64,000 bases of DNA, taken from positions 2,301,001-2,365,000 of the forward strand of contig NC_007503.1 of the NCBI RefSeq assembly GCF_000012865.1. Reading direction: 5' to 3'. Position 1 is the first letter of the stretch. Each line of letters opens with the position of its first letter. The notes under the pieces were generated by a model. The model was not told where the DNA came from. It made no database searches and saw nothing but the letters and a program-made list of their open reading frames with translations. Of the stretch, positions 1 through 64,000 are shown in pieces. This DNA comes from Carboxydothermus hydrogenoformans Z-2901. Lineage in GTDB: Bacteria > Bacillota > Z-2901 > Carboxydothermales > Carboxydothermaceae. A program made the translations under genes and the position numbers.

Positions 1-12
1 TAAAAATCCCTC

Positions 13-726
13 TTACCAGTTGATTTTTTGAGCTATTTCCCGGGCATATTCTAAATCTTTAAAATCATCAATTTCCGTCCATAAATAACCCCGGGTAGAT
101 ACCGGGCGAATTTTCAGCTCCGGTAAAAGAGTATTTAAGGCAGTTTCGTACCAGCCGTTTACTTCCCCGGCCTCCACCATTTCCCAGCAGCGATTAATTA
201 CCTTTCGAGCTATATCCCGGCTAAACCTTAAAATTCCTATATATTCTCCCTGCGCTTCGCGGGGATTTACCTTTTTGCTGATATGGGTTATAAAGCCATC
301 TTCAATAACTACTTTCATATCTTCTTCATCTAACGGGTTAACGTCATCTACCACCAGTACATCGGGATAATTTTCTGAAAAAAGCTCATCCAATATTTGC
401 GGAGCAAAAACTACATCGGAATTAAAAAGGATAAAACCGTCGGATAAGTGATCTTTTAACAGAGCCACCGAATACACGTTATTTTTGGTATTGTACTCAG
501 GGTTTTCAATAAGCTTTACCCCGGGCGGCAGTACTTTTTTTAAAGCTTCAATCCGGTAACCCCCAACTACATAAATATCTTCCGCTTTAATTCCCCTTTT
601 TAGCGCTTGCTCAATTTGTTTTTCAATTATGGTCTTGCCGTTTATCTCAATCATCGCTTTCGGCCGGTCGGAAGTTAAAGGATAAAGCCGACTTCCCACT
701 CCAGCAGCCAAGATAACCAGTTTCAC
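13..726 (-). CDS. Sugar-phosphate / phosphocholine-type nucleotidyltransferase
   Basis: This enzyme is expected to transfer a nucleotide from an NTP onto a phosphorylated sugar or alcohol, making an activated precursor for a wall polymer. The N-terminus has the nucleotidyltransferase signature LAAGVGSRLYPLT followed by RPKAM, and FNSDVVF near residue 100 gives the metal-binding Asp. Length (237 residues) fits the LicC/RmlA-like family. I start at GTG 726, because it overlaps the upstream TGA stop (GTGA), with a GGAGG site ahead; a TTG one codon earlier is possible. It is the last visible gene of a minus-strand envelope operon. The exact substrate cannot be read from the sequence. Confidence 0.8.
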   Translation of the reverse strand: MKLVILAAGVGSRLYPLTSDRPKAMIEINGKTIIEKQIEQALKRGIKAEDIYVVGGYRIEALKKVLPPGVKLIENPEYNTKNNVYSVALLKDHLSDGFILFNSDVVFAPQILDELFSENYPDVLVVDDVNPLDEEDMKVVIEDGFITHISKKVNPREAQGEYIGILRFSRDIARKVINRCWEMVEAGEVNGWYETALNTLLPELKIRPVSTRGYLWTEIDDFKDLEYAREIAQKINW

Positions 727-1457
727 CAATCTTTCCTCCCCCGCAACTTGTAATCAACCAGCACTTTCAGGGCAAATTTCGGTAAAACCATCATTCTTTT
801 GTACCGCCAGGGCTCCTGGATTAACCGCCAGAGCCACTCCAGACCTGCTTTTTGCATGAATTTGGGAGCTCTTTTGGTAACCCCCGCCCAGACATCAAAG
901 CTTCCGCCAATTCCCACTGCTACCATGGGCTCAGGGGATTTAGCAAGTAAATTTCTGATAAAAATTTCTTGTCTCGGAAATCCCATTCCAACCAAAACAA
1001 GTTCGGGATTGCCTTTAATTATTTGTTCGATTTTTTCCTCATCATTGGTAAAATAGCCGTTTTCAATACCCACAATTTCAACTGTATTGTTAAATTCCAG
1101 TAATTTAATTGCTGCTTTTTCCGCAACACCGGGCTTGGCGCCAATTAAATACACTTTCAAATTGTCTTTTTTTCGGATAACCCCTTCCACAAGCTCAATC
1201 CCCGGTACCCTCTCTTTAAACGATTGGCCTTTTATCTTCCCGGCTAAAACTATCCCCACCCCATCGGGCAGGATTAAGTCGGCGTTTAAAACTAATTGTT
1301 TTAAATCCGGATTATTTAAGGCTGCATAAATCATTTCCGGATTAATAGTGATGATATGGGCTTTCCTTCTTTCTTCTATTAATTTTATCACCTTATTTAC
1401 CGCTTCGTTTAAACTTAAGCTGGCAACCGGAAAATCATAAATTTTTATTACCGCCAT
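723..1457 (-). CDS. tagA: WecG/TagA/CpsF family glycosyltransferase
   Basis: Cytoplasmic-face glycosyltransferase of family GT26. Relatives add ManNAc or a similar sugar to undecaprenyl-PP-GlcNAc, the second step of teichoic-acid linkage-unit synthesis. Family hallmarks are visible: TINPEMIYAA near residue 38, ADLILPDGVGIV near residue 60, and GMGFPRQE near 157. The 244 residues match the family length. The start has the site AAGGTGAGA ahead of ATG. The gene overlaps the end of the DUF5693 gene by 23 bases and the following nucleotidyltransferase by four, so translation is probably coupled. A TagO homologue lies 3.1 kb upstream in the same direction, which supports the assignment. Confidence 0.85.
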   Translation of the reverse strand: MAVIKIYDFPVASLSLNEAVNKVIKLIEERRKAHIITINPEMIYAALNNPDLKQLVLNADLILPDGVGIVLAGKIKGQSFKERVPGIELVEGVIRKKDNLKVYLIGAKPGVAEKAAIKLLEFNNTVEIVGIENGYFTNDEEKIEQIIKGNPELVLVGMGFPRQEIFIRNLLAKSPEPMVAVGIGGSFDVWAGVTKRAPKFMQKAGLEWLWRLIQEPWRYKRMMVLPKFALKVLVDYKLRGRKDW

Positions 1458-3387
1458 TTATCTCACCTTGACTGCCTTTTAAAAATGCCTTTACCATCAC
1501 CATATTTATAGCTATCAAGAAAATCCCCAGGATGCTTCCTAATAATAAACCGTTTCCGGTTCTAATTAAACTTACCCACAGAGGATCGTACTGGTGAGCA
1601 AAAGTATTGATAACCGTAACCGGTGCTAAGCTTCCAATAACCAGAGCTATATACCGTATCTCCGGTCTCACTTTTGTCCATAATCCCCAAAGAAGCAAAG
1701 GATAGCCAATGGCAAATTCTTTAAATCTCGGCCTTACATACAGGTACTTATTTAGCAGGGCGCGAAGCTTTATCTCGCCGGGTAAAACCAGCGATTCCGC
1801 AGCATTTCCCGTCCGCAACAGGTAATAAGCACCAGCCCCGAAAACAATTATTAGCGCAAATAGCTGCCACAATTTTAATTCTAAACCTAAATACTCAAAA
1901 ACCACTTGTTTTAAACTTTTTTCCCGTACTAACAAAACCCTTGCAGCATAGATAGCAAATATTAATACCGGCAGAAGAAAAGATAATTTTACACCCCGAA
2001 ATAAATCGGCATGAACAAAGTAATTATTTCCGGTTAAAAAGGCGGAAATCGCAAAGCCTCCAAAAACACTGATTAAAACTACAATGACAAGAGAAGCCAA
2101 TGCCTTTAAAAAGGAGTTTGGATTCTTAATATCGATACTAAATAGCGCAATTAGCGGATATAATACGGACGCACCAAAAGCACAAAATTTAAAGTACAAA
2201 TCGAAATTCAAGGTAAATAAAGCAAAACCACCAATAAGTAGAATTACGGTAAAAGTTAGAGCGGTTTTAATATTTACTAAATCAAATAGCACCAGGGAAT
2301 ATCCAAATAAGACAATGAGCAATACCGATAATAAAAGTTTTTCAAGCTTTCTTTCGGGTATTTTCTTTAGAGGATTAACCGGGACAAATTGATAATTTAA
2401 ACTTTTCATCGTTTCATAAGTTTGGGAAGTAACGGTCTCAAAAGCAAGAACGGTAGTTTTGTTAAACTCTTTTGCCGGAATTTTAAAAACAATAGCTTTA
2501 TTCCTCCGTTCCCTGATGCCAATTTTTAAACTTTCTATTTTTTCCTCCGTAGTTGCTAAAATATTGCCGCCTTCAATGGTATTTATTGTAACTTGCCGTA
2601 CCCGAAAAACAGGGAGCTTAGTCCGGTTAATCATAGCATTAGTTTGAGGCTGGTCAATACCATCTAAAAGCCCTACGGAAAAGTTTTCTTTTAAAAAGGT
2701 ATCGGCGAAAATTTTGGTAAATTTGTTGTTTTCCGGCAAATTCTTATCGGCAAAAACAACCTTGGGTTCCGGGCAAAAAGTTTTTATATAGGAAAGATAA
2801 TTTTTTACTTCTTGTTCATTTGCGATACTCCACTGGGGAATAAATAGCAGAACATCTAAATTGTTTTTCCGGGCCATTTCCAAACCTTGAGGATTAAAAC
2901 CCAGTAGCAACTTTTCCGTGCTTTTATATGGATAGTTTATTTTTAGAATATATTTTTTATTTACTTGCTGTAATTGATTTTTAATATTCCTGGCACTTAA
3001 CGCGTGAATTGCCGAATCAACAATCTCCTTGTTATCGGTAATTAAATAAGTATAAGGTGCTTTTAGTTCAATGAAATCTTTGAATTCAGGAAAAGTTGCA
3101 ACTGCACTAACTCCCAAAAAAAGTCCAGCCTCCTGGTTAAATATTTCCTGGCTGCTACCATTCTCTTCATACAATGCTAAGCCAACAAAGCCCGTTTTCT
3201 TTAGCCTGGCTATGGTTTGCTCCGGTGTTAAACCCCAGTAACTACTTAAATTTATTAAAGTTTCGTAATCCAAGTAAAACCCCGTTTCTTTTTTCTTATC
3301 TTCAGCGATCCGCGGAGGCAAAAGAATTATTGAAAAAGCAAAAATAACCAGCAGTAAGATTGCTAAAAGTATTTTTCCTTTTTTCAC
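1435..3387 (-). CDS. DUF5693-type multi-pass membrane protein
   Basis: A 650-residue membrane protein. There is one N-terminal membrane segment (residues about 6-25), then an extracytoplasmic domain of roughly 300 residues that begins with a TPEQTIARLKKTGF-like stretch, and then about eight hydrophobic segments from residue 350 onward. This layout matches the DUF5693 family, often found in Firmicutes wall-polymer loci. No catalytic motif is obvious. Start is GTG with a GGGGGA site. The 3' end overlaps the TagA-like gene, so it probably works in export or assembly of the same polymer, but that is inference from position. Confidence 0.65.
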   Translation of the reverse strand: MKKGKILLAILLLVIFAFSIILLPPRIAEDKKKETGFYLDYETLINLSSYWGLTPEQTIARLKKTGFVGLALYEENGSSQEIFNQEAGLFLGVSAVATFPEFKDFIELKAPYTYLITDNKEIVDSAIHALSARNIKNQLQQVNKKYILKINYPYKSTEKLLLGFNPQGLEMARKNNLDVLLFIPQWSIANEQEVKNYLSYIKTFCPEPKVVFADKNLPENNKFTKIFADTFLKENFSVGLLDGIDQPQTNAMINRTKLPVFRVRQVTINTIEGGNILATTEEKIESLKIGIRERRNKAIVFKIPAKEFNKTTVLAFETVTSQTYETMKSLNYQFVPVNPLKKIPERKLEKLLLSVLLIVLFGYSLVLFDLVNIKTALTFTVILLIGGFALFTLNFDLYFKFCAFGASVLYPLIALFSIDIKNPNSFLKALASLVIVVLISVFGGFAISAFLTGNNYFVHADLFRGVKLSFLLPVLIFAIYAARVLLVREKSLKQVVFEYLGLELKLWQLFALIIVFGAGAYYLLRTGNAAESLVLPGEIKLRALLNKYLYVRPRFKEFAIGYPLLLWGLWTKVRPEIRYIALVIGSLAPVTVINTFAHQYDPLWVSLIRTGNGLLLGSILGIFLIAINMVMVKAFLKGSQGEINGGNKNL

Positions 3388-3406
3388 CCTAAATCCCCCA
3401 CCCTGC

Positions 3407-4495
3407 TTAGCTAAGAATTTTATTTAAATAACCGTAAATTTTTTTGTTACGTATAAGTTGCGGCAGTGCTAATCGTTCCATTTGTCTTAATAGCTGTTCC
3501 TTTCCATGGGGAAGTTTTTTTTCGCGATTTTGGGCCTCATAAAGCGTCTTTGCTATAATTTCCCCGGAATTTCCCGCAGTATTGCTAAAAATTTTAGCTT
3601 TCATAGCTTCCCTTTGACTTAAGAAAGCATCGTTATGCAATAATTCTTCAATCACCCCTCTAACTTCTGCCGGTTCATTCACCTGCCGACAGTAGCCGCG
3701 AATTATATTTTCCAAGCTTTCTTTTGAACTTAAGTGTTCCGGAATTTGCGGTAAATTAAATAATAATATTTTTTTGCCGGCCAGCATAGCATCAAAAATC
3801 GCCCCCGAATAATCGGAAATAACCACATCAGCAATTTTAAGTAAACTTAGTAAATCTGCAGATTCATCACGAATTACTATCTTATTTCCTTCTGCAACTT
3901 TGAGACCGTGGTGTAATTTGGCAATCACCAGATAACGTTCACTTAAATCTTCCAAAGCCTTTTGGTAATATCCCCAGGAAGATAATTCCCCGTAGGTGGG
4001 CAAATAAAGAATTACCGGTCTTCCTTTAGCTAACTCCAAGACCTTATCTTCTACTACTTCCCCTTTAAACCACCGGTCAAATCTGGGATTGCCAGCTTTC
4101 ACTACCGGCGCATAGAAGGAAAGTTTTTCGGCATCGTAATCTCCATAAACAAAGATTAAATCAAAAAAAATATTCCACCAGGCATAATTCCACCCATCTT
4201 TTGCTAAACCATAAACCATCCGGAAATGATGGGCCTCGGGCTTTAACCGGTAGACCGTTGGAAAGAAAAACGGACCTAAAAATACTTTAATATTTTCTTT
4301 TATTAAATTTTGTTCAGTTTTATCAATCATCTGCCAAAATTCTATTCCTTTTTCCGTTAAAAATTTTCTTGCTTCCCGGACATTGCGGACATACCCTTCC
4401 GTTAAAATAATCCTGTAATCACTTTTGTTTAAATGTTTAATTATTGGTTCGTATAAAGTATAGTGAAATTTGGTATTCATTAAAAACCCAATCAT
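3407..4495 (-). CDS. CDP-glycerol glycerophosphotransferase family protein
   Basis: Predicted peripheral transferase related to TagB/TagF, which add glycerol-phosphate units from CDP-glycerol to a lipid-linked acceptor. The C-terminal half carries the family block ISDYSGAIFDAMLAGK (about residues 228-243), a GT-B-type nucleotide-binding region, followed by LLFNLPQ. The 362 residues are short for the polymerase TagF and closer to primase-type TagB enzymes. A GGAGG site precedes the ATG. It lies between the TagO-like gene and DUF5693 on the same strand. The donor could also be another CDP-alditol. Confidence 0.75.
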   Translation of the reverse strand: MIGFLMNTKFHYTLYEPIIKHLNKSDYRIILTEGYVRNVREARKFLTEKGIEFWQMIDKTEQNLIKENIKVFLGPFFFPTVYRLKPEAHHFRMVYGLAKDGWNYAWWNIFFDLIFVYGDYDAEKLSFYAPVVKAGNPRFDRWFKGEVVEDKVLELAKGRPVILYLPTYGELSSWGYYQKALEDLSERYLVIAKLHHGLKVAEGNKIVIRDESADLLSLLKIADVVISDYSGAIFDAMLAGKKILLFNLPQIPEHLSSKESLENIIRGYCRQVNEPAEVRGVIEELLHNDAFLSQREAMKAKIFSNTAGNSGEIIAKTLYEAQNREKKLPHGKEQLLRQMERLALPQLIRNKKIYGYLNKILS

Positions 4496-4561
4496 AACCT
4501 CGCCTCCAAATTAAATATCCACCCTCTCTCGGGTGGACTAAAAACGCTTTCCTAAACAATT

Positions 4562-5608
4562 TTAATTATTAATTATAGTTTTTCCCTTACTAAGACTTTC
4601 CCCTAACACTCCTATCTTCTGTGCTCCAAAAGTTATCGCCGCTAAAATAATTAATATAAGCAATGCTGCCTGGGTAAAAGTTAAAAGATTTACATACAAC
4701 GCAACAATGCCAAGTAAAATGTTTAATAAATAAATTATCAAAACGGTTTTTCTTTGGGAATAGCCCAAATCCAAAATACAATGGTGCAAATGTCCCTTAT
4801 CCGGTTTAAAAATCGGACGGCCTGCAAAAAACCTCCTTAAAATCGCAAATAAAGTGTCAAAAATAGGTATAGCCATAACTAAAACAGGAACGAAAATTGA
4901 AATCAAAGTTGGACTTTTCGCGGTACCCAAAACCGACAAAATACCCAAACAGTATCCCAGAAACATTGAACCGGTATCACCTAAAAATATTTCTGCCGGA
5001 TTAAAATTAAATTTTAAAAAAGCCAGGGCCCCGCCCGTTAAGGCAATCGCTGCATAATAAGCAAATTCATTTCCCCGGGTCAAGGCTGCAATCCCGATAA
5101 ACACAGCAGAAATAGCAGCAGTCCCCGAAGCTAACCCATCAAGACCGTCAATTAAATTAATGGCATTAACAATTGCCACAATCCAGAAAATAGTTAAAAA
5201 ATAAGAAGCATCTCCCAGCCAAATTAAACCGCCAAAGGGATTGGTAACGTAATTTACTTTTATTCCAAAAGCAACCGGAATAACGGCTGCCATAATTTGC
5301 CCTAAAAGCTTTACTTTGGGATTTAAGCTATAAACATCATCTAATATTCCAAAAATTATTAAAACAACACTTCCTGCCAAAATAGCCAGAACCTTCTGGT
5401 CAATTGGTAACAGTAACAAAACTGCGGCAGTAAAGCCCCAAAAAATGGCAAGACCTCCCATGCGGGGAATGGGAGTTTTATGAACTTTTCGAGCATCGGG
5501 AATATCGATTGCTCCCACTCTTAAGGCAATTTTTTTAACCATGGGAGTTAAAATTAACGTTAAAATTAAAGCAAGGGTAAATATTTGAAAAGTTTTAATC
5601 ACTAACAC
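4562..5608 (-). CDS. tagO: Undecaprenyl-phosphate GlcNAc-1-phosphate transferase (MraY/WecA family)
   Basis: Integral membrane enzyme that moves GlcNAc-1-phosphate (or similar) from UDP-sugar to undecaprenyl phosphate, the first membrane step of secondary wall polymer synthesis. It has about ten hydrophobic helices and the family loops: FGILDDVYSLNP (near 85-97), NAINLIDGLDGLASG (near 148-162), FLGDTGSMFLG (near 208-218) and a HLHH motif near 273 typical of the WecA/TagO branch and not MraY. The start is GTG, with GGAGATG ahead. It is transcribed with the envelope block downstream of fabZ. Confidence 0.9.
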   Translation of the reverse strand: MLVIKTFQIFTLALILTLILTPMVKKIALRVGAIDIPDARKVHKTPIPRMGGLAIFWGFTAAVLLLLPIDQKVLAILAGSVVLIIFGILDDVYSLNPKVKLLGQIMAAVIPVAFGIKVNYVTNPFGGLIWLGDASYFLTIFWIVAIVNAINLIDGLDGLASGTAAISAVFIGIAALTRGNEFAYYAAIALTGGALAFLKFNFNPAEIFLGDTGSMFLGYCLGILSVLGTAKSPTLISIFVPVLVMAIPIFDTLFAILRRFFAGRPIFKPDKGHLHHCILDLGYSQRKTVLIIYLLNILLGIVALYVNLLTFTQAALLILIILAAITFGAQKIGVLGESLSKGKTIINN

Positions 5609-5690
5609 TTAAATCATCTCCTATAAAAAATAACCCTAAAGATTATTGTAACATTTTCGGCATTTTTCTCAATAGCAATTTTTTCTTTTT

Positions 5691-6125
5691 TTAAGCAAGG
5701 GCAAATAAAATTTCCGCTTCAACCACTAACTCACCATTAACTTTTCCCGACCCTCTGGCTTTCCCAAGACTCCCTTTTATTTTTAAGAGTTCAACTTCAA
5801 AAACCACCTGATCTCCCGGTAATACCGGCTTTCTAAAGCGGGCACCATCAATACCGGCAAACATCGGAAGCTTTCCGGCATAACGTTCATCGGTTAAAAT
5901 TGCCACAGCTCCTACCTGGGCCATGGCTTCTAATAGTAAAACCCCTGGCATAATAGGCCGCCCCGGGAAGTGCCCTTGAAAAAAGGGTTCGTTTATTGTG
6001 ACATTTTTAATTCCAACCGCTTTTTCCCCGGGTACAACCTCCAGAATCTTGTCCACCAGTAAAAAGGGATACCTGTGGGGTAATATATTCATAATTTCGG
6101 TAATGTCTTTAATTGCCTCACTCAT
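5691..6125 (-). CDS. fabZ: 3-hydroxyacyl-ACP dehydratase FabZ
   Basis: Hot-dog-fold enzyme of type II fatty acid synthesis that removes water from beta-hydroxyacyl-ACP to give the trans-2-enoyl form. The catalytic block [21 protein letters not shown]-like region (residues about 49-68) supplies the active-site His and Glu. [16 protein letters not shown] at the N-terminus is the family signature. The 144 residues are normal. Its ATG overlaps the stop of the upstream deacetylase-like gene by eight bases. No other fatty-acid gene is in view, so it is an isolated member within an envelope operon. Confidence 0.95.
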
Positions 6126-7221
6126 TATTTTCTTGTAACACCCCTTTAAAAATTATTTTCTTTTCCACAATATTATTTAACCGTTTTTCAATTTCTTTAA
6201 TGTCGGTAGTTTTTGATACCGGATAAGCATAAACGATATCTCCCTGGCCAATTTCATTTACCAGATCGTAATTTATCAGGACTTGATATTTAATACCGCT
6301 CTGCCGAACTGCAGCCATATTTAAAGAATTATTTTGTTTAGCCTTCCACAAAAATCCCTCCACACCGGTATTAAGATTTTTACCCACCAGTTCTCTGGCG
6401 GCATTTACATCACTGATAATCCGGCTTTTATACTGTTCTAACGACTCCCCCGGTTTTTGGCTCCAAAAGCCGTTATCCGGAATTTTATGACCCTCAATAC
6501 CAAACTCAGCCAATCCTAACTGGCTTATAGCCCGCACTTCCTCCCAGTTCATCATTTCCGGCCGTACACCTATATAACCTGTTATTAAAAACAAACTAAA
6601 TTTCATATCATAAGCTTTAAGTAAGCCCGCCCCATCGTTAAAAAATCCTTTATAGCCGTCAATAAAAATTAGTCCCACGGGTTTAGGAGGAGGTAAATTC
6701 CTTTCCCCAACATAATCGGCAATTTCACCGGCGGTTGCGGTCTGAAAGCCGCCCTCTTTAATTAATTCCAGAATCCGGTCAAGGGTCTGGGGATAGAGGG
6801 CATAAATGTTTTGATCATCCACCCCGGGTGGTTTAATATCAAGAAACAGAAAAACCGGAATATGGTATAACTCTGCTTCAACCTCAAAGCGGTATCTATC
6901 TTCGGTTAATAAGTTACCATCATTGTCGCGGCCATCCCAGGTAACTTCGTTAGTGCCTTTTTTTATTCTTTCTAAATTAATCTCACGGACCAGGTCATTT
7001 ACCTCGTTATAAATTTTTATTTTTCCCCGGGCTAATATTGGAGAGTCAAAATAAATTTTATACGAATTATTTTTTGCTCCAAAACCAATAACTTTAAAAG
7101 TCTTTAAGTCATCGGGGGTAAAAAAGTCAAAAACATCACCTTCAATAAAAAATATTCCGAGAGTAAAAATTGCAACAAAAATAATTAACTGAATTAAGAT
7201 AATCTTTAACCAAAATTTCAT
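6118..7221 (-). CDS. Membrane-anchored polysaccharide-deacetylase-like protein with FlgD-type Ig domain
   Basis: One N-terminal membrane anchor (residues 5-25) is followed by a small beta domain with the FlgD-like pattern [15 protein letters not shown] (about residues 82-96), then a PgaB/IcaB-like NodB fold. The usual catalytic pair in TFDDGY is replaced by IFIDGY, so the first Asp is missing. The usual metal-binding His motif is reduced to EGHKIPD. It may therefore bind glycans or have altered chemistry. I start at the ATG at 7221 because GGGGGC lies just upstream; a TTG five codons earlier is weaker. It sits between the LCP protein and fabZ. Confidence 0.6.
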
Positions 7222-7336
7222 TAAAACTGCCCCCAAACGGCAAAAAATTTATCATCAGGGGTTTTCCCACAACAAATTGGGGTGCAAAACCAAATATTCC
7301 TATTAGCAGCCAAAGTAAAAAAGTCTTTTTTCCCGT

Positions 7337-8689
7337 TCACCGAACTCCCTCGGAAACCTGGCTGTTATAGGTCTCCCCAGCGGTAGTTTCGGGAATACTG
7401 TTCAGAGGTGGTGGTTGTTGCTCAGTCGGTGGGGAATAACCGACGGGACCATTCTGGTAAGTAGTCCCGCCGGTAGTACTATCTGAGCTAGGGGGTGGAA
7501 TAGTTTTCTGATTATCATTTTGAGCTGGCGGCGTAGTTTGTTCGGATGTACCCGGAGGCAAAGTAGCCTTGTCACCATCAGTGCCCGAACCATTTCCGGG
7601 ATTTGGCTGATAAGTATCACTACCTGTGGCAGGTTTTTTCTGATAGGTTTCCTTAGTAGTTGAAGTTTTTGGAGTCTTAACAGTTTTTTTCTTCTTGACA
7701 ATTTTAACCCCGGCATTTTCTTCCTTGGTACCAAGAACGATATTTTGTTCTATTTGTCCCGCAAACAGCATATCTACCAGGTTTTTAGCCACTTCCAAAT
7801 CCGCCTGCCAGTAGCTTACGCCATTGTAGTTGTAGAAATATCCCGGAAGGGTCTGGGTAATGATGCTATCCTTATTGAGCTCCCGACTAAAGGCTAAAAG
7901 CGACATCAGGTCTTTGGTGGACATATCCGTTTCAACCATTTGAATAATTTCCGGAATGAGTTTGGGAAGCTTTAAAAGCGTTCCCGGTTGCAAAGCTTGT
8001 TCGGCTAAAGCTTTTAAGAATTTCTGTTGCCTTTGGGTACGACTAATATCACCCAAAGCATCACTTCTATAACGCACATACATTAAGGCTTTTTCCCCGT
8101 TTAAGTGCTGCCGACCCTTTTTAAGATTAATGGTATAGGGATACTCATCAGCGTGATACATGTCTTTCTCAACGTCAATGGTAACCCCGCCCAAGGTATC
8201 AATAACTTTTTTAAAATCTTCAAAGTTTACCAGTACATAATAGTCCACCGGCTTTCCTAAAAGGTCAGAAACCACTTGTTTGGTTAAATCTATCCCACCT
8301 ACAACATGGGCCGCATTTATTTTATCCCAGCCGTGCCCCGGAATATTTACCCGCGTATCCCGCGGTATGGAAACCAGGACAACTTTTTTTAAATTGCTGT
8401 CAATGCTGGCAAAAATAATGGTATCGGTACGCTCCCTGCGGTTTTTACTATGGCGGTCATCAACCCCTAAAAGAAGAATATTTACCCTCCCGGGTTTTTC
8501 GCTGGCAACGGCTATGTTATCCCCCTGGGTTCGCGGGGGGGTAAAGACATCTTTCATGGTATAGTAAAAGTAAGCAAAAGCGGTTCCGATAACAAATAGC
8601 AAAATTAAAAGGGATAAGAGTAAAACCTTTCGCCGCCGCTTTTTTTTACGAAGAATCTTTTTCTGCACTCTTTCCATTGCGGAGTCCAA
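7337..8689 (-). CDS. LytR-CpsA-Psr (LCP) family wall-polymer ligase
   Basis: LCP proteins transfer lipid-linked anionic polymers onto peptidoglycan outside the cell. After a very basic cytoplasmic tail and one membrane segment (about residues 22-42) comes the LCP domain, with LLLGVDDR, a Arg/Asp-rich SIPRDTRVNIPG and QRQQKFLKAL. Residues about 330-450 form a Pro/Thr/Ser/Gly-rich, probably unstructured tail, which is unusual in length. The TTG at 8689 has GAGGTG six bases ahead and is preferred over a GTG three codons upstream. The TagO/TagA genes nearby supply a likely substrate pathway. Confidence 0.88.
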   Translation of the reverse strand: MDSAMERVQKKILRKKKRRRKVLLLSLLILLFVIGTAFAYFYYTMKDVFTPPRTQGDNIAVASEKPGRVNILLLGVDDRHSKNRRERTDTIIFASIDSNLKKVVLVSIPRDTRVNIPGHGWDKINAAHVVGGIDLTKQVVSDLLGKPVDYYVLVNFEDFKKVIDTLGGVTIDVEKDMYHADEYPYTINLKKGRQHLNGEKALMYVRYRSDALGDISRTQRQQKFLKALAEQALQPGTLLKLPKLIPEIIQMVETDMSTKDLMSLLAFSRELNKDSIITQTLPGYFYNYNGVSYWQADLEVAKNLVDMLFAGQIEQNIVLGTKEENAGVKIVKKKKTVKTPKTSTTKETYQKKPATGSDTYQPNPGNGSGTDGDKATLPPGTSEQTTPPAQNDNQKTIPPPSSDSTTGGTTYQNGPVGYSPPTEQQPPPLNSIPETTAGETYNSQVSEGVR

Positions 8690-8887
8690 GCTTATCACCT
8701 CATTTCCTCATCTATTTTACTTTATTTTAAAAACTTCCACAATATTAAAATCTTAGAAAAAAGAAAAAGCGGAAAGGGTCTTCCCCTTCCGCCCTTGATA
8801 AGAAATTTGGGACTGGATAAAACCTTGATTCTGTTGACGGTGCTTAGGTTCTTTATAAACTCCTGAAATAGACGAGAGTAATTATAA

Positions 8888-9343
8888 TTACTGAAGTTTT
8901 ACGTATTTTTTGCTTACATATCCAAATTTTCCGCTCGAGGTTTTTACATAATACCAATCGCCGGTAGACTTATTAAGGTAAACAGTGAGGCGTGTATTTA
9001 AAGGCAATTTCGCAATGATATTATTGCTTGAAACCTGAGGTGTTTTCCTTAAGTATAGATTATTAGTTGCTACTATCCCAACTCTTGTTGTATCAGGAAC
9101 TGCAGGATTAGAAGCTGACAATTCTGCAATTTTTTTCTCCAAAGCAGCAAGGCGAGCTTTTAAATCATTTACCTGGTCGGCAACCACCTTCACCTGTTTA
9201 TCCACATAACTTTTAGCTACCAGTGGATCCTGGGGTGACCCGGGAACCACATCTTCATTCTGAGCCAAGATTTTTCCCCCCAGGATTAGCCCGGCAGTAA
9301 AAGCGATAATTATACCCAAAATCACATATACGTTTTTTTTCAT
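8888..9343 (-). CDS. Secreted or anchored coiled-coil protein with SH3b domain
   Basis: A 151-residue protein. An N-terminal signal anchor (residues 4-25) is followed by a coiled coil (about 45-75, with QVNDLKARLAALEKKIAEL) and a C-terminal bacterial SH3 domain with NLYLRKTPQVSSN and a WYYVKTSSGKFGYVS core. Such domains bind peptidoglycan or other wall material. I start at ATG 9343 because GGCGGTGG lies five bases ahead; the ATG six codons upstream has no site. It stands alone between a terminator-like region and the divergent corA. Precise role unknown. Confidence 0.7.
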   Translation of the reverse strand: MKKNVYVILGIIIAFTAGLILGGKILAQNEDVVPGSPQDPLVAKSYVDKQVKVVADQVNDLKARLAALEKKIAELSASNPAVPDTTRVGIVATNNLYLRKTPQVSSNNIIAKLPLNTRLTVYLNKSTGDWYYVKTSSGKFGYVSKKYVKLQ

Positions 9344-9475
9344 AAAAACCACCGCCTTCAATCGTTTTAATTATATTTTAACACTTTTTCGGCAGATTTG
9401 TCCAAAAAAACTGGTAAATTATCCGTTATCCTTCTATAATTAAATATATAAACTACGGCCAAAGGGGGTGGAAAA

Positions 9476-10444
9476 ATGATTAAAACTTATTACTACAACC
9501 ACAAAACTAACACCATGGAACATGATGTGGATTTATCCAGACTTGCGGAACTTTTAGCGGATCCCGAAAGCATGCTGTGGGTAGATTTATACAATTTTGA
9601 GGAAAAAGAGCTTTACTACCTCGCCCGCATTTTTAACTTTCACGAATTGACGGTAGAAGACTGTTTAACCTTCAGCCCCCGGGCCAAAGTGGATAAGTAC
9701 GAAAATTATTATTTCTTCCTGCTCCACGCCTTAAGATACGATGAAGAACAGGATGAAGAAATCCTTCTGGTGCAGTTAGGCGTTTATCTGGGCACAAACT
9801 TTATCGTTACCGTTCATAAAAGTGCCCTTCCCAGTCTCGGTAAGCTTGCTTTGGTATGCCGCCGGAGTTCCGAAATCTGTGTAAAGGGCACCGAATACTT
9901 TCTTTATTCGATCATTGACGGCATTGTCGATGAATATTTCCCCATCCTCGAACAAGTAACCAACCGTATCGAGGACCTGGAAGATGAAATTTACGAACAA
10001 CCCAACCGGGAAATTACCGATGAGTTTATTGACTTAAAGCGTACCATTTTAGCAATCCGCAGGGCAATATCCCACCAGAAAAGGATTTTCGGTAATTTAA
10101 TTCGTCCACCTTTCCCGTTAAGCGAAGAGATAAAGCCTTATTTTTCCGACCTTGCCGACCATTTAGAGCGGGCCACCGATACGGTCGATAGCCAGCGGGA
10201 CATGCTCGATCAAATCTTAATGACTTATAACTCTATTATTACTACGCGAACCAACGAGACAATGCGGGTTTTAACAATCATTTCGACCATTTTCATGCCC
10301 CTCACCTTTGTCACCGGGTTTTTCGGAATGAACGTACCATTTCCGGCCCAGAATCATTATATCTCTACCGGCATTATCACCGCAGGTTTAATCGCTATTT
10401 CTTACGGCATGGTTCGCTGGTTTAAGTATAAAAATTGGATGTGA
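9476..10444 (+). CDS. corA: CorA family Mg2+/Co2+ transporter
   Basis: Pentameric magnesium channel. The 322-residue chain has a large cytoplasmic alpha/beta domain, a long helix (about 150-270), and two C-terminal membrane helices. The family selectivity motif GMN occurs in FFGMNVPFP just after the first membrane helix. Start ATG is preceded by AAAGGGGGTGG, and a TATAAT box lies at 9435-9440. It is a monocistronic plus-strand gene among minus-strand neighbours. Confidence 0.93.
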   Translation: MIKTYYYNHKTNTMEHDVDLSRLAELLADPESMLWVDLYNFEEKELYYLARIFNFHELTVEDCLTFSPRAKVDKYENYYFFLLHALRYDEEQDEEILLVQLGVYLGTNFIVTVHKSALPSLGKLALVCRRSSEICVKGTEYFLYSIIDGIVDEYFPILEQVTNRIEDLEDEIYEQPNREITDEFIDLKRTILAIRRAISHQKRIFGNLIRPPFPLSEEIKPYFSDLADHLERATDTVDSQRDMLDQILMTYNSIITTRTNETMRVLTIISTIFMPLTFVTGFFGMNVPFPAQNHYISTGIITAGLIAISYGMVRWFKYKNWM

Positions 10445-10552
10445 TAATGGTGGCCAATTAGACATTGGATAGTGGAAGTTTGAAATTGGAAAATAAAATG
10501 CAAATACTGGCTAAAGCCAGCCCTACCATAACGGAGAACGCCTTGATGTAAG

Positions 10553-10590
10553 AAAAAAGCTGCGTACTTTGAGCGTACGCAGCTTTTTTT
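10553..10590. terminator. Bidirectional rho-independent terminator
   Basis: A 9-bp perfect stem, GCTGCGTAC pairing with GTACGCAGC, is flanked by an A-run on the left and a T-run on the right, so it can stop both the rubredoxin transcript and any plus-strand transcript from corA. Confidence 0.85.
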
Positions 10591-10593
10591 CTT

Positions 10594-10752
10594 TTACATC
10601 TTCTCAAAAGCATCCTTGTCGGCGCCGCAGTCGGGGCAAACCCAGTCCGCCGGAAGGTTTTCAAAAGGCGTACCTGGAGCTATCCCCTGAGACTCATCCC
10701 CTACTTCCGGGTCATAGACATACCCGCAAATACTGCAAACATATTTGTCCAT
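10594..10752 (-). CDS. rd: Rubredoxin
   Basis: A 52-residue one-iron electron carrier. Both iron-binding pairs are present: CSICGYVYD at residues 6-14 and CPDCGA at 39-44, with the aromatic core residues Y4, Y11, Y13 and W37 of the family. The start ATG lies just downstream of GGGAGGTATTGGG. It is followed directly by a strong terminator and preceded 22 bases upstream by an NADH:rubredoxin-reductase-like gene. It probably passes electrons from that reductase to rubrerythrin or a similar peroxidase when oxygen enters the cell. Confidence 0.95.
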
Positions 10753-10774
10753 CCCAATACCTCCCATGATATTT

Positions 10775-11899
10775 TTAGGAAAAAAGTTTTCTTACTTCAT
10801 TTACAAGCTTTACATCACCTATTAAAAGCGCCCCTACAAGTTTTTCATCCTTGTAGTAATACTTAAGGAAGTTATCTCCCCGGTCTTCCCTACGGGAAGT
10901 TACACCTTCACCCATAACCGTTCCTATACTGAAAACGGTTTTCCCAAAAACCTTTAAAACATTTTGAGGAGGAATAGGAGTATAAATTTTAGATGCTCCG
11001 GCAGCATTAGCCCCGGCAACTTTTCCCTGCTCCATTGCCACCGGCCAAATGCCCGGCATCTGCCCCTCAAACTCGGCTACATCACCGGCTGCATAAATGT
11101 TTTCCCGGGAAGTAGCCATATACTTGTCCACTATAATCCCCCGATTAATGCCTAAAGTTAGCATATTTGCTACTTCTAAGTAAGGCCGAACCCCCGTTGA
11201 AAATACCACAATATCGGTTGCTACTGAACTTCCATCCTTAAATACTACCTTTTCTACCTGTTCGATACCTTCAATCCGGTCTACGTCTCTTGCAAGATAA
11301 AGTTCTACCCCTGCTTCTTGAGCAGCTCTGGAAAGAATTTTGGAACCTTCTTCATCCACCTGGCGGGGTAATAAGCGGTCGTTATGTTCTACAACCCCTA
11401 CCCAAACTCCCCTTTTGCCGAGATAATACGCCACTTCCAGTCCCAATACTCCCCCACCTATTACCACCGCTCTCCGGGCTTTTTCCGCACGGTCCCGAAT
11501 GGCCTTTAAATCATCCAAATTCCTTAAGGTGTAAACACCGGGAAGATCCCCACCGGAAACCGGGGGTTTAAAAGCATAACTTCCTGTAGTCAGAATAAGC
11601 CGGTCAAAAGGTACTACCGTTCCGTCATGTAATGTAAGCTCCCTGGATTCAAGGCGTGCTCCGGTAACCTTTTTCCCCAGGATTACTTTGATCTTCCTTT
11701 CCTCATACCAGGAAGGAGGGTGAAGCAAAAGACTTTCTTCTTTCAGCTCGCCACTTAAATATTCCGAAAGCTTTAGGCGGTAATAGGGATAGTATTTTTC
11801 GGCGGAAATAAGGGTAATTTCCGCAGTATCGCTAACCTCCCGGGCAGCGGCAGCTGCTGAAACCCCCGCAATCCCCCCGCCAACAATCACAATTTTCAT
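10775..11899 (-). CDS. NAD(P)H:rubredoxin oxidoreductase-type flavoprotein
   Basis: FAD-dependent pyridine-nucleotide disulfide-type oxidoreductase of 374 residues. The FAD-binding motif [11 protein letters not shown] is at the N-terminus, the NAD(P)H-binding motif [12 protein letters not shown] near residue 147, and the second FAD motif [10 protein letters not shown] near 270. Length and the lack of an active-site CxxC fit NADH-rubredoxin reductase (NROR) of clostridia. The rubredoxin gene follows 22 bases downstream, and rubredoxin-domain and rubrerythrin genes lie upstream on the same strand, which supports an oxygen or peroxide scavenging chain. Confidence 0.82.
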
Positions 11900-11917
11900 C
11901 TTATCAACCTCACTTTG

Positions 11918-12014
11918 TTGTGGTCAGTGGTAGGTCGTCGGTGGTCAGTATAATAATTTTTTCCTACCACCTACCACTAACCACCTATCACCTACTACTT
12001 ACCACCTACCACCG
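11918..12014. repeat. GTGGT-rich dispersed repeat, copy A
   Basis: Left half is a series of GTGGTCAGTGGTAGG-type units and right half is their complement (CCTACCACC and relatives), giving a long imperfect hairpin around an AT-rich centre. Related copies occur at 12369, 23822, 28053 and 31643. It fills the gap between two oxidative-stress genes. Confidence 0.75.
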
Positions 12015-12017
12015 TCC

Positions 12018-12350
12018 TTACCCCCATTTCTGCTTGGTCATGTGGGTAGCAAGCTCGGCTTTTATCATTTGCCGAAGCTCATAAGCGGCTTTCGTAGCCT
12101 TTTCAAAAATATCGACGCAACCAGGGTCTAACTTAATTTCCAGACCCCTTTGAGCAAGCTCAGCAACAATTGCCAAGTGTTTAGCAAGATTCATATGTAT
12201 ATCGTTGGTTTCCCGGGACTTTAAAACAAGTTGGGCTACATCCTCTTCCAGTTGATTGAATTTTTCCTTGGGCGCACCGCATTTCGGGCATTTATCCGGG
12301 GCATCAGCCCCATCCCAGATAAATCCGCACACCGAGCATTTAAATAACAT
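12018..12350 (-). CDS. Small protein: rubredoxin-like N-terminus plus helical domain
   Basis: A 110-residue protein. Residues 1-30 form a rubredoxin-type zinc or iron knuckle (CSVCGFIWDG and CPKCGAPKE). The rest is helical with ETNDIHMNLAKHLAIVAEL, resembling a truncated rubrerythrin-like four-helix segment. Similar two-domain proteins accompany rubrerythrins in anaerobes. ATG is preceded by AAGGAGG. It lies between the rubrerythrin and NROR genes but is separated from both by repeat elements, so co-transcription is uncertain. It probably takes part in electron transfer or peroxide defence. Confidence 0.65.
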   Translation of the reverse strand: MLFKCSVCGFIWDGADAPDKCPKCGAPKEKFNQLEEDVAQLVLKSRETNDIHMNLAKHLAIVAELAQRGLEIKLDPGCVDIFEKATKAAYELRQMIKAELATHMTKQKWG

Positions 12351-12368
12351 TAGGATATGCCTCCTTTT

Positions 12369-12448
12369 TTAATTGTGGTAAGTGGTCTGTCGCAAGTGGT
12401 AGGTAAAGGTTTTACCGACGACCAACCACTTATGACTTACCACCATTA
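12369..12448. repeat. GTGGT-rich dispersed repeat, copy B (complete inverted repeat)
   Basis: Outer arms AATTGTGGTAAGT and ACTTACCACCATT are inverted complements, with inner arms AGTGGT and ACCACT. The size (about 80 bp), the hairpin form and the lack of coding capacity resemble a miniature non-autonomous element. It ends three bases inside the 3' end of the rubrerythrin gene. Confidence 0.7.
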
Positions 12449-12967
12449 ATAGTTTTCACTTAAAGGCATGTAGTAGCCTTTAGCGTGTTTACAAACCGGG
12501 CAGACTTCTGGTGGCTCCGTACCTTCTACGATAAAGCCACATTCACTGCATTGCCAGCGAATAGCCGTATCCCGTTTTAAAAGCTTCCCCTGAGTTACCA
12601 TCTCCAAAAGCTTTTGGTAACGCTGGGCGTGAAACTTTTCGATAGTTACCAGCCTCTCAAATAACTCGGCCGCCTCAATCTCTCCTTCTTCCCGGGCAAT
12701 TTTAGCAAATTCCGGATACATATCGGCATACTCGTAAGTTTCGCCTTCCATGGCCGCTTTTAAGTTTGCTGCAGTATCCCCTAAAGCCCCTAAAAGCTTA
12801 AAAAGCTGTTCGGCATGCTCTTTTTCGTTTTGGGCAGTCTCTTCAAAAAACCTTGCAACCTCCACTAAACCTTCTTTTTTGGCCACCGCTGCAAAAAAAG
12901 TATACTTATTGCGCGCCTGACTCTCGCCGGCAAAAGCCGCCAGCAAATTATCCCTGGTTTTGCCCAT
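12446..12967 (-). CDS. rbr: Rubrerythrin
   Basis: Non-haem di-iron peroxidase that reduces hydrogen peroxide with electrons from rubredoxin. The four-helix domain has FAGESQARNKY and ETAQNEKEHAEQLF, supplying Glu and His iron ligands, and REEGEIEAAELFERL in the second half. The C-terminal rubredoxin domain has CSECGF and CPVCKHAKG. A GAGGAGG site lies eight bases before the ATG at 12967, so I reject the upstream ATG, which would add 22 residues and has no ribosome site. The chain is then 173 residues, slightly shorter than typical. Confidence 0.93.
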   Translation of the reverse strand: MGKTRDNLLAAFAGESQARNKYTFFAAVAKKEGLVEVARFFEETAQNEKEHAEQLFKLLGALGDTAANLKAAMEGETYEYADMYPEFAKIAREEGEIEAAELFERLVTIEKFHAQRYQKLLEMVTQGKLLKRDTAIRWQCSECGFIVEGTEPPEVCPVCKHAKGYYMPLSENY

Positions 12968-13211
12968 TTCAAAAACCTCCTCAAGGGAAAATTTTGTTAT
13001 TTTCATTATATTAGTCTCACGTCTAAAAATCAATGCACTTAATAATAATTATTATTTAAATACTGCAATTTCAGCAAATTTTTCTACATTTTTTTCATCT
13101 GCATAAATTTTTTATCTGCAAATAAAACTATAAATAAAGCGGGAAGAAATCCCAATCGTTTCGTTGAGGAAGCCCCTTAGGCGAAACCGGGATTTCCGCC
13201 CGCTTTAAAAT

Positions 13212-14717
13212 TTATCCCAGCGGCGGGCCCGGGCTTACCGGCAGTAAGATAACATCACCGGGCATTAGCTTTTGCGGGTCTTTCCCAGGATTTAATTTTA
13301 TAATTTCTTCCACCGGCACGCCGATTTTCTTGGCTATTTTATAAAAAGTATCACCGGGTTTTATTACGTACTCCATCGTTTCCGGAGGCATTCCCGCCAC
13401 CTCTCCTACTTCCGTTACAACATCCTGGGATACGGTTTCCGTAACTTTTGCTCTTACCCGGACCACCACTTCAGCTTGAAGGGTGCAATGCTCGATCACT
13501 TTTACGTTGGCGTATTCCACCTTCGGCCAGGTATAAAGATTTTGGCCGGGTTTGGCTCCGGGAATGCTCACCGTAAGTTTAAAGGGTACGTTTATATCAA
13601 GATGGCGGATTTCCTCCGAGCCTTCCGGCAAATACATTACCCCAAGCATTGCTTCGCCCTGAATTTCGCTCTCTCCATCGGTTAAGCGCGAAGTTTTCAC
13701 CACGGCTTTTTCCTGATGGATATGGAGGATTTTTACCTCCCCATCAAGTTTCCATTCTTTTTGAGCTGTAGTCTGGGCGGTATTTTCACCCACCACCCTT
13801 TCGGCTATAAGCTTTTTAGTGGTGTATTCGGCACCGGTGAGTTTGGTAACTATTCTTAATTGTTTTTCCATTAAAGCTTGAGCCAGAAGTTTTAGTTTTG
13901 CTTCAATTCTAAACTCCCGATTGCCAAGTTTTCCTGCTTTTATCTCTAAAATTTCACCGTTTACCTCGCCTATCATCCCTTCTTCGGCCAATGGCACTTC
14001 GATAAATTCAAATACGGGAATGGTAAAACGAACCGTATATTCGGGATCCTCATGGTGATAAGTGACTTTGGCTTCAATTTCTCCTTCCACCACCACTTTT
14101 CCGGCTAAAGCTCTCGCCGATTTAGCCCGAAACTCCCCGGTAATATTTAAAACACCATCAATATCCGGCTTATCTTTGGGAATTTTAACCCGGCTTTGAT
14201 AGGATTTTTCCTTTTCACCCGTCCCAATTACTGCATCTACTTTAATTAAAGTCTTTTCGGGAAGTAAATTATCCGGTACGTCGGTTATCACCTCCAATAC
14301 GGTGGTTTTTACCGCCCGTACCTTATTTTTAAGAGTTACTTCGACCGACAACTTTTCCCCCTCATCGGTTATTTTTGCTTTAAAATTTATGACCTCCGAA
14401 GTTCCCTTTACCAGATCTCCTTTGCTTACTCCCGGTAAATCCAGTAAATCCTCAAAAGGTAGATTTTTTTCATAATGAAAAACTTCATCGTGCCGGTTTT
14501 GAGCGGAGTAGTATATATGAACGGTTACAACCCCGTTAATCCTTACTTTGCCATTTTCCACCATAGCCTTTTGAATTTTACTTTCAGCATAGGCTCTTAT
14601 TATTTTCCCTATTGGCAGTAAGTAGTATGGCAGCTCTATCAAGCTCATTAACTTTAGCTCTTTTTCCGCTTCCCCCACCAAAATGTTGACCTTTAACTGC
14701 TCTTTTAAAATATCCAT
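13212..14717 (-). CDS. SPOCS (DUF3794) repeat protein with C-terminal LysM
   Basis: A 501-residue protein with about three SPOCS/DUF3794 modules, recurring as blocks that read like VEGEIEAKVTYH or VHIYYSAQNRHDEV, followed by a LysM domain (EYVIKPGDTFYKIAKKIG, then PGDVILLP). SPOCS-LysM proteins are spore coat or cortex-associated in Firmicutes. There is no signal peptide, as expected for a mother-cell coat protein. GGAGGTG lies seven bases ahead of the ATG at 14717, which I prefer over the GTG three codons earlier. It is monocistronic and divergent from the CAP gene. Confidence 0.85.
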   Translation of the reverse strand: MDILKEQLKVNILVGEAEKELKLMSLIELPYYLLPIGKIIRAYAESKIQKAMVENGKVRINGVVTVHIYYSAQNRHDEVFHYEKNLPFEDLLDLPGVSKGDLVKGTSEVINFKAKITDEGEKLSVEVTLKNKVRAVKTTVLEVITDVPDNLLPEKTLIKVDAVIGTGEKEKSYQSRVKIPKDKPDIDGVLNITGEFRAKSARALAGKVVVEGEIEAKVTYHHEDPEYTVRFTIPVFEFIEVPLAEEGMIGEVNGEILEIKAGKLGNREFRIEAKLKLLAQALMEKQLRIVTKLTGAEYTTKKLIAERVVGENTAQTTAQKEWKLDGEVKILHIHQEKAVVKTSRLTDGESEIQGEAMLGVMYLPEGSEEIRHLDINVPFKLTVSIPGAKPGQNLYTWPKVEYANVKVIEHCTLQAEVVVRVRAKVTETVSQDVVTEVGEVAGMPPETMEYVIKPGDTFYKIAKKIGVPVEEIIKLNPGKDPQKLMPGDVILLPVSPGPPLG

Positions 14718-14839
14718 TTTTTTCACCTCCTTCTTTTCTTAATTTATAGTATGATTTTGCGGCTCATGACGTTTTTCCAGAATTTTATGGATTAATTTAA
14801 TCATTTTTATCTTTTATAATTAAGACAAGGAGGGGTAAC

Positions 14840-15394
14840 ATGAAAAAATTTATCACTATTACCTTGCTTGCGCTTTTTCTTTTAGTAACCACCCTTGTTT
14901 CCGTTTCCGCTTATACCTTGAATATTGTAATCGTACCAAAAACCACTCCTGCGGTTACTCCCGTGCCTTCTGCCTCGGTTGCTGCCAATACTCAGGGAAT
15001 AGTGCTGACCGCTGATGAAAAAAGATTCTTAGAGCTGACCAATCAGGCCCGAATAAAAAACGGGTTAAAGCCCTTAGCGGTCGATCCGCGCCTGGTGCAA
15101 ACTGCCCGGCTCAAAGCCGAAGATATGGCCAAACTCGGTTACTTCGGCCACATCTCTCCCACTTACGGTAAACCTTCCACCATGATGATAGCTTATGGCA
15201 TTAAAGATTACCGGTGGATTGGGGGGGAAAACTTAGCGCAAAACTCTACGGTAGACCGGGCTTTTAACGCTTTAATGAACAGCCCCACCCACCGGGCCAA
15301 CATTTTAGACCCCCGCTACACTCATATCGGGGTAGCTTCGGTCCCCGGGGGCCGTTACGGCAAGCTCTGGGTCCAGCACTTTTGCGGCAAGTAG
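14840..15394 (+). CDS. Secreted CAP-domain (YkwD-like) protein
   Basis: A 184-residue exported protein. A signal peptide (residues 1-24), a Pro/Val/Thr-rich linker, then a CAP (SCP/PR1) domain from about residue 55. Family motifs: FLELTNQARIKNGLKPL, then YFGHISPTYGKPS with the conserved His, then GGENLA and SPTHRANILDPRYTHIGV. Bacterial relatives such as YkwD and SafA-associated proteins occur on spores or cell walls. AAGGAGGGG precedes the ATG. A strong terminator follows. Confidence 0.88.
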   Translation: MKKFITITLLALFLLVTTLVSVSAYTLNIVIVPKTTPAVTPVPSASVAANTQGIVLTADEKRFLELTNQARIKNGLKPLAVDPRLVQTARLKAEDMAKLGYFGHISPTYGKPSTMMIAYGIKDYRWIGGENLAQNSTVDRAFNALMNSPTHRANILDPRYTHIGVASVPGGRYGKLWVQHFCGK

Positions 15395-15401
15395 TAATTT
15401 C

Positions 15402-15457
15402 GGGACAGTCCCTAAAATTATACTTTAACGGTAATTTTGGGGACTGTCCCTTTTTTT
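15402..15457 (+). terminator. Rho-independent terminator with GGGACAGTCCC repeat
   Basis: A 19-base stem (18 of 19 paired) starting with GGGACAGTCCC and ending with GGACTGTCCC is followed by seven T. A related but degraded GGGGACTGTCC motif occurs near 35,860. Confidence 0.85.
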
Positions 15458-15460
15458 ATA

Positions 15461-15493
15461 CTTTAAAACCCGCCGGAGAGGCGGGCTTTAAAG
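15461..15493 (-). terminator. Hairpin terminator after microprotein 1
   Basis: CTTTAAAACCCGCC pairs with GGCGGGCTTTAAAG (13 of 14). It lies directly after the stop of the 24-residue gene on the minus strand. Confidence 0.6.
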
Positions 15494-15568
15494 TTAGTCT
15501 TCATTTAATACGAAGAGAACTAAAATGAACAGGAAGAAAAACATCCATTCGTTATTTCTCCAGCTCAT
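15494..15568 (-). CDS. Hydrophobic microprotein 1 (24 aa)
   Basis: A tiny gene with an excellent ribosome site: AAAGGAGGG six bases ahead of the ATG. The product starts MSWRNNEW, continues with a Phe/Leu/Val-rich membrane stretch and ends in NED. It shares this plan (short polar N-terminus, FFLFILVLF-like helix, acidic end) with four other small ORFs at 16.8-17.7 kb. Such single-pass microproteins are common in spore formers, but I cannot place it in a named family. Confidence 0.7.
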   Translation of the reverse strand: MSWRNNEWMFFFLFILVLFVLNED

Positions 15569-15603
15569 CTTTCTCCCTCCTTTTGGTTTCTACCTTATAA
15601 TAT

Positions 15604-15852
15604 TCAATTAACTCCTTCGGGGTTACTGTCCGGCTTATACTCCAGGATTTCCCGTAGATTGGATATGGTAAAGCTTATCGTTGATAAAGTTTTCTTTACC
15701 GTATCCAGCGTAAAGCTTATTGATCTTATGTGTCTTTCCATATCTTCCGATAGGGCAATTAAAACAACAATGATTAAGAGGATTTTTAAGTTTTTATTCG
15801 TTACAAAATTAAACGATGCCTGTTCCGGCAGAGCATTTACCGCCTCCTCCAT
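15604..15852 (-). CDS. Small single-pass membrane protein of unknown function
   Basis: An 82-residue product, starting at the ATG at 15852 because GGGGGTGAAG lies just ahead; an upstream start would add 22 basic residues without a ribosome site. Residues about 20-36 (NLKILLIIVVLIAL) form a membrane helix, and the remainder is an amphipathic, Ser/Thr/Ile-rich helix that may be a coiled coil. It is upstream of microprotein 1 and divergent from the YbaB-like gene. Possibly part of the same sporulation-linked group; function unknown. Confidence 0.55.
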   Translation of the reverse strand: MEEAVNALPEQASFNFVTNKNLKILLIIVVLIALSEDMERHIRSISFTLDTVKKTLSTISFTISNLREILEYKPDSNPEGVN

Positions 15853-15954
15853 AACTTCACCCCCATTATTAAAATATGAATAAAGAAAAGCCGGGGTTCT
15901 TTTCCTCTTCTTTTGCATAATATGGTATCAAAGGGTAAACAGGAGGTGGAAAAA

Positions 15955-16245
15955 TTGGATTTAGACAAACTTTTAGCTCAGGGTAAAAAGGAACTTTTAG
16001 CTAAAAAAATTGAAACGGTAAGCCCCGGCGGCGGAATTAAAGTAGTTTTAAACGGGCTTATGGAAGTTATGGAAATAAAAATAAGTCCGTCCCTCTTTAA
16101 AGAGGAAAAAGTGGAGTATTTAGAAAAGCTATTAAAAGAAACCTTTAATTTAGCAGCTAAAAGAGCTCAAAAAATAATAGCCGAAGAGGTAGAAAAAAAT
16201 CTTTCTAACTCCCCGTTAAGCAATCTTTTTAATCTCTTTGGCTAA
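15955..16245 (+). CDS. YbaB/EbfC-like small protein
   Basis: A 96-residue protein. The core SPGGGIKVVLNGLMEVMEIKISPSLF resembles the YbaB/EbfC nucleoid-associated fold, where a beta hairpin V.V.. G...V..I.I.P is followed by a helix (here KLLKETFNLAAKRAQKIIAEEV). I start at TTG 15955 since AGGAGGTG precedes it; the in-frame ATG fourteen codons upstream has no site. It is not in the usual dnaX-recR context, and sits among spore-type small genes, so a divergent role is possible. Confidence 0.55.
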   Translation: MDLDKLLAQGKKELLAKKIETVSPGGGIKVVLNGLMEVMEIKISPSLFKEEKVEYLEKLLKETFNLAAKRAQKIIAEEVEKNLSNSPLSNLFNLFG

Positions 16246-16252
16246 GCTAAAA

Positions 16253-16289
16253 AACCCTCTCAATTCCATTCCTGGAATCTGAGAGGGTC
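16253..16289. terminator. Shared terminator hairpin
   Basis: ACCCTCTCA with inner ATTCCA pairs with TGGAAT and TGAGAGGGT. It lies between the convergent YbaB-like and ferritin-like genes, with A and T runs on either side. Confidence 0.75.
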
Positions 16290-16297
16290 ACATTTTT

Positions 16298-16702
16298 CTA
16301 AAGGGTATGGTAAAGGGCTTGAAATTTTTCCAGGTGTACTATTTCGTCGTTTCTAATTTCATAAATTACCCGGTCCACTTTTTCTAAAGTGGAATAATTT
16401 ATAATCTCTAAATAATCCCTGATTGCCGCTTCTTCCCCTTTAATTGCCTTTTGCACCGCCTCTTTAATATTGGTTACTTTTTCCGGCAAAACCCCGGTAA
16501 TTACCGGGCTTTTACCCGTCAGATCCCGATATAAATCGGAAATTTTTACAATATGTTCCCGTTCATCGTGTCTTGCCTCAACAAAAGCTTCCCGCACCAA
16601 ATAATCGTTAGTCGCTTTTAATACTTCCGTGTAAAAAAGCTCCGCCTCTTTCTCATCTTTTAAGGCCTTATCTAACATTTCCACAAGTTTATCCAAGTTC
16701 AT
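16298..16702 (-). CDS. Ferritin-like / rubrerythrin-type helical protein
   Basis: A 134-residue four-helix protein. Di-iron-type motifs are spaced as in ferritin-like proteins: DEKEAELFYTEVL in helix 1, EARHDEREHIVK (ExxH) in helix 2, KGEEAAIRDYLEII in helix 3 and IRNDEIVHLEKF (ExxH) in helix 4. No rubredoxin domain is present. I start at ATG 16702 because GAAGGGAT lies six bases ahead. Possible roles are iron binding, peroxide handling or spore coat location; the sequence does not decide. Confidence 0.7.
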   Translation of the reverse strand: MNLDKLVEMLDKALKDEKEAELFYTEVLKATNDYLVREAFVEARHDEREHIVKISDLYRDLTGKSPVITGVLPEKVTNIKEAVQKAIKGEEAAIRDYLEIINYSTLEKVDRVIYEIRNDEIVHLEKFQALYHTL

Positions 16703-16733
16703 ATCTATCCCTTCTTCCATAATTTTTATAAAT

Positions 16734-16755
16734 AAAGCCCTCCAAGGAGGGCTTT
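16734..16755. terminator. Short terminator-like hairpin
   Basis: AAAGCCCTCC pairs perfectly with GGAGGGCTTT across a two-base loop. It lies directly after microprotein 2 on the minus strand; the T-run is weak. Confidence 0.55.
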
Positions 16756-16764
16756 AAAATAGGA

Positions 16765-16860
16765 TTAATCTTCTATTCCAAATAGTAAGAGGATTAAAAG
16801 AAAGAATAATAAGAAGTTCATTGGCCTATGATGATGTTCATGGTTGCCGTTGTAGCCCAT
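16765..16860 (-). CDS. Hydrophobic microprotein 2 (31 aa)
   Basis: Start ATG has AAAGGAGGTCACC ahead. The product has a His-rich N-terminus (GNHEHHHRP), a hydrophobic helix NFLLFFLLILLLFG and ends IED. It shares the LLFG plus acidic-tail ending with microproteins 3 and 4. The His cluster could bind metal; this is inference. It lies in a run of three consecutive minus-strand microgenes. Confidence 0.7.
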   Translation of the reverse strand: MGYNGNHEHHHRPMNFLLFFLLILLLFGIED

Positions 16861-16896
16861 ACGGTGACCTCCTTTCACAGTAACTTTAACCTACTT

Positions 16897-16974
16897 TTAT
16901 TCCTCCATACCAAAGAGCAGGAGGATGAGGATTAGGAAGAAGAAGAAATCCATTCTTTTCTTCATGAAGCCCAT
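16897..16974 (-). CDS. Hydrophobic microprotein 3 (25 aa)
   Basis: Product begins MGFMKKRMDFF, continues as a Phe/Leu/Ile membrane helix with LLLFG and ends MEE. The ribosome site AAAAGGAGG lies within the end of the preceding gene, and its ATG overlaps that gene's TAA by one base (TAATG), so the two are translationally coupled. Basic N-terminus and acidic C-terminus suggest an N-in single-pass topology. Confidence 0.7.
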   Translation of the reverse strand: MGFMKKRMDFFFFLILILLLFGMEE

Positions 16975-17096
16975 TACACTACCTCCTTTTCTGCAGTGGT
17001 ACAAGTTTCATGTTCATCATCATGGTCATTTAGCCCAAAGATCAACAGGATGAGAATGAAAAACAAGAACCATTGGTTGCTTCCATTCATTGACAT
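16974..17096 (-). CDS. Hydrophobic microprotein 4 (40 aa)
   Basis: AAAGGAGGG lies six bases before the ATG. The polar start (MSMNGSNQ) leads into a helix WFLFFILILLIFGL, then a longer acidic tail with NDHDDEHE and a single Cys. The final codons double as the ribosome site of microprotein 3. It is the largest of the group and the first of the three-gene run. Confidence 0.68.
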   Translation of the reverse strand: MSMNGSNQWFLFFILILLIFGLNDHDDEHETCTTAEKEVV

Positions 17097-17223
17097 TAGC
17101 GTCCCTCCTTTTACTCTGTCTAATTTAACTTATGAATTTTAGGGCAATTAGGTTACTATGAGTTCTAAAATAATCTTTTAAAACATATGCTGTTAAAAGA
17201 CACCGATAAGTTGAGGTGGTAAA

Positions 17224-17607
17224 ATGGCAGAGGAAAAAGAAAGTAGAGGCTCTTTAATCGACACCTTGCTTTACCTTCTTGATCTTGAAAGTAAACGCGG
17301 AATTGATACTGATAAGGTTTTACTCACCATGCTTTTGCTGAATATTACCGCGGTAACAAATCTCGTTCTCCACCGGATCTCCCCGATAAGCTTTCAAGGA
17401 GCGGTTCCAGGCCCTATACCCCCCGGTGAGCTAACCAGCCTGCTTCCTCTTTTAACATCCCTGATGCAAAGCAAAGGTGGGAGTGGAGGTAATTTAAATC
17501 CCGCTCTAATGAGCCTTTTGACAAATTTTTTATCTCAAACTTCCGAACCCCCAAAAAAAGAACTCCCTCCGGAAAAGGAGGGGAAAAAGGAAGACCACCG
17601 AAAGTAG
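17224..17607 (+). CDS. Unknown small protein with Gly/Pro-rich linker
   Basis: A 127-residue product with GAGGTGG ahead of the ATG. The N-terminal half is helical (LIDTLLYLLDLESKRGID), followed by a moderately hydrophobic stretch LLTMLLLNITAVTNLVL and a Pro/Gly linker, then LTSLLPLLTSLMQSKGG. The tail is Lys/Glu/Pro-rich and charged. I do not recognise a family. Position inside the microprotein cluster and opposite strand suggest a sporulation link by context only. Confidence 0.55.
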   Translation: MAEEKESRGSLIDTLLYLLDLESKRGIDTDKVLLTMLLLNITAVTNLVLHRISPISFQGAVPGPIPPGELTSLLPLLTSLMQSKGGSGGNLNPALMSLLTNFLSQTSEPPKKELPPEKEGKKEDHRK

Positions 17608-17629
17608 CAAATAAGCTGGTCTGGCGCAT

Positions 17630-17716
17630 CTAACAGCAGTCTTCATCCAGTAAAACTAAGAAAAGCAAAAGGAGCAGGAAAGCGGCAGCACAGCGCCGGT
17701 GGTGGCGTTCGGTCAT
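17630..17716 (-). CDS. Hydrophobic microprotein 5 (28 aa)
   Basis: AAAGGGAGGTG precedes the ATG. The product has a basic His/Arg N-terminus (TERHHRRC), a Leu-rich helix AAAFLLLLLFLVLL and ends DEDCC. The two terminal Cys residues set it apart from the other four. Its end is 23 bases from the convergent end of the 127-residue gene. Confidence 0.65.
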   Translation of the reverse strand: MTERHHRRCAAAFLLLLLFLVLLDEDCC

Positions 17717-17858
17717 AAACCAGCACCTCCCTTTTCTTTCTTTGCTATAGAATATGAAAAAAATTTTTTAAAGGTTTCTTCACCGCACCCTTTTCAAAAA
17801 AACGTCATATTATACAATAGCACCGAACAAATAAAAGCTTTGGAAGGGAGGAAATTAC

Positions 17859-18536
17859 ATGCGCCAGGTTGAAGTAAACTGCTGTCCGGTGGTTATGGAC
17901 GCGGTTACCGAGTCAGGAATTAAGTGCTTTCACAACACCCATATCCTGTGTAAAGACACCAACGGCAATTGCATTCCAATTGACGCATGTATTTTAAAAG
18001 CTATTGTTTATGATTTAAACATTATTTCCGTTCAACAGGTCAATGGCTGCATGAACATTAAAGGTACCTATAGGGTAAGGGTTCTTTACGAATTCGATAA
18101 CCAGACCCAGGTAGGTACTGCCGACGAGCAATTTGATTTTGATGTAAACATACCATTAGCTAAAACCGACTGCATCGTTGCCAAATGTGACTGCTGTGAA
18201 GAAGAATGTGCAACCGCTACTAAACTCCATGTAATTTTTGCCACCGTGGAAATGGATACCACCGGTTCCTGTCAGGGACAATGCACGGGCTCCCCTGTAG
18301 TGCGCATCAGAGTAATTGTGGAAAAAGAATTTATGGCGTTTAAGCACTGCAAAGCCGTGGTATGCTTACCTCTCTGCCCGCCCGAGTTCTGCGCCCCCGG
18401 CGAAGGACCTCCGGCAGGAGAATGCCCCGATTATGTGGAAACTACCGAATGCCCATCCTGGTGTCAGGATAACCCCGATTCTCCGTATAATGAATGCACA
18501 TCCTGTCCGCCACCGCAAGTTACCGGAACCCCATAA
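17859..18536 (+). CDS. Cys-rich protein, probably spore-surface
   Basis: A 225-residue protein with more than 25 Cys, many paired (NCCP, CDCCEEEC), no signal peptide and a Pro/Cys-rich C-terminal third (CLPLCPPEFC, then WCQDNP and CTSCPPP). The middle holds beta-rich segments (YRVRVLYEFDN, then VVRIRVIVEKEFMAF) that resemble one SPOCS-like beta module. AAGGGAGG precedes the ATG and a perfect terminator follows. Intracellular Cys-rich, signal-less proteins of this type are typical of spore coats. The family name is unknown to me. Confidence 0.6.
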   Translation: MRQVEVNCCPVVMDAVTESGIKCFHNTHILCKDTNGNCIPIDACILKAIVYDLNIISVQQVNGCMNIKGTYRVRVLYEFDNQTQVGTADEQFDFDVNIPLAKTDCIVAKCDCCEEECATATKLHVIFATVEMDTTGSCQGQCTGSPVVRIRVIVEKEFMAFKHCKAVVCLPLCPPEFCAPGEGPPAGECPDYVETTECPSWCQDNPDSPYNECTSCPPPQVTGTP

Positions 18537-18567
18537 AAAATCCCCCCTCAATGCTGGGGGGATTTTT
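18535..18567. terminator. Bidirectional terminator
   Basis: A-run, TCCCCCC, eight-base loop, GGGGGGA, T-run. It sits between the convergent Cys-rich gene and the first GT2 gene. Confidence 0.9.
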
Positions 18568-18570
18568 CTT

Positions 18571-19437
18571 TTAAAACACAATTTTAAATTTCTGAAAAAA
18601 CCAGTCGTCAGCGTATTTTCTGGCTTTAAATAGTTCCTGCCTTCTTGTCCAGGGATAGGAAAATATTACTTCCCCGAGAGCTTCGGGAAAATCCGACCAG
18701 CGGCTATAAAGCTTTAAAATTTTTTTCACCCGTTCTTCGCTTAGATGGTTCAGGGCTAAAATAAAAAGATTTTTTAAAGCAGCTTTTCTGCTGGTAGGGT
18801 AAGGTTGACGCTCACGAAATAAATGATAAACAACAACCTCAGGCACTACCAAGAGGCGGTACCCCATAAGCCAGAGTCGCAGGGACAGCTCGGCATCTTC
18901 CCATCCCCACCTCTCCATCAATCCTTCAAAACCCCCGACCTCAAAAAACACCTTGCTTTTTATCACCATAAGTCCCCCGGGTACTACAGGAATTTCAGCA
19001 ACTTTCCCGGGATTGGCAAGCCAGGTCAGGCGAAACTCCGGCGAAATAGTCTGCCCGTAACCAATTCGCTCGGGCTCGGCCAGGGAAGCAATCGCCGGGC
19101 ATATACCTCCGACATCTTTTTCCGCCAAAAATGCTTCTAAATGGTCCAGCCAGAAAGTTTGATAGCTCATATGCGCATCGGAAAAGACTAAGTATTTGCC
19201 CGAAGCATATTTAGCCCCCAAGTTTTTGGCCCGGGCAAGACCAATACCTTCGGTTTTTATTAGTTTTATCTGGTTATATCTTGAATCTTTTTCAAGAAAA
19301 GCGGTGGAGTGATCGGTTGAACCATCATCTACTACAATTATTTCAAAGGGTTTTCCCACCCGGTTATGGGTTAAAGAAAAAATTGTATTCTTAAGATTTA
19401 TACCTTCATTTTTCGAGGTTATTATGATCGAAAACAT
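18571..19437 (-). CDS. GT2 family glycosyltransferase, paralogue 1
   Basis: Cytoplasmic GT-A transferase of 288 residues. IIITSKNEG starts the fold, VVDDGSTD (about 35-42) binds the nucleotide sugar, and FSDAHM (near 90) supplies the DxH variant of the DxD metal motif. EGLMERWGWEDAELSLRLW matches the ED catalytic region (GW.D.EL). It is about half identical in layout to the next gene, from which it is separated by 58 bases. The location next to yabG and spore-surface genes suggests a role in glycosylating spore surface proteins. Confidence 0.85.
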   Translation of the reverse strand: MFSIIITSKNEGINLKNTIFSLTHNRVGKPFEIIVVDDGSTDHSTAFLEKDSRYNQIKLIKTEGIGLARAKNLGAKYASGKYLVFSDAHMSYQTFWLDHLEAFLAEKDVGGICPAIASLAEPERIGYGQTISPEFRLTWLANPGKVAEIPVVPGGLMVIKSKVFFEVGGFEGLMERWGWEDAELSLRLWLMGYRLLVVPEVVVYHLFRERQPYPTSRKAALKNLFILALNHLSEERVKKILKLYSRWSDFPEALGEVIFSYPWTRRQELFKARKYADDWFFQKFKIVF

Positions 19438-19495
19438 AAAAATACCCCCTTTTTTTAATTTATGAATCTTTGGGGGTAAAAGAACCTCCTAAATT

Positions 19496-20365
19496 TTAAA
19501 AATCAATCCCAAATCTTTTAAAATACCAGTCATCGTCCTTAACTCTTACTTTTAAATAATGTTCCCGTTGCTGCCAGAGCTTTTGCTCGGATGCTAAATC
19601 TTCGATTATTTTTGCTCCAAAGGGGAAACGGCTAACTTTGTTCAGTACCTTTACAATTCTTTGGGGTTTAAAATGCAAACAAGCAAGTCGTCCTAAATTA
19701 AACAAGACGTTTTCATTATAACCTTTATAAATTTGCCCGCTTCTGAATAAATGAAAAACTTTTGTCCTGGGGGTAACCAGTAAATTAAACCCCATAAGCC
19801 AGGCCCGCAGCGAAAATTCACAATCATCGTACCCCCAGATTTTTAAACCTTCATCATATCCTCCAAGAGCAATAAAATCATTTTTTTTAATTAACATAAA
19901 TCCCCCCGGTAATACTGGAACATCTTCTACCGAGTTTGTCGTATAACTTCGCCAGCAGGGTAAAAGTTCGTTATTAAAGGTAAGCCCCATCCCAACCCGT
20001 TGGGGTTCTAATAAGGAAACTACTAAAGGGGATAAAATAGTTTTTTCTTGAAGGTCTTCCAGCATCTTTTCCAACCAGAAATCTTCAACCAAAATATGAG
20101 CATCGGAAAAAATTAGAACCTCTCCTCTTGCCTTGTTTGCCCCTGCATTTTTGGCCCTGGTTACACCCGAACGCGGTAATTTTATTAAGTCAATATTTTT
20201 GAAGTTTCCGGAGTTTAAAAAAACTGTACTCTGGTCTGTAGAACCATCATCGATAACTATAATTTCAAAAGGTATACCGGTCTTTGCCGCAAGAAAACTT
20301 TCAACAGTTTTTCGTAACCATTGCCCTTCATTATAGGAAATAATAATAATTGAGGTCAGCACCAA
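19496..20365 (-). CDS. GT2 family glycosyltransferase, paralogue 2
   Basis: A 289-residue paralogue of the preceding transferase. Conserved blocks: IIIISYNEG, VIDDGSTDQST, FSDAHILVEDFW and GYDEGLKIWGYDDCEFSLR. Start is TTG with GGGAGG ahead. Both end with a similar DDWYFKRF or DDWFFQKF signature, pointing to a recent tandem duplication. Acceptor unknown; Ser/Thr-rich DUF6385 proteins encoded 2 kb away are candidate substrates by context. Confidence 0.85.
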   Translation of the reverse strand: MVLTSIIIISYNEGQWLRKTVESFLAAKTGIPFEIIVIDDGSTDQSTVFLNSGNFKNIDLIKLPRSGVTRAKNAGANKARGEVLIFSDAHILVEDFWLEKMLEDLQEKTILSPLVVSLLEPQRVGMGLTFNNELLPCWRSYTTNSVEDVPVLPGGFMLIKKNDFIALGGYDEGLKIWGYDDCEFSLRAWLMGFNLLVTPRTKVFHLFRSGQIYKGYNENVLFNLGRLACLHFKPQRIVKVLNKVSRFPFGAKIIEDLASEQKLWQQREHYLKVRVKDDDWYFKRFGIDF

Positions 20366-20380
20366 TAGTTAGCCCTCCCA

Positions 20381-20668
20381 TCACTCTTTTAAAGTTATCC
20401 CCAGTTTTTTTAAAAGCATTTTAACCTCCAAACTTTTGGGACCATTAATGGTTATTTCATTTCCATACTTTTTCATAAAATTTAAAAATTCATGCCAGAG
20501 CTTATGCTCCTCCATGGTTAAAATCGAAAGTGAACCATCGTTAAAACCCAAAACTTTACCTTCTGCCAATCCTCTTTCGTAACCAGCTTCAAAACCTTCG
20601 GCAAAACCTTCGGTATACCCGAGTTTTTTCCCTTCAAAAAATCCTTTTTCAAATTTATCGCTATTCAT
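20381..20668 (-). CDS. Small protein with Gly-spaced helical repeats
   Basis: A 95-residue protein. Residues 8-45 show a recurrent Gly every four residues (GFFEGKKLGYTEGFAEGF and on), a pattern seen in the C-terminal tails of Rpn-type transposase proteins and in Yae1/FliH-like helices. The rest is a mixed helix ending in KKLGITLKE. The ATG has AGGAGG ahead. It lies between yabG and the GT2 pair in the same direction. Function unknown. Confidence 0.5.
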   Translation of the reverse strand: MNSDKFEKGFFEGKKLGYTEGFAEGFEAGYERGLAEGKVLGFNDGSLSILTMEEHKLWHEFLNFMKKYGNEITINGPKSLEVKMLLKKLGITLKE

Positions 20669-20681
20669 GTAAATTTACCTC

Positions 20682-21524
20682 CTAAATCATCGGAAAACCA
20701 AGCCTTAATTTTCCGCGAGTATCTACTCCACCAATGCCTTTGGCACCGGTAATAGTATTTGTAACTACCTCTCTTACGGTTAAAGGATCATAAATTGATG
20801 AATAAGCTATTTTTTCCGCAACAAAAACCGGATCATAAGCGTGAATTAAAACTCTTTCCGGGGAACTTGCAAAATTTGCACCTGCTTCTAAGAGGGCTTC
20901 AAAATACGATTGACAGGCACCGGCAAAAATAACAAGGTTATCTTTATCTCGATCTATTTTTTGTCTTAAAATTTTAACTGCTTCAATAAAGTAACGAGAA
21001 TTCCGATAACTATTTAAATCATGGAAGTCGGCCTTATTTTTTACAAGGGCATCGTGACCGGTTAAAACTATAATGTCCGGTAAATGTTTGAAATAAAGTT
21101 CTTCAACAAGACGGGGCTGGTCTTTTTCCGCCACTACATAACCATACGCCGGGATATTTAATTCTTTATAAGTGTTTAAGCACATTTCCAGATATTCCGG
21201 GTCACCATCTAAATGGAGGACAGCTCCTGGCCTTTTAAAGTACTGTTCGCCCTGGTTTCCCCGCATGTAATATCTAAGATTTCTTTCTTTATGAATGCAT
21301 TCTTTTTTTTCGCGCACCAGCGCTACAACCCGATTAAGATATCTTTGATAATCGGCGGTGTTAATTTTCACTAAATCAGATAAAGGAGCATCCGCCCATA
21401 AACGGACATCTATTCCTTTTAAATGGGCTATATCTACGTTATGTTTTTTATAAATCTCTATTACACGAAAGTAAACATCCATTCCATAAGACTTCCTTGC
21501 AACTATATCGCCTACTGAAATCAT
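20682..21524 (-). CDS. yabG: Sporulation-specific protease YabG
   Basis: Cysteine-type protease (peptidase family U57) that processes spore coat and other spore proteins during sporulation. The 280 residues match family size. The N-terminus begins with a small beta-barrel (VGDIVARKSYGMDVYFRV), and the catalytic region has HLDGDPEYLEMC, VLTGHDAL and FAGACQSYFEALLEAGANFASSP. AAAGGAGG precedes the ATG. In Bacillus it neighbours ksgA; here it is 2.5 kb from ksgA with spore-surface genes between. Confidence 0.92.
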   Translation of the reverse strand: MISVGDIVARKSYGMDVYFRVIEIYKKHNVDIAHLKGIDVRLWADAPLSDLVKINTADYQRYLNRVVALVREKKECIHKERNLRYYMRGNQGEQYFKRPGAVLHLDGDPEYLEMCLNTYKELNIPAYGYVVAEKDQPRLVEELYFKHLPDIIVLTGHDALVKNKADFHDLNSYRNSRYFIEAVKILRQKIDRDKDNLVIFAGACQSYFEALLEAGANFASSPERVLIHAYDPVFVAEKIAYSSIYDPLTVREVVTNTITGAKGIGGVDTRGKLRLGFPMI

Positions 21525-21628
21525 TAATTTAACCTCCTTTACTCTTTTTTATTAAAATATTCAATCTTAAAAATATTGGTGAAATTAATTACCCTTACAC
21601 TTTTTTATGAGTTAATTAAAAAGAAATT

Positions 21629-22447
21629 TTAAAAACTTCGTCCTTGAAAATAAATCTTAAACTTAGAACCTCGATAAGCCACCCGGGCATATCGGGTAAT
21701 CACGTTGGGAATTAAGATTAATATTTGCCCTGGTAATACCAGTTTTACTTCGCTATCCCTTACCCAGGAAATACCATCAGCGCCAACTTCCAAAACAACC
21801 TCTCCGGGAGTGTTTCCGATATTTTCAATGATAAAGCTATAATTTAAAGTTAAAACATCTATTGCAGGAAGAAAATTCCAATTTATTCCGGACTCAACAA
21901 TAAATTTTTGGTCGATTTTATTATTTAAATTTTGAAAATAGTGTATCGTAAGCTTTGGCCAGTAATCGGAATAGCCTTCCTCCCGGCTTTTAAATCCAAT
22001 TAAATTATTCTGGACCTCATTGGCCATCCGTAAAAGCACTCCAAAATTGGCACTATCCCCAATTAACCAATTTCTAACCAGGTTTGTAATGTTAAAATCG
22101 ATAAAGGTGTTCACTTCGCCGGTAATAATAGCCTCGCCTTCCTCAGGTAGAGCAACGAAAGGTTGGTTGTACCAGTTAAGAAATTTTTCATCCCAGGAAG
22201 AAATCACCCGAAAGAGTTTTAAAGATTTGCTATTTACAGGAGACGAATTAAAAAAAAGATATAAAGACAAAGTTGCCGACCTGATATCATAACCTTCAAG
22301 ACCGGTCAGGTCAAAGAGAATATATGAACGGTAGACTTTATTATAAGCCTTTCCCACAAGTAGCTCTTTTTGCCAAAAGGTAGAACCGTATAAATAAGGA
22401 TAAACTACGTACGTATCACTTCCCGGTGGTTTTATAGTTTTGATCAT
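21629..22447 (-). CDS. DNRLRE-domain protein with C-terminal DUF6385-type module
   Basis: A 272-residue beta-rich protein. The first 150 residues resemble the DNRLRE domain (SYILFDLTGLEGYDIRSATLSLYLF, then FLNWYNQPF and LVRNWLIGD). The C-terminal part (about 190-272) matches the tail of the divergent neighbour: a WVRDSEVKLVLPGQ block and ITRYARVAYRGS with a final IYFQG. No signal peptide. Likely an external spore-surface structural protein by context, with the shared tail acting as an assembly or attachment unit. Confidence 0.65.
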   Translation of the reverse strand: MIKTIKPPGSDTYVVYPYLYGSTFWQKELLVGKAYNKVYRSYILFDLTGLEGYDIRSATLSLYLFFNSSPVNSKSLKLFRVISSWDEKFLNWYNQPFVALPEEGEAIITGEVNTFIDFNITNLVRNWLIGDSANFGVLLRMANEVQNNLIGFKSREEGYSDYWPKLTIHYFQNLNNKIDQKFIVESGINWNFLPAIDVLTLNYSFIIENIGNTPGEVVLEVGADGISWVRDSEVKLVLPGQILILIPNVITRYARVAYRGSKFKIYFQGRSF

Positions 22448-22571
22448 TTTTCATTCCCCCTCTACTTTAATTTATTCAAATCGCCTTTTATTGGTTTAGT
22501 AACCAACCGTTGTTTTTTTTCATAAGATAAATCAGAATCCCCGGAATCTTAGTAAAAGGAGGTCTTTTTAC

Positions 22572-23264
22572 ATGCCCAACTTTAAAATTCTGCAGGATCA
22601 ACCGGAAAAGCTAAAAAACCAGGCTTACGGCTTTGACGGTACCACCGTGCGGCCCCTTAAAACTGATAATACGGGACGGCCGGATATCAGACCAATAACC
22701 AATTCCACCGATAGTATCTTGGTTTACGGCAACGATGGTACCGCCAACCAGGTCTTAAAAACCAATAGTTCCGGTCACGTAGCCGTGTACACCGACGGTG
22801 CCACCGCTTTAAACATTACCGCGACTGACCTTGATATCAGAAATCTTTCCAACATCCAAGACAACATCCTTATTTACGGTTACGACGGCACCCAGAATCG
22901 GGCCATTAAAACCGATGTTAACGGAAACCTTTTGTCCGCTACGATCCGCTCTTTTACCGAGTACAGCGAAACCGCAACCACCACCGATACCTACACCGGC
23001 TCCACCGCCCAGGACGTATCAACCATGGCCACCTACACCATGTTTGTGAAAAATACCGGCGCCACCAATTCCGCTACCGTAAAGCTCCAGATTAGCCCCA
23101 ACAACACCGACTGGTTAGACGACTCGGCTGAAGTAACCCTTACTCCTGGAAGTAGCACCGCTTTGTCCGCTTCTACTTTTCTTAGATACATCCGTGTTGC
23201 ATATAAGTCCACCCTTCTCGGTCAATCCACCGATTTGAGCATCATCTTTCAGGGCCAATCCTAA
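22572..23264 (+). CDS. DUF6385-type Thr-rich structural protein
   Basis: A 230-residue protein with a threefold repeat near residues 10-120 (YGFDGTTVRPLKTDN, YGNDGTANQVLKTNS, YGYDGTQNRAIKTD), each about 45 residues apart. The C-terminal domain has WLDDSAEVTLTPG and FLRYIRVAYKST, ending IIFQGQS, shared with the divergent DNRLRE protein. Base composition is G+C-richer than its surroundings. AAAGGAGG lies ahead of the ATG; a strong terminator follows. Probably an extracellular or spore-surface fibre-like protein. Confidence 0.65.
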   Translation: MPNFKILQDQPEKLKNQAYGFDGTTVRPLKTDNTGRPDIRPITNSTDSILVYGNDGTANQVLKTNSSGHVAVYTDGATALNITATDLDIRNLSNIQDNILIYGYDGTQNRAIKTDVNGNLLSATIRSFTEYSETATTTDTYTGSTAQDVSTMATYTMFVKNTGATNSATVKLQISPNNTDWLDDSAEVTLTPGSSTALSASTFLRYIRVAYKSTLLGQSTDLSIIFQGQS

Positions 23265-23302
23265 AAAAAGCCCTCTTGCAAACGCTGCAAGAGGGCTTTT
23301 TT
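23263..23302. terminator. Strong bidirectional terminator
   Basis: GCCCTCTTGCA pairs with TGCAAGAGGGC across a five-base loop, with A7 before and T6 after. It separates the convergent DUF6385 and YkuK genes. Confidence 0.92.
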
Positions 23303-23316
23303 ACGAAAGTAACTTA

Positions 23317-23808
23317 TTATTTTGTATACTTATCCGCCACTGACGTTGCTCCATACGCTTCGGGCTTTATTTTCGGAGTAAAGCCGGAACCCAAGACCAT
23401 CCCCACTACCTCTTTAATAAGCTCCCGGGTTTCGCCACTATTTCCCACATCGATATGGATTTCCACGGGCAGCTCCGCCCGGCCGTGTTCGGAAAAGTAA
23501 TGGGCCACCTGACTTCCCACTTCCAGGCTTAAGGCCGTTTCAAAAAAAATTTTCTGCCTGAGGCTTACCACATGCCGCTCGCTTTTTTTCTTGTAGTAGT
23601 AGCGAGCCCCTTTACCGATCCGGTGAACGACAATGGCCGTTACAAACACCGTTTCGTTGTTTTTTGCCTGGGAATCGGAGCCAATGATTATTTTATACGA
23701 TGAAGTAGGAAGGCCGGCAATATATTCTTCAATATCTTCCATCACCCGGGAAAAACTCATAATTCCTTTAGTCGGGCTTATAAAATAATCTTCTTTTTTT
23801 CGCGCCAT
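23317..23808 (-). CDS. RNase H-like YkuK family protein (DUF458)
   Basis: A 163-residue protein with a predicted RNase H fold. IIIGSDSQAKNNETVFVTAIV supplies the first acidic residue, a central KIFFETALSLEV holds a Glu, and IHIDVGNSGETRELI a second Asp; the end reads KPEAYGATSVADKY. Members occur in sporulating Firmicutes with unknown substrate. AGAAGGG precedes the ATG. Confidence 0.8.
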   Translation of the reverse strand: MARKKEDYFISPTKGIMSFSRVMEDIEEYIAGLPTSSYKIIIGSDSQAKNNETVFVTAIVVHRIGKGARYYYKKKSERHVVSLRQKIFFETALSLEVGSQVAHYFSEHGRAELPVEIHIDVGNSGETRELIKEVVGMVLGSGFTPKIKPEAYGATSVADKYTK

Positions 23809-23821
23809 GTATATCCCTTCT

Positions 23822-24012
23822 TAATTGTGGTCGGTGGTAGGTGGTAGGTCGTAAGTAAAGAGAAAATGCTTTTTACTGCTCATTTAACACTGACAAGTGA
23901 ACACTGCTTTTATAGTGTCGACAGGAGTCGACCCTACTACAATGGTCGTCGGTGGTATGTGGTCGGTATAAATAATTTTTTCCTACCACCTACCACTTAC
24001 CACCTACCACCT
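23822..24012. repeat. GTGGT-rich dispersed repeats, composite copy C
   Basis: Two arrays lie here. The left, near 23,822-23,855, has GTGGTCGGTGGTAGGTGGT. The right, near 23,942-24,012, has GTCGTCGGTGG, an AT-rich centre and CCTACCACC units. Between them is a small GTCGAC-containing inverted repeat. The right array forms the last codons of rsmA. Confidence 0.7.
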
Positions 24013-24865
24013 CTTGGCTTAGACGATAGAAACTTTCAGGGGGTATTTGTTCAGCCCGTAAGTCGGGTTTAATCCCTACTTTTAAAAGTACTTCTTCCAC
24101 ATAATTCCGCTTTAAATTTAAAGCCCCGGATAAAGATTTGGCAATGGTTTTCCGCCGGGTAGCAAACGCCGCTCGCACTATCTGGAAAAATTTTAGCCGT
24201 TCTTCGGAGGTAAGAGAATTTTCTTTTAAAGTAAATCTTACCACCGCCGACTCCACTTCCGGCGGAGGGAAAAAGACCGTCCGCGGTACTTTTAATACGA
24301 TTCTCGGCTCCGAAAAGTACTGGCAGGCTACCGATAAACTTCCGTAGATTTTACTCCCCGGTTTTGCCGTTATCCTTTCCGCAACTTCCTTTTGCATCAT
24401 TAAGGTCATGGAACTTACCTTGTAGCCTTCCTCAAACACCTTAAAAATTAAGGGACTGGTAGCGTAATAAGGTAAATTGGCCACAATTAAGTAAGGTTTC
24501 CCCTCAAAGCCAAATTCACCGCCGGTTTGTTCCGCCATCACCCGGTCAAAATTAATCTCCCGGGCATCGGCATTTACCACCACTACATTCCCCAGGTCTC
24601 CGGTAGTTTCCGCCAGTACCGGCAGAAGCTTTTTGTCTATTTCAATCGCCACTACGTACTTAGCTGCTTGGGCTAACAGCCGCGTGAGCACCCCGGCACC
24701 GGGACCGATTTCCAATACCGCATCGTCTTTAGTAATTTCTGCTTTCTCCACTATTTTAGCTAAAATCCCAAAATCCGTCAAAAAATGCTGTCCTAACCCG
24801 TGGGACAGGGTAAGGTTATGTCTTGCTAAAATTTCTTTTAAAGTAGTTGGCGACCAGAGATTCAT
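23990..24865 (-). CDS. rsmA: 16S rRNA (adenine1518/1519-N6) dimethyltransferase
   Basis: KsgA dimethylates two adjacent adenines in the 3' hairpin of 16S rRNA using S-adenosylmethionine. N-terminal [10 protein letters not shown] and motif [14 protein letters not shown] (about 52-64), with [11 protein letters not shown] (motif IV) near 128. The 291 residues are normal. The last half-dozen codons (EVVGGKW) come from the GTGGT repeat, so the natural C-terminus has been replaced or extended. AAAGGAG precedes the ATG. Confidence 0.95.
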
Positions 24866-24952
24866 GGCATACTCCTTTATACGTTTTTAATTTCCAATCT
24901 CTAATTTCCAACTTCAAACCTCTAAAATGGGCTATGATAATATATTATAAAC

Positions 24953-24976
24953 AAAAAAAGGCAGTTTCCTGCCTTT
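24953..24976 (-). terminator. Terminator after the 3D-domain gene
   Basis: AAAGGCAG pairs with CTGCCTTT around TTTC, followed on the minus strand by a seven-T run. The stop codon of the YabE-like gene overlaps the stem. Confidence 0.85.
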
Positions 24977-25982
24977 ATTCTAACACATATACGCGGGTAT
25001 ACCTTCGACCCCAGCTAATCGCTTCTCCGTAAGTATCAAAGAAGAGGTCAATCCTTGCTCCGCGAATAGCACTACCGGTATCCAAAGCAGTACCGTAACC
25101 GTAACCATCGATATAAAGCCTGGTCCCGTAGGGTATAACGTCCGGGTCTACCGCCACCACTCCCCGGTGGGGATAAACACCGGTAGCAGTCCGGTAACCG
25201 GTATGGGTATAAGCAGTGGCCACTACATCAATTACCCGGGAAAATCTTATAATCCTTCCGCCCCGGGAAACGGTATTTTTGGTTCCAACCAATATTACTT
25301 CATCCACCGGCTTTTTTACCACTTCCTGCTTAATAACTTCTCTTTTCACTACTTTACCATCATAGTAAGTAATTTTATAGTAGGTGCGGGCAAGACCCGT
25401 CTTCCCTTTGGTTAAAACTTTTGTCCGGCCTTTAAAAAGACTGTTTGAAGGCCTTTTAATTGTCCGGTAGGCAAGAACTACCTCCTCTGTTTTTTCTTCC
25501 ACCTTAACCCGAATTATTTTTACTTCGGTATTTAACCCAACTAATTCCGCAGGAGAAGGCTCCACGATGTCCTGAGGATTTACGGTAATTCCGGCTTCTT
25601 TAATGGCATCGGCAATGGTTTTGGCAACCGTCAAGATTTCAATTTCCCGGCCATCTACTTTTATTTTTACCGGCTTCGCCCGGTTAATAACAATCTTTGT
25701 TCCTTCTTTTAACTTTGCGGTTAAGGGCATATTAATGGTATCCTTCAGCCCTAAGGTCCGCTTGGTTTCGGTTAAAAGTTCCTCTACAGTTGCTGCCTTT
25801 GTTTTTAAAACCACCGTTTTTCCGTCATCAACAATGGTAACTTCCTTAACAAGATAAAAATAATAACTAACACTTAAAGCCAAGATTAAAATTAGCCCCA
25901 ACGCCAACCACAGAACTCCGGTTTTTTTGCGGTACCGGGGTAAAGCTAGGGCTTTAACATCGGGTATATACCAATCTTTCAT
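24975..25982 (-). CDS. yabE: YabE-like protein: DUF348 repeats, G5 and 3D domains
   Basis: A 335-residue wall-associated protein. A basic N-terminus and one membrane segment (about 24-44) are followed by two DUF348 modules (EVTIVDDGKTVVLKTKA and VKIKVDGREIEILTV), a G5 domain (near 180-240) and the C-terminal 3D domain with DVVATAYTHTGY, ATGVYPHRGVVAVDP and GTALDTGSAIRGARIDLF. The 3D domain, with its three conserved Asp, has lytic transglycosylase-like activity in Rpf/YabE proteins. It lies in the tatD-yabE-ksgA order known from Bacillus, without rnmV. Confidence 0.92.
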   Translation of the reverse strand: MKDWYIPDVKALALPRYRKKTGVLWLALGLILILALSVSYYFYLVKEVTIVDDGKTVVLKTKAATVEELLTETKRTLGLKDTINMPLTAKLKEGTKIVINRAKPVKIKVDGREIEILTVAKTIADAIKEAGITVNPQDIVEPSPAELVGLNTEVKIIRVKVEEKTEEVVLAYRTIKRPSNSLFKGRTKVLTKGKTGLARTYYKITYYDGKVVKREVIKQEVVKKPVDEVILVGTKNTVSRGGRIIRFSRVIDVVATAYTHTGYRTATGVYPHRGVVAVDPDVIPYGTRLYIDGYGYGTALDTGSAIRGARIDLFFDTYGEAISWGRRYTRVYVLE

Positions 25983-26235
25983 CGATTCACCACCTTATGT
26001 TAGAAGAGGTTGGAAATTTAGCACCACTTTTAAATTATTCTTCTAACTGCCAATTAATTCCTGCTTTTGCAGGCAAAAAACCTTACTACATTATATGCCA
26101 TTCTTTTCGGTTTTACAACCAACTATCTACTCCCGTACAGGAAAGTATAAAGAAGTATTACAATGTTAAAAAGAGTTTCTTCAGGATTTTTAAAAATACA
26201 ATTTACATAGACGCCATTTTTCTCCAAAAACGCCG

Positions 26236-26284
26236 AAAAAAAATACTAAACCCCTAAACCGCCAACAGGGGTTTAGGGGTTAGT
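26236..26284 (-). terminator. Terminator after cobO; rest of the 25,983-26,285 gap is empty
   Basis: AACCCCTAAACC pairs with GGTTTAGGGGTT, and the minus strand continues into a T-run (TATTTTTTTT). The rest of the 300-bp gap, upstream of the YabE-like gene, holds no gene I can support; it is probably the yabE promoter region. Confidence 0.8.
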
Positions 26285-26285
26285 T

Positions 26286-26810
26286 TTAAAACTCTATTCC
26301 TTTTTGGGCAGGAATACCTTTTTGGTAGGGGTGTTTCACTTCCCGAATTTCCGATACTAAATCGGCAGCTTCAATTATCCGCTCCGAAGCATTCCTTCCC
26401 GTCAAAACAAGGTGCAGTTTTTCCGGTTTAATTTTTATTAAATCCAATACCTGTTCTTCATCTACAAGGCCGTAGCCAACGGAGTAAATAATTTCATCAA
26501 GGATAATCATATCCCAGTTTCCCGATAGAATCTCTTTTTTTGCTTCCTCCAAAGCTTCCTGGGCAGCTCTACGATGCTCGTCAAATTTTTCTTCGGATAA
26601 AAAGCCTTCGCCCATCTGGCGCATCACAAAGCGTTCCCCTAAAGCTTCGGCAGCTTTTAATTCTCCGTATTTCCAGCCACCTTTAATAAACTGTAAAACT
26701 AAAATCCGCATTCCCTGACCCCAGGCCCTTAGAGCCATCCCTAAAGCCGAGGTAGTCTTCCCCTTACCGTTTCCGGTAAAGACCAGAACAAGCCCCTTTT
26801 CCTTCCCCAT
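26286..26810 (-). CDS. cobO: Cob(I)yrinic acid a,c-diamide adenosyltransferase
   Basis: CobA/BtuR-type enzyme that adds the 5'-deoxyadenosyl group of ATP to cob(I)alamin or its precursor. The P-loop variant FTGNGKGKTTSALGMALRA is at residues about 7-25, followed by VLQFIKGGWKYGEL, and IILDEIIYSVGYG supplies the Walker-B-like Asp. Start ATG 26810 with GGGGGGGATGG ahead; a TTG seven codons earlier is unlikely. 174 residues is typical. It is inserted between tatD and yabE. Confidence 0.92.
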   Translation of the reverse strand: MGKEKGLVLVFTGNGKGKTTSALGMALRAWGQGMRILVLQFIKGGWKYGELKAAEALGERFVMRQMGEGFLSEEKFDEHRRAAQEALEEAKKEILSGNWDMIILDEIIYSVGYGLVDEEQVLDLIKIKPEKLHLVLTGRNASERIIEAADLVSEIREVKHPYQKGIPAQKGIEF

Positions 26811-26828
26811 GTACCATCCATCCCCCCC

Positions 26829-26866
26829 CAATTAGAAGTTAGAAGTCAGAAGTTGGAAGTTAGAAT
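26829..26866. repeat. AGAAGTTAGAAGT-type short intergenic repeat
   Basis: A run of near 7-base units (GAAGTTA, GAAGTCA, GAAGTTG). Similar AATTTCCAA or TTGGAAGTT-like runs lie at about 10,454-10,495 and 24,888-24,927. It occupies the cobO-tatD spacer. Confidence 0.4.
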
Positions 26867-26873
26867 AAAAACA

Positions 26874-27638
26874 TTATAAATTAAATAACTTTGTAGTGTT
26901 TTCGGTTAAAGCCTGGAAGGCTTCTTCTTTGGCTATGCCTTTAATCCGGGCAATTTCTTCGGCCACCAATGTTACCAGCCCCGGCTCGTTTCTCCTTCCC
27001 CGAAAGGGTTCCGGAGTAAGGTAAGGGCAATCGGTTTCCACCAGTAGATACTCTAAAGGTACTTTTTTAGCCACTTCTTTACCTTTGACGTTGTTTTTAA
27101 AGGTAAGCGGCCCCGCTAAGGAAATGTAAAAGTTAAGCTCTTTAATATACCTTAAAGCAAGCTCTGCCGAACCGGAAAAGCAATGTATCACCCCCGGAAG
27201 CCCAAGAGCGTGTTCCTTTAAGGTATCAAACACCTCCTGGTGGGCATCCCGGTCGTGAATTATTACTGGCTTTCCTTTTTCCCGGGCAAGTTTTAGCTGG
27301 CGGATAAAAGCTTCCCGCTGGACCTCGCGGGGAGATAAGTCCCGGTAAAAGTCAAGGCCTATTTCCCCTAAAGCCACTACCCGGGGGTGGTCTAAAAGCT
27401 GTTCTAAACGGCTAAAAACCTGATCATTTAGGGCTTTAGCATCATGGGGATGAATTCCAACGGCAGCATAAATTTCCGGATATTTTTCCGAAAGCCTAAC
27501 CGCTTCTTCCGAAGTAGGAAGATCATAGCCTACGGTAATAATTTTTTCCACCCCGTTTTGCCGGGCACGCTTTATAACCTCTTCCACATCGTCTTTAAAT
27601 TTCTGGTCGTTTAAGTGAGCATGGCTGTCAATGAGCAT
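26874..27638 (-). CDS. tatD: TatD family metal-dependent DNase
   Basis: TIM-barrel metallohydrolase of 254 residues. Metal-binding blocks DSHAHLND at the N-terminus, GEIGLDFYRD near 92, IHDRDAH near 127, IHCFSGS near 152 and VETDCPYLTP near 200 are all intact. It belongs to the YabD branch next to metS in Firmicutes. The window has it 25 bases downstream of metG in the same direction. It likely acts in 3' processing or repair of DNA. Confidence 0.95.
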   Translation of the reverse strand: MLIDSHAHLNDQKFKDDVEEVIKRARQNGVEKIITVGYDLPTSEEAVRLSEKYPEIYAAVGIHPHDAKALNDQVFSRLEQLLDHPRVVALGEIGLDFYRDLSPREVQREAFIRQLKLAREKGKPVIIHDRDAHQEVFDTLKEHALGLPGVIHCFSGSAELALRYIKELNFYISLAGPLTFKNNVKGKEVAKKVPLEYLLVETDCPYLTPEPFRGRRNEPGLVTLVAEEIARIKGIAKEEAFQALTENTTKLFNL

Positions 27639-27663
27639 AAGCCTTCCTTCTCCTGTTTTTAAT

Positions 27664-29625
27664 TTATTTTACCTTGCTCCCCGGGGGGATTTGGTCATCA
27701 ACAAATAGTACCTGGAGATTGCCATTACCGGATGCTGCCAAAACCATCCCCTGGGATTCAATACCCCGAAGCTTTGCCGGTTTTAGGTTGGCAACAATCA
27801 CCAACTGTTTGCCAATCAGCGCTTCCGGTTCATAATACTGGGCAATCCCTGCCACAATCGTTCTCTCTTCGTCTCCGAGAGTAACTTTAAGCTTTAAAAG
27901 CTTATCGGTCTTGGGTACCCGTTCGGCCTCAAGAACCCTGGCTACCCTTAAATCAATTTGGGAAAATTCGTCTATGGTAATGAGAGATTTTTCTTCCCCT
28001 TGTTCGGTCACGGTCTTTTCCTCCTTTTTGTCGGTAGCAGCCGTTCCTGCATTAATTGTGGTCAGTGGTTGGTCGTCGGTAGTCTTTAATAAAATTTCAG
28101 GATCGAGGCGGGGGAATAAAGGTTCGCCTTTTTTGATTTTTACTCCTGCCGGAAGTCGTCCCCAGTTGGAAAGCGACTCCCAGGTAAAGAGGGATTCGTC
28201 GTTAACTCCAAGCTGGGCGGAAACTTTAGCAGGGAAGTTGGGCATTACCGGTTTTAAAAGAACGGTAATAAACCGGTAACCTTCCAACACTACGTAAAGA
28301 ACCGTTTTAAGCCGCTCAATTTTGCCTTCTTTGTTTAAACTCCAGGGGGCTACTTCGTCAATATACTTATTAAGCCGGGTTACCAGTCGCCAGATATTAG
28401 CAAGAGCTCCGGCAAGGTCAAATTTATCCATTAATTTTTCAGTTTCCGCCGGTAAAGCTAAAGCCAGTTCTATTACTTCCCGATCAATTTCCTCATATTC
28501 AGAAGGAAGGGGTATCTCTCCTCCAAGGAACTTTTCTAACATGGACAGCGTACGATTTAAAAGATTACCCAGGTCATTGGCCAAATCAACATTTATCCGG
28601 TTGATTAACGCTTCTTCGGAATACACCGCATCAAGCCCCAGAGGCATTTCCCGCACTAAAAAGTAACGGACCGCATCCACTCCGTATTTTTCAACTAATT
28701 TTACCGGGTCAACTACATTACCCTTGGATTTAGACATCTTGCCCCCTTCCAGAACAAACCAGCCGTGCCCTACTACTTTTTTGGGAAGCTCAATCCCTAA
28801 AGCAAGAAGAATTATTGGCCAAATAACGGTGTGGAAACGCACGATGTCTTTCCCAACTAAATGAACGTCCGCCGGCCAGTATTTTTGGAAAAGATGGTCA
28901 TCATCGGTGCCGTAACCTAAAGCAGAAATGTAGTTGGTAAGGGCATCCACCCAAACATATACCACATGCTTTTTATCAAACGGCACAGGTATTCCCCAGT
29001 TAAAAGTGGTCCGGGAGACGCATAAGTCTTCTAACCCCTGCTTTATAAAATTTATCATTTCGTTACGCCGGGACTCGGGAACTATAAACTCCGGATTTTC
29101 TTCAATGTGCTTTAAAAGCCGGTCGGCATACTTGGACATCTTAAAAAAGTAGCTTTCTTCCCGGGTCCACTCTACCGGGCGCCCGCAGTCCGGACACTTG
29201 CCGTCAATCAGTTTGCCCTCGGTCCAAAAAGCTTCGCAGGGCGTGCAGTACCATCCTTCATAGGCCGACTTATAGATATCTCCCTGGTCGTAAAGCTTTT
29301 GAAAAATCGCCTGTACCACTTTTTTGTGCCGCTCTTCGGTGGTACGGATAAAGTCGTCATAGCTTATATCTAAAAGCTTCCATAAATGTTTAAAACTATC
29401 GACGATGGGGTCAACGTATTCTTTGGGAGAAAGTCCCTGGCTTTTAGCTTTTCTTTCAATTTTCTGGCCGTGTTCGTCGGATCCGGTTAAGAACCAGACA
29501 TCATAACCGGTCATCCGTTTAAAGCGAGCCATCGTATCCGCTGCCACGGTAGTATACGCATGGCCGATATGTAAATTATCGCTGGGATAATAAATCGGTG
29601 TGGTTATATAAAAGCTTTTGCCCAT
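27664..29625 (-). CDS. metG: Methionyl-tRNA synthetase
   Basis: Class I aminoacyl-tRNA synthetase of 653 residues that charges tRNA-Met. HIGHAYTTV (residues 21-29) and KMSKSKGNVVDP (near 296-307) are the HIGH and KMSKS ATP-binding motifs. A CxxC...CxxC knuckle (CTPC at about 127-130, CPDC near 144-147) binds zinc. The C-terminus holds an EMAP/Trbp-like tRNA-binding domain (about 545-653). Between the two parts lies a linker, of which residues about 514-526 are encoded by a GTGGT repeat. No T-box is visible upstream. Confidence 0.97.
   Translation of the reverse strand: MGKSFYITTPIYYPSDNLHIGHAYTTVAADTMARFKRMTGYDVWFLTGSDEHGQKIERKAKSQGLSPKEYVDPIVDSFKHLWKLLDISYDDFIRTTEERHKKVVQAIFQKLYDQGDIYKSAYEGWYCTPCEAFWTEGKLIDGKCPDCGRPVEWTREESYFFKMSKYADRLLKHIEENPEFIVPESRRNEMINFIKQGLEDLCVSRTTFNWGIPVPFDKKHVVYVWVDALTNYISALGYGTDDDHLFQKYWPADVHLVGKDIVRFHTVIWPIILLALGIELPKKVVGHGWFVLEGGKMSKSKGNVVDPVKLVEKYGVDAVRYFLVREMPLGLDAVYSEEALINRINVDLANDLGNLLNRTLSMLEKFLGGEIPLPSEYEEIDREVIELALALPAETEKLMDKFDLAGALANIWRLVTRLNKYIDEVAPWSLNKEGKIERLKTVLYVVLEGYRFITVLLKPVMPNFPAKVSAQLGVNDESLFTWESLSNWGRLPAGVKIKKGEPLFPRLDPEILLKTTDDQPLTTINAGTAATDKKEEKTVTEQGEEKSLITIDEFSQIDLRVARVLEAERVPKTDKLLKLKVTLGDEERTIVAGIAQYYEPEALIGKQLVIVANLKPAKLRGIESQGMVLAASGNGNLQVLFVDDQIPPGSKVK
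28053..28084. repeat. GTGGT repeat half-unit inside metG (copy D)
   Basis: AATTGTGGTCAGTGGTTGG and GTCGTCGGTAGTC closely match intergenic copies A and E. It is in frame and lies in the flexible linker before the tRNA-binding domain, so metG still reads through. Confidence 0.75.
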
Positions 29626-29732
29626 TTAAAACACGCCTCCTGCCTTACCGGTACTTTTTGGTGATATCGTACCAAACTTAAAATTAACCGTCAACTGCTA
29701 AGAATTTTTTAAAAAAAATTGGACAAACCTTA

Positions 29733-29761
29733 TTGACTATTAGAGTTAACTTTGGTAATAT
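29733..29761 (+). promoter_or_regulatory. Predicted sigma-A promoter of abrB
   Basis: TTGACT at 29,733-29,738 and TAATAT at 29,756-29,761 are separated by exactly 17 bases. The abrB start codon is 53 bases beyond, with AAAGGAGGAG as the ribosome site. Confidence 0.7.
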
Positions 29762-29814
29762 TTAGTTGAAAAAATTTTGTCGAAAATTGCAATAATAAAG
29801 GAGGAGAATTCATA

Positions 29815-30069
29815 ATGAAATCTACCGGAATAGTCAGAAAAGTAGACGAGCTGGGCCGGGTAGTAATCCCCATTGAGCTGAGAAGAACTTTGGGCATCGA
29901 AGAAAAGGATGCTCTGGAAATTTACGTAGACAACGAAAAAATTATTCTCAAAAAGTATGAACCGGCTTGCATTTTCTGCGGTAACGCTGCAAACGTCCAT
30001 CACTACAAAGGAAAGCTCATTTGCACCGATTGTTTAAAGGCTTTATCCGAAGAAGCAAAAGCTATTTAA
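29815..30069 (+). CDS. abrB: AbrB-family transition-state regulator
   Basis: An 84-residue DNA-binding protein. The N-terminal swapped-hairpin domain has VRKVDELGRVVIPIELR and LGIEEKDALEIYVD. The C-terminal part carries CIFCGN and CTDCLKA, two Cys pairs absent from Bacillus AbrB that probably form a zinc knuckle as in other clostridial AbrB proteins. AAAGGAGGAG precedes the ATG. It is divergent from metG, the same neighbourhood as in Bacillus. Expected to repress post-exponential genes. Confidence 0.92.
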   Translation: MKSTGIVRKVDELGRVVIPIELRRTLGIEEKDALEIYVDNEKIILKKYEPACIFCGNAANVHHYKGKLICTDCLKALSEEAKAI

Positions 30070-30857
30070 AAAGCGGAAGTTAACGCTTCCGCTTTTACTT
30101 TTTCTTTCTGGTACCAGTTTAAAAACTTAGAAAAAATCTCTTTTTCCTCCTGACCGTAAACTTTTAGAAAAGCTTTTGCTTCCCCGCTTCGTTTTGTCTC
30201 CTCAAGAAAACGTAGTAGACCTTCCCGGCCTTTTTTTGCTTCCAAAAACTTAACAAAATAATAACTCTGGCGATAAGCTGCATACTGGTTCTCTTCACTA
30301 TCAAGATTTTTTTCCAGTTCCTTAATACTATAAAAGACTTCCTCCTCATTCCCCCAAAATGCCGGTGCTTCACCAAAGGCTACTTCCGCCCACTGGGCAA
30401 CTCCCTCGTGTAAATAGCGTGAAAGTTTGCCCCCGGTTTTAATGTCGATTAAAAGGTGGGATATCTCATGGGCTAAAGCCTGGCTTTCCCAATCGTTTGC
30501 AAGATAAATAACCCCTTCCCAATAGTACCCCTGGGAGGGCAGGGCAAACAAGCCATAAGAATTAAGATTAGAAGTTAATACAATTACCGCCCGGTTTTTA
30601 GCTTGATAGGAAAAATATTTTTTCTCTTTAGAAAAAAGGTTATTTACTCTGGGTAAAAAACCCCGGGGAAGAGGGTTTTTACTTAGTACCGTTACCTCTC
30701 TGTAGTTATAAACTTTATACCCGAGTAACTTAAAGCTAAAAACTGTAAAGCTCTGTTTTAACGAATGTTTTGTTGCAAAAGGCATCTGGCTTAAAAAGAG
30801 TAACACAAGTAACAATAACCCAATTATTCTTTTTCGGTCAAAAAATAAAGCCCGCAT
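30066..30857 (-). CDS. Membrane-anchored peptidase-MA-like metallohydrolase
   Basis: A 263-residue protein. An N-terminal signal anchor (residues about 12-30) precedes a gluzincin-type domain with the zinc motif HEISH (in LAHEISHLLIDIKTGG) and a downstream ligand region YLHEGVAQWAE. The C-terminal half is helical. This fits the peptidase MA family. The final codons overlap the abrB 3' end and its terminator stem. Substrate unknown. Confidence 0.82.
   Translation of the reverse strand: MRALFFDRKRIIGLLLLVLLFLSQMPFATKHSLKQSFTVFSFKLLGYKVYNYREVTVLSKNPLPRGFLPRVNNLFSKEKKYFSYQAKNRAVIVLTSNLNSYGLFALPSQGYYWEGVIYLANDWESQALAHEISHLLIDIKTGGKLSRYLHEGVAQWAEVAFGEAPAFWGNEEEVFYSIKELEKNLDSEENQYAAYRQSYYFVKFLEAKKGREGLLRFLEETKRSGEAKAFLKVYGQEEKEIFSKFLNWYQKEKVKAEALTSAF
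30068..30097. terminator. Shared abrB / peptidase terminator
   Basis: AAAAGCGGAAG pairs with CTTCCGCTTTT. It serves abrB on the plus strand. It also encodes the last residues of the convergent peptidase gene. Confidence 0.85.
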
Positions 30858-30938
30858 GGGGATCTCCTCCTCTATGGGGCCTTTTTACCTGATTATAAAA
30901 TATTTTAAATTTTAATTATAGTTTAAAGTTCTGGTAAT

Positions 30939-31526
30939 TTATTTTTTGTTAAGATTTTTTTCAAACTCTTCTATGATTTTTTTCGCATTTTGAGCATCTG
31001 CGGAAGTAGGATCCGATAACGCTATAGCCTTTTCCAGTTCAGCAATTCCCTCTTTGTATTTTTGTTTACCGTAACCCAGGAAAATACCATAATTAAAATG
31101 AGCTTTAACGTGATTTGGGTCAATTTTTAAGGCATCTTCCACCTGTTTTATCGCATCATCCACCTGGCCCAGGTAAAAAAGCGCAATAGCCCGGTCCACC
31201 ATTACCGGAACGTTCGTGCTATTGAGCTCTAAAATTTTCCCAAAATAATACGCAGCTTTTAAGTAACCTTCGGGAGTACTTTTATCAAAGAGGGTGACGG
31301 CCAGTTGATACATTTTATTAACATCAGTAGGGTTTGCCAGGACTTCCGCCTCTAAAGCAATCGCCGGGTCTATTACCTGGTTATTTTGGTTTTGATTAAT
31401 ATTTGAGCTATTACCAATAGTCCAGGCAACGGAAGAGGCTATCAGACCCAAACCAAGAACCACCGCAACGGTCCATAAAATTATTTTTTGCTGCCGCTTT
31501 TTAGCTCTTAATTGCAAAATACTCAT
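30939..31526 (-). CDS. Membrane-anchored tetratricopeptide-repeat protein
   Basis: A 195-residue protein with a basic N-terminus, one membrane helix (about 16-35), an Asn/Gln-rich linker and two to three TPR units, best seen in IALFYLGQVDDAIKQVEDALKIDPNHVKAHFNYG. TPRs mediate protein contacts; the target is unknown. AAGGGGAG precedes the ATG. The gene lies upstream of the peptidase in the same direction. Confidence 0.82.
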   Translation of the reverse strand: MSILQLRAKKRQQKIILWTVAVVLGLGLIASSVAWTIGNSSNINQNQNNQVIDPAIALEAEVLANPTDVNKMYQLAVTLFDKSTPEGYLKAAYYFGKILELNSTNVPVMVDRAIALFYLGQVDDAIKQVEDALKIDPNHVKAHFNYGIFLGYGKQKYKEGIAELEKAIALSDPTSADAQNAKKIIEEFEKNLNKK

Positions 31527-31642
31527 ATTATCTCCCCTTGCTTTGGCTTTTTACTTATATAATTCTTTTTTCTTTTCGTTAATCCTGCAAGAAAAGTTAA
31601 AATCTTAACAAAGATATAAATTAAGCCGGCAGGAGCCGGCCA

Positions 31643-31684
31643 TAATTGTGGTCAGTGGTTAGTGGTAAGTCGTCGGTAATTAAG
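31643..31684. repeat. GTGGT dispersed repeat, copy E
   Basis: AATTGTGGTCAGTGGTTAG then GTCGTCGG, nearly the same as the metG copy. It is bracketed by GCCGGC hairpins (31,625-31,641 and 31,702-31,718) that could pair into a larger terminator-like stem after the peptidase M23 gene. Confidence 0.7.
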
Positions 31685-31727
31685 AAATAAAAAACTATAA
31701 CAGCCGGCTATTGCCGGCCCATCGTTC

Positions 31728-32372
31728 TTAAGGTAAATATTTTAACGGATTTACTGGATTACCATTTATTAGTATTTCAAAATGCAGGTGAGAACCAGTA
31801 GAACGGCCGGTGCTACCAATTAACCCAATTATGTCTCCCGCTTCTACTCTTTGGCCTTCGCGAACCAAAATTTTCGATAGGTGGCCGTACTTGGTTTTGT
31901 AAGGCCCGGCATGGTCCAAGACAATAAGCTTACCATAACCATCTTCCCAGCCGGCAAAAGTTACAACACCATCCCGCGCAGCCCTTACCGGATCCCCGGT
32001 AGAGCCATCAATATCAACGCCTTCATGTATCCTACCCCAGCGCTCGCCAAAGGGGGAGTTAATTCCCCCCCGGGCAGGCCAGATAAATCTATCCCCTTCA
32101 TCCCGGGAAGCTATTAACCGCAATTTACGGGAAGCTTTTTTGGGGTTTTGAACATCGGCTTTGGATTTTCGAACGGAAGTCTTGGTTTTCAAGGTATTTT
32201 CTTTAGCTTTAGTTACCAAAGTAAGCTTTGGGTCTATACTGGCCAACAACGCAGTGGAAAAACTATTTACTTTGGCTATCTCTCTATTTTCTTCAAAACT
32301 TTGTCCCAGGATAAATAAGCTAATTGTTATGATAAGTGCTGGCAAAAGTAAGCCTTTTCTTAAAAACTTCAT
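31728..32372 (-). CDS. M23-type (LytM) cell-wall endopeptidase
   Basis: A 214-residue exported protein. A signal segment (about 8-24), a Lys/Arg-rich linker, then the zinc peptidase domain: HEGVDIDGSTGDPVRAA has the first His-Asp pair, and GSHLHFEILING has the HxH motif. Zinc ligands are intact, so a real glycyl or crosslink-cleaving activity is likely, probably on peptidoglycan during growth or sporulation. GTGGAGG lies before the ATG. Confidence 0.9.
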   Translation of the reverse strand: MKFLRKGLLLPALIITISLFILGQSFEENREIAKVNSFSTALLASIDPKLTLVTKAKENTLKTKTSVRKSKADVQNPKKASRKLRLIASRDEGDRFIWPARGGINSPFGERWGRIHEGVDIDGSTGDPVRAARDGVVTFAGWEDGYGKLIVLDHAGPYKTKYGHLSKILVREGQRVEAGDIIGLIGSTGRSTGSHLHFEILINGNPVNPLKYLP

Positions 32373-32467
32373 TTATAACCTCCACTTGCCAAGAATCTTT
32401 TAATATTTTACCAAAAATTTTCGACTATGTCCAAGCAAAAAATGTAAAAGGCAGGGAAAACCCTGCC

Positions 32468-33010
32468 CTAAACACTTGATAAAACAAATTGTTTATGAAG
32501 AGCGGTATAAATTGCTACTACCTCCAGCGGTTGAAAATCTTTCAAACAACTTACGGTTTTTGGAAGTTCGATCACCACAAAGCCTTTTAATAAAGTGACT
32601 GGCGGAAGAGTTTTTCCAGCAAGGAGATTATTTACAATATCGCTACAATCGATTTCCAGTGCAGCGTTGGGAAGTAATGTTTCTGTTATTTTATCCCCAA
32701 TTATTGGATAATTGTGTGCTCCTTCCGGTAGTGCGATTACCGCCTTTTTAGTAAAGGTTAGTGGGTGATCGGTTAGGTTTATTACATTGATCGCCGTGGC
32801 ATAATTTGCAGGCTTTAAAGGTGGCTCTTCACCCGGTGGCAATGTTGCCTCTGGAGGTTCTGAAGGGTTTGGAATAAAGCCGCAAATAAATTTTACCGGG
32901 TAAACCAAAATTCTCCGGCCACCTAATAGCTGTTCTCGGGGCTTAATATATTCCACGTCCAGGGAAAGTCCTGCACCAACTGAAATTGGGAGAGGATTTG
33001 TAATAACCAA
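32468..33010 (-). CDS. Unknown protein with Pro-rich loop, possible surface protein
   Basis: A 180-residue protein. Start TTG at 33010 has GGAGG eight bases ahead; earlier starts lack a site. A Pro/Glu loop (NPSEPPEATLPPGEEPPLKP, residues about 47-66) is followed by beta-rich NYATAINVINLTDHPLTF and KKAVIALPEGAH. No signal peptide and no recognised catalytic motif. It could be an external structural protein of the spore by analogy with the Pro-rich proteins in this window. Family unknown. Confidence 0.5.
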   Translation of the reverse strand: MVITNPLPISVGAGLSLDVEYIKPREQLLGGRRILVYPVKFICGFIPNPSEPPEATLPPGEEPPLKPANYATAINVINLTDHPLTFTKKAVIALPEGAHNYPIIGDKITETLLPNAALEIDCSDIVNNLLAGKTLPPVTLLKGFVVIELPKTVSCLKDFQPLEVVAIYTALHKQFVLSSV

Positions 33011-33102
33011 CTTTACTACCTCCTTTTTAAGAGAATTTAGTCTCACCTACTATTAAGTTATGAAACCAACTCCAAAAAGGTTAAAGCCCCATTTCTGGGG
33101 CT

Positions 33103-34479
33103 TTAAATAAGACCTTCTTTTTTTAAGGTAAGATATAAAGCTATTTCTACCCTTTTTCGCATCATTTCACAGGAAGTTTTATAGGGCTTTAAAAGACTTC
33201 CGGTCATGTTTAAGTTGTTGGCATGACAGCCACCGCTGCAGTAATACCGGGCCCAGCAGGTAGCACATTCAGTTTTATTATAGATATGGGCATTTTTAAA
33301 GGTTTCTGGAATATCCTTACGAACTATACCTTCTTCTACATTTCCCATGCGATACTCGTCTTTACCCACGAATTGATGGCAGGGATAAATATCCCCTTCC
33401 GGCGATACGGCTATATACTCAAAACCAGCACCGCAGCCGGAAAGCCTTTTGTGAAGACACGGCCCTTCATAGGGATTTAAATTAAAGTGGAAAAACTCTA
33501 CGTTTTTTCCTTCCTGCCAGAGCTTATAAAGATATTCTCCAAGTTCATCGTATTGCGCTTTTAAAACAGGTAAAAGTTCTTCTCTTAAGGCAAGGGGGGA
33601 AGAATCCGGTAATACCACCGGTTCTAATGAAATGGACTTAAATCCTTCCTGGGCTAAAGCCTTAAAATCTTCTGCAAAATCAGGGTTTTGGGCGGTAAAG
33701 GTACCCCGAATATAATAAGGACGGTCCCCCCACTTTTCCAAGAAATTTTTAATGTTGGTCAGAACCGTTTGGTACGAAGCTTTTCCCCCGGGCAAAGGAC
33801 GCATCCGGTCATGAACTTCTTCCCGGCCATCTAAGCTTAAAACAATCCCCATGTCGTGCTCCGCTAAAAACTCCCGGACTTCATCGGTAAGGAGGAGAGC
33901 ATTGGTGGTAAGGGTAAAGCTAATATTTTTACCAAAAGCTTTAGCTTTAGCTTTGCCGTATAAAACGGTAGCTTTGACCACTTCCCAGTTTAAAAGCGGC
34001 TCGCCCCCAAAAAAGTCCACCTCAAGGTTTTTCCGGTACCCACTGTTTTCAATTAAAAAATCAATGGCTTTTTGAGCAATCGTCAGGGGCATAAGCCCCC
34101 GTTCATGCCCGTAACTCCCGGTACCAGCAAAACAGTAGCGACAGCGCATGTTGCAGTCATGGGCAATGTTTAAACACATCGCTTTTATTTCTGTTTTTGG
34201 AGGCTTATAATTTTCTTTAAACTTATCCTCGGAAAAAAGCTGGCCTTCGGCAATCAAGGTTTTTATTTCCTCCAATGCTTCCATCACTTCGGCAGGGGAA
34301 TAACGTCCTTCTAATTTTGGTAAAACCTTTTCTAAGGTAAGATCTTCTAATGGAGCTTTCCCCTGGTAGCCGTCATATTCTTTTAATATTTCGTAAGTAA
34401 TTTCATCTAAAACATGGATTCCCCCGGAAAATTCGTCTACAGCAATATTTACTCCTTTATAGCGGTAAATGTGCATCAT
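33103..34479 (-). CDS. scfB: Radical-SAM thioether maturase for SCIFF peptide
   Basis: ScfB-type radical SAM enzyme that installs Cys-to-Thr thioether links in the SCIFF peptide. The 4Fe-4S motif CNMRCRYC (CxxxCxxC, about residues 109-116) lies in the SAM core; the C-terminal SPASM-type cluster region contains CATCWARYYCSGGCH. The 458 residues match the family. It is downstream of the precursor gene scfA with a terminator between, as typical for this pair. Confidence 0.95.
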   Translation of the reverse strand: MMHIYRYKGVNIAVDEFSGGIHVLDEITYEILKEYDGYQGKAPLEDLTLEKVLPKLEGRYSPAEVMEALEEIKTLIAEGQLFSEDKFKENYKPPKTEIKAMCLNIAHDCNMRCRYCFAGTGSYGHERGLMPLTIAQKAIDFLIENSGYRKNLEVDFFGGEPLLNWEVVKATVLYGKAKAKAFGKNISFTLTTNALLLTDEVREFLAEHDMGIVLSLDGREEVHDRMRPLPGGKASYQTVLTNIKNFLEKWGDRPYYIRGTFTAQNPDFAEDFKALAQEGFKSISLEPVVLPDSSPLALREELLPVLKAQYDELGEYLYKLWQEGKNVEFFHFNLNPYEGPCLHKRLSGCGAGFEYIAVSPEGDIYPCHQFVGKDEYRMGNVEEGIVRKDIPETFKNAHIYNKTECATCWARYYCSGGCHANNLNMTGSLLKPYKTSCEMMRKRVEIALYLTLKKEGLI

Positions 34480-34502
34480 AGACCCTTCCTTCTTTATTTA
34501 AA

Positions 34503-34538
34503 TAAAAAAATTAACCTAACCCAAAGGATTAGGTTAAT
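34503..34538 (-). terminator. Attenuator between scfA and scfB
   Basis: ATTAACCTAA pairs with TTAGGTTAAT, followed on the minus strand by a run of eight T. A leaky stop here would yield more precursor mRNA than maturase mRNA. Confidence 0.75.
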
Positions 34539-34544
34539 CTTAGG

Positions 34545-34676
34545 TTAGTTCTTGCATACCTGATTTCCCACCGTGCAGGAAGTTTTGCAAGCCGACTGGC
34601 AGGATGCCTGGCAGTTGCCGCAACCTTTACCTTCAAAATGACCAAGGCTCCCTTTTAAAGATTTAATATGCTTCAT
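34545..34676 (-). CDS. scfA: SCIFF ribosomal peptide precursor
   Basis: A 43-residue peptide with six Cys in the last 25 residues, in the family pattern GCGNCQASC, QSAC, KTSC and QVCKN. Name: six cysteines in forty-five residues. AAGGGGG lies eight bases ahead of the ATG. It is a substrate for ScfB. The biological function of the mature peptide is not known from the sequence; ScfA/ScfB pairs are near-universal in Clostridia. Confidence 0.95.
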   Translation of the reverse strand: MKHIKSLKGSLGHFEGKGCGNCQASCQSACKTSCTVGNQVCKN

Positions 34677-34830
34677 TTAAAAACCCCCTTTGCCAAACTT
34701 TCCTTGATTATTATAGCTTAAATACTTTTGTAGCGTCAAATTTTTATTTTTCTACAATATTTCTATTTTAAACCAGTACTATTTTATGATAAGATTTTAT
34801 TGAAGATAATTTTAAAGTCAATACTCAGAT

Positions 34831-34932
34831 ACATTTGCTGAAAGAATAATAGAACTCAGACAAATCAAAGGACTAACCACAAAAAAACTTGCTTCTGGCT
34901 ATTGGAAGAAGAAAATAACTACAGGTAGGTGA
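34831..34932 (+). pseudogene. Remnant of an Xre-type helix-turn-helix gene
   Basis: Without any start codon, codons from 34,831 read TFAERIIELRQIKGLTTKKL, the usual first helix and turn of an Xre (HTH_3) regulator, and stop at a TGA at 34,930-34,932. It is too short to be functional and directly precedes the coiled-coil gene. Confidence 0.45.
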
Positions 34933-34939
34933 TGATTAC

Positions 34940-35227
34940 ATGGATATTACCAAAACCGAAGCCCGCTTAGACCAAATTACGGACATGCTAACTGAATTAA
35001 TCCGCATAGTCGGCAATACCAACGCTGCAGTAGAAGGGCTTAGAAAAGATGTAGAAGGGCTTAGAAAAGATGTAGAAGGGCTTAGAAAAGATGTAGATGA
35101 ACTTAAAAGCGATATGAAGGAAGTTAAACAAACGCTTAAAGAACACACAGAAAAGTTAGATTATGTCCTGTTTAAACTTGCCCATCACGATGCCGATATA
35201 TTCAATCTCAAGCGTATTAAACCATAA
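34940..35227 (+). CDS. Coiled-coil protein with tandem 21-bp repeats
   Basis: A 95-residue all-helical protein. Three perfect 21-bp units at 35,030-35,092 each encode VEGLRKD, followed by a degenerate fourth. This heptad repeat forms a coiled coil, extended by ELKSDMKEVKQTL. AGGTGATG precedes the ATG. The repeat can change length by slippage in steps of seven residues, that is one heptad. Function unknown; similar small coiled-coil genes are frequent next to mobile or HTH genes. Confidence 0.6.
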   Translation: MDITKTEARLDQITDMLTELIRIVGNTNAAVEGLRKDVEGLRKDVEGLRKDVDELKSDMKEVKQTLKEHTEKLDYVLFKLAHHDADIFNLKRIKP

Positions 35228-35319
35228 AGCGATATTTACTCGTAGGTTACCCTTGAGGTTAAAAAAACTGCTACCACCAAAATAGATAAGGCATTAAAAA
35301 ATGACACCAAAATGGCACC

Positions 35320-35362
35320 AAAAAAGGGTTCCGGAACCAACTAAAAGCTCCGGAACCCTTTC
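35320..35362 (-). terminator. Terminator downstream of the tRNA gene
   Basis: AAAGGGTTCCGGA pairs perfectly (13 bp) with TCCGGAACCCTTT and the minus strand continues into a T-run. It follows the tRNA 3' end by eight bases. Confidence 0.85.
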
Positions 35363-35369
35363 CTTCTTC

Positions 35370-35444
35370 TGGAGCGGGAAACGGGATTCGAACCCGCGAC
35401 CCTCGGCTTGGGAAGCCGATGCTCTACCCCTGAGCTACTCCCGC
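35370..35444 (-). tRNA. tRNA-Gly (anticodon CCC)
   Basis: A 75-nt cloverleaf on the minus strand: acceptor GCGGGAG with TTCCCGC, D arm GCTC...GAGC, anticodon stem TCGGC with GCCGA around loop TTCCCAA (anticodon CCC), T arm GCGGG-TTCGAAT-CCCGT, and an encoded CCA. It sits at the change from backbone to island sequence. Confidence 0.97.
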
Positions 35445-35503
35445 TTATTTTCAAGGCTCCCAGCCCCCCACTTTGCCAGTGGTATCGGATTGGCCACACC
35501 TCA

Positions 35504-35701
35504 CTATGTAATTTGATTCTCCACAACGTTGTAAATTCCTTCATATATGCGTAAAAAATTTTTTGCTACTCCATCAAATGATCTATAGCAATAATACCCT
35601 TCAATTCTCATCCATTTGTCCAACATGCATTTTAAACCCTTTTTTGTAAAACTTTTTAAAATTTTTATGTCTCCAACGTATAACAAATCAAATTTTTGCA
35701 T
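35504..35701 (-). CDS. Doubtful small ORF
   Basis: A 65-residue ORF with a weak ribosome site. The product (starting MQKFDLLYVGDIKILK) shows mixed helix potential and no family that I know. It could be real or chance in A+T-rich sequence. I list it only because nothing else occupies 35,450-35,900. Confidence 0.2.
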   Translation of the reverse strand: MQKFDLLYVGDIKILKSFTKKGLKCMLDKWMRIEGYYCYRSFDGVAKNFLRIYEGIYNVVENQIT

Positions 35702-35911
35702 TACCTAATATGTCAAAATATAGCTAAAGCCGAGTGTATAACTTAAATCTTTTACAGGCAAAAGTGTTTCCTTTTGGTCAGCCTCAAAATATGATGGGTA
35801 AGAAAGTAAGATGGTATTTAAACAAACTTTGGATCGTTTTCGTTGTTGAAAATAAAAAAGGGGACTGTCCTAATTCAAACAATCCCCTAAACACGTATTT
35901 AAAAAACCTGG

Positions 35912-36214
35912 TCACGTTTTTACTTCGTCTTTAAAAATTGCATTATTAAGCAAAAATCCTATTTTCAACCCATCTTTAAACCCCTGTTCGTATAAAAAAC
36001 GAAAAACCAAAGCCTCCCTTTGCCCGACTAAGTCTTCATATTTTTCAAGCCACGACTTGTTATTATCAAGGAAACTTGAAAATATTTTTTCACATGCTAT
36101 TTTCACGGAACATGTTAGTTGCTTATATTCCGAAGAAGTTGCAGCAATATGGTTTACAATTTCGTCTACTCTGTCATTTTTATAGTTTTCCAAAGCACTG
36201 TAAATGTCCCTCAA
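35912..36214 (-). CDS. Small helical protein, DUF6809-like
   Basis: A 100-residue helical protein. Start TTG has AAGGAGG nine bases ahead. It ends with FRFLYEQGFKDGLKIGFLL, a pattern (GF.DGLK.G) typical of small phage or plasmid-type proteins such as DUF6809. No DNA-binding motif is apparent. It is the first gene-like feature inside the A+T-rich island. Function unknown. Confidence 0.5.
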   Translation of the reverse strand: MRDIYSALENYKNDRVDEIVNHIAATSSEYKQLTCSVKIACEKIFSSFLDNNKSWLEKYEDLVGQREALVFRFLYEQGFKDGLKIGFLLNNAIFKDEVKT

Positions 36215-36904
36215 AAGATATTCCCTCCTTCATCCTCTTGTAAAAATCAATTATTGTATGTAACCTTAATTAAATCCTTTTCCCTTAATCCCTACAAAAA
36301 ATATGTACGCCGCTACCATAAAATTGTAGCGGCTAATAAATACACCTGCTTTGTCAAGAAAAAGAAGGAGGCAGAAAAAGAAGGGAGAGAATGGGAATAT
36401 CTATAAAACAGCACTTTTAGTGCTGTGGGAACCCCAGCAGGAATCTCAAGAGTTCTTGGTCAAAATGATGAAGGAGTTTTTTAACCCAATTTCTTCTTGA
36501 AAAACTTTTACTTGTAACATCGCCATCATAAACAATGATCCTTTAAAAAGTCAAGAAATTTTTCTTTATATCTTTTCAAACCAAATTTTTTTAAATACAG
36601 GTATATGAATTTCGGCAATGCAAAAAATAGAGTTATGAAAAAATCCAGTAACTTTCCACATTTGCAATTTAAAAAATGGTGGGATTTATCTAAACAAACT
36701 TAATTACACTTTTCACAAAAATGACTTTTTGTCAAAAGCGACCGAGCCCCTTTCCTTCTTTGAGAAATAATATTTATCAAAAGTTATATTTTTCGTTATA
36801 ATTTCTTTTAACAAAATTCGATGCATCATCTATTATAAAACAAAAATAATTGCGAGCTTAGAAGAATTTATCTAAAAAAAATAGAGAGGATAAAGTTTCT
36901 CAGC
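36215..36904. other. Gene-free A+T-rich stretch
   Basis: No ORF that I trust. Two hairpins stand out: GCCGCTAC paired with GTAGCGGC at 36,309-36,333 and AACAGCACT with AGTGCTGT near 36,408-36,426. Remaining sequence looks like decayed non-coding DNA. Confidence 0.4.
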
Positions 36905-37069
36905 CTATATTAACTTTTTTATTTCTTCAATAGAGAGCTTTGTTATCTTAGAAATCTTATCAATGCTTATAATACCTTCTTTCAGCATTTCCTTTGCTAT
37001 TGCAATTTTTTCTTGCTTTGCTCCTTTTTCGATTATTATTTTGTATGTTTCGGATTCTTCAAGAAACAT
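36905..37069 (-). CDS. 54-aa protein resembling the tail of Rpn-type proteins
   Basis: A short helical product with GAGGTGATG ahead of the ATG. The sequence KQEKIAIAKEMLKEG and KISKITKLSIEEIKKL matches the C-terminal tail seen in Rpn/PD-(D/E)XK-type transposase-like proteins (a G.....A...L..G.....I...T.LS..EI pattern). It follows 40 bases after the primase gene remnant on the same strand. It may be a free-standing version of that tail, or a remnant. Confidence 0.5.
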   Translation of the reverse strand: MFLEESETYKIIIEKGAKQEKIAIAKEMLKEGIISIDKISKITKLSIEEIKKLI

Positions 37070-37109
37070 TTTCATCACCTCAATGTAATTTTAACAAAAA
37101 AAGAAACTA

Positions 37110-38480
37110 CTAAACAGCCTCACGATAAACAAGGCTTCTCGCTTCCGTCTCTGTGATGTAAAAATCTTCCATAATCTCATGCACAAGTTTTTCTTTGTCT
37201 ATTTTGCTTTTGTCTGCTTGTATGCTTTCTTTTTTCTTTTCTGCTTCCATTTCTTTCTCTTTTTTTATTTTTCCCGTAACACGAGACAAAAAATATGCGT
37301 TTACTTCATCTCGGAAACTCTTTTCTTGTGTTTTTTGCGTTTCTAGTGTGTCTGAGGCAAGTCCAAACTTTTTGCGGTATGTCTCTATGTCCACCGCCTC
37401 ATCAATCGCATGTTGTATTTTTCTTCTTACAATCTGGTAAAAAGCCGAATCCCGTGGAGCAACCATCTCGCCGAAATCCTTATACCTGTCCTTTTTGTTC
37501 TTCTTTGGATATACTAAAATTTTCACTCTTGAAAAACCAAACTTTTTCATCTTTTCATAAGTTGCAATATTTGCTTTTATTCCATCATCCGTATTATCGT
37601 ATGCTAAAATCATCTCTATATCCTTCCCAAAAACTTCCATTAAGAGTTCCATCTGCCGTTCAGATATAGAATTTCCGAGTGTCGCTACAACCGCAACGTC
37701 ATCGAGACGGTAGCAGTAAACTCGTGCAGCATCCTTCGGGCCCTCGACGATCACGACTTTTTTATATTCATTCGGATTTTTTACATACTTGTAAAGGAGA
37801 TAGAGATTTTCATCGCGTTTAAAACCAACAGTATTAATAATTCTCGATGTCAGCTTTTTCTTCTTATTGTTTTTTTGTTCCTCTGTAATTTCCGAGTTTT
37901 CCCAATACTGTTTTTTCCAAAAATTATCGCCCAAAACCTTATGTTCTCGTTCTTGTTCATCGTCAAAAATGCTCCGTCCCTGCAAGCCAACCACTTTCTC
38001 ATTTATGTCTCTGATGGCGTAAATGACACGATAACGGAAGTCGTTCGATTCGTTGCAATCAGCCGATTCACTCCCGTCTCTGTAATAAATATCACACTCT
38101 TCCATCTCTTGTGCATTAAATCCTAACTTCTCCATATACATACATTTTCCCTTGGCTTCACTTAAGATTTTCTCAACATTCTTCTCGTTTACAAAACCCC
38201 TCAGTACTGTCTTACCCATTATTTTTTGAGTTTCTAAATCTCTTTCTTGCGAATTCTCCTCTAATATTTCCCACACAGTTTCGATATTGTCAACAAAAAG
38301 ATCGGCACATTCTTTCAAAAGCCCCCAAATATCCCCCGTAAAACCACAGCGAAAACAGTTTCCATGCGGCAGGGCATCTTCATTCATAAAAATTGCAAAA
38401 TTTTCGTGTTCACAAATTGGGCAAATATCAAGCTTTACAACATAATCACTAACATCTATAATTTCATACCGTTGCTTTTC
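37110..38480 (-). pseudogene. CHC2-type primase with Toprim domain, 3' part (disrupted)
   Basis: Codons run from the transposon edge to the stop. The first 31 codons (EKQRYEIIDVSDYVV, then CPICEH) lead into MNEDALPHGNCFRCGF, so CPIC plus CFRC form a zinc-binding finger. A Toprim domain follows, with VVIVEGPKDAARVY and LAYDNTDDG. The C-terminus is Lys/Glu-rich and coiled. It would be about 456 residues as it stands, lacking 130 N-terminal residues encoded at 41,585-41,974. Without the transposon it joins into a 586-residue primase. A plasmid or phage replication role is likely. Confidence 0.75.
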
Positions 38481-38554
38481 TGTTTCTACTCACATAAAAT
38501 AACCGTCCAATGCTCAGATTTCGTGGCCAAATAGAAAAGGAATTTGTTTAGATA

Positions 38555-39235
38555 ATGGCGAATAATTGGAGAAAAAATCTAAAGAAGGAGAAAAAGGAAA
38601 AGTCTTCGAGTAAGGTTTACGGAGCTGACACTCCCCTTACCGAAGACTTTCCTCCATACCGTACTTTGATTGTAACTTATCTTGGAGCTTCAGTAAAGGA
38701 GTATTTAGAAAATTACTTAAATTTTTTGGAAGAAAACCAATGGTATTGCCCGGTTTGTAGTGCAAAGATGTCTTTTCACGGATGGTATCGACGAAAAATA
38801 ATAACCTTAGATGGAACTACTACTAGAATTCCAATAGCCCGCTATCGCTGTTCTAACTGCCGGAAAACCCATGCCATTTTACCGGATTTTGTTGCGCCTT
38901 ACCGCCATTATTCCCAGGTTTTGATTGCAGCTGTAGTTGAAGAAGTAGTTTCCAAGCAGGTACCGCCAGAACGGGTCGAGGGCAATCAGGATATTCCCAC
39001 TACTCGGCGATGGATACGCCGATTTCTAAAGCGATGTCATGAGGTTATAGGCGTTTTAGAAAGTATAGCTTTTAGATACACCGGGCAAATAAAATCGCTT
39101 CTAACGGAAGCACGGTCGTCGCCCTGGGAGCAAATGCTTGCGGCTTTAGAACTACTGCCGGCGGTAAAAGCTACTTCGGTGTTTGGTGCGGTAAATCTCT
39201 GGCTGACCATGGACGTGGTCGGCCTCTGGCTTTAA
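38555..39235 (+). CDS. Transposon-encoded zinc-ribbon protein (DUF6431-like)
   Basis: A 226-residue protein. A basic N-terminal tail is followed by a double zinc-ribbon (CPVC at about 68-71, CSNC at 97-100) with a HGWYRRKI motif between, and a helical C-terminus with TTRRWIRRFLKRC that resembles a helix-turn-helix. It is the first gene of the transposon and is regularly found with this DDE/ATPase pair. Role in targeting or end-recognition is plausible but inferred. Confidence 0.6.
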   Translation: MANNWRKNLKKEKKEKSSSKVYGADTPLTEDFPPYRTLIVTYLGASVKEYLENYLNFLEENQWYCPVCSAKMSFHGWYRRKIITLDGTTTRIPIARYRCSNCRKTHAILPDFVAPYRHYSQVLIAAVVEEVVSKQVPPERVEGNQDIPTTRRWIRRFLKRCHEVIGVLESIAFRYTGQIKSLLTEARSSPWEQMLAALELLPAVKATSVFGAVNLWLTMDVVGLWL

Positions 39236-39323
39236 CTAATTTCACATAGTTTGGTCTCCTGGCCATTCTTGGGATTGTGGTATGGTGAATTTAACACCAT
39301 ATTTAAACAAGGAGATGGTCAGG

Positions 39324-40661
39324 TTGCCAAAGGAATTATCTTATCAGCAAGAAATTGCTCTTAAACGTTTTGCTCTGATAGCACCTTTGCTGGAGCCGGA
39401 TTTAGAAGCGGCGGAAAAGCGCCAACGCCGGAAAGAAATCTTAGCCAGGAGTGAAATTTCCTCCCGTACCCTGCGCCGCTACTTACAACTTTACCGCCAG
39501 CAGGGTTTATCCGGTCTTATGCCAAAAATCCGGTCTGATAATGGAAGCAGTCGTACTATAAGCCATGAAATAATCGAAGAGGCGGTAAAACTTAAGGAAG
39601 AACTTCCGGAACGGAGTGTAAGCCAAATCATAGCGATTTTAGAAGGAGAAAAGAAAGTTCCTGCAGGAATGTTAGCCCGGTCTACCCTTGGAAGGCATCT
39701 TTCTCGTTTAGGCCTAACCCAAAAGGAAGCTAACCAAAAGATATCAGGGCACAGGCGTTTTGCAAAAGAACAGCGTAATCGCCTCTGGCAAGCAGATATC
39801 AAATATGGGCCGTATCTACCGCATCCAAAGAATCCCAAACGCAAAGTGCGAACTTATTTAGTGGCATTTATCGATGATGCTACTCGTCTTCTTTGTCATG
39901 GAGAGTTTTATCTTGACCAGAAGAGGCCAGTTTTAGAAGATTGTTTTCGTAAAGCCATCTTGAAACGAGGAATCCCGGATGCGGTATATGTAGATAATGG
40001 CAAGATTTTTGTTTCCCGCTGGTTTCGTTTGGGATGTGCCAGGCTGGGGATAAGGCCAATTAATACTAAGCCATATTCACCTGAATCTAAGGGGAAAATT
40101 GAAAGGTTTAACCGCACCGTTGAGTCTTTTATAGCCGAAATAGAACTGCAACAACCTGAGACCCTGGCAGAACTTAACCAGGCTTTTGCTGTTTGGGTTG
40201 AAGAAGGTTATAACCACCACCCGCACAGCTCTTTAGAAAACGAAACTCCGGCTAACCGTTTCCAGAAGGATACCCGGCGTTTACGGTTTGCCAGCCTGGA
40301 AGAATGTCGGGAAGCTTTCCTCTGGGAAGCAAGTCGTCGGGTAGATAAAACAGGATGTATCAAACTTGAAGGACGGTTTTATGAAATTGGTTTGGAATGG
40401 ATACGAAAAACCGTTGATCTCCGTTACGACCCTTTTGACTTAGAAAGTATCGAGTTCTGGTATAACGGCCAAAAGCAGGGACTGGCCAAGCCTTTGGTTA
40501 TCCAGGAATACAACAACCTTGCTGCAAAAAATAAAAAAGAGCAAGAAAATAAAACACCAAAAACTTCCCGCCTCTTAACAGTACTTGAAGAAAGAAGTAT
40601 TGAACGCCGCCGGCGAAAATTAGGGGCCATACCCTTCCGCCAGCTGGAAGGGGGTAAGTAA
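39324..40661 (+). CDS. DDE (rve-type) transposase
   Basis: A 445-residue integrase-like transposase. N-terminal HTH domains (about 10-140, with SSRTLRRYLQLYRQQG), then the RNase-H catalytic core: ADIKYGPYL gives the first Asp, YVDNGKIF the second and SKGKIERFNRTVESF the Glu. The C-terminal beta domain resembles Mu-type transposases. I start at TTG 39,324 because GGAG lies nine bases ahead; an ATG at 39,315 is close by. It ends two bases before the ATPase start codon region. Confidence 0.85.
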   Translation: MPKELSYQQEIALKRFALIAPLLEPDLEAAEKRQRRKEILARSEISSRTLRRYLQLYRQQGLSGLMPKIRSDNGSSRTISHEIIEEAVKLKEELPERSVSQIIAILEGEKKVPAGMLARSTLGRHLSRLGLTQKEANQKISGHRRFAKEQRNRLWQADIKYGPYLPHPKNPKRKVRTYLVAFIDDATRLLCHGEFYLDQKRPVLEDCFRKAILKRGIPDAVYVDNGKIFVSRWFRLGCARLGIRPINTKPYSPESKGKIERFNRTVESFIAEIELQQPETLAELNQAFAVWVEEGYNHHPHSSLENETPANRFQKDTRRLRFASLEECREAFLWEASRRVDKTGCIKLEGRFYEIGLEWIRKTVDLRYDPFDLESIEFWYNGQKQGLAKPLVIQEYNNLAAKNKKEQENKTPKTSRLLTVLEERSIERRRRKLGAIPFRQLEGGK

Positions 40662-40663
40662 AA

Positions 40664-41467
40664 ATGTTTGAACACTTTTTTGGTTTTCACCGCACCCCCT
40701 TCGGGAGGGATCTGCCGGTAAACTCTTTGTTTACCACTCCTGCCCATGAAGAGCTGGTATCCAGGCTTAAATATGCAGCGGAAAAACGCCTCTTTGCCCT
40801 AATTACCGGCGAAGTAGGAGCAGGTAAGTCCACAGCATTACGGCAACTATTATCGCTATTAAACCCCAATAAGTACCGGGTTATTTATATTAGCGATTCT
40901 GGTCTAACTCCCAGGCATTTTTACTGGGAAGCCCTGCGGCAGCTTGACTGTGAGCCACGCTTTAACCGGGGACAGGCTAAACGTCAGCTGCATCAGGTTA
41001 TCCTTGACTTAGCAGAAAATCAACAGAAAATACCGGTAGTTATTGTGGATGAAGCTCATCTCCTTGACCGGGAAATGCTTGAAGAAATACGCTTTCTTTT
41101 GAATTTTCGCATGGATTCGTATAATCCAATGAGTCTAATTCTGGTAGGTCAGCCAGAACTGCGCCGTATCTTACAACTTCAGGTTTATGAAGCTATTGCT
41201 CAGAGGATTAACCTTCGCTACCACCTTCCGCCCATGGAACGGGAGGAAGCAAAAGGCTATGTGGCCCACCATCTCAGGACAGCCGGGGCAAGTTCAGCAA
41301 TTTTTACCGATGATGCCTTGGATATGGTCTATGAGTATGCTGGGGGTATTGCCCGGAAAATCAATAACCTGTGCATTGCTTGTCTAATGGCAGCTGCAGC
41401 CGAACAGAAACGGCTTATTGATGACCGTATGGTCAAGGTAGTAATTGAAAATGAATTTTCTGTATAA
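40664..41467 (+). CDS. ExeA/TniB-type AAA+ ATPase of the transposon
   Basis: A 267-residue ATPase. Walker A GEVGAGKST (about residues 46-54) and Walker B VVIVDEAH (near 125-132), followed by a sensor region VGQPELRRIL. It starts FEHFFGFHRTPFGRD, typical of the ExeA family that serves as target-selection partner of DDE transposases, as TniB/IstB do. GAAGGGGG lies ahead of the ATG. Confidence 0.85.
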   Translation: MFEHFFGFHRTPFGRDLPVNSLFTTPAHEELVSRLKYAAEKRLFALITGEVGAGKSTALRQLLSLLNPNKYRVIYISDSGLTPRHFYWEALRQLDCEPRFNRGQAKRQLHQVILDLAENQQKIPVVIVDEAHLLDREMLEEIRFLLNFRMDSYNPMSLILVGQPELRRILQLQVYEAIAQRINLRYHLPPMEREEAKGYVAHHLRTAGASSAIFTDDALDMVYEYAGGIARKINNLCIACLMAAAAEQKRLIDDRMVKVVIENEFSV

Positions 41468-41578
41468 AATTATGTCAATGGCCAGGCAGTATAAAAAACT
41501 GCCTGGCCAAATAAAGTGAGCAATATTTGCGGCCACTTAATTTGAGCTAAATGTGGTCAATTAGTGTGAGCGGTAACA

Positions 41579-41974
41579 CTTTTCAAAAATCTTTGCAATT
41601 CTTTCAGTGTTCCATTTTGCGTCTAAAATTTCTTTTTTTATTTTTGCAAGTAGAAATTTTTTTGAAAACAACAGAGCAAAATTCACAATATCATCCATTT
41701 CTATGTCATTTGATAAAAAGTTTTTTAGTTGCTTATACGTTTCGTAATCAGCTTTGTAAAAAATCGGATTCCATAAATAACCATCTTTTTGATTTACTGA
41801 CTGTTTATAATTAAAGTGTCGTAATTGCTTCCAGTCTGCGTTTCGTAAAGCGTTTTGAATAGCTTCTTCGATAATGTCTTGAAAAGTCTTTTTTGTTTCA
41901 ACTATTTCATTATAGCGTGATAAAATCTCGTTGTATTCTTTGTATAAATTTTGTATAATTTTCATTGAGCACAT
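41579..41974 (-). pseudogene. CHC2-type primase, 5' part (disrupted)
   Basis: Codons 1-130 of the interrupted primase gene. Start ATG 41,974 has AAAGGAG four bases ahead; a further ATG at 41,965 is three codons in. The product is helical (KIIQNLYKEYNEILSRYN, then LAKIKKEILDAKWNTERIAKIFEK). The final codons GAAAAG coincide with the 6-bp target duplication. As now sequenced the frame continues four codons into the transposon (CYRSH) and stops. Confidence 0.75.
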
Positions 41975-42133
41975 CACTCTCCTTTGATTAGGTTTCTTAT
42001 TCTCCTTTTTTTGAGTGGTATGTACAAGGGAATAACTGGGAAACATGAAACGCAACAAAAAAATTTTCTGTAACGGGAAGAATTCCCGCTTTTTTTGTTT
42101 AGGTATGTCAGCCCGCCGTTAAGCGGGCAGTTT

Positions 42134-42256
42134 TTATTCTCGTAAACTTTCAAAAGTTTCTACAAGCTCCGTAATGTCGTGCAAAGACTTTACGTCAAGT
42201 ATAAACGGCATTTTTTCTACGCAAATATTGTAAGAAATATCTTCATATAAAATCAA
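42134..42256 (-). CDS. 40-aa ORF coupled to the first RHH gene
   Basis: It starts with TTG, two bases after the RHH stop codon, with GGAG of the RHH end acting as ribosome site. The product (ILYEDISYNICVEKMPF then DVKSLHDITELVETF) is acidic and partly helical. A hairpin GCCCGC...GCGGGC lies just downstream. The BREX-linked RHH copy has no equivalent; brxA follows there. Confidence 0.4.
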   Translation of the reverse strand: MILYEDISYNICVEKMPFILDVKSLHDITELVETFESLRE

Positions 42257-42259
42257 ATT

Positions 42260-42568
42260 TTACTCCGACTTTTTAAAAAAATAAGTATACAAAATATTTC
42301 TCACCAGACGTGAGACAGACATCAAATGTTTCTGAGCAAGGTCTTGCAGTTTCTCCAACTCTTCATCCGTCACTTTTGCAACTATTTTGTGCCCTTTTGC
42401 CGTGGTAAAAGTGTAATCATTTCTGATTTCCGTGCTGTAGTCAAATTGTTCAAACAGTATCCAAAGCATAACTTTTGTTATCGTCATACCAGTTTCCTCC
42501 GAGAGTTCGCGCAATCTCTGAAAAGTCCGCTCCGAAACTACCGTCCAAAACTGCTTTTGTTTTCTCAT
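42260..42568 (-). CDS. Tandem ribbon-helix-helix DNA-binding protein, copy 1
   Basis: A 102-residue protein built from two RHH-like halves. The first is a strand FWTVVSERTF plus two helices; the second is a strand IVAKVTDEELEKL with helices LAQKHLMSVSRLVRNILYTYF, a clear CopG/Arc-like unit. About 38 percent of 93 aligned positions are identical to the protein at 60,978. The ATG at 42,568 has GCGAGGTGG ahead, matching the leader of the second copy. It is divergent from the FW microprotein gene 163 bp away. Probably a repressor of the intervening promoters. Confidence 0.7.
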   Translation of the reverse strand: MRKQKQFWTVVSERTFQRLRELSEETGMTITKVMLWILFEQFDYSTEIRNDYTFTTAKGHKIVAKVTDEELEKLQDLAQKHLMSVSRLVRNILYTYFFKKSE

Positions 42569-42658
42569 ACAGACCACCTCGCTTTTAATTCTCTACAAAC
42601 ATAATAGAAAAATATTCATGTTTGAGTCAAGTTTTTATTTAATATTTTTTTGCAAATA

Positions 42659-42687
42659 TTGTCAAGTTGCAAAAAATATGATATGAT
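42659..42687 (+). promoter_or_regulatory. Predicted promoter of FW microprotein 1
   Basis: TTGTCA and TATGAT separated by 17 bases, ending 44 bases before the start codon. It lies in the short divergent region shared with the RHH gene. Confidence 0.6.
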
Positions 42688-42731
42688 GTAGCTAAGAATG
42701 ATGAGTAAGACTCTGAAAGGAGCTGGTAAGA

Positions 42732-42938
42732 ATGGTAGTTTTCGAAAAATTCGTATCCTCGAAGAGAGGGACGTTCTGGATATACGTAGTTAGGCACAGT
42801 TTTTGGAAAGCAGAAGTAGTGCTGCAGGTTCCGCACTGGTACGGTAAGAAAACAGTTTGGCGCAAAATCTTTTTCTTCCCATTTGCAGCACCACTTATTA
42901 CAATTTCTGCACGGCTTGCTGAGGCATTCACGGTATAA
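42732..42938 (+). CDS. FW-rich microprotein, copy 1
   Basis: A 68-residue protein with AAAGGAG nine bases ahead of its ATG, its own predicted promoter and a perfect terminator after. It is rich in Phe, Trp, Val and Arg: RGTFWIYVVRHSFWKAEV, VP, FFFPF and a final RLAEAF. The same motifs (RG.FWI.V.R..FW..EV...VP ... FF.PF ... RLAEAF) recur in the protein at 62,043. Basic, no signal peptide. Not a family that I recognise. Confidence 0.7.
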   Translation: MVVFEKFVSSKRGTFWIYVVRHSFWKAEVVLQVPHWYGKKTVWRKIFFFPFAAPLITISARLAEAFTV

Positions 42939-42942
42939 AAAC

Positions 42943-42978
42943 GAAAGCCCCGAAAAAATCGGGGCTTCTTTGCTTTTT
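42943..42978. terminator. Shared terminator after FW microprotein 1
   Basis: AAGCCCCGA pairs with TCGGGGCTT across an A-rich loop, followed by CTTTGCTTTTT. It also lies at the end of the 33-residue minus-strand ORF. Confidence 0.9.
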
Positions 42979-43078
42979 ACATAGCACTTTTGAGTCCTCT
43001 ACTACGTTTCTCTTGAATTTTTCGCTTTAAGACTCTTAGTCTATGCCTTTTAAAAACGTGCTTTATTACCTCAACCAT
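42977..43078 (-). CDS. Basic 33-aa ORF
   Basis: A Lys/Arg-rich product (VIKHVFKRHRLRVLKRK and on) with AAGG four bases ahead of the ATG. It follows the broken ORF at 43,100 by 22 bases and runs into the shared terminator. Small basic proteins may bind nucleic acid; function unknown. Confidence 0.4.
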   Translation of the reverse strand: MVEVIKHVFKRHRLRVLKRKIQEKRSRGLKSAM

Positions 43079-43099
43079 GCAACCTTGTCCGTGAAGATT

Positions 43100-43336
43100 T
43101 TAAGGTTTTACAAACTCTTCCGCTGTTTTTGCCAATTCTTCGTTTCTGCCTTCATGTATCAAAACCATACTCCCAGCAGTGCTGTTGCAGATCGAGACGA
43201 AATAGTCCGCTCCACAGTCTTTACCGTCTTGTACCTGTCTGAGAAAGATTTAGTCTTTGGAATCTTCCTTTGACATTAAGTTTTTCACACCACTTTCAAC
43301 ATCATCAAAATGGTTTGTTATATTTTCGGCCAGCAT
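43100..43336 (-). pseudogene. Small gene with in-frame TAA
   Basis: Two open segments lie in the same frame: MLAENITNHFDDVESG up to a TAA at 43,250-43,252, then IFLRQVQDGKDCGADYF to a second TAA. GAGGAG six bases ahead of the ATG supports a former gene of about 78 codons. No family recognised. A point mutation to a stop is the simplest reading; sequencing error is possible. Confidence 0.45.
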
Positions 43337-43614
43337 CAGCATCTCCTCGCTCTATCTTTGCCATACATTAATGCGAGAAATAAAGCAATATCAAATAGCT
43401 AATTTAACGCTAAGCTTAGCTCCAAAATTGCATTAGTTCAAAAACTGCAAAGCAAAATATTCAAAAACGGGGGAATTCCCTGGGAAGTTTTTTCTGCTAT
43501 AGCTTATTATACTTTTGTTACGCCTTTGAAAATTATGTTTTTTGAAAATTTGGCTTTTGTTCAAATCCCCTGAGATTCCCCCGTTGTAGAAAATTTTTTT
43601 TACGTCATCCTTGT

Positions 43615-43810
43615 GTTGTAAGCTCAAGTTGAAAAGCTCAAGCAAATGGATTAAACTAATCTCCTAAGTTTGTTTATAAAGTTTTATAAGCAAACTTAGG
43701 AGATTGGCTACTCTACTCCTTTATGGCTCAAGCTAATGGCTTAGGCTAAATGCTAAAGCTAAAATCTTAAGCTTTTGGCTTAAGCTAAAAGTAATGTTGA
43801 AGCTCGCTTT
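43615..43810. repeat. AAGCT-rich iteron-like repeats and a 48-bp palindrome
   Basis: Two or more copies of AAGCTCAAG, several of GGCTTA or TAAGCTAAA, and TTAAGCTTTTGGCTTAAG sit within 200 bp. In the middle, 43,658-43,680 and 43,683-43,705 are inverted with 22 of 23 positions paired and only two bases between them. The rest of 42,980-43,980 has only the small ORFs listed. The layout resembles a replication origin or partition site. Confidence 0.6.
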
Positions 43811-43854
43811 TGTTTTTTTCTTCTCATGATCAGTTTCTTATCTCATTTTTCTAG

Positions 43855-43886
43855 TAAAAAAAAGAAAGGGGATCTATTCCCCTTTT
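43855..43886 (-). terminator. Terminator below the helicase transcript
   Basis: AAAGGGGAT pairs with ATTCCCCTTT; the minus strand continues into a T-run (CTTTTTTTTA). It lies about 100 bases past the 50-codon ORF. Confidence 0.65.
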
Positions 43887-43981
43887 AAACGATCAATTTC
43901 TGTTTCTGCCGTTTCAGGTCAAGTTCATTAAAAACCTTGACATGTAGGCTTTATAAAATGCTTTTTCATTTTTGCTTTCTT

Positions 43982-44134
43982 TCATTCTCTTTCATAAGTT
44001 GGCAAATAAAACTTCAGCGTAAAGTTGACAATATCGGAAGCATCTGCTTTCCTATCCGAAAACCACTCGAGATTAAAGTGAATATCTGGTATATTTATTT
44101 TAACGACATCATCATCTTTTATAATTGATACCAC
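43982..44134 (-). CDS. 50-codon ORF after the helicase gene
   Basis: GTG start 15 bases after the helicase stop, with only a weak purine-rich site. The product (VVKINIPDIHFNLEWF, then DIVNFTLKFYLPTYERE) looks protein-like. Frames after its stop continue as EKAFYKAY and ELDLKRQKQK in shifted frames, so this may be the front part of a frameshifted gene. Confidence 0.35.
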   Translation of the reverse strand: MVSIIKDDDVVKINIPDIHFNLEWFSDRKADASDIVNFTLKFYLPTYERE

Positions 44135-44148
44135 TTTTCTTTATATCT

Positions 44149-46068
44149 TTAAACCTGCCTTTTTTGAAGGTGATGATATTTCTCTTCAATATTCATTTTT
44201 TTCATTAAATTTTTTACATATCCAATTTTCAAGTGGTTCGCAAGCGTATCCTGGTCTGTATATCCCAGCGCCTCACGAACCTCTTTTTTTGTAATAATGC
44301 TTTTTTGAGAAAACTGCGTTTTTAGAAACTCACCCAGCTGTAGAACTTTTTTGTTGCGTTTGCTGCCGTGTGTTAAGTAATGCTTATAGAATTCCTCAGG
44401 ATACCATGTTTCAATCTTGGCATTGGGGAAATATGTTGTTAGAAGTTCAAGCAGTACAGGTTCTCCAATAAAGCTGTAAATCTGAACCTGTTCATTTGTT
44501 GACTTCCTCAGCGCGGTCCTGCAAAAGTTCTGGATCATCTCTGTGAAAAGGTCACTTTCGATGACCCGTTTCACTTTTTCAGCAAGTACTACTGCTTTAT
44601 CATCCGCACTGCTTAAATCGTCGAAATCCTGTTTGTTGCTAACTGATACGGCCTTGGCAAGATAGTATTCATCACCTTTATGGTTAATGCCAATATTTAG
44701 CATGACCGTACAGTTAGCATAAATATTTTTGCCTTTAATATTGTTAAAGTGGTCAATGTAAACACGGTTGTTTTTGTAAAACATGGTATCCATCAGTTCT
44801 TTTTTGATGGTATTAACGAGTTTTTGATAGGTTAAAATAAACACTTCTTTATCCTTAATTCCCTCCAAATCCTGAAACAGCTTCTTGAAATCAAACCTCG
44901 CACTGCTTTTTTTGCTGAAAATGTTTGTACGGCTCAAATTTACAGGGCAGTTGTAAATGGTAAGATTATCGTAGTTTCGAATCTGAGGCAAATCCAATAT
45001 TGCAAACTGCCCTTCTTTGTACTCGGCGTCATATTTTGCCGTGGCATCAAAGATAATCGTCTTTAATCCGTCCAATTTGGCAAATTCAATGTAATCCGTA
45101 GTAATAGCTTGGGCTTCCAAGCCGATTTTTGTTTCTTCGGCGCGCAGAATACCGCCTTTTCTGATAAGACTTGCAATGCACTCGAGTATTTCGACATCGT
45201 TTTCTGTATATGCTTCTTCAAAAAAACTCTTGAACTTATCAGACAGCTTAAAACATGGTTCTAAGGCTGACAAAAACGGGCTTGTAAAATCAAGGTCATT
45301 TAATACAGTATTGAGCTTTTTCAAGTGGCTCATAAGGTGCTGAGCTTCTTCATACAGTTCTGATCCTGGCTGTATATAGCGTATAACTTCGTATGCCTTC
45401 CTTATGTCCTTTCTATTTACAGGCTTATTAATTGCCAGCGGTGGTTTTTCGTCAATGATAAGGATGTTTCGCTTGTGCTCAATCCCATCCTTATCGCAGA
45501 ATGCCAAAAAATCTCTGAGGTGCCGTCCATAGAGCATTTCCAATCGGAATCTCTCACTGCTCATCAAAAGCACAGGATAATTTTTCTGCTCGCTAACGGC
45601 TTTTTTCATCCTGCAATCGGCGTCGCAGTTTCTGCATGCTATCCGCTGATATTCTTTGTAACCCTGCAGGCAGTGGTCGGGATAAAAGCTGTACACAGCC
45701 CTGGCTTTTCCTTTCAGCTTTTCTTCGAGGGCTAAAATATCCTTAATCCTTTCTTTAACGACTATAGCGCCAAAATTATTAAAATCATCGTCAAGTTTTA
45801 ATCTTAGAAACTCTTCTATCATTGTTGACTTGCCGAGTCCCGTTTCCATTGGAACAACTACTGGTTTGCTGGAATCAATTAAGGGGAAAAGGAGAATCTT
45901 TGCGACTGTCCTTAACTGGCCGTAGTGTTCAAGGCTAACAGTTCCTCCATATGCTTTTATCTTAACCATCACAGCCATGGCTAATTTACTGGCTTCAAAA
46001 GAATCTTTAGGATAACAAATTTCATTGTATTTATAAAGCCGATGTTGAAAGGGCTGAATTTTTCCCAT
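44149..46068 (-). CDS. P-loop helicase-like ATPase of the island
   Basis: A 639-residue protein. Walker A in PMETGLGKST (about residues 73-82), a CxxC-type cluster CRNCDADC (near 145-152) as in FeS- or zinc-bearing helicases, and a DEKPP box (near 206-210) in place of DEAD/DEAH. The latter part has a helicase-2-like region (FILTYQKLVNTIKK, then RTALRKS). Its small C-terminal domain has KKEVREALGYTDQDTL, a winged-helix look. With the primase it suggests the replication module of an integrated plasmid. Confidence 0.55.
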   Translation of the reverse strand: MGKIQPFQHRLYKYNEICYPKDSFEASKLAMAVMVKIKAYGGTVSLEHYGQLRTVAKILLFPLIDSSKPVVVPMETGLGKSTMIEEFLRLKLDDDFNNFGAIVVKERIKDILALEEKLKGKARAVYSFYPDHCLQGYKEYQRIACRNCDADCRMKKAVSEQKNYPVLLMSSERFRLEMLYGRHLRDFLAFCDKDGIEHKRNILIIDEKPPLAINKPVNRKDIRKAYEVIRYIQPGSELYEEAQHLMSHLKKLNTVLNDLDFTSPFLSALEPCFKLSDKFKSFFEEAYTENDVEILECIASLIRKGGILRAEETKIGLEAQAITTDYIEFAKLDGLKTIIFDATAKYDAEYKEGQFAILDLPQIRNYDNLTIYNCPVNLSRTNIFSKKSSARFDFKKLFQDLEGIKDKEVFILTYQKLVNTIKKELMDTMFYKNNRVYIDHFNNIKGKNIYANCTVMLNIGINHKGDEYYLAKAVSVSNKQDFDDLSSADDKAVVLAEKVKRVIESDLFTEMIQNFCRTALRKSTNEQVQIYSFIGEPVLLELLTTYFPNAKIETWYPEEFYKHYLTHGSKRNKKVLQLGEFLKTQFSQKSIITKKEVREALGYTDQDTLANHLKIGYVKNLMKKMNIEEKYHHLQKRQV

Positions 46069-46205
46069 ATGCTGTATGAATCCCCTCCCTTCTGTGGAAT
46101 TCTTTTATCATTTTAGAACATTGAGAGGCTTAAACTCAAATTTTACTCCCCCCATTGTTGTTAATTTTTTTAGAAACAGATTCTGTAGATAATAACGAAT
46201 GAAAA

Positions 46206-46236
46206 ATAAAAAAGCAACTATCTTTTTGATAGTTGC
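46206..46236 (-). terminator. Terminator after the DUF7662-like relic
   Basis: GCAACTATC pairs with GATAGTTGC around TTTTT; the minus strand continues with six T. It separates the helicase gene from the relic upstream. Confidence 0.75.
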
Positions 46237-46243
46237 GTAAATA

Positions 46244-46547
46244 TCATTCTTTGTTAGGCTTTCCTTTTATTCTGAAAAACACAATATGGTTTCCGAGGGC
46301 TACCTTCTCTACCTTCCACTTGCCCACCATGTTTTGTGTCTATAAGCCGATGGAGAAAATGGTCGATTTATAATCCTCTCAATTTCTTTAAAAGCCAATT
46401 TTATTGAATCTTCAGTGATCCTTTTTCCAGAAAAACTAACAACTCTTCATAACCACTTCTGCGAACAAGTACACTTTTATTGTTGTATTCGTTTTTAGCA
46501 GTATTAACCTCCCTAATTAATCTTAACAATAATTTAATTATTTCCAT
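46244..46547 (-). pseudogene. Broken gene with DUF7662-like C-terminus
   Basis: ATG at 46,547 opens 48 codons (MEIIKLLLRLIREVNTAK, then RRSGYEELLVFLEKG) that stop at 46,401. In a shifted frame the text continues ITEDSIKLAFKEIERII and FSPSAYRHKTWW, and after another shift WKVEKVALGNHIVFFRIKG. The SAY.....WW then W.V....L...V.F.R layout is that of DUF7662. The 46,550-46,800 stretch upstream has nothing I can name. Confidence 0.4.
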
Positions 46548-46802
46548 CCCGACATAGATTACTTTCTCTTCTCCATGGTATCTAACGCCTCACACAGCTT
46601 TCCTAATCAGCTTTGCCAACATCGATGTGATATTTCAACTTAAAGGGGTGTTATTTAACTTAATCTTCCGTTTTGCCTCATCAATAAACTCTAACGTCAT
46701 ATTAATCCATGTATTTCCAAAATACCGAGAAAATTATCCTAACAAGCCTTGGATATTGGCAAATCTCTCGTAAAGCAGATAATGCAATAAAGCATTATAT
46801 AT

Positions 46803-47796
46803 TCACTCATCCTCTTCGTATTGGACAAGGTTTTGAACCTGCTCTTTCAATTCCTCAAAACTCAAGCCTTCACGAAACTCATGCGTATCAACAAATTCGC
46901 ACTCCATGAACATTGCCCAGTATGCTTCATTTATTCTTCTTGGATATTTTGCGAGCGAGGACTCAAAGAAAGACTTATGGGTTTCATAATGGTGAGTATG
47001 TATAAAGTCATCCCATGCTTCTCTTAATTCTTCATCTTCTTTTATATCTATAATTTGAATTTGTTCTAAATTTCTTTCACCTGGGCTTCCCCAAGCTTGC
47101 TTGAGCAATTCAATAGCACTTACATCTGATTTCGGTGCACTATACCCAAAAACTGTAAAAGAATAAGCATATTTTAAATAATGCTGAATAGCATCCCACT
47201 GACTTTTGATAAATGGATCCAAATGATAATTCTTTTTTTTAATCGGATAAAGTAGCCTTGACCTTTTTAATTGCTTCCCACATTTACTACATTTATCTTT
47301 TATAAACCCCACTCTCTTACATTGTTCACACACACCAACTGCCACATTCCCATGCAAGAATAATAATTTTGGCAGTTTTGAGGTAATTTTGTATACCCTT
47401 CTATATGCTTGTAAAAGCAATGGATCCCAGTTAAACGTCGCTATAACATCTTTCTTACGAAGAGACAAAAGCAAATAATCATATATAGTTGGATAATCGG
47501 GTAATTCAAGACTACTAAAAATAATCCCATATAGCATCTTCCAGTCTCTTACATACATCCTCATATTCAGGTTTACCATGTAATTCACTATATATATCTT
47601 CCAAGTTGTCACTTTTAAAAGTTAAATTCACACCATCTAATATATTTTCAAGACCTGTTGTTTTCAGGAACCCATTCATAACGGGTAATTTTCTTCCATT
47701 CTTATCACCATTAGGTAAAGCAGCCCTACTTGCACCAGCTCCCAATATTACCACATGCGGCCGTTTCATATCTGCATTTCTAACAAGATCACCCAT
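46803..47796 (-). pseudogene. SIR2-like NAD-binding protein split by a frameshift
   Basis: N-part 47,515-47,796 (start ATG 47,796, site GAGGTG) has HVVILGAGASRAALPNGD, the NAD-binding motif, and stops after IWDYF. The C-part, read one base later, resumes with SSLELPDYPTIYDY and contains ATFNWDPLL, FLHGN, a Cys4 zinc knuckle (CEQC and CSKC) and VFGYSAPKSD. Removing one T from the T5 run at 47,518-47,522 joins them into about 330 residues. Typical of SIR2-like defence effectors. It lies 25 bp behind brxL. It may be a pseudogene, a sequencing error or a programmed shift. Confidence 0.65.
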
Positions 47797-47821
47797 AGCA
47801 ACACCTCGACACTCATACTCC

Positions 47822-49852
47822 CTATTCCACTCCCAAAGCCTTGAATACCGCATCTTCGGGCGACTGGTAAAAAGATATCTGAAACTTGGCAAACAGTTCT
47901 GGCGGAACAGTAGCGATGTCAGTAGCCGAAGACATTGGCATTAAGACTTTTTTTGCTCCTGCGTCGAAACATACCTGCAGCACATTGGCCAGTTCTTCGA
48001 CTTTATTTATGGTACCACCAATACTCATTGAGCCTAAAATAACCATCTGACTCTGGCAGGGCCTGTCCAATGCACCTGAACACAAAGCAACAAATGCAGC
48101 AAGCGAAAGTTCGGATGTAAGCCCTACCCCATTAATATCTTCCACATGCATAAGGTAATCCTTTGTAGTAGTACTTATACTTCCGCTTATTTTCTTGCTG
48201 TTTGCCCTGAAAAATCTGAAAGCCGTTTCAATCGCCTCTTTAGCCTCTCTGTCTGAACCAAGACCTGTCTTTTCAAATTTTCCGCTTCCACTTACAACCT
48301 GTGTTTCAATCTTATATACCCCAATCATACCTGTTCTGCCACGTGCAACAGTATAGACATGACCTGGCTTCCCCAGCCCCTCGGGAATAATCTTGTCACC
48401 CCCTTGTTCAGGAACAGAAACAAACTGCTCATTCATAGTTTCATTGTCAATATATGAGAAGTGGACATCGTAAAACTCCATCCCGCCAATTTTCTTAAGC
48501 TGTTCTTTTACTCTTCTTCTGCCAATAAGTGCATACCTTAATATTTCTTCAATATCATCTTTGTCGAATTCTCCATTGGGGTAAATAAGCTTTACAAGTC
48601 CCGACACAGTTTTTCTTACCGCAATAACATCCCTCTGATTAAGGTTGTTCCCAAGCTTAAAATACCTGTCAAACGCATCGGAAAAAGAACGCTTCCTCAT
48701 CTCGCGAAGAAATTCTGCCAAATAATCTGTAATGAATCCATACTCATCTGTGAAGAATTCTGGCCTGAATTTTGGAATCTCCCATCCAGGCAAATAATAA
48801 TGTATTCTATCAAAAAAAGCAGTATCATTAGCTATTGCTTCAGGGAATGGTTCAAACAAATGAGAAGTTTTTAGTAGTGCATCAACACTCTGGTTTATAT
48901 TGCCTATAAACACCATTGAAGCTGTTGCGGCTTTTTCCTCTTTTCCTCGAGCAAATGACCCTGAGGCCATATAGTCTTTCATTATTTGTATCGCGTCTTT
49001 ATCTTTAAAGGAAATACCCGCCACCTCATCAAAAGCTACGCAATCCCAAAGTCCTACAAGGCCTATCTGTCTTGAAGCCATATTGTAAAATAAATTAGCT
49101 ACCGTTGTCTGCCCACCCGAAACCAAAATGCTGTTTGGAGATATCTCTTTATAAATATGAGATTTTCCCGTTCCCCTTGGCCCAAGTTCGCAAAGGTTGT
49201 AATTATTTTCTACAAGGGGAACCATTCTCTCTAACATATGCCATTTAACGTTGTTGGACAATTTTGTCGGCTCTAAACCGATCGACCTTATAAGAACATC
49301 AATCCATTCATCCTTTGTAAAGTGCCTTCTGCCGACCATTATTTCTTCAAGTTCTAAGTTCGGCAACTGTATAGGAGTAAGAGAGTTTATGCAAAAAGGA
49401 CTTGAACCCTTTTGTTCTTCATCAAAATAATAATCCATCTTGATGATGCACCAAATACCACCAGCTAAAAGCCTCTCATAATTCTTCACATACGAGGAAG
49501 GCATAACAACTCCCTTAATCCCAAGATTAGAAAATTCGGCTTCATATACGTCTTTCTTTTCATTGAGTTTCACCGTTACCCTGTCGATAATGGTATACCT
49601 GCCATGCTCTCGGATTTTTGACTTAACCTTCTCCGCCTCATCGGGCCTAACAAAGTTCTCTGCAAGTATGCTTTTGACCCTTTCAACTCCTTCACGTATG
49701 CTGTCCTCATCCTCGGTGGCACAATACATTCCCAGGAGGTATTCAAGGACATATACAGGCACATTAGCGCCTTCCTTGATCTTTTTCGTCAGGTCTTTTC
49801 TTACCACTCTGCCAGCAAAATGCTGATTCAATTTTGCACTTAATTCATCCAT
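47822..49852 (-). CDS. brxL: BREX protein BrxL, Lon-like AAA+ protease
   Basis: A 676-residue protein. Walker A LGPRGTGKSH (about 223-232), Walker B VAFDEVAG (near 272-279), and a C-terminal Lon-type domain with GLTSELSLAAF (Ser position) and AGAKKVLMPMSS (Lys position). Marks type 1 BREX. Its start is 17 bases from the pglZ stop. BrxL is needed for phage exclusion but not for methylation in studied systems. A SIR2-like gene follows in the same direction. Confidence 0.93.
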   Translation of the reverse strand: MDELSAKLNQHFAGRVVRKDLTKKIKEGANVPVYVLEYLLGMYCATEDEDSIREGVERVKSILAENFVRPDEAEKVKSKIREHGRYTIIDRVTVKLNEKKDVYEAEFSNLGIKGVVMPSSYVKNYERLLAGGIWCIIKMDYYFDEEQKGSSPFCINSLTPIQLPNLELEEIMVGRRHFTKDEWIDVLIRSIGLEPTKLSNNVKWHMLERMVPLVENNYNLCELGPRGTGKSHIYKEISPNSILVSGGQTTVANLFYNMASRQIGLVGLWDCVAFDEVAGISFKDKDAIQIMKDYMASGSFARGKEEKAATASMVFIGNINQSVDALLKTSHLFEPFPEAIANDTAFFDRIHYYLPGWEIPKFRPEFFTDEYGFITDYLAEFLREMRKRSFSDAFDRYFKLGNNLNQRDVIAVRKTVSGLVKLIYPNGEFDKDDIEEILRYALIGRRRVKEQLKKIGGMEFYDVHFSYIDNETMNEQFVSVPEQGGDKIIPEGLGKPGHVYTVARGRTGMIGVYKIETQVVSGSGKFEKTGLGSDREAKEAIETAFRFFRANSKKISGSISTTTKDYLMHVEDINGVGLTSELSLAAFVALCSGALDRPCQSQMVILGSMSIGGTINKVEELANVLQVCFDAGAKKVLMPMSSATDIATVPPELFAKFQISFYQSPEDAVFKALGVE

Positions 49853-49869
49853 TCTATCACCGCCTCATT

Positions 49870-52428
49870 TTAAAACCCAAAATCTTCATTGGTAATTGCA
49901 AGATCAATGGTAAAAGGTATCCTGTCATAGATGTTCTCTACCGTTTCTTCTTCATCTTCCAGGATAAGATAATATTTTTTCGTTTTATCATACTTCATGT
50001 TCTTCAGCACAAATTTTTCTCTAAATTTTCTTTCTTCAGGATTCTCTGATTTACTGTCAGCAATAATAATATTTTCGTTTGAAACTCTGTTGCCGTCTTC
50101 ATCAGCAAAATAAACCTTCAGTCTGCACGGCACCATTTTATCGCCTACCTTTTCGGTTTGGAAAAACTCAAGGTAGGTGATTGTGTTTGTTATTTTTCTT
50201 GTAAGGCTTAACAGGGTAACCCGAACCTTCTGAACATCTTTTGCGGACTTTCCGCGCTCATTCTTAAAATATATAACTGGTATCACTATTTCCTGTAGAG
50301 ATGAACCCCCATGTACATAATTTGCACCAGCACCTTTTAATTCGAATCTGTTTGTGCTCCGAGGAGTAATGCATTTAAGCTGTGTAGCCTCTCCTAAAAG
50401 ATACTTCATATCAAATGATAATGTGCCTTCTATTTCCATAGGCTTATCAGTTAAGATAAACCTTCTGTTTTCGTACGCATCTTCAATCTTATCCATGGAA
50501 GTTTTTTCACTCTTCTCTACACTACCACGCTTGTAGACAAAGCCATGGTCTGAAATTATATAAATATGGGTTGCGGAAAGATGATTTACAAGGTTGTTGA
50601 CAAGGGACTTCAGCTGTTCAAAAGCTTCTGCCACCGCATCAAAAACTTCCCTTTCGGTCAGATAGTGATCACCTCTAGCGTCAATGCTGTTGTGATAAAT
50701 ATAGATCAGTTCTTTTCCACCCAGAAGCTTTCGCAAATCATCCCTGCGCAGGTCAATGATATCTTTATACTGGACTGCTATGCTTTTATTCACATGATTT
50801 TGCAATATCATGTTTCGGTTATCGGTACCCTCAACAGAAATACCGTCAACAAAAACCTCATAATCGGAATCTATCTCTATTTTTTTATGCGGCAGCAGCG
50901 CAGCCATTCCAAGTTTTGTATAAGAGGGGAGCACCCCCTGCATAGCCGAAATTTCCGTGGTTCCCCTTCTTTCAGTGTTCAGCATTTCTGCCAATTCCCT
51001 TCCAGCTTCAAACCGCAGGGCATCGGAGATAATTACAAATACCCGTTCTCCCTTATTAAGATGCGGTTTGATCTTCTCACGGAAAAATTCCCATTGACAT
51101 GGGACAGAACTAATACTCCAGTATTCCTGCAGTGTTTCGATACTGTTGCTCCATTTGATTGAAAGGATATTAATAAAACCATTTATATAGGTGTTTTCTA
51201 TCTTTTCTTTAAGGGCGGCAAACCATTCTTTGTTATCCAATCTGTCAAAGAAATAGATAAACTTTCTGTAAGCCATGTCAACCTTGTAATATTCTTCCGT
51301 ATACTTCTTGAAGAAATCATGTGGGGGGTATTCTTTGATGGTATCCTTCTGGTTTTTCCATTCCTCAAGTAATACGCAGGCCCAGTAAAGAGCATTATAT
51401 TCGTTCTCATAGTCCTCGAACCAGTGCTTTGATCTTCTATCCATTATTATCTCTTTGTACCTGTCAAACTCGCCGACATCAGAAAGCAGGTTGTCAAGAA
51501 TATTTTGGATTATACCCTCATCAAATAAGCGGAAGATATCGCTGTCTTTATAGCTGTCAACATCCCATTTCGTGATATACTCTTTAAGCCTGATCTTCTC
51601 CTCCACCATTTGGGAAAGAAGCCTGAATGCCTTTTTAGTGCTGTTTCCTCCCATAAAATGGCTTAAGAATACAACCACATTGGTTTGCTTTGGTGACACA
51701 AAGGGCTCCCACTGTTTGGGCAGATCTCTCTTTAGAGAGAATGCCAACCCAGTTATCAGGAGAAAAATTGAAAGCTTCTCCAGGTCTTTTTGTTCCAGAT
51801 TATAGCCATAGTACTTCCTGACAAGCTCCCAAAAAGCATTTATATCTCCAAATTTTATGATGTTTTCATAGAGAGTCGACTCACCATACGCATACTCCGC
51901 AAGCAGGGTTTTCAGTACTTCTTCCAAATCGGGATAGGGCAGCTTGCAGAGGACCGACAGTACGGCAATATCCAGGATTTCTTCGGTATAGGAAGATAAG
52001 GCATATTCCTTGAATGCTCTATACCTTTCCTTGTTGTTGAAAAATTTCAGGTACTTTTTGAAAGCATCGTGCAGGGAATAATCAGTAACATTGAGATCCA
52101 TCATGATGATTGTAGCTCTATCGGTAGAAAATTCAAAGCTGTATTTTTGGATATCCAAAAGGTAATTCTCCCGAGCTTTCGGTTTGCTGTAAGGAGCATA
52201 AATAAGATAGTTGCTTTCTTTGTCCACCCGCTCAAGAATGTATTTTACATAAAAGCTATTCCTGCCATTAAGTTTAAGTATTTTAGCATTGGAAAGATTA
52301 AGAGCATCGATATCCTCTTTGAATTCTCCATTATCGTCGTACCAGAAAACAATATTCCTCTTCCTGCCGTCCGTAAGCTCTTTATTTAAAATTTCTTCAA
52401 GTTTCTTTTTAACCTCATTAAGTTCCAT
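49870..52428 (-). CDS. pglZ: BREX protein PglZ, alkaline-phosphatase-superfamily
   Basis: An 852-residue protein with the PglZ domain: VIISDALRFEAGRELAE (about 465-481), IYHNSIDARGD (near 577-587) and IISDHGF (624-630). These Asp/His residues form the metal site expected in the phosphatase-like fold. The N-terminal half is helical. It lies between pglX and brxL, gaps 18 and 17 bases. PglZ is a core subunit of all BREX types. Confidence 0.95.
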   Translation of the reverse strand: MELNEVKKKLEEILNKELTDGRKRNIVFWYDDNGEFKEDIDALNLSNAKILKLNGRNSFYVKYILERVDKESNYLIYAPYSKPKARENYLLDIQKYSFEFSTDRATIIMMDLNVTDYSLHDAFKKYLKFFNNKERYRAFKEYALSSYTEEILDIAVLSVLCKLPYPDLEEVLKTLLAEYAYGESTLYENIIKFGDINAFWELVRKYYGYNLEQKDLEKLSIFLLITGLAFSLKRDLPKQWEPFVSPKQTNVVVFLSHFMGGNSTKKAFRLLSQMVEEKIRLKEYITKWDVDSYKDSDIFRLFDEGIIQNILDNLLSDVGEFDRYKEIIMDRRSKHWFEDYENEYNALYWACVLLEEWKNQKDTIKEYPPHDFFKKYTEEYYKVDMAYRKFIYFFDRLDNKEWFAALKEKIENTYINGFINILSIKWSNSIETLQEYWSISSVPCQWEFFREKIKPHLNKGERVFVIISDALRFEAGRELAEMLNTERRGTTEISAMQGVLPSYTKLGMAALLPHKKIEIDSDYEVFVDGISVEGTDNRNMILQNHVNKSIAVQYKDIIDLRRDDLRKLLGGKELIYIYHNSIDARGDHYLTEREVFDAVAEAFEQLKSLVNNLVNHLSATHIYIISDHGFVYKRGSVEKSEKTSMDKIEDAYENRRFILTDKPMEIEGTLSFDMKYLLGEATQLKCITPRSTNRFELKGAGANYVHGGSSLQEIVIPVIYFKNERGKSAKDVQKVRVTLLSLTRKITNTITYLEFFQTEKVGDKMVPCRLKVYFADEDGNRVSNENIIIADSKSENPEERKFREKFVLKNMKYDKTKKYYLILEDEEETVENIYDRIPFTIDLAITNEDFGF

Positions 52429-52446
52429 ATTAAACCACCATCACTG

Positions 52447-55400
52447 TCAAATTTTTGCCAAAAGATTTGCTTTGAGGGTTTTTTTGCCTTCTCCCTGCGG
52501 GATCTCAATGCCCTGGAATTTGGCGTAGTTTACTGCCACTCCATCGTCAAGATCAATTTTGATCCGCTGATTTGCTACGTGAGCAATAACTTGGTCATAA
52601 GCGAGGCATTCCCGAATCTGCTTCTGTATCTTTTCCTTTTTCTTGCGGGCAACTGCCTTTTCCCTTTCCGATACATCTGATTCAATCAGGATTTCGAGCC
52701 TTTTGACTTCTGCCTCATATTTCCTCTGAAGCGGATGCAGGTAGTCAGTCCTGATCCTGGCCACGGTATATTCGTCATACCTGTGCATGTATATAAGTGC
52801 CTTGAAGCCGTCTTCCTTGCCTGAATCAAAGAGCCAGTAAATAGGTCGCTTTTTATAGACCTGCACATGGTCTTTATAAAATTCCTTCAGGAAATATCTC
52901 CTGATGGCCTGCCTTGGGGTCTCAGAAGGCTTCCTCCCCAGAGTTTCGGCAATATAGTTGATATTTTCTTCCAGCTTTTCCTCGCCAAAAGTCACCTTAA
53001 GGAATTCTATAAACCTGCTCACAATATCATCATCGAAGTATTCATCATCAAGAATCGGAATGATATTATCCTCATCTGGCAAATAGGTCGCATCTACCCA
53101 GGTATCGGATATCACATTACCGTCCTCGTCTTTTTCGATCTTTCTAACCTTACCGTCACTCCACTTTTCCTTCCACTCGCCACCAGCATAGATAAGCCCC
53201 TCGACATCAATTGAGTACCTGCCGAACATGCAGCCGACAGCATAGGAAATAAAGGACTTGATGTCTCTAACCCTATCTGCTTTTCTGATGGTTACATCTT
53301 TTTCATCAACTTCTGGAGTAAGCTCATCCTGCAACCCGTATATTTCAATGAATATACGGTTCAGTTCCTCCTCGTTGGCTTTGAGCTTATAAAACTGCTG
53401 TTCAGCAAATTTAGCCCAGTTGTTGAAGGCTTCTTCTATAGTTTTGCTGCTGCCTTTATGGATAAGCAAAGGATGCTTTTTGAAATCCCAGGAGGTTTCG
53501 AAGGAGTCCCAGTCGGTACGGGAAATATATATGTTTTCTTCAACGAGAGAATCTATCTTAGCCTTTTCATCATCATTTGGTAATATAACAGGTAACGAAG
53601 CAACATTTCCTACTTGAAAGTTCAGAGTAGGGTTTAAAACCTTCATTAATAAAGTTGAAATCTTGGAGCATAAAAACCCTGTCAAAAATAAATGGTATTT
53701 TTCTGGCGGAAATACAGAAGAACCTCCGACATCAAAAATAAAGCCTCGGTCTGAATACCTGACCCCAAAATATGATGAACTTACAAATGACCAGGTTATT
53801 GACTTGCGAAAATAATAATCAATATTTCTTACTGTTGCAGGTTTAAAATTTTTTAATTCAAAACCATCGTTCTCCCAATTTATAACATATTCATTGTTAC
53901 CATACCATTTTCTGTATTCTCCGCCTTTATTGTATGGAAACCACTTAAACCTGCTTTCAGCTGCTTTTTCCCTATTTGGATAATTAAATCCTATCCTATC
54001 AATTGCTACTTCATGCCACAATCTTAAAAATCTGCTATTGTCCGCCGTTGTTATTCCGAGTTTCGGCTCAGCAATTTCGCCTAATGGTCTACCTTTTTTA
54101 AAGCAATCAATAACCTTTTCACTCACCCAATACGCAATTGGCATGCCAGGAATTTTTTCAAAGTTATGAGGGCTCACTGAATATCTATAAGGAACATTTC
54201 GATTTTGGGCTGCTTCAAGAGTTTTTATTGGCTGCAACTCAGTTCCTCTAAAGTCTGATAGCCTTATGTATTCTCCTTTCGCAGGAATATAAGCGTTTCT
54301 AATAGTAAAAGTACAAATCGGAACAGTTGCCTCTTCAAAGCCTGAGTATTCCAATTGCACAAGAGAAGTAATAGATTTACTCTTGATTATAATTTCTCTT
54401 AATTTTTCATATGAAGAAATAAACATCCACACAAAAGGAGTCATATATCCTAAATGGCCATATTGCTTTGCATAGTTAAAATTTCTTACTATAAAAACTG
54501 AAAATAAATCATACTTTACATCTTTAAACTTCTCGGAAATATAATCTTTAAGGCTACTGTTTACCCCTTTGTTCCCCATATACGGCGGATTGGTGCACAC
54601 CACATCATACTTCTGACTCATTATTCTTGCCTGTTTTACTAACGCTGGCATCTTTTCAAGTATCACATTCCTATACTGATACTCATATAAATCCCCTGTT
54701 TCATTCTTAAACTCTTCCAGTCTTTTCTCAATAGCATCAAAATCAACAGGCTCAACCTCAAGTATAGACCCATACTCTTTTGCATCATGGAAAACCTTAA
54801 CCAGGTATTCCACATCCGCTTTAAGTTTTTCATCGGCACCCCTCAAAAAGAACTCTAATGCTTCTTTAGATATGCCATTGCTTTCCTGAATAGCACAGAG
54901 GTTTAGGTCAATATTTTCATCCTTTATCTGGTTAAATATCCTTCTGCTTTTGCTTCTTGCCTTCATCATCACCGCAAAGTAAGCAAGCTGAGCTGCCCTG
55001 TCGTCTATATCAAGCCCATAAAGGTTATTCTTTAATATAAGCTTTGGAATATCCCTTTCGGAATACCCAGCACTCTTGTAAATGTCAAACAGCACGTCAA
55101 AGGCATAGACCAAAATATGGCCGCTGCCCATACATGGATCAAGCACCTTGATATCCTCTGGCCTGATGTTTTTACTCTTTTCTCTTATCTCTGCAAGCTG
55201 TTTTTGTACTTCTGGCTCCTGCTCCGCTTCCTCCAAATAATACTTCCATTTGCTTTTCAGTTCTTCATCAGGGTGTCCCTCAAGCCACAGTCTGCCAAGA
55301 GAATTTTCAACCATGTATCTTACAATCCAGTCTGGGGTAAAAAGCTGGGTTGCAGCAGGAATATTTTCTTTGGTTATCTTTATATTCTTCTTCAAATCTG

Positions 55401-56082
55401 CGTACACTTTCTCCTTTTTTTCGGATATATAGTACTGGTACAGCCAACCGATAATCTCAACATCCCTGAAGTCCTCTTCCTTTATATCGCTTACAAGCCG
55501 TCGTATGACCGAACCCTCTGCAAGCATGTTGTTGGGCAGAAGCAGTTCCGTATAATCTTCAATCTTTTCAAAAAGAAAGGGAAGAATCTCATTGAGTTTG
55601 TTGCACTGCTTAATAAAAAGATACCTGAAAAGTCCTTCATCATCATGGTTATCAAGATACTGGTGCACTATATCAGGATCTTGGCCAAGATCAACATAAA
55701 GCGCATTGGTAATAATATCAGGCACCGCTTTGCCTTCTTCTATAGAAGAAAGCACCCTTACACCTGTTGGAAGGTAATCATTTACCTCCATAAACCTGAT
55801 TGCAATTATGCGGTTGAACCAGGTATAGGCAACTTCCTCGATAACTTCCTGAAACCCTTTTTCCTTTATCCTGGCTATAAGTATTCCCCTCTGCTTAGCC
55901 TCATGTTTTCCCAGCAGCCTGCCGTTTACCTTAACTGCATCTGAGGATACATTTTCTGCCTTAGCAATTCCTTTCTCCGTTATGCCAATTTCAAAGGCTT
56001 TTTGAGTGATATCTTCTATAAGCTTTCTCCTTGCCCATACGGCAAAATTTTTAACAGCACTCTTATCCATATCCAACACCAA
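52447..56082 (-). CDS. pglX: BREX adenine-specific DNA methyltransferase PglX
   Basis: A 1211-residue protein. S-adenosylmethionine motif DPCMGSGHILVY (about 315-326) and catalytic NPPYMG (498-503) are intact, as in N6-adenine methylases. The C-terminal region, about residues 600-1000, likely recognises DNA sequence. PglX marks host DNA at a BREX site and is also needed for defence. Upstream ribosome signal is weak (AAGGGATTG); the true start may be an alternate codon a few residues later. Fourteen bases separate it from brxC. Confidence 0.95.
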   Translation of the reverse strand: MVLDMDKSAVKNFAVWARRKLIEDITQKAFEIGITEKGIAKAENVSSDAVKVNGRLLGKHEAKQRGILIARIKEKGFQEVIEEVAYTWFNRIIAIRFMEVNDYLPTGVRVLSSIEEGKAVPDIITNALYVDLGQDPDIVHQYLDNHDDEGLFRYLFIKQCNKLNEILPFLFEKIEDYTELLLPNNMLAEGSVIRRLVSDIKEEDFRDVEIIGWLYQYYISEKKEKVYADLKKNIKITKENIPAATQLFTPDWIVRYMVENSLGRLWLEGHPDEELKSKWKYYLEEAEQEPEVQKQLAEIREKSKNIRPEDIKVLDPCMGSGHILVYAFDVLFDIYKSAGYSERDIPKLILKNNLYGLDIDDRAAQLAYFAVMMKARSKSRRIFNQIKDENIDLNLCAIQESNGISKEALEFFLRGADEKLKADVEYLVKVFHDAKEYGSILEVEPVDFDAIEKRLEEFKNETGDLYEYQYRNVILEKMPALVKQARIMSQKYDVVCTNPPYMGNKGVNSSLKDYISEKFKDVKYDLFSVFIVRNFNYAKQYGHLGYMTPFVWMFISSYEKLREIIIKSKSITSLVQLEYSGFEEATVPICTFTIRNAYIPAKGEYIRLSDFRGTELQPIKTLEAAQNRNVPYRYSVSPHNFEKIPGMPIAYWVSEKVIDCFKKGRPLGEIAEPKLGITTADNSRFLRLWHEVAIDRIGFNYPNREKAAESRFKWFPYNKGGEYRKWYGNNEYVINWENDGFELKNFKPATVRNIDYYFRKSITWSFVSSSYFGVRYSDRGFIFDVGGSSVFPPEKYHLFLTGFLCSKISTLLMKVLNPTLNFQVGNVASLPVILPNDDEKAKIDSLVEENIYISRTDWDSFETSWDFKKHPLLIHKGSSKTIEEAFNNWAKFAEQQFYKLKANEEELNRIFIEIYGLQDELTPEVDEKDVTIRKADRVRDIKSFISYAVGCMFGRYSIDVEGLIYAGGEWKEKWSDGKVRKIEKDEDGNVISDTWVDATYLPDEDNIIPILDDEYFDDDIVSRFIEFLKVTFGEEKLEENINYIAETLGRKPSETPRQAIRRYFLKEFYKDHVQVYKKRPIYWLFDSGKEDGFKALIYMHRYDEYTVARIRTDYLHPLQRKYEAEVKRLEILIESDVSEREKAVARKKKEKIQKQIRECLAYDQVIAHVANQRIKIDLDDGVAVNYAKFQGIEIPQGEGKKTLKANLLAKI

Positions 56083-56096
56083 TCCCTTATGAATAA

Positions 56097-59000
56097 TTAA
56101 ACAATCTTAATTATGGTATTTTCATCTAATTCACTTTCAAGCTTTGCTCTGATTTCGTCAAGAAGTTTTTCTATATCCTCTTTTGATTCGATATTTCTTA
56201 TCCCGTGGAGGAGATGTGAAAGACTTATATTCACAATTTTTTTCTGCTTTGGCGGTTTTATTACCCCTTCAGGGGTTTCGGCAACAATTGATGCTCCTCC
56301 ATGAGAATACTTTTGTTTTTCAACTTCATTAGCTATTTCTTCAAAATAGCGCTGCTTAAGCCTGTCGCTTTCTTCCTTCATGGCAATTACTTCATAAAAG
56401 TTGTTTGCATGATCTAATCTGTAAAGCAGGTCATCAAAACCTTTTCTGAATTTTTCATAATACTTATCTTTAAAATCATATGAAGACAACTCATCCAGGA
56501 CTTTCTTTTTATCGCTTTCGACTACTTGTTTAATGGGCTTGGCTTCTTCCTCAAGCAGTTCAGCAAATCTTTTTGTGAACTTATCAATAAGATCTGGTAA
56601 TCTGTAAATTTCACTGTAAGGCTCCTTGCTGTTTATAATCCTGGCAATCTGTTCATAGAGTTCTATAGCTGCCTTATCCAAGACATAAGTTTTGTTTTTT
56701 TCATATAACTCTACCATACGCATCCCTTTGTCGAAGATCTCTTTTTGCTTTCCTTCGGGATCAAAGAATTTCTTGACATCATGGGCATAATCCCCGTAAT
56801 CAAGCAATTCTTCCTTCTTATTTTGTATTTCTTCAAAAAACTCCTTAGCATCCCTGATTTTCAGCAACGCTGTAAAGAGCTTTTTACCTTCCTCCAAAAC
56901 ATCTTTTCCTGGATATTTGGCATACTTGTAGTTCTGAAGCAGTTGGTCTATATGATTGCACTCATCTTGCATATACTCTTTGATCTTGCGCATCAATCCG
57001 TCTTCATCGTTGGGTAGCGCAGTTCTCCCAAAAACCTCTTTTACTATTTCTTTTGCGGTATTTATTAATACTGGCGATATTTTAATTCTCTTCTCTATAA
57101 GCAGCTTTTCGGCATAGTCACGTTTTGTAAGGTATTTCACAAGGTCTCTATCATTTATGTCCAGATATTCCCCGTTTAACTGAAGCTTGACCTCCTGTGC
57201 CTTAAATAATTTTGCAATCAGACCTTCGATGTCTTCCTCGTTCCAGCCGTAAGGAGCTTTTTGGAATACATTTATAACCGTTCTCATGGTTACAGGTATG
57301 TTTCTTGCTGTATTTCTTTCGATGTAGGAAGAAACTTCCTCAAGTGCCAGTTTGTTGGGGTCTTCAGCCAGTGACATCTGCACAGCTTCCTGTGTGAGAA
57401 TGTTATTGATATCGCTGGGGGAATCTATAAATGCTTTTATATACCCCAGTTTGGTGTAAAGGGAATCAATGAGCACCCTTAAACCTTCATTTATCCTTTC
57501 AACGGGATCTTTCTCCCTTATGTCCAGCTTTTGGGCGTTTACGTATAGTTCTGCAGCTTTCAAAGCATCGATAATAAGGGATTTTACCCTTTCTTTCCTT
57601 TTGCTTGCTTCGTTTCTTTTTCTGTTTTTAATTTCTTCCATGGTCGGGGTTGAGGCAATACCACCGTTTTTCCTAAGATATGCCTCAATTTTCAATACTT
57701 CTTCCATTTCCTCAAGGAAGGTGGTATCTGGAGGCAGTTTCACAATAAGATTGTTTTCCCGCTGCGACATTTCTTTAAATTCAAGCTGGGTCATTTCGCT
57801 GCCTGAGTCGTAATATGGAGTGATTATTTTTACGCCAATCTCACTGCCCTGATTCCCTCTGAAAAATCTGTCGTCAACAATCTGGTTAAATGGGAAATGG
57901 TAGCGGGTAGAATATTTGAACTTTTTGTCTGGATAAATATCTTCGAAGATAATCTCCGAAACTTTTTGTATAATTTCAGCAGTATCTATCTGAATATTTT
58001 TGATCTCCCTGTTAATATCCTGTTCTTCATGGGTTAAGAAAATATACCAATCCCCATCCTTTTGAACAAGGTTCTCTTTTATCAGGCGTTTTAACGACTC
58101 TTCAATTTTCTTCTTAAGCGCAATCTTATCCTCATCGATGTGGCTAACCATCAGGGTAGCCAGGTTTTCAATATTAGGCGGAATCTCTTTTGTTAAATAT
58201 TTGATCATAAAAAGGACCTTCAAAAGTTCCACATCAAAGTCGTTTAAGTTGCTGTTTTCCTGAGCGTGAATAATAACCGTTCTGATATTTGAATCAAGAA
58301 ATGTTTCAATAGTGTCGTAAAAAGCCGAAAAGGGTATCAGCGTTCCTTCCTCGCAGTCAGCATAGCGTATAGCGGCCTCCTGGAAGGAACTGATCATGGA
58401 ACGCTCACCTTCGGAAAGATGTTTTCCTGACGCCCCATGAATTCTTATTGAGGTAAACACCTGCTGCAATAGATTAAACTGGTAAGGGATAAAAGGATAA
58501 ACTTCCGCAAAGTCATTGCTGTCCGTATAAAACTTTTTTTCTGGCGTATCGGCAGAGAAAGTTATGAGGTTTTTAAGGATAGAACTTTTATTTTCATACA
58601 GCAATTTTAAAGTATCGGTAGCAACTTGGGTTTTCTTCAGTAACCTCTTTTTGATTACTTCATCCACATTGGCGCTGGATAGGCTGATTCTGGTATTAAA
58701 CCTACCCTGGATCTTGGAGAAATCGTTGCCTTTTACCCTCGTAATCGAATCGATATCTTCCTGGCTGGTAACAATAACCCATGCTTTCCCACCGCATTCG
58801 GTACCCAAATCTTCTACCAGTGTCTGAAGATTTAGCATAAGACCAGAATTATCTCCTATGTACTGGCCAATTTCATCAACACAAAATACTACGTGATGAT
58901 TTCCCCCTTTACTCTCGATATATTCCCTGACTCTCTTTGCAAATTTATCAACGGTGAGAGTATAATTCTCTTCCGCTTTGTTATACCAATTACGTGCCGC

Positions 59001-59660
59001 CTGCTCGCTCATTTTGGTTGCAGAAGCAAGCGCTTTTACTATTGCGTCTTCTTCATAATAGAAGTCCTCTCTGGCTTCTTCCCATTTCCTCCCCGAAATT
59101 CTTTCAAATTCCTTTTTGAAATCCTCATAAGTCCCGTCTTTAGACATCTGTCTTTCAAGATCCGCAAGCCAGGGTATAGAACCGCAAAAACCTTGCATGT
59201 CATTAAAAACTCGATTAAATACTTTAACAATAGCGTCTTTTTGAGTTTTTGAATCAGCATCAGCTTTTGACTCGATATTAAAAAGTATAACATCCGCCGA
59301 TATGTTTCCAGCCATTTCTATATCTGCAAGAACCATGGGATCATCTATTTTATCGCGAAAATATTCCACGGCCTTTTTCCCTTTAACTACTCTGTTTTCA
59401 AGCAAGTAAGAAAGGATTTTTAAAAAGTGGGATTTACCGCTGCCAAAAAAGCCTGATATCCATACTCCCATTTTGTCCGTATATCCGATAATCCCTTTTT
59501 TATACGCTTCAAAAAATTCACTGAAATATTTTTTTAGCTCTCTGGTTACCACATACTCTTCCAGTTCTTGATATGCATTTTCCTCATCTTCTTGACCAAT
59601 TTTTATGACACCTTTGATATCCCTGTCAATTTTTTTGTAAAACATATCCCTAATTCGCAT
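56097..59660 (-). CDS. brxC: BREX ATPase BrxC
   Basis: A 1187-residue P-loop protein. Walker A FFGSGKSHFLK (about 71-81) and Walker B-like VVFCVDEIGQYIG (near 255-267). The rest is helical, typical of the DUF499-related BrxC/PglY family. The gene lies between brxB and pglX in the same direction with short gaps. Its Walker-B acidic pair (DE) is intact, so ATP hydrolysis is likely. Confidence 0.95.
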   Translation of the reverse strand: MRIRDMFYKKIDRDIKGVIKIGQEDEENAYQELEEYVVTRELKKYFSEFFEAYKKGIIGYTDKMGVWISGFFGSGKSHFLKILSYLLENRVVKGKKAVEYFRDKIDDPMVLADIEMAGNISADVILFNIESKADADSKTQKDAIVKVFNRVFNDMQGFCGSIPWLADLERQMSKDGTYEDFKKEFERISGRKWEEAREDFYYEEDAIVKALASATKMSEQAARNWYNKAEENYTLTVDKFAKRVREYIESKGGNHHVVFCVDEIGQYIGDNSGLMLNLQTLVEDLGTECGGKAWVIVTSQEDIDSITRVKGNDFSKIQGRFNTRISLSSANVDEVIKKRLLKKTQVATDTLKLLYENKSSILKNLITFSADTPEKKFYTDSNDFAEVYPFIPYQFNLLQQVFTSIRIHGASGKHLSEGERSMISSFQEAAIRYADCEEGTLIPFSAFYDTIETFLDSNIRTVIIHAQENSNLNDFDVELLKVLFMIKYLTKEIPPNIENLATLMVSHIDEDKIALKKKIEESLKRLIKENLVQKDGDWYIFLTHEEQDINREIKNIQIDTAEIIQKVSEIIFEDIYPDKKFKYSTRYHFPFNQIVDDRFFRGNQGSEIGVKIITPYYDSGSEMTQLEFKEMSQRENNLIVKLPPDTTFLEEMEEVLKIEAYLRKNGGIASTPTMEEIKNRKRNEASKRKERVKSLIIDALKAAELYVNAQKLDIREKDPVERINEGLRVLIDSLYTKLGYIKAFIDSPSDINNILTQEAVQMSLAEDPNKLALEEVSSYIERNTARNIPVTMRTVINVFQKAPYGWNEEDIEGLIAKLFKAQEVKLQLNGEYLDINDRDLVKYLTKRDYAEKLLIEKRIKISPVLINTAKEIVKEVFGRTALPNDEDGLMRKIKEYMQDECNHIDQLLQNYKYAKYPGKDVLEEGKKLFTALLKIRDAKEFFEEIQNKKEELLDYGDYAHDVKKFFDPEGKQKEIFDKGMRMVELYEKNKTYVLDKAAIELYEQIARIINSKEPYSEIYRLPDLIDKFTKRFAELLEEEAKPIKQVVESDKKKVLDELSSYDFKDKYYEKFRKGFDDLLYRLDHANNFYEVIAMKEESDRLKQRYFEEIANEVEKQKYSHGGASIVAETPEGVIKPPKQKKIVNISLSHLLHGIRNIESKEDIEKLLDEIRAKLESELDENTIIKIV

Positions 59661-59684
59661 ATCTTTACTCCCCTCGCTTCTCTT

Positions 59685-60293
59685 TTAATATCTCTCAATA
59701 AGTCTGAAAGCCCTATAATAGTTATCATCCTTGATTTCATCAAGCAGAACAAGTTCGACGCCGTCGTAAGTGCCTGGGAAAAACATAATAAGCGGCACAT
59801 GTTCTATCACCGAATGAAGGTTGTTAAGGATAGTATGTGACCTGATAATGGGCCAGGCTTTTCCTACACCAGTCAAAAATATGATATCCTTATCCTCTAC
59901 CCGTTCCCGAATGTATTGGACAATCAGGTCATTTTCGGTAGTTAATCTTAATGCTTTTTTAGTGGCATTAAATACATATTCGCTACCTTTAATAGCTTCC
60001 ATCTCAATATTCTTGGTAAGGTAACCTTTGGCCTCAAGAATGTCAATCATTATTTCGTAAAGGTCAAATTCTTTGATTTTATACCCATTGATACCGTTCT
60101 TGAATTTTTCCTTCAAAAATTGGATATACTCACGGACAAGCAGTTCATATTTGGGTTCATAATCAAAGATATAGAACCCTATTTCGTTACCCAGACCTTT
60201 ATTTTCAACAAATGATTTCTTCTGTATTGCTGGAATTAAGGCATCAAGCCTTTCATAGATTGTTTTCACTTTTTCCACCTCACCTTTGTTCAA
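59685..60293 (-). CDS. brxB: BREX protein BrxB (DUF1788)
   Basis: A 202-residue alpha/beta protein. IYERLDALIPAIQKKSFVEN at the N-terminus, IGFYIFDYEPKYELLVREYI near 36-56, and FLTGVGKAWPIIRSHTILNN (near 139-158) fit BrxB. No nucleotide motif. It lies seven bases after brxA. In studied systems BrxB is required for exclusion but its biochemical role is open. Confidence 0.9.
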   Translation of the reverse strand: MNKGEVEKVKTIYERLDALIPAIQKKSFVENKGLGNEIGFYIFDYEPKYELLVREYIQFLKEKFKNGINGYKIKEFDLYEIMIDILEAKGYLTKNIEMEAIKGSEYVFNATKKALRLTTENDLIVQYIRERVEDKDIIFLTGVGKAWPIIRSHTILNNLHSVIEHVPLIMFFPGTYDGVELVLLDEIKDDNYYRAFRLIERY

Positions 60294-60300
60294 AAAAGCA

Positions 60301-60951
60301 TTAATTAAGCCCGAGGAATATATTCAAAATTGCTTTTTCGCCCTTCTCTTTCAAATGTTCGATAATTGAAGGATCAAGAACAGGCTTAATAATTTTTCTA
60401 TTTCTTTTATTACTGATAAGCCCTGCTTCATAGAGTATCCTGATAAAAACTTGTTTTAGTTTGTAAAAGGTGTAATCATCCCAAGAAGCTACTTTCTTGC
60501 TCTGTTCCCTTTTTCTATCAAAAAAGATGTTAAAATCTTTGTCTTCAATAACATAGTCCTTCACTATCAATTTTTCTTTAAACACTTCATCCATAAATTC
60601 AAAGAAAAGCCTGTCGGTTTTCATAATGCTGTATAATACTATCAGTTTGCCTGTTTCTATATCCCCATGAACTAACTTGTGGAGCAAAACCTCATCCAGA
60701 ACTTTTATCCTTTTTAAAACCATAGACGCAATTTCTTTTCTGCGAGTCTCTGTGTTTACCTGAAAAATGTTATCATAAAGCGCTTTTTCCTTTATTTCGT
60801 TATCTTTCAAACCCTGGAGGACAAGATTTGCAGCCTTTTTCATCTCCAGAAAAAGGAACGGCAATGTTTTAATAGTAGTCTTATATTCCATTTCTTCTAT
60901 CATCTCAAACTCACTCTTTTCTATCATTCTTACTCTTATTATTTTAAGCAT
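60301..60951 (-). CDS. brxA: BREX protein BrxA (DUF1819)
   Basis: A 216-residue helical, basic protein. Blocks EIASMVLKRIKVLDE and WDDYTFYKLKQVFIRILYEAGL (near 160-181) are characteristic of the DUF1819/BrxA family, which has a DNA-binding winged-helix fold. The start is unsettled: the first ATG (60,951) has no clear site, and later ATG codons at residues 9, 17 and 22 are possible. It directly follows the RHH gene by 26 bases. Confidence 0.88.
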   Translation of the reverse strand: MLKIIRVRMIEKSEFEMIEEMEYKTTIKTLPFLFLEMKKAANLVLQGLKDNEIKEKALYDNIFQVNTETRRKEIASMVLKRIKVLDEVLLHKLVHGDIETGKLIVLYSIMKTDRLFFEFMDEVFKEKLIVKDYVIEDKDFNIFFDRKREQSKKVASWDDYTFYKLKQVFIRILYEAGLISNKRNRKIIKPVLDPSIIEHLKEKGEKAILNIFLGLN

Positions 60952-60977
60952 TGGTCAACATGCAATAATTTGTTATC

Positions 60978-61331
60978 CTACACTTTTTCGCCATTAACAT
61001 CAGTTAAGTCGCTAACTATTTCCCCTTTATCGAGGGTGTAAAAATAGGTATAAACCATGTTGCGCAAAAGACGGCTAATTGTCACATTATGTTTTTTTGC
61101 CAGGTTTTCGATATAAGAAAGCTCAGCATCCGACACCTTGATGTTAATCATTTTCCCTTCCTTCGTGCGAAAGGTGTAATCCTCAAGCAACTCTTTGGGA
61201 TGAAAGTTATAAAGTATATACATAATCATCTTCGCTCTCGTTGCAGCAATTTTGTTTTGTTCAGCATATTCTTTTAATCTTCGGTGCATCTGCGGTGTTA
61301 CCACAGTCCAGATTTCATTTTTCTTTTTCAC
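60978..61331 (-). CDS. Tandem ribbon-helix-helix protein, copy 2, first gene of the BREX operon
   Basis: A 117-residue paralogue of the protein at 42,260. The two halves are IWTVVTPQMHRRLKEYAEQ and INIKVSDAELSYIENLAKK...SRLLRNMVYTYF, each a strand plus two helices. I start at GTG 61,331, which has GCGAGGTG eight bases ahead, the same leader as copy 1; the longest frame would add 29 residues. brxA begins 26 bases after its stop. Known BREX regulators are mostly WYL-type, so an RHH is unusual. It is likely the operon repressor. Confidence 0.7.
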   Translation of the reverse strand: MKKKNEIWTVVTPQMHRRLKEYAEQNKIAATRAKMIMYILYNFHPKELLEDYTFRTKEGKMINIKVSDAELSYIENLAKKHNVTISRLLRNMVYTYFYTLDKGEIVSDLTDVNGEKV

Positions 61332-62042
61332 CAAGTCAACACCTCGCACACAGTCATCCAAGATAATAGTAAATTTTATAACAATCTTTATCAAGTTTTT
61401 TTTAGATTTTTCTTTCAAATTTATGCACAGTAAGAATCTGTTTAGCGGTACTTTTTGTGGTTCCTATTAGCTTGTGAAACAGTTAATAACTAAACCAATA
61501 TCGCAAAAATTAATAGAATTACGCTTTAATATTAACCACGACGAATTATTTTGATTTATTCCAAGTATTCTATGTATTTCTTATAATAATAACGTTTTTT
61601 AGTGGTAAACATTAAATAACCTCCATGCATGTAACGTTTCTAAAATCGTATTTTTCTCAATTGGCTCTTCAACCTCTTCAGTCTTTTAATATGGGCCGAT
61701 ATGTATTAATACAAATTAATATAAATTAATACAAATCAATTCATATTAATTTGTATTAATGCGAATTATTTTTCCCTACAGGTATATTGTCTTTGACTCG
61801 ATACCCTCGATGGCTGAAAGCTCTTTTTTAATAATAAGTTCCCGTCTCTTAATTCTTTGTTATCGGCAATGTAACGATATTATGTTTTTGGTCAAAGCGT
61901 TTTTAAAAATGTATTGCTTTTTGCTCAAGTTTTTATTAGAGTAATTTTTATATTTTTTTGTAAAAACCATTGATGTATTAGAATATAAATGCTAAATGCA
62001 TGTGCCTTGAAATCCAAATCCGAAAGGGGCTGACATAAATAA
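61332..62042. promoter_or_regulatory. Divergent intergenic region with AT-rich operator-like repeats
   Basis: No convincing ORF. At 61,705-61,722 and 61,743-61,760 lies a perfect 18-bp inverted repeat (ATTAATACAAATTAATAT and its complement). A third, 15-of-16 matching unit at 61,725-61,740 is direct with the first at a 20-bp spacing, two helical turns. A possible promoter TTGATG-17-TAAATG lies at 61,970-61,998 for the microprotein. Likely binding site of the RHH protein. Confidence 0.5.
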
Positions 62043-62252
62043 ATGATAAAATATGTCAGATTCATTTGCCCACCGCGCGGCATTTTTTGGATTTGCGTAC
62101 GGCGAATTGACTTTTGGCGAGATGAAGTTGAAATAGCAGTCCCGAATGAAAACCAACAAATGGAAACGGTATACAAAAAAACATTCTTTGCACCATTTAC
62201 TTCTTTGTTCACAGTTATAGGTGTAAGATTAGCTGAAGCCTTTGTAATATAA
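62043..62252 (+). CDS. FW-rich microprotein, copy 2
   Basis: A 69-residue paralogue of the protein at 42,732. RGIFWICVRRIDFWRDEV, VP, FFAPF and RLAEAF are shared, about 25 identical positions. The leader GAAAGGGGCTG matches GAAAGGAGCTG of copy 1. A strong terminator follows about 100 bp downstream. It is divergent from the BREX-leading RHH gene, the same arrangement as at the first locus. Basic and aromatic-rich; membrane or nucleic-acid interaction possible. Function unknown. Confidence 0.65.
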   Translation: MIKYVRFICPPRGIFWICVRRIDFWRDEVEIAVPNENQQMETVYKKTFFAPFTSLFTVIGVRLAEAFVI

Positions 62253-62351
62253 ATATAGATTTCGATTCTAAAAACAAAAAGTTTATTAAAAACATTTATA
62301 TCCTCAGCATTTCGAATTTAAAATCGTAACTTGTATTTTTAAAATCATAAA

Positions 62352-62396
62352 TAAAAGCCTCTACATACGAATTGGATAGATGTAGAGGCTTTCTTA
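62352..62396 (+). terminator. Terminator after FW microprotein 2
   Basis: AAAGCCTCTACAT pairs perfectly (13 bp) with ATGTAGAGGCTTT, followed by TTCTTATT. Confidence 0.85.
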
Positions 62397-62460
62397 TTAG
62401 TTTTGGCTAAACGGAAATGATAGATTTGATCTCTTTATCCCCAATCTATTGTTGCTTTCA

Positions 62461-62892
62461 TTAATAGTGATAACCTCTCTCTGCAAAGTTGCTATAGTAA
62501 AATTCGTAAAGTTCTTCTGTGGAGTTAAATTCTGGTACCGTCCCCTCTACGAATGGCCTTACTTTGGTATTGTATTCCTCCAGGGTAAGGGCCTTGAATA
62601 CTATCATCCCAAAATCCCTGATACCTTCTTCCAAAGTATTTTCTACCCGATGCCAAATAAAGCCGTCCTCTGTCTCTTTGACCAGCTTTCCAAAAAATTG
62701 ATGTCCTCTACCAGTACTATGAAACCCAACCCAGTTATCATGAACCTCGACACAGATTGCAAGTTGCAACGGCGGATTTGGGCCAAATGAAGAGTCTTTT
62801 ACTAAATAAAGAACTTTATCACTAATCACACTAAACACCCCTATACCCTGCAGGTTATCCCAATTATATTCCCTTTGCTTTTCTTCATTCAC
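62461..62892 (-). CDS. 143-aa protein of unknown function
   Basis: An acidic, Trp/Phe-rich protein. The first half is beta-rich (GIGVFSVISDKVLYLVKD, then LQLAICVEVHDNWVGFH) with a Gly/His-containing STGRGHQFFGK. The second half is helical (LEEGIRDFGMIVFKALTLEEYN). The GTG start has no clear ribosome site, and the open frame extends a little further upstream without a start codon. No family recognised. It lies beyond the microprotein terminator. Confidence 0.5.
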   Translation of the reverse strand: MNEEKQREYNWDNLQGIGVFSVISDKVLYLVKDSSFGPNPPLQLAICVEVHDNWVGFHSTGRGHQFFGKLVKETEDGFIWHRVENTLEEGIRDFGMIVFKALTLEEYNTKVRPFVEGTVPEFNSTEELYEFYYSNFAERGYHY

Positions 62893-63020
62893 TATGAATT
62901 TTGATGGGCAATTTCTATTTATAACCTCACTTCTCTTGAGTAAAATTTGACTTTAATTACCCGTTTTAGGTAATATGGGAACGAATAATTACTTTAGTAT
63001 AGCAAAGGAGTGTGATCAAG

Positions 63021-63418
63021 ATGGAACAAAATGACTGTAGCATAAAAGATTTCAAGACACTTAAAGTCTGGCAAAAAGCAAGAGAATTGTCTCAAGATAT
63101 CTATAAAGTTTCCGCTAATTTTCCTGGATTTGAGACCTATGCAGCAAAATCTCAAATCCTCCGAGCAGTAAACTCCATCGGCGCAAACATTGCCGAGGGA
63201 AATGGCCAGCTTTACAAGAAAAAACAAGTCAATTTTCTTAACAATGCGCTCGCCAGCGCATCGGAAACGCGACACTGGCTTGTTGTCGCATTAGATAATG
63301 GATATATTCTTTAAAAGATTATAATAAGCTTGAGCAAAAAACCACAGAAATCATCAAAATGCTTATCGGCTGCATTAAAAAGCTACAGGAAAAAACAGAA
63401 GATGAAGAAATCGCGTAA
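63021..63418 (+). pseudogene. Four-helix-bundle protein (23S rRNA IVS type), frameshifted
   Basis: ATG at 63,021 has AAAGGAG ten bases ahead. DFKTLKVWQKARELSQDIYK is the family N-terminus, and SIGANIAEGNGQ its central motif. The frame stops at 63,312-63,314 after DNGYIL. Shifted, KDYNKLEQKTTEIIKMLIG continues the missing fourth helix to 63,418. One indel near 63,304-63,316 explains it. Such proteins occur both in rRNA insertions and as free genes in mobile regions. Confidence 0.7.
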
Positions 63419-63691
63419 TTCCGAGATTTTTGCCATTCCAATAACCTTACTCGCCCTTTGCGTATTGTTCAAATTAAATTATAAGTATGAATGTAAGTAT
63501 TTTTCAATTTCGATTAAAACAAGTCGAAGTGGCAATAATTAAGCAGATACTGCTTAAGGATGTAGGGAATAGGTGTGCAAGTCTTTACTGGCGTAGCACT
63601 TATTCCCTTTTTCTTAATCAATTTTTAGCTGCTATTTTTTTGCCCTTTAATGTTATAATTATGGTGAATAATTCCAAAAGGAAGGATATAT

Positions 63692-64000
63692 ATGGAAACA
63701 GATAAAAAAAGTATTATACTTAATTTATACTGTGATGAAATAAAAGAATACCCTCTTAAAATACCTTTTATTAACACTTTTGAAAAATGGACATATATAG
63801 GAATGCTTATTGTACCAGAATTTATATCTGATAAGCTCTACAAAGATTTGATAAACTTACGATGTCTTTCACAACCACCTAAACCGTGGGGTAGTTGCTC
63901 AGAGCCTTGTCCTTACCACAATTTAAATAATACAGAAATCCATTATCAAAACACAGATGATTCAATAAAATATAAGATAGCTTCCAATTGGGTAAAGTAT
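63692..64000 (+). CDS. DUF3800-like protein, cut by the window edge
   Basis: AAAGGAAGG lies seven bases before the ATG, and 103 codons are open to the end of the window. The start (SIILNLYCDEIKEYPL, then WTYIGMLIVPEFISDKL) has the YxDE...G.LIVP pattern of DUF3800, an RNase-H-like family often found in defence and mobile regions. A CSEPCPYHN segment and TEIHYQN follow. Only the N-terminal part is visible. The 63,419-63,691 gap has nothing that I can support. Confidence 0.55.
   Translation, partial: METDKKSIILNLYCDEIKEYPLKIPFINTFEKWTYIGMLIVPEFISDKLYKDLINLRCLSQPPKPWGSCSEPCPYHNLNNTEIHYQNTDDSIKYKIASNWVKY

Follow-up and report, generated by a model that had tools for sequence, protein, structure and literature searches.

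SpoVM, an amphipathic peptide encoded by a single gene, is timed by sigma-E and recruits SpoIVA. This 26-aa spore peptide is located at the forespore membrane and is usually missed by annotation (PMC3533761), and the five microORFs considered here, A–E, resemble it in size class and in this annotation gap. At the same time, A–E are unlike SpoVM in being several strongly hydrophobic paralogs with sigma-K-type promoters, and no match to the SpoVM family of Pfam was obtained at E ≤ 1 for A–E or for 31 members of the FLILILL family defined below. The closest known kind to this family is YjcZ of Bacillus (tiny_TM_bacill, NCBIfam TIGR01732). Like the FLILILL microproteins, YjcZ proteins are about 30–45 aa long, combine a Gly-rich arm with an invariant hydrophobic helix ending in Gly, belong to spore formers and occur in several copies per genome (six in G138); B. 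subtilis yjcZ has been assigned to the sigma-K regulon (PMC517825).

Five microORFs of 24, 31, 25, 40 and 28 aa had been predicted in the window, i.e., the whole stretch of 64,000 nucleotides (64 kb) of Carboxydothermus hydrogenoformans DNA that was analysed, and all of them were recovered on the minus strand. MicroORF A (15494–15568, 24 aa, MSWRNNEWMFFFLFILVLFVLNED) is the second gene of its unit, after ORF82; microORF D (16974–17096, 40 aa, MSMNGSNQWFLFFILILLIFGLNDHDDEHETCTTAEKEVV) is the first gene of a D-C-B unit continued by C (16897–16974, 25 aa, MGFMKKRMDFFFFLILILLLFGMEE) and B (16765–16860, 31 aa, MGYNGNHEHHHRPMNFLLFFLLILLLFGIED); and microORF E occupies 17630–17716 (28 aa, MTERHHRRCAAAFLLLLLFLVLLDEDCC). 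The start of C overlaps the stop of D in a TAATG, and this coupling, part of the original prediction, is kept in both Carboxydothermus congeners. The predicted strong SD-type sites are also present before all five microORFs, namely AAAAGGAGGG for A and D, AAAGGAGGT for B, AAAAGGAGGT for C and, as a slight variant, AAAAGGGAGGT for E. The common plan comprises a polar, Gly-, Arg- or His-rich N-terminus, a hydrophobic run of 13–16 residues and a short acidic end. When a fixed rule was applied (GGAGG upstream, 18–60 aa, ≥ 12/14 hydrophobic), exactly A–E satisfied it in the 64-kb window, and dinucleotide-based shuffles of the window yielded a mean of 0.3 microORFs by the same rule, with a maximum of 2.

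The very short length of these ORFs, below annotation limits, would suit chance ORFs or translated leaders without peptide function, and the original prediction had been made dependent on codon-level constraint. Two other Carboxydothermus genomes were used for comparison, giving three species pairs in all. Both congeners carry all five microORFs in the same order, with SD sites; the B-C-D region has 75–80% DNA identity to them, the orthologs of A (L005/L006) are 96–100% identical, and length changes within the microORFs are multiples of three. Summed over the five microORFs, a sum on which the test rests because the single-ORF substitution counts are small, synonymous sites differ by 42–56% and nonsynonymous sites by 10–16%, with a dN/dS of 0.13–0.17 (Fisher p 2e-11, 6e-16 and 5e-13 for the three pairs). 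Since the order is conserved, dN/dS is in this range and the indels preserve the frame, A–E are protein-coding, and the strong synonymous excess in two congeners bears out the expected constraint; the substitution pattern has thus shown A–E to be translated genes. Chance ORFs or functionless leaders, against which the expectation of 0.3 in the window and the spread of the family across Bacillota also speak, are ruled out by this purifying selection at the codon level, and we give that explanation practically no weight. A–E are, then, real, and they are probably unannotated.

Sigma-E/sigma-K promoters had been named as a further check on the cluster, and an exact sigma-K consensus, with predicted activity, was found upstream of every transcription unit. 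For the consensus MACM-N16-CATANNNTA (−35 MACM, N16 spacer and −10 CATANNNTA), the 64-kb window contains six exact sites against 0.46 expected, four of them at the microORF locus. The predicted promoter of ORF82-A is AACC-N16-CATATTTTA (15870–15898, minus strand), an exact consensus conserved in both congeners (L165, L166); that of D-C-B is AACC-N16-CATAAGTTA (17126–17154, minus strand), likewise exact, with both elements identical in three species and a diverged spacer. MicroORF E is preceded by AACC-N16-CATATTCTA (17748–17776, minus strand), conserved in both congeners, and the divergent gene for a 225-aa coat-like protein by CACC-N16-CATATTATA (17786–17814, plus strand), conserved in both as well (L165, L166). 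The locus promoters in general retain both elements in the congeners despite diverged spacers. The two other exact sites of the window are located at 22501–22529 (plus strand), before a gene for a DUF6385 protein (22572–23264), and at 33054–33082 (minus strand), before a gene for a 192-aa unknown protein (32468–33046), the listed start of which is possibly too early.

The same signal accompanies the FLILILL family in other genomes. Of 134 family members drawn from many genera, 53 had an exact site ≤ 300 nt upstream on the sense strand and 1 had one on the antisense strand, and for looser sigma-K-like sites the numbers were 96 and 6; these counts are non-independent because the genomes are related and tandem copies have one promoter. 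When the spacing from MACM to CATANNNT was left free, a sharp peak was obtained at 15–16 nt (63/84), in agreement with the published B. subtilis sigma-K optimum of 15 ± 1 bp (PMC517825), and both the strand contrast and this peak are large despite the non-independence. C. hydrogenoformans encodes a sigma factor scoring above the spore_sigmaK cut-off. By consensus and conservation, the predicted promoters of the microORF units are of the sigma-K type, and we infer that they are used in vivo.

The neighbouring genes were also compared. ORF82 (15604–15852, minus strand, 82 aa), the first gene of the unit ending in A and apparently co-transcribed with it, contains a hydrophobic run, LLIIVVLIALSED, ending in SED and followed by a helical-looking tail; its orthologs in both congeners are 91–93% identical, with a sigma-K-type site just upstream, and no Pfam or NCBIfam family matched it. 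A YbaB/EbfC-like paralog (15955–16245, plus strand; PF02575, E 1.8e-14) is the second copy in the genome, the canonical copy being located elsewhere (125 vs 52 bits). It is followed by a ferritin/rubrerythrin-like gene (16298–16720, minus strand; PF02915, E 7e-11), syntenic in both congeners, and, between D and E, by a gene for a 127-aa "LLSN" protein (17224–17607, plus strand), which belongs to no Pfam or NCBIfam family and is a divergent homolog of a microprotein neighbour at locus L139 (phmmer E 4e-5). The 225-aa Cys-rich protein (17859–18536, plus strand), 96–97% identical in the congeners, shows weak similarity to CotE (PF10628, E 2e-4) and SPOCS (PF12673, E 5e-4), both under the curated cut-off, and is a probable coat protein on these resemblances. 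The wider window carries genes for the YabG protease and a SPOCS-LysM protein, as well as a rubrerythrin; YabG and SPOCS-LysM agree with the earlier placement of the microORFs among spore-type genes. Two further features of the window were recorded: paired palindromes, GGGACAGTCCC and GGGACTGTCCC, at 15402–15412 and 15440–15450, between a CAP gene and microORF A, which are present in the congeners and nowhere else in the window; and a complete BREX-type defence operon (47822–60951, minus strand; BrxL, PglZ, PglX, BrxC, BrxB and BrxA) with strong PADLOC matches.

A first-round profile made from A–D and their first relatives, run on 398 genomes of the phylum, detected the family in 97 of them, with up to nine hits per genome; within the C. 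hydrogenoformans genome it is confined to the microORF locus, and tandem arrays were observed at 32 of 86 family loci. The pattern, for which a search in further spore formers had been proposed, is found in many of them. The members are 20–46 aa long, with a hydrophobic run of median 13 residues, and follow the consensus of a polar, often Gly/Arg/Asp-rich arm and then [A/S]F[I/L][L/V]FLILILL[L/F][L/F][G/S]D; many have hardly any arm outside the hydrophobic core, and many others have Gly/Tyr-rich arms. In the wide member set, the search pattern itself accounts for part of the FLILILL invariance, but not for the flanking A/S, F and D. A scan of about 85,000 species for SD, ATG and core pattern returned 102 stretches; the clear in-frame products of ≤ 46 aa were all from Bacillota, including Moorella, Desulfofundulus, Desulforamulus, Desulfovirgula, Orenia, Natroniella, Fervidicola, Thermosediminibacter, Limnochordales and Halanaerobiales. 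Matches outside Bacillota were discarded, since they proved to be parts of signal peptides or of long membrane proteins, or stretches read in another frame. An earlier alignment-based search was also set aside, tblastn having confirmed none of its 302 pattern stretches, which were too short. SpoIVA is present in 93 of the 97 family-positive genomes against 336 of 398 overall, a difference of little evidential weight, as spore formation is found in most of the phylum and the genomes share ancestry; of the four genomes without it, two are 61–75% complete and two have weak family matches.

The five microORFs had been presented as a single family, and this claim was only partly sustained. In comparisons with composition-kept shuffles, scores as good as the real ones were reached in 1/1000 for A-D, 0/1000 for B-C, 0/1000 for B-D and 7/1000 for C-D, so that A–D are alike in these tests. 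An HMM built without Carboxydothermus gave C 25.1 bits and D 14.5 bits (0/500 shuffles as good for each) and B 16.0 bits (8/500); this strict core HMM matched neither A nor E. A scored E 2e-6 against the family alignment A3, which includes A itself. From these scores, B, C and D belong to the family, and A probably does, through its likeness to D. E has only the plan in common with the others and lacks an HMM match, a search of 119 genomes gave it no convincing relative beyond Carboxydothermus, and it was rejected as a member; as far as such comparisons go, E is specific to the genus while having the plan and predicted regulation of A–D.

Neither A–E (at E ≤ 1) nor 31 family members matched any Pfam or NCBIfam model. 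In the literature searched, on microproteins and sporulation, no description of the FLILILL family turned up (a text search for the motif gave one irrelevant match). The suggestion of a possibly undescribed family is in keeping with these searches. Such peptides are unmentioned in the available part of the M. thermoacetica spore proteome paper (PMC8745062), a point against the sporulation role proposed below. Membership of A–E in YjcZ was rejected, homology not being detectable: TIGR01732 had no match at E ≤ 1 among A–E or the 31 family members, and none in the C. hydrogenoformans genome; hhalign gave a probability of 25% over 10 columns between the two families; and with the new family HMM, YjcZ sequences did not outscore shuffled versions of themselves. 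YjcZ occurs in 2/149 genomes of the set, none of them of Carboxydothermus. The cores also differ, FALxVVLFILLIIVGA in YjcZ against F[IL][LV]FLILILLLLGD in the FLILILL family, the latter being two residues shorter with an acidic end. Judged by these comparisons, the FLILILL family is a new, undescribed one of a known kind, that of the tiny sporulation membrane proteins. The original description as a family of sporulation membrane microproteins is accordingly retained for A–D, with a predicted membrane location, and not for E, a look-alike.

Three neighbours recur across the family loci, often in one operon: a "KPFL" protein, a YbaB-like protein and LLSN, and the KPFL/LLSN operons often carry a sigma-K-type site of their own. 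Among the 97 family-positive genomes, LLSN is present in 56 and KPFL in 62 (Fisher p about 1e-25 over 398 genomes, a value that ignores phylogeny, related genomes making the counts non-independent), and a microprotein lies ≤ 3 kb from an LLSN gene in 19 genomes and from a KPFL gene in 22. YbaB-like genes adjoin microproteins in L023, L030, L035, L036, L073, L082 and L139; the presence of such paralogs in sigma-K-linked KPFL/LLSN operons elsewhere suggests a sporulation role for a YbaB-fold protein. A KPFL protein was not detectable in C. hydrogenoformans, which counts against the adaptor reading given below. In four loci (L026, L039, L048 and L095), KPFL domain and microprotein core (NPFTLFLILILLLLADLP) are joined in one fusion protein. 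This conserved sporulation neighbourhood, the tandem clusters with partner genes and the sigma-K-type promoters also speak against the notion that A–E are hydrophobic toxins of type I toxin–antitoxin systems, and no antisense gene came to light. A–E share size, hydrophobicity and a short hydrophobic helix with Hok/TxpA-like peptides and differ from them in sporulation-type promoters and synteny; we consider such a function very improbable.

We regard it as probable that the locus is a late mother-cell sporulation locus and that A–E serve as spore-envelope membrane adaptors, by a mechanism that we infer as follows. Sigma-K RNA polymerase would transcribe the units ORF82-A, D-C-B and E as well as the divergent gene for the coat-like protein. 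Made in the mother cell, the microproteins would approach the outer forespore membrane from that side and either enter it or cover its surface. Through their conserved FLILILL-type core they would bind to one another or dock, and they would serve proteins of the coat layers, including the KPFL, LLSN and YbaB-like partners, as small anchors or adaptors. Their role in these Bacillota would correspond to that of the YjcZ-type tiny membrane proteins in Bacillus. The membrane location of A–E is deduced from the hydrophobic run of 13–16 residues; because the family median of 13 would make a rather short transmembrane helix, the microproteins may instead be bound peripherally, be amphipathic or self-assemble, even in a beta-type form.

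This short core, with its alternating Leu/Ile, could instead belong to sigma-K-expressed structural coat peptides that are not membrane proteins, the beta-prone LILIL core and the Gly-rich or polar arm self-assembling into hydrophobic sheets or fibres. The Gly/Tyr-rich arms of many members, the tandem multi-copy arrays (32/86 loci) and the coat-like neighbour gene would fit such peptides; on the other side, many members have almost no arm beside the core, and in the AlphaFold model of one KPFL-motif fusion the motif is a helix, at low confidence (pLDDT 68). On balance, we find coat peptides of this type unlikely. Small single-helix proteins often regulate larger membrane proteins, and the conserved core suggests a specific partner, so A–E might act on an integral membrane machine, in the forespore or in the mother cell, as a small regulatory subunit of the SpoVM or CmpA kind. 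Since the family loci show no larger membrane protein that recurs widely beside the microproteins, sigma-K timing is late and up to nine hits per genome better fit a structural role, a regulatory subunit appears still less likely than coat peptides. The membrane-adaptor reading, which we prefer, may be extended, with considerable reserve, to a hitherto unrecognised membrane-proximal layer or assembly platform of the non-Bacillus Bacillota spore envelope, formed by the microproteins with their KPFL, LLSN and YbaB-like partners. In it, the microprotein core would dock into the KPFL domain, as the KPFL-core fusions suggest, and the YbaB-fold protein would have been recruited to spore building.

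Little is known of how the coat and envelope are assembled in organisms other than Bacillus; SpoIVA is the one universal protein among ten of the basal coat (PMC3533761). The combination of promoter and ribosome-site logic can find genes that lie under annotation cut-offs, and genome annotation has probably overlooked a class of spore-shell parts. Multi-copy microproteins with sigma-K-type promoters and fixed neighbours are candidates for the missing basal parts in thermophilic and gas-fermenting spore formers, among which Moorella makes spores of extreme heat resistance (PMC8745062).

Follow-up and report, generated by a model that had tools for sequence, protein, structure and literature searches.

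A repeat cluster in a tRNA-Gly island

The window, that is, the whole stretch of 64,000 nucleotides analysed here, comes from the genome of Carboxydothermus hydrogenoformans Z-2901 (a single contig of 2,401,520 bases). It enters an island of ~31.6 kb that lies between two copies of tRNA-Gly(CCC), carries a replication module and a BREX operon, and has a tyrosine recombinase gene just inside its far tRNA-Gly copy. In the congeners G001 and G002, a single tRNA-Gly is followed directly by DNA that is located far downstream in this genome. Since tRNA-Gly is duplicated here and single in both sisters, the repeat cluster described below sits in an integrated island that is absent from both of them. 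The features on its side of the island are the following.

35369 to 35444, minus strand: attL copy of tRNA-Gly(CCC); the attR copy is beyond the window, equivalent to 66949-67024
37110 to 38387, minus strand: primase, C-terminal part (Toprim), from a profile match and the Thermoanaerobacter wiegelii alignment
38480 to 41579, plus strand: transposon inside the primase gene, with DUF6431, rve/Mu-C transposase and AAA ATPase
41561 to 42058, minus strand: primase, N-terminal part, cut by the transposon near 41579; matches the N-terminal part of the intact T. wiegelii primase
42260 to 42577, minus strand: RHH1, a predicted tandem ribbon-helix-helix (RHH) protein and proposed array binder, from an AlphaFold2 model and fold matches
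42601 to 42630, minus strand: promoter-like site of RHH1, TTGACT-18-TATTAT, a consensus match only
42732 to 42938, plus strand: small gene, 68 aa, divergent from RHH1, with homologues in other cassettes
43454 to 43597, no strand: larger inverted repeat in a conserved non-coding block, arms 43454-43485 and 43566-43597
43615 to 43657, minus strand: two degenerate units on the far side of the palindrome, with AAGCTCAAG at 43620 and 43634
43658 to 43705, no strand: 48-bp palindrome, near-perfect, arms pairing at 22/23 positions
43723 to 43788, minus strand: 13-bp tandem array, five units around the dyad GCTTAAGC, consensus on this strand near WTTAGCTTAAGCC, from Tandem Repeats Finder and resamples
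43982 to 44134, minus strand: 50-aa remnant of a gene that in T. wiegelii is complete, at 371 aa (L008 9936-11051); ~730 bp are absent here
44149 to 46068, minus strand: helicase-like protein, 639 aa, with a 94% identical homologue in T. wiegelii

An earlier note had reported a repeat cluster at 43615-43810, next to a helicase and a primase remnant. The cluster was present there, beyond chance, with the helicase-like gene on one side and the transposon-split primase on the other. The helicase-like protein had no Pfam family of its own above cut-off, and its structure model was too poor for use (pLDDT 42.7). Its relatives were found in 2/398, 1/24 and 2/397 genomes, in overlapping sets that count the own or query genome. 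No helicase, primase or RHH relatives were confirmed in viral contigs; plasmids yielded neither helicase nor primase relatives, and phages no helicase relatives. The transposase of the transposon has a second, 100% identical copy in the genome at C1:1113321, and GAAAAG occurs at both transposon junctions. As the primase and the 371-aa gene are broken in this genome, the array is probably a relic as regards replication.

It is period and organisation, not word counts, that set the cluster apart. The spacing periodicity that the earlier note had proposed to check took the form of a 13-bp period with five tandem units (Tandem Repeats Finder, 5.1 copies at 43723-43788). On the minus strand, the units read TTTAGCTTAAGCC, AAAAGCTTAAGAT, TTTAGCTTTAGCA, TTTAGCCTAAGCC and ATTAGCTTGAGCC, and the dyad GCTTAAGC spans 8 bp. 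In the 1210-bp intergenic region, 0/1000 resamples matched the period-13 score of the array at any period from 5 to 30, and 0/1000 matched its chain of five GCTTAAGC-like dyads; these and all other resamples given below (both arrays, the T. wiegelii array and the CGTTTTTAAAAACG counts) were drawn from first-order Markov models rather than being exact shuffles. Across the window as a whole, every top period-13 window fell in the cluster, while 122 of 63,900 windows matched the score of the array at one period or another between 5 and 30, other repeats accounting for most of those listed.

The abundance of short words claimed for the cluster was borne out on the forward strand but was less striking with both strands counted. 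AAGCT occurs seven times and GCTNAA eight times on the forward strand of 43615-43810, and such counts were reached in 1/6381 and 3/6381 windows of 196 bp, all at the cluster. At least eight AAGCT/AGCTT on both strands were found in 9/6381 windows, eight of them at 33761-33831 and two of those with nine; at least three AGCTAA/TTAGCT, the cluster's own count, were found in 58/6381. Regarding longer words, TTAAGCTTTTGGCTTAAG is present exactly at 43767-43784, and AAGCTCAAG (two copies) and TAAGCTAAA (one copy) are rarer than had been implied. The second dense place, 33761-33831, is as dense in AAGCT/AGCTT as the cluster or denser and is partly an AGCTTT hexamer run within a reading frame. A perfect 21-bp tandem repeat (3.2 copies) lies at 35030-35097, within a short coiled-coil-like reading frame.

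An Rfam scan of the window gave a tRNA as the sole match, and thus no structured RNA at the cluster. The genome holds no second copy of the cluster, the other match being that of the palindrome with itself. In a DNA search of 101 genomes, the own one included, none matched the array as a whole, and weak short matches occurred in five others (best E 0.0046). The GCTTAAGC triple pattern was not found in viral contigs.

The same module in Thermoanaerobacter wiegelii

Positions 35688-46240 of the window correspond to ~7.8 kb in T. wiegelii, most aligned pieces being 84 to 96% identical, with one small piece at 79% and a reverse match of the palindrome at 82%. A similar primase-helicase pair beside the array, which the earlier note had suggested looking for, is thus found there: the genes are the same, and the primase is intact (615 aa). 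The ~420 bp at 36677-37096 have no T. wiegelii counterpart and hold a 57-aa frame with a sub-cut-off resolvase-type HTH match.

The array is kept in T. wiegelii at 65/73 positions over 43723-43795 (89%), and it is periodic there too, with 3.7 copies of 13 bp according to Tandem Repeats Finder. Its chain of four dyads was matched in 0/1000 resamples, and in 2/1000 with any period from 5 to 30 allowed. The palindrome is identical at 42/48 positions, its arms pairing at only 17/23 there, and the block at 43454-43597 at 128/144, with 14 of the remaining positions forming one gap. The arms of the inverted repeat in this block contain GGGGGAAT, and the repeat is almost identical in the two hosts despite being non-coding. 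The degenerate copies are poorly kept (23/45 over 43613-43657, with a 10-base gap), and the three stretches beside array and palindrome, this one included, are identical at 8/17, 23/45 and 7/15 positions (47 to 51%). Three other nearby stretches are well kept (50/59, 66/70 and 108/120). Between the window and T. wiegelii, identity at four-fold degenerate sites is 86 to 94% for three genes, so the array, at 89%, is not kept better than such sites.

A possibility was that the cluster is a functionless degenerate repeat tract, spread by slippage and visible only because the transfer between hosts was recent. The identity of the array, similar to that of four-fold sites, agrees with this, as does the lack of the GCTTAAGC motif in the other two RHH1-clade cassettes (see below). 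Yet the array and the palindrome stand at 88 to 89% where three neighbouring stretches stand at 47 to 51%, and six genomes have arrays upstream of their RHH2-clade genes. We therefore regard this explanation as very unlikely indeed.

The position of the array between helicase-like and primase genes in two hosts also bears on the proposal that it was the replication origin of a former element. The 13-bp units would then be iterons bound by the helicase, by a primase partner or by RHH1, the palindrome and the larger inverted repeat would help opening or priming, and replication would start here after excision. Consistent with this, the array, the palindrome and the 144-bp inverted-repeat block are kept in a non-coding stretch. 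Moreover, the helicase-like protein is distantly related to the helicase part of a 1030-aa protein in G324 (L017 3340-6432) that also has a weak CHC2-type zinc finger match. The gene for this protein lies near a tyrosine-recombinase-like gene, and the two intergenic stretches examined in G324 held no array comparable to the cluster. On the other side, profile scans recognised no initiator family, and the block has no exact DnaA box, one-mismatch matches being found at 42790, 43281 and 43671. Typical iteron plasmids have longer iterons, unlike the short dyads and the pitches of 10 and 13 bp here. Arrays of other sequence, furthermore, precede defence operons. Altogether we consider an origin unlikely, although far from negligible.

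In T. wiegelii the module, array included, sits with Tn7-type genes. TnsD- and TniB-type genes are found near the modules in T. wiegelii and in G276, with TnsA- and TnsB-type genes also in T. wiegelii. The glmS gene, which is the usual Tn7 site, lies beside the T. wiegelii island (L063, L064, L067), beside the G276 island (L053, L050, L054) and beside an RHH pseudogene in G813. From their gene content, the T. wiegelii and G276 carriers look like Tn7-like islands with defence operons.

Ribbon-helix-helix genes and their arrays

The earlier note had pointed to RHH proteins as candidate binders of the cluster, and such a protein, RHH1, is indeed encoded ~1 kb from the array. Its AlphaFold2 model (mean pLDDT 83; E3-9 H11-24 H28-40 and E57-64 H66-78 H83-99) predicts two RHH (beta-alpha-alpha) motifs in one chain. 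The top Foldseek match was AvtR of a lipothrixvirus at E 1.9e-3, and nothing was found at E 0.001 or better; the Z scores given here come from a second aligner (VIA). The latter gave Z 12.0 for AvtR (87 residues, 1.9 A), 10.6 for a chain of the F plasmid relaxosome, which we take to be TraY, and 9.0 for a permuted single-chain Arc; the match to DndE, at Z 5.7, was lower than that to TraY-type chains. MetJ and ParR were not among the fold matches listed, which excludes nothing. Sequence profiles gave sub-threshold matches only, to a NikA-like family (E 3.8e-5, below its cut-off) and to RHH_3. An alignment of RHH proteins gave one weak match among solved structures, to an entry named anti-CRISPR protein (E 0.0097), in the second RHH unit.

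These matches raised the possibility of an oriT or relaxosome site, wherein RHH1 would be a TraY/NikA-like accessory protein and the palindromes would mark the nick region for a relaxase acting in trans. F-relaxosome chains among the best fold matches, the NikA-like profile match under its cut-off and the inverted repeats adjoining the array are in line with it. However, the best fold match of RHH1 is a transcription regulator, AvtR; Pfam profiles recognised no relaxase among the island proteins scanned, a subset of the reading frames; and the paralogous RHH2 cassettes described next head defence operons. An oriT appeared very improbable on these grounds.

A paralogue of RHH1, with a second array upstream of it, heads the BREX operon of the island.

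47822 to 60951, minus strand: BREX operon BrxL, PglZ, PglX, BrxC, BrxB, BrxA (PADLOC profiles)
60978 to 61418, minus strand: RHH2, paralogue of RHH1 (41/103 identities, E 2e-25), first gene of the BREX operon
61705 to 61770, no strand: second array, seven ATTAAT-like palindromes at 10-bp pitch (0/500 resamples; Tandem Repeats Finder 61705-61750)
62043 to 62249, plus strand: small-gene homologue of 69 aa, beyond the second array (tblastn E 1.5e-13)

RHH relatives were found in 8/398 genomes of a phylum set and in 6/37, 4/26 and 1/22 of class sets, which overlap and count the own genome. In a tree of 13 proteins, RHH1 and RHH2 fell into two separate groups, which mostly have different arrays; the details of this tree are unsure because of its long branches. 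G026 (a far relative with no ATTAAT chain), G813 (a pseudogene) and G837 (a fragment) were left out of it.

ATTAAT arrays were found upstream of six of the nine RHH2-clade genes, those of the window, G276, G225, G060, G047 and T. wiegelii. In the first five, the array starts 416 to 634 bp upstream of RHH2 (0/500 resamples each), the window and G276 arrays being nearly the same sequence and hence not independent. An array had been expected beforehand in T. wiegelii: there was none within 1500 bp, a stretch occupied by a transposase-like gene, which accounts for its absence there, and seven copies lay ~2 kb upstream, beyond that gene and farther away than predicted. No ATTAAT array was found upstream of the RHH2-clade genes of G383 (1500 bp) and G829 (801 bp), and the G380 contig ends 400 bp upstream of its gene. 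The G813 pseudogene and the G837 fragment had no array either. A scan of 359,078 bases, partly overlapping and selected mostly because of their RHH genes, gave five distinct chains of at least four ATTAAT boxes, each of them upstream of an RHH gene. Two viral contigs that carry five exact ATTAAT boxes were discarded as candidates, having no RHH1, RHH2 or small-gene relative at E 1e-3.

The operons behind RHH2 were of different types. BREX follows it in the window and in G380, where PglZ and BrxC were confirmed; type I restriction in G276, G225 and G047; and DUF499/DUF3780/DUF1156/PLD-helicase in G060 and T. wiegelii. Behind the array-less RHH2-clade gene of G829 is a type III methyltransferase gene. 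Arrays thus occur also at paralogous RHH genes heading defence operons, indicating that they track the RHH gene rather than replication. This weakened the earlier step from repeat density and placement to an origin or centromere.

A centromere would require RHH1 to act as a centromere-binding protein on a parS-like array in partition. RHH centromere proteins do bind short repeat arrays, as omega of pSM19035 does (PMC5016525), and repeats upstream of an RHH gene are a feature of type Ib partition loci that is present here. Against it, Pfam profiles recognised no motor of the ParA, ParM or TubZ type among the island proteins scanned (a subset of reading frames), the module is chromosomal in both hosts, and the RHH2 arrays precede defence operons. 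A centromere is quite improbable. Among the readings proposed earlier, RHH binding of the array fares best, a former origin is possible and a centromere unlikely.

As to the RHH1 clade, the conservation that the earlier note had looked to was only partial. The GCTTAAGC array is kept in T. wiegelii but is missing beside the two further genes, so that two of four, the window and T. wiegelii, have it. The G276 gene has an 8-bp WTTGTAGT repeat at the corresponding position, which could be chance. In G844, an ATTAAT array lies 946 bp upstream of the gene, flanked by the small gene and by a DUF499 gene that is 79% identical to that of G060; this array may belong to the neighbouring DUF499 operon. 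In both G276 and G844, DNA similarity to the window spans RHH1 to the small gene and stops short of the array.

The small gene is found with both groups. With RHH2 it has homologues in the window, T. wiegelii, G276 (split in two), G047 and, as a weak match, G060; with RHH1, in G276 and G844. The copy beside T. wiegelii RHH1 gives matches in two frames, and the G225 stretch gave none.

Arrays as candidate operators

The reading that we favour, with slightly better than even confidence, is that the cluster is an RHH-bound operator array controlling the modules of the element. We infer that RHH1 binds the array, cooperatively, and controls the module. The array would consist of binding sites for RHH1. 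A single RHH1 chain, being predicted to take the fold of an RHH dimer, would cover one of the 8-bp dyads GCTTAAGC. Cooperative binding along the five units, spaced at 13 bp, would assemble a nucleoprotein block. This block would switch the replication module of the element (helicase, 371-aa protein and primase), and RHH2 with its own ATTAAT-box array would similarly switch the defence operon.

Several results support this operator model: the 13-bp array is beyond chance, T. wiegelii has a copy of it beside the same RHH gene, and array and palindrome are better kept than three flanking stretches. The predicted tandem RHH fold, whose closest matches are DNA binders of the single-chain RHH type, points the same way, as do the ATTAAT arrays upstream of six of the nine RHH2-clade genes, and we also count in its favour that small-gene homologues accompany both the RHH1 and the RHH2 groups. 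Other results speak against it: two of the four RHH1-clade genes have no GCTTAAGC array, the RHH2-clade genes of G383 and G829 showed none of the ATTAAT type, the T. wiegelii RHH2 array is not where it was predicted, the identity of the GCTTAAGC array is not above that of four-fold sites, its degenerate copies are poorly kept, and other nearby stretches are equally kept. The arrays are also far for a simple repressor. In five loci, 274 to 525 bp separate the RHH2 array from a conserved promoter-like site downstream of it, directly ahead of the gene. This distance weakens a simple repressor model and suggests long-range action or action on the divergently oriented small gene. The RHH1 array lies ~1.1 kb from the promoter-like site of RHH1 and just downstream of a terminator-like site on the helicase side, which leaves room for an origin function of this particular copy.

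A broader proposal, which we advance tentatively and with somewhat less than even confidence, is that of a transferable control cassette, made of a tandem RHH protein, its 68-aa partner and a palindrome array, that is reused in Firmicutes islands. One copy would govern the replication module, and a second one the carried defence (BREX, type I restriction or DUF499/DUF1156). Each RHH lineage would have its own array sequence and pitch, an RHH filament would let the array act from a distance, and the 68-aa protein may be the switch. What is new here is the recurrence of an RHH-array cassette ahead of different defence operons.

Parts of this model have precedents. The arrays bound by omega are built of a 7-bp unit. 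According to the available text on omega of pSM19035, this RHH protein binds arrays of 7 to 10 iterons overlapping promoters, fills parS arrays cooperatively and, as proposed for the cassette, acts as one protein on short-repeat arrays at promoters of several functions of its element (PMC5016525). Omega, however, is a one-motif RHH dimer that works alongside a motor protein in partition, and its arrays overlap promoters (PMC5016525); no such feature was found here. RptR also fills its repeats cooperatively, and it resembles the cassette in several ways: the protein is small, binds DNA and is the product of the first gene of a defence operon, its direct repeats contain a 6-bp palindrome, and it is strongly linked to type I restriction (PMC12255303). 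HTH regulators are the comparison drawn for RptR in that text, where the term ribbon-helix-helix does not occur, whereas a tandem RHH is predicted here; its 9-bp TAGCTA repeats overlap the promoter -10 box, whereas the arrays here have 10- or 13-bp units and end hundreds of bp upstream. On this description, RptR and the RHH cassette differ in array motif and place (PMC12255303). BrxR, as far as the excerpt at hand describes it, is likewise a defence-island regulator, associated with several defence types, that binds repeats upstream of its own genes, but it is a wHTH-WYL protein whose two sites consist of paired 11-bp inverted repeats, the first of them lying right after the promoter (PMC9122601).

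Concerning the protein itself, AvtR (PDB 4hv0) is the closest solved fold to RHH1 and, on the part of its record available, a transcription regulator of a thermophile's mobile element; it shares 18% sequence identity with RHH1 and is viral and archaeal. DndE and TraY carry two RHH units in one chain, as predicted for RHH1, and their monomers are equivalent to RHH dimers; in the accessible text, DndE acts in phosphorothioate modification and TraY in plasmid transfer (PMC10853773).

Among the titles listed for RHH proteins with BREX, with defence islands or restriction, or with DUF499/DUF1156, mostly outside subscription journals, none was on a tandem RHH regulator with such arrays. The words RHH, ribbon and MetJ are absent from the available text of a 2026 BREX survey (PMC12839542), and a search for literature joining C. 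hydrogenoformans and BREX found nothing. The silencing of costly defence systems in mobile islands is still poorly understood, and the regulators BrxR and RptR are not described as RHH proteins in the texts available (PMC9122601, PMC12255303). A tandem RHH protein with matching arrays before different defence types, in Tn7-type as well as tRNA islands, would provide a simple and testable model, in which what looked like an old origin becomes a member of a family of regulatory cassettes.

A few further observations concern the intergenic parts and neighbours of the cassettes. Palindromes resembling CGTTTTTAAAAACG recur in cassette intergenic parts, at 61635, 61898 and 62313 in the window and in L050, L051, L053, L067 and L074. 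Taken as a dispersed signal they were rejected, the seven in the window comparing with 1 to 7 in five resamples, that is, not above chance. The reading frame at 62461-62892 encodes a 143-aa protein of no Pfam family, and a similar protein is encoded upstream of the G276 RHH2 (L050 18578-19009). Near cassettes, at 63012-63314 and at L067 1256-1663, there are genes for proteins of the 23S rRNA intervening-sequence family, and protein starts resembling this family occur in L047, L051, L054 and L074.
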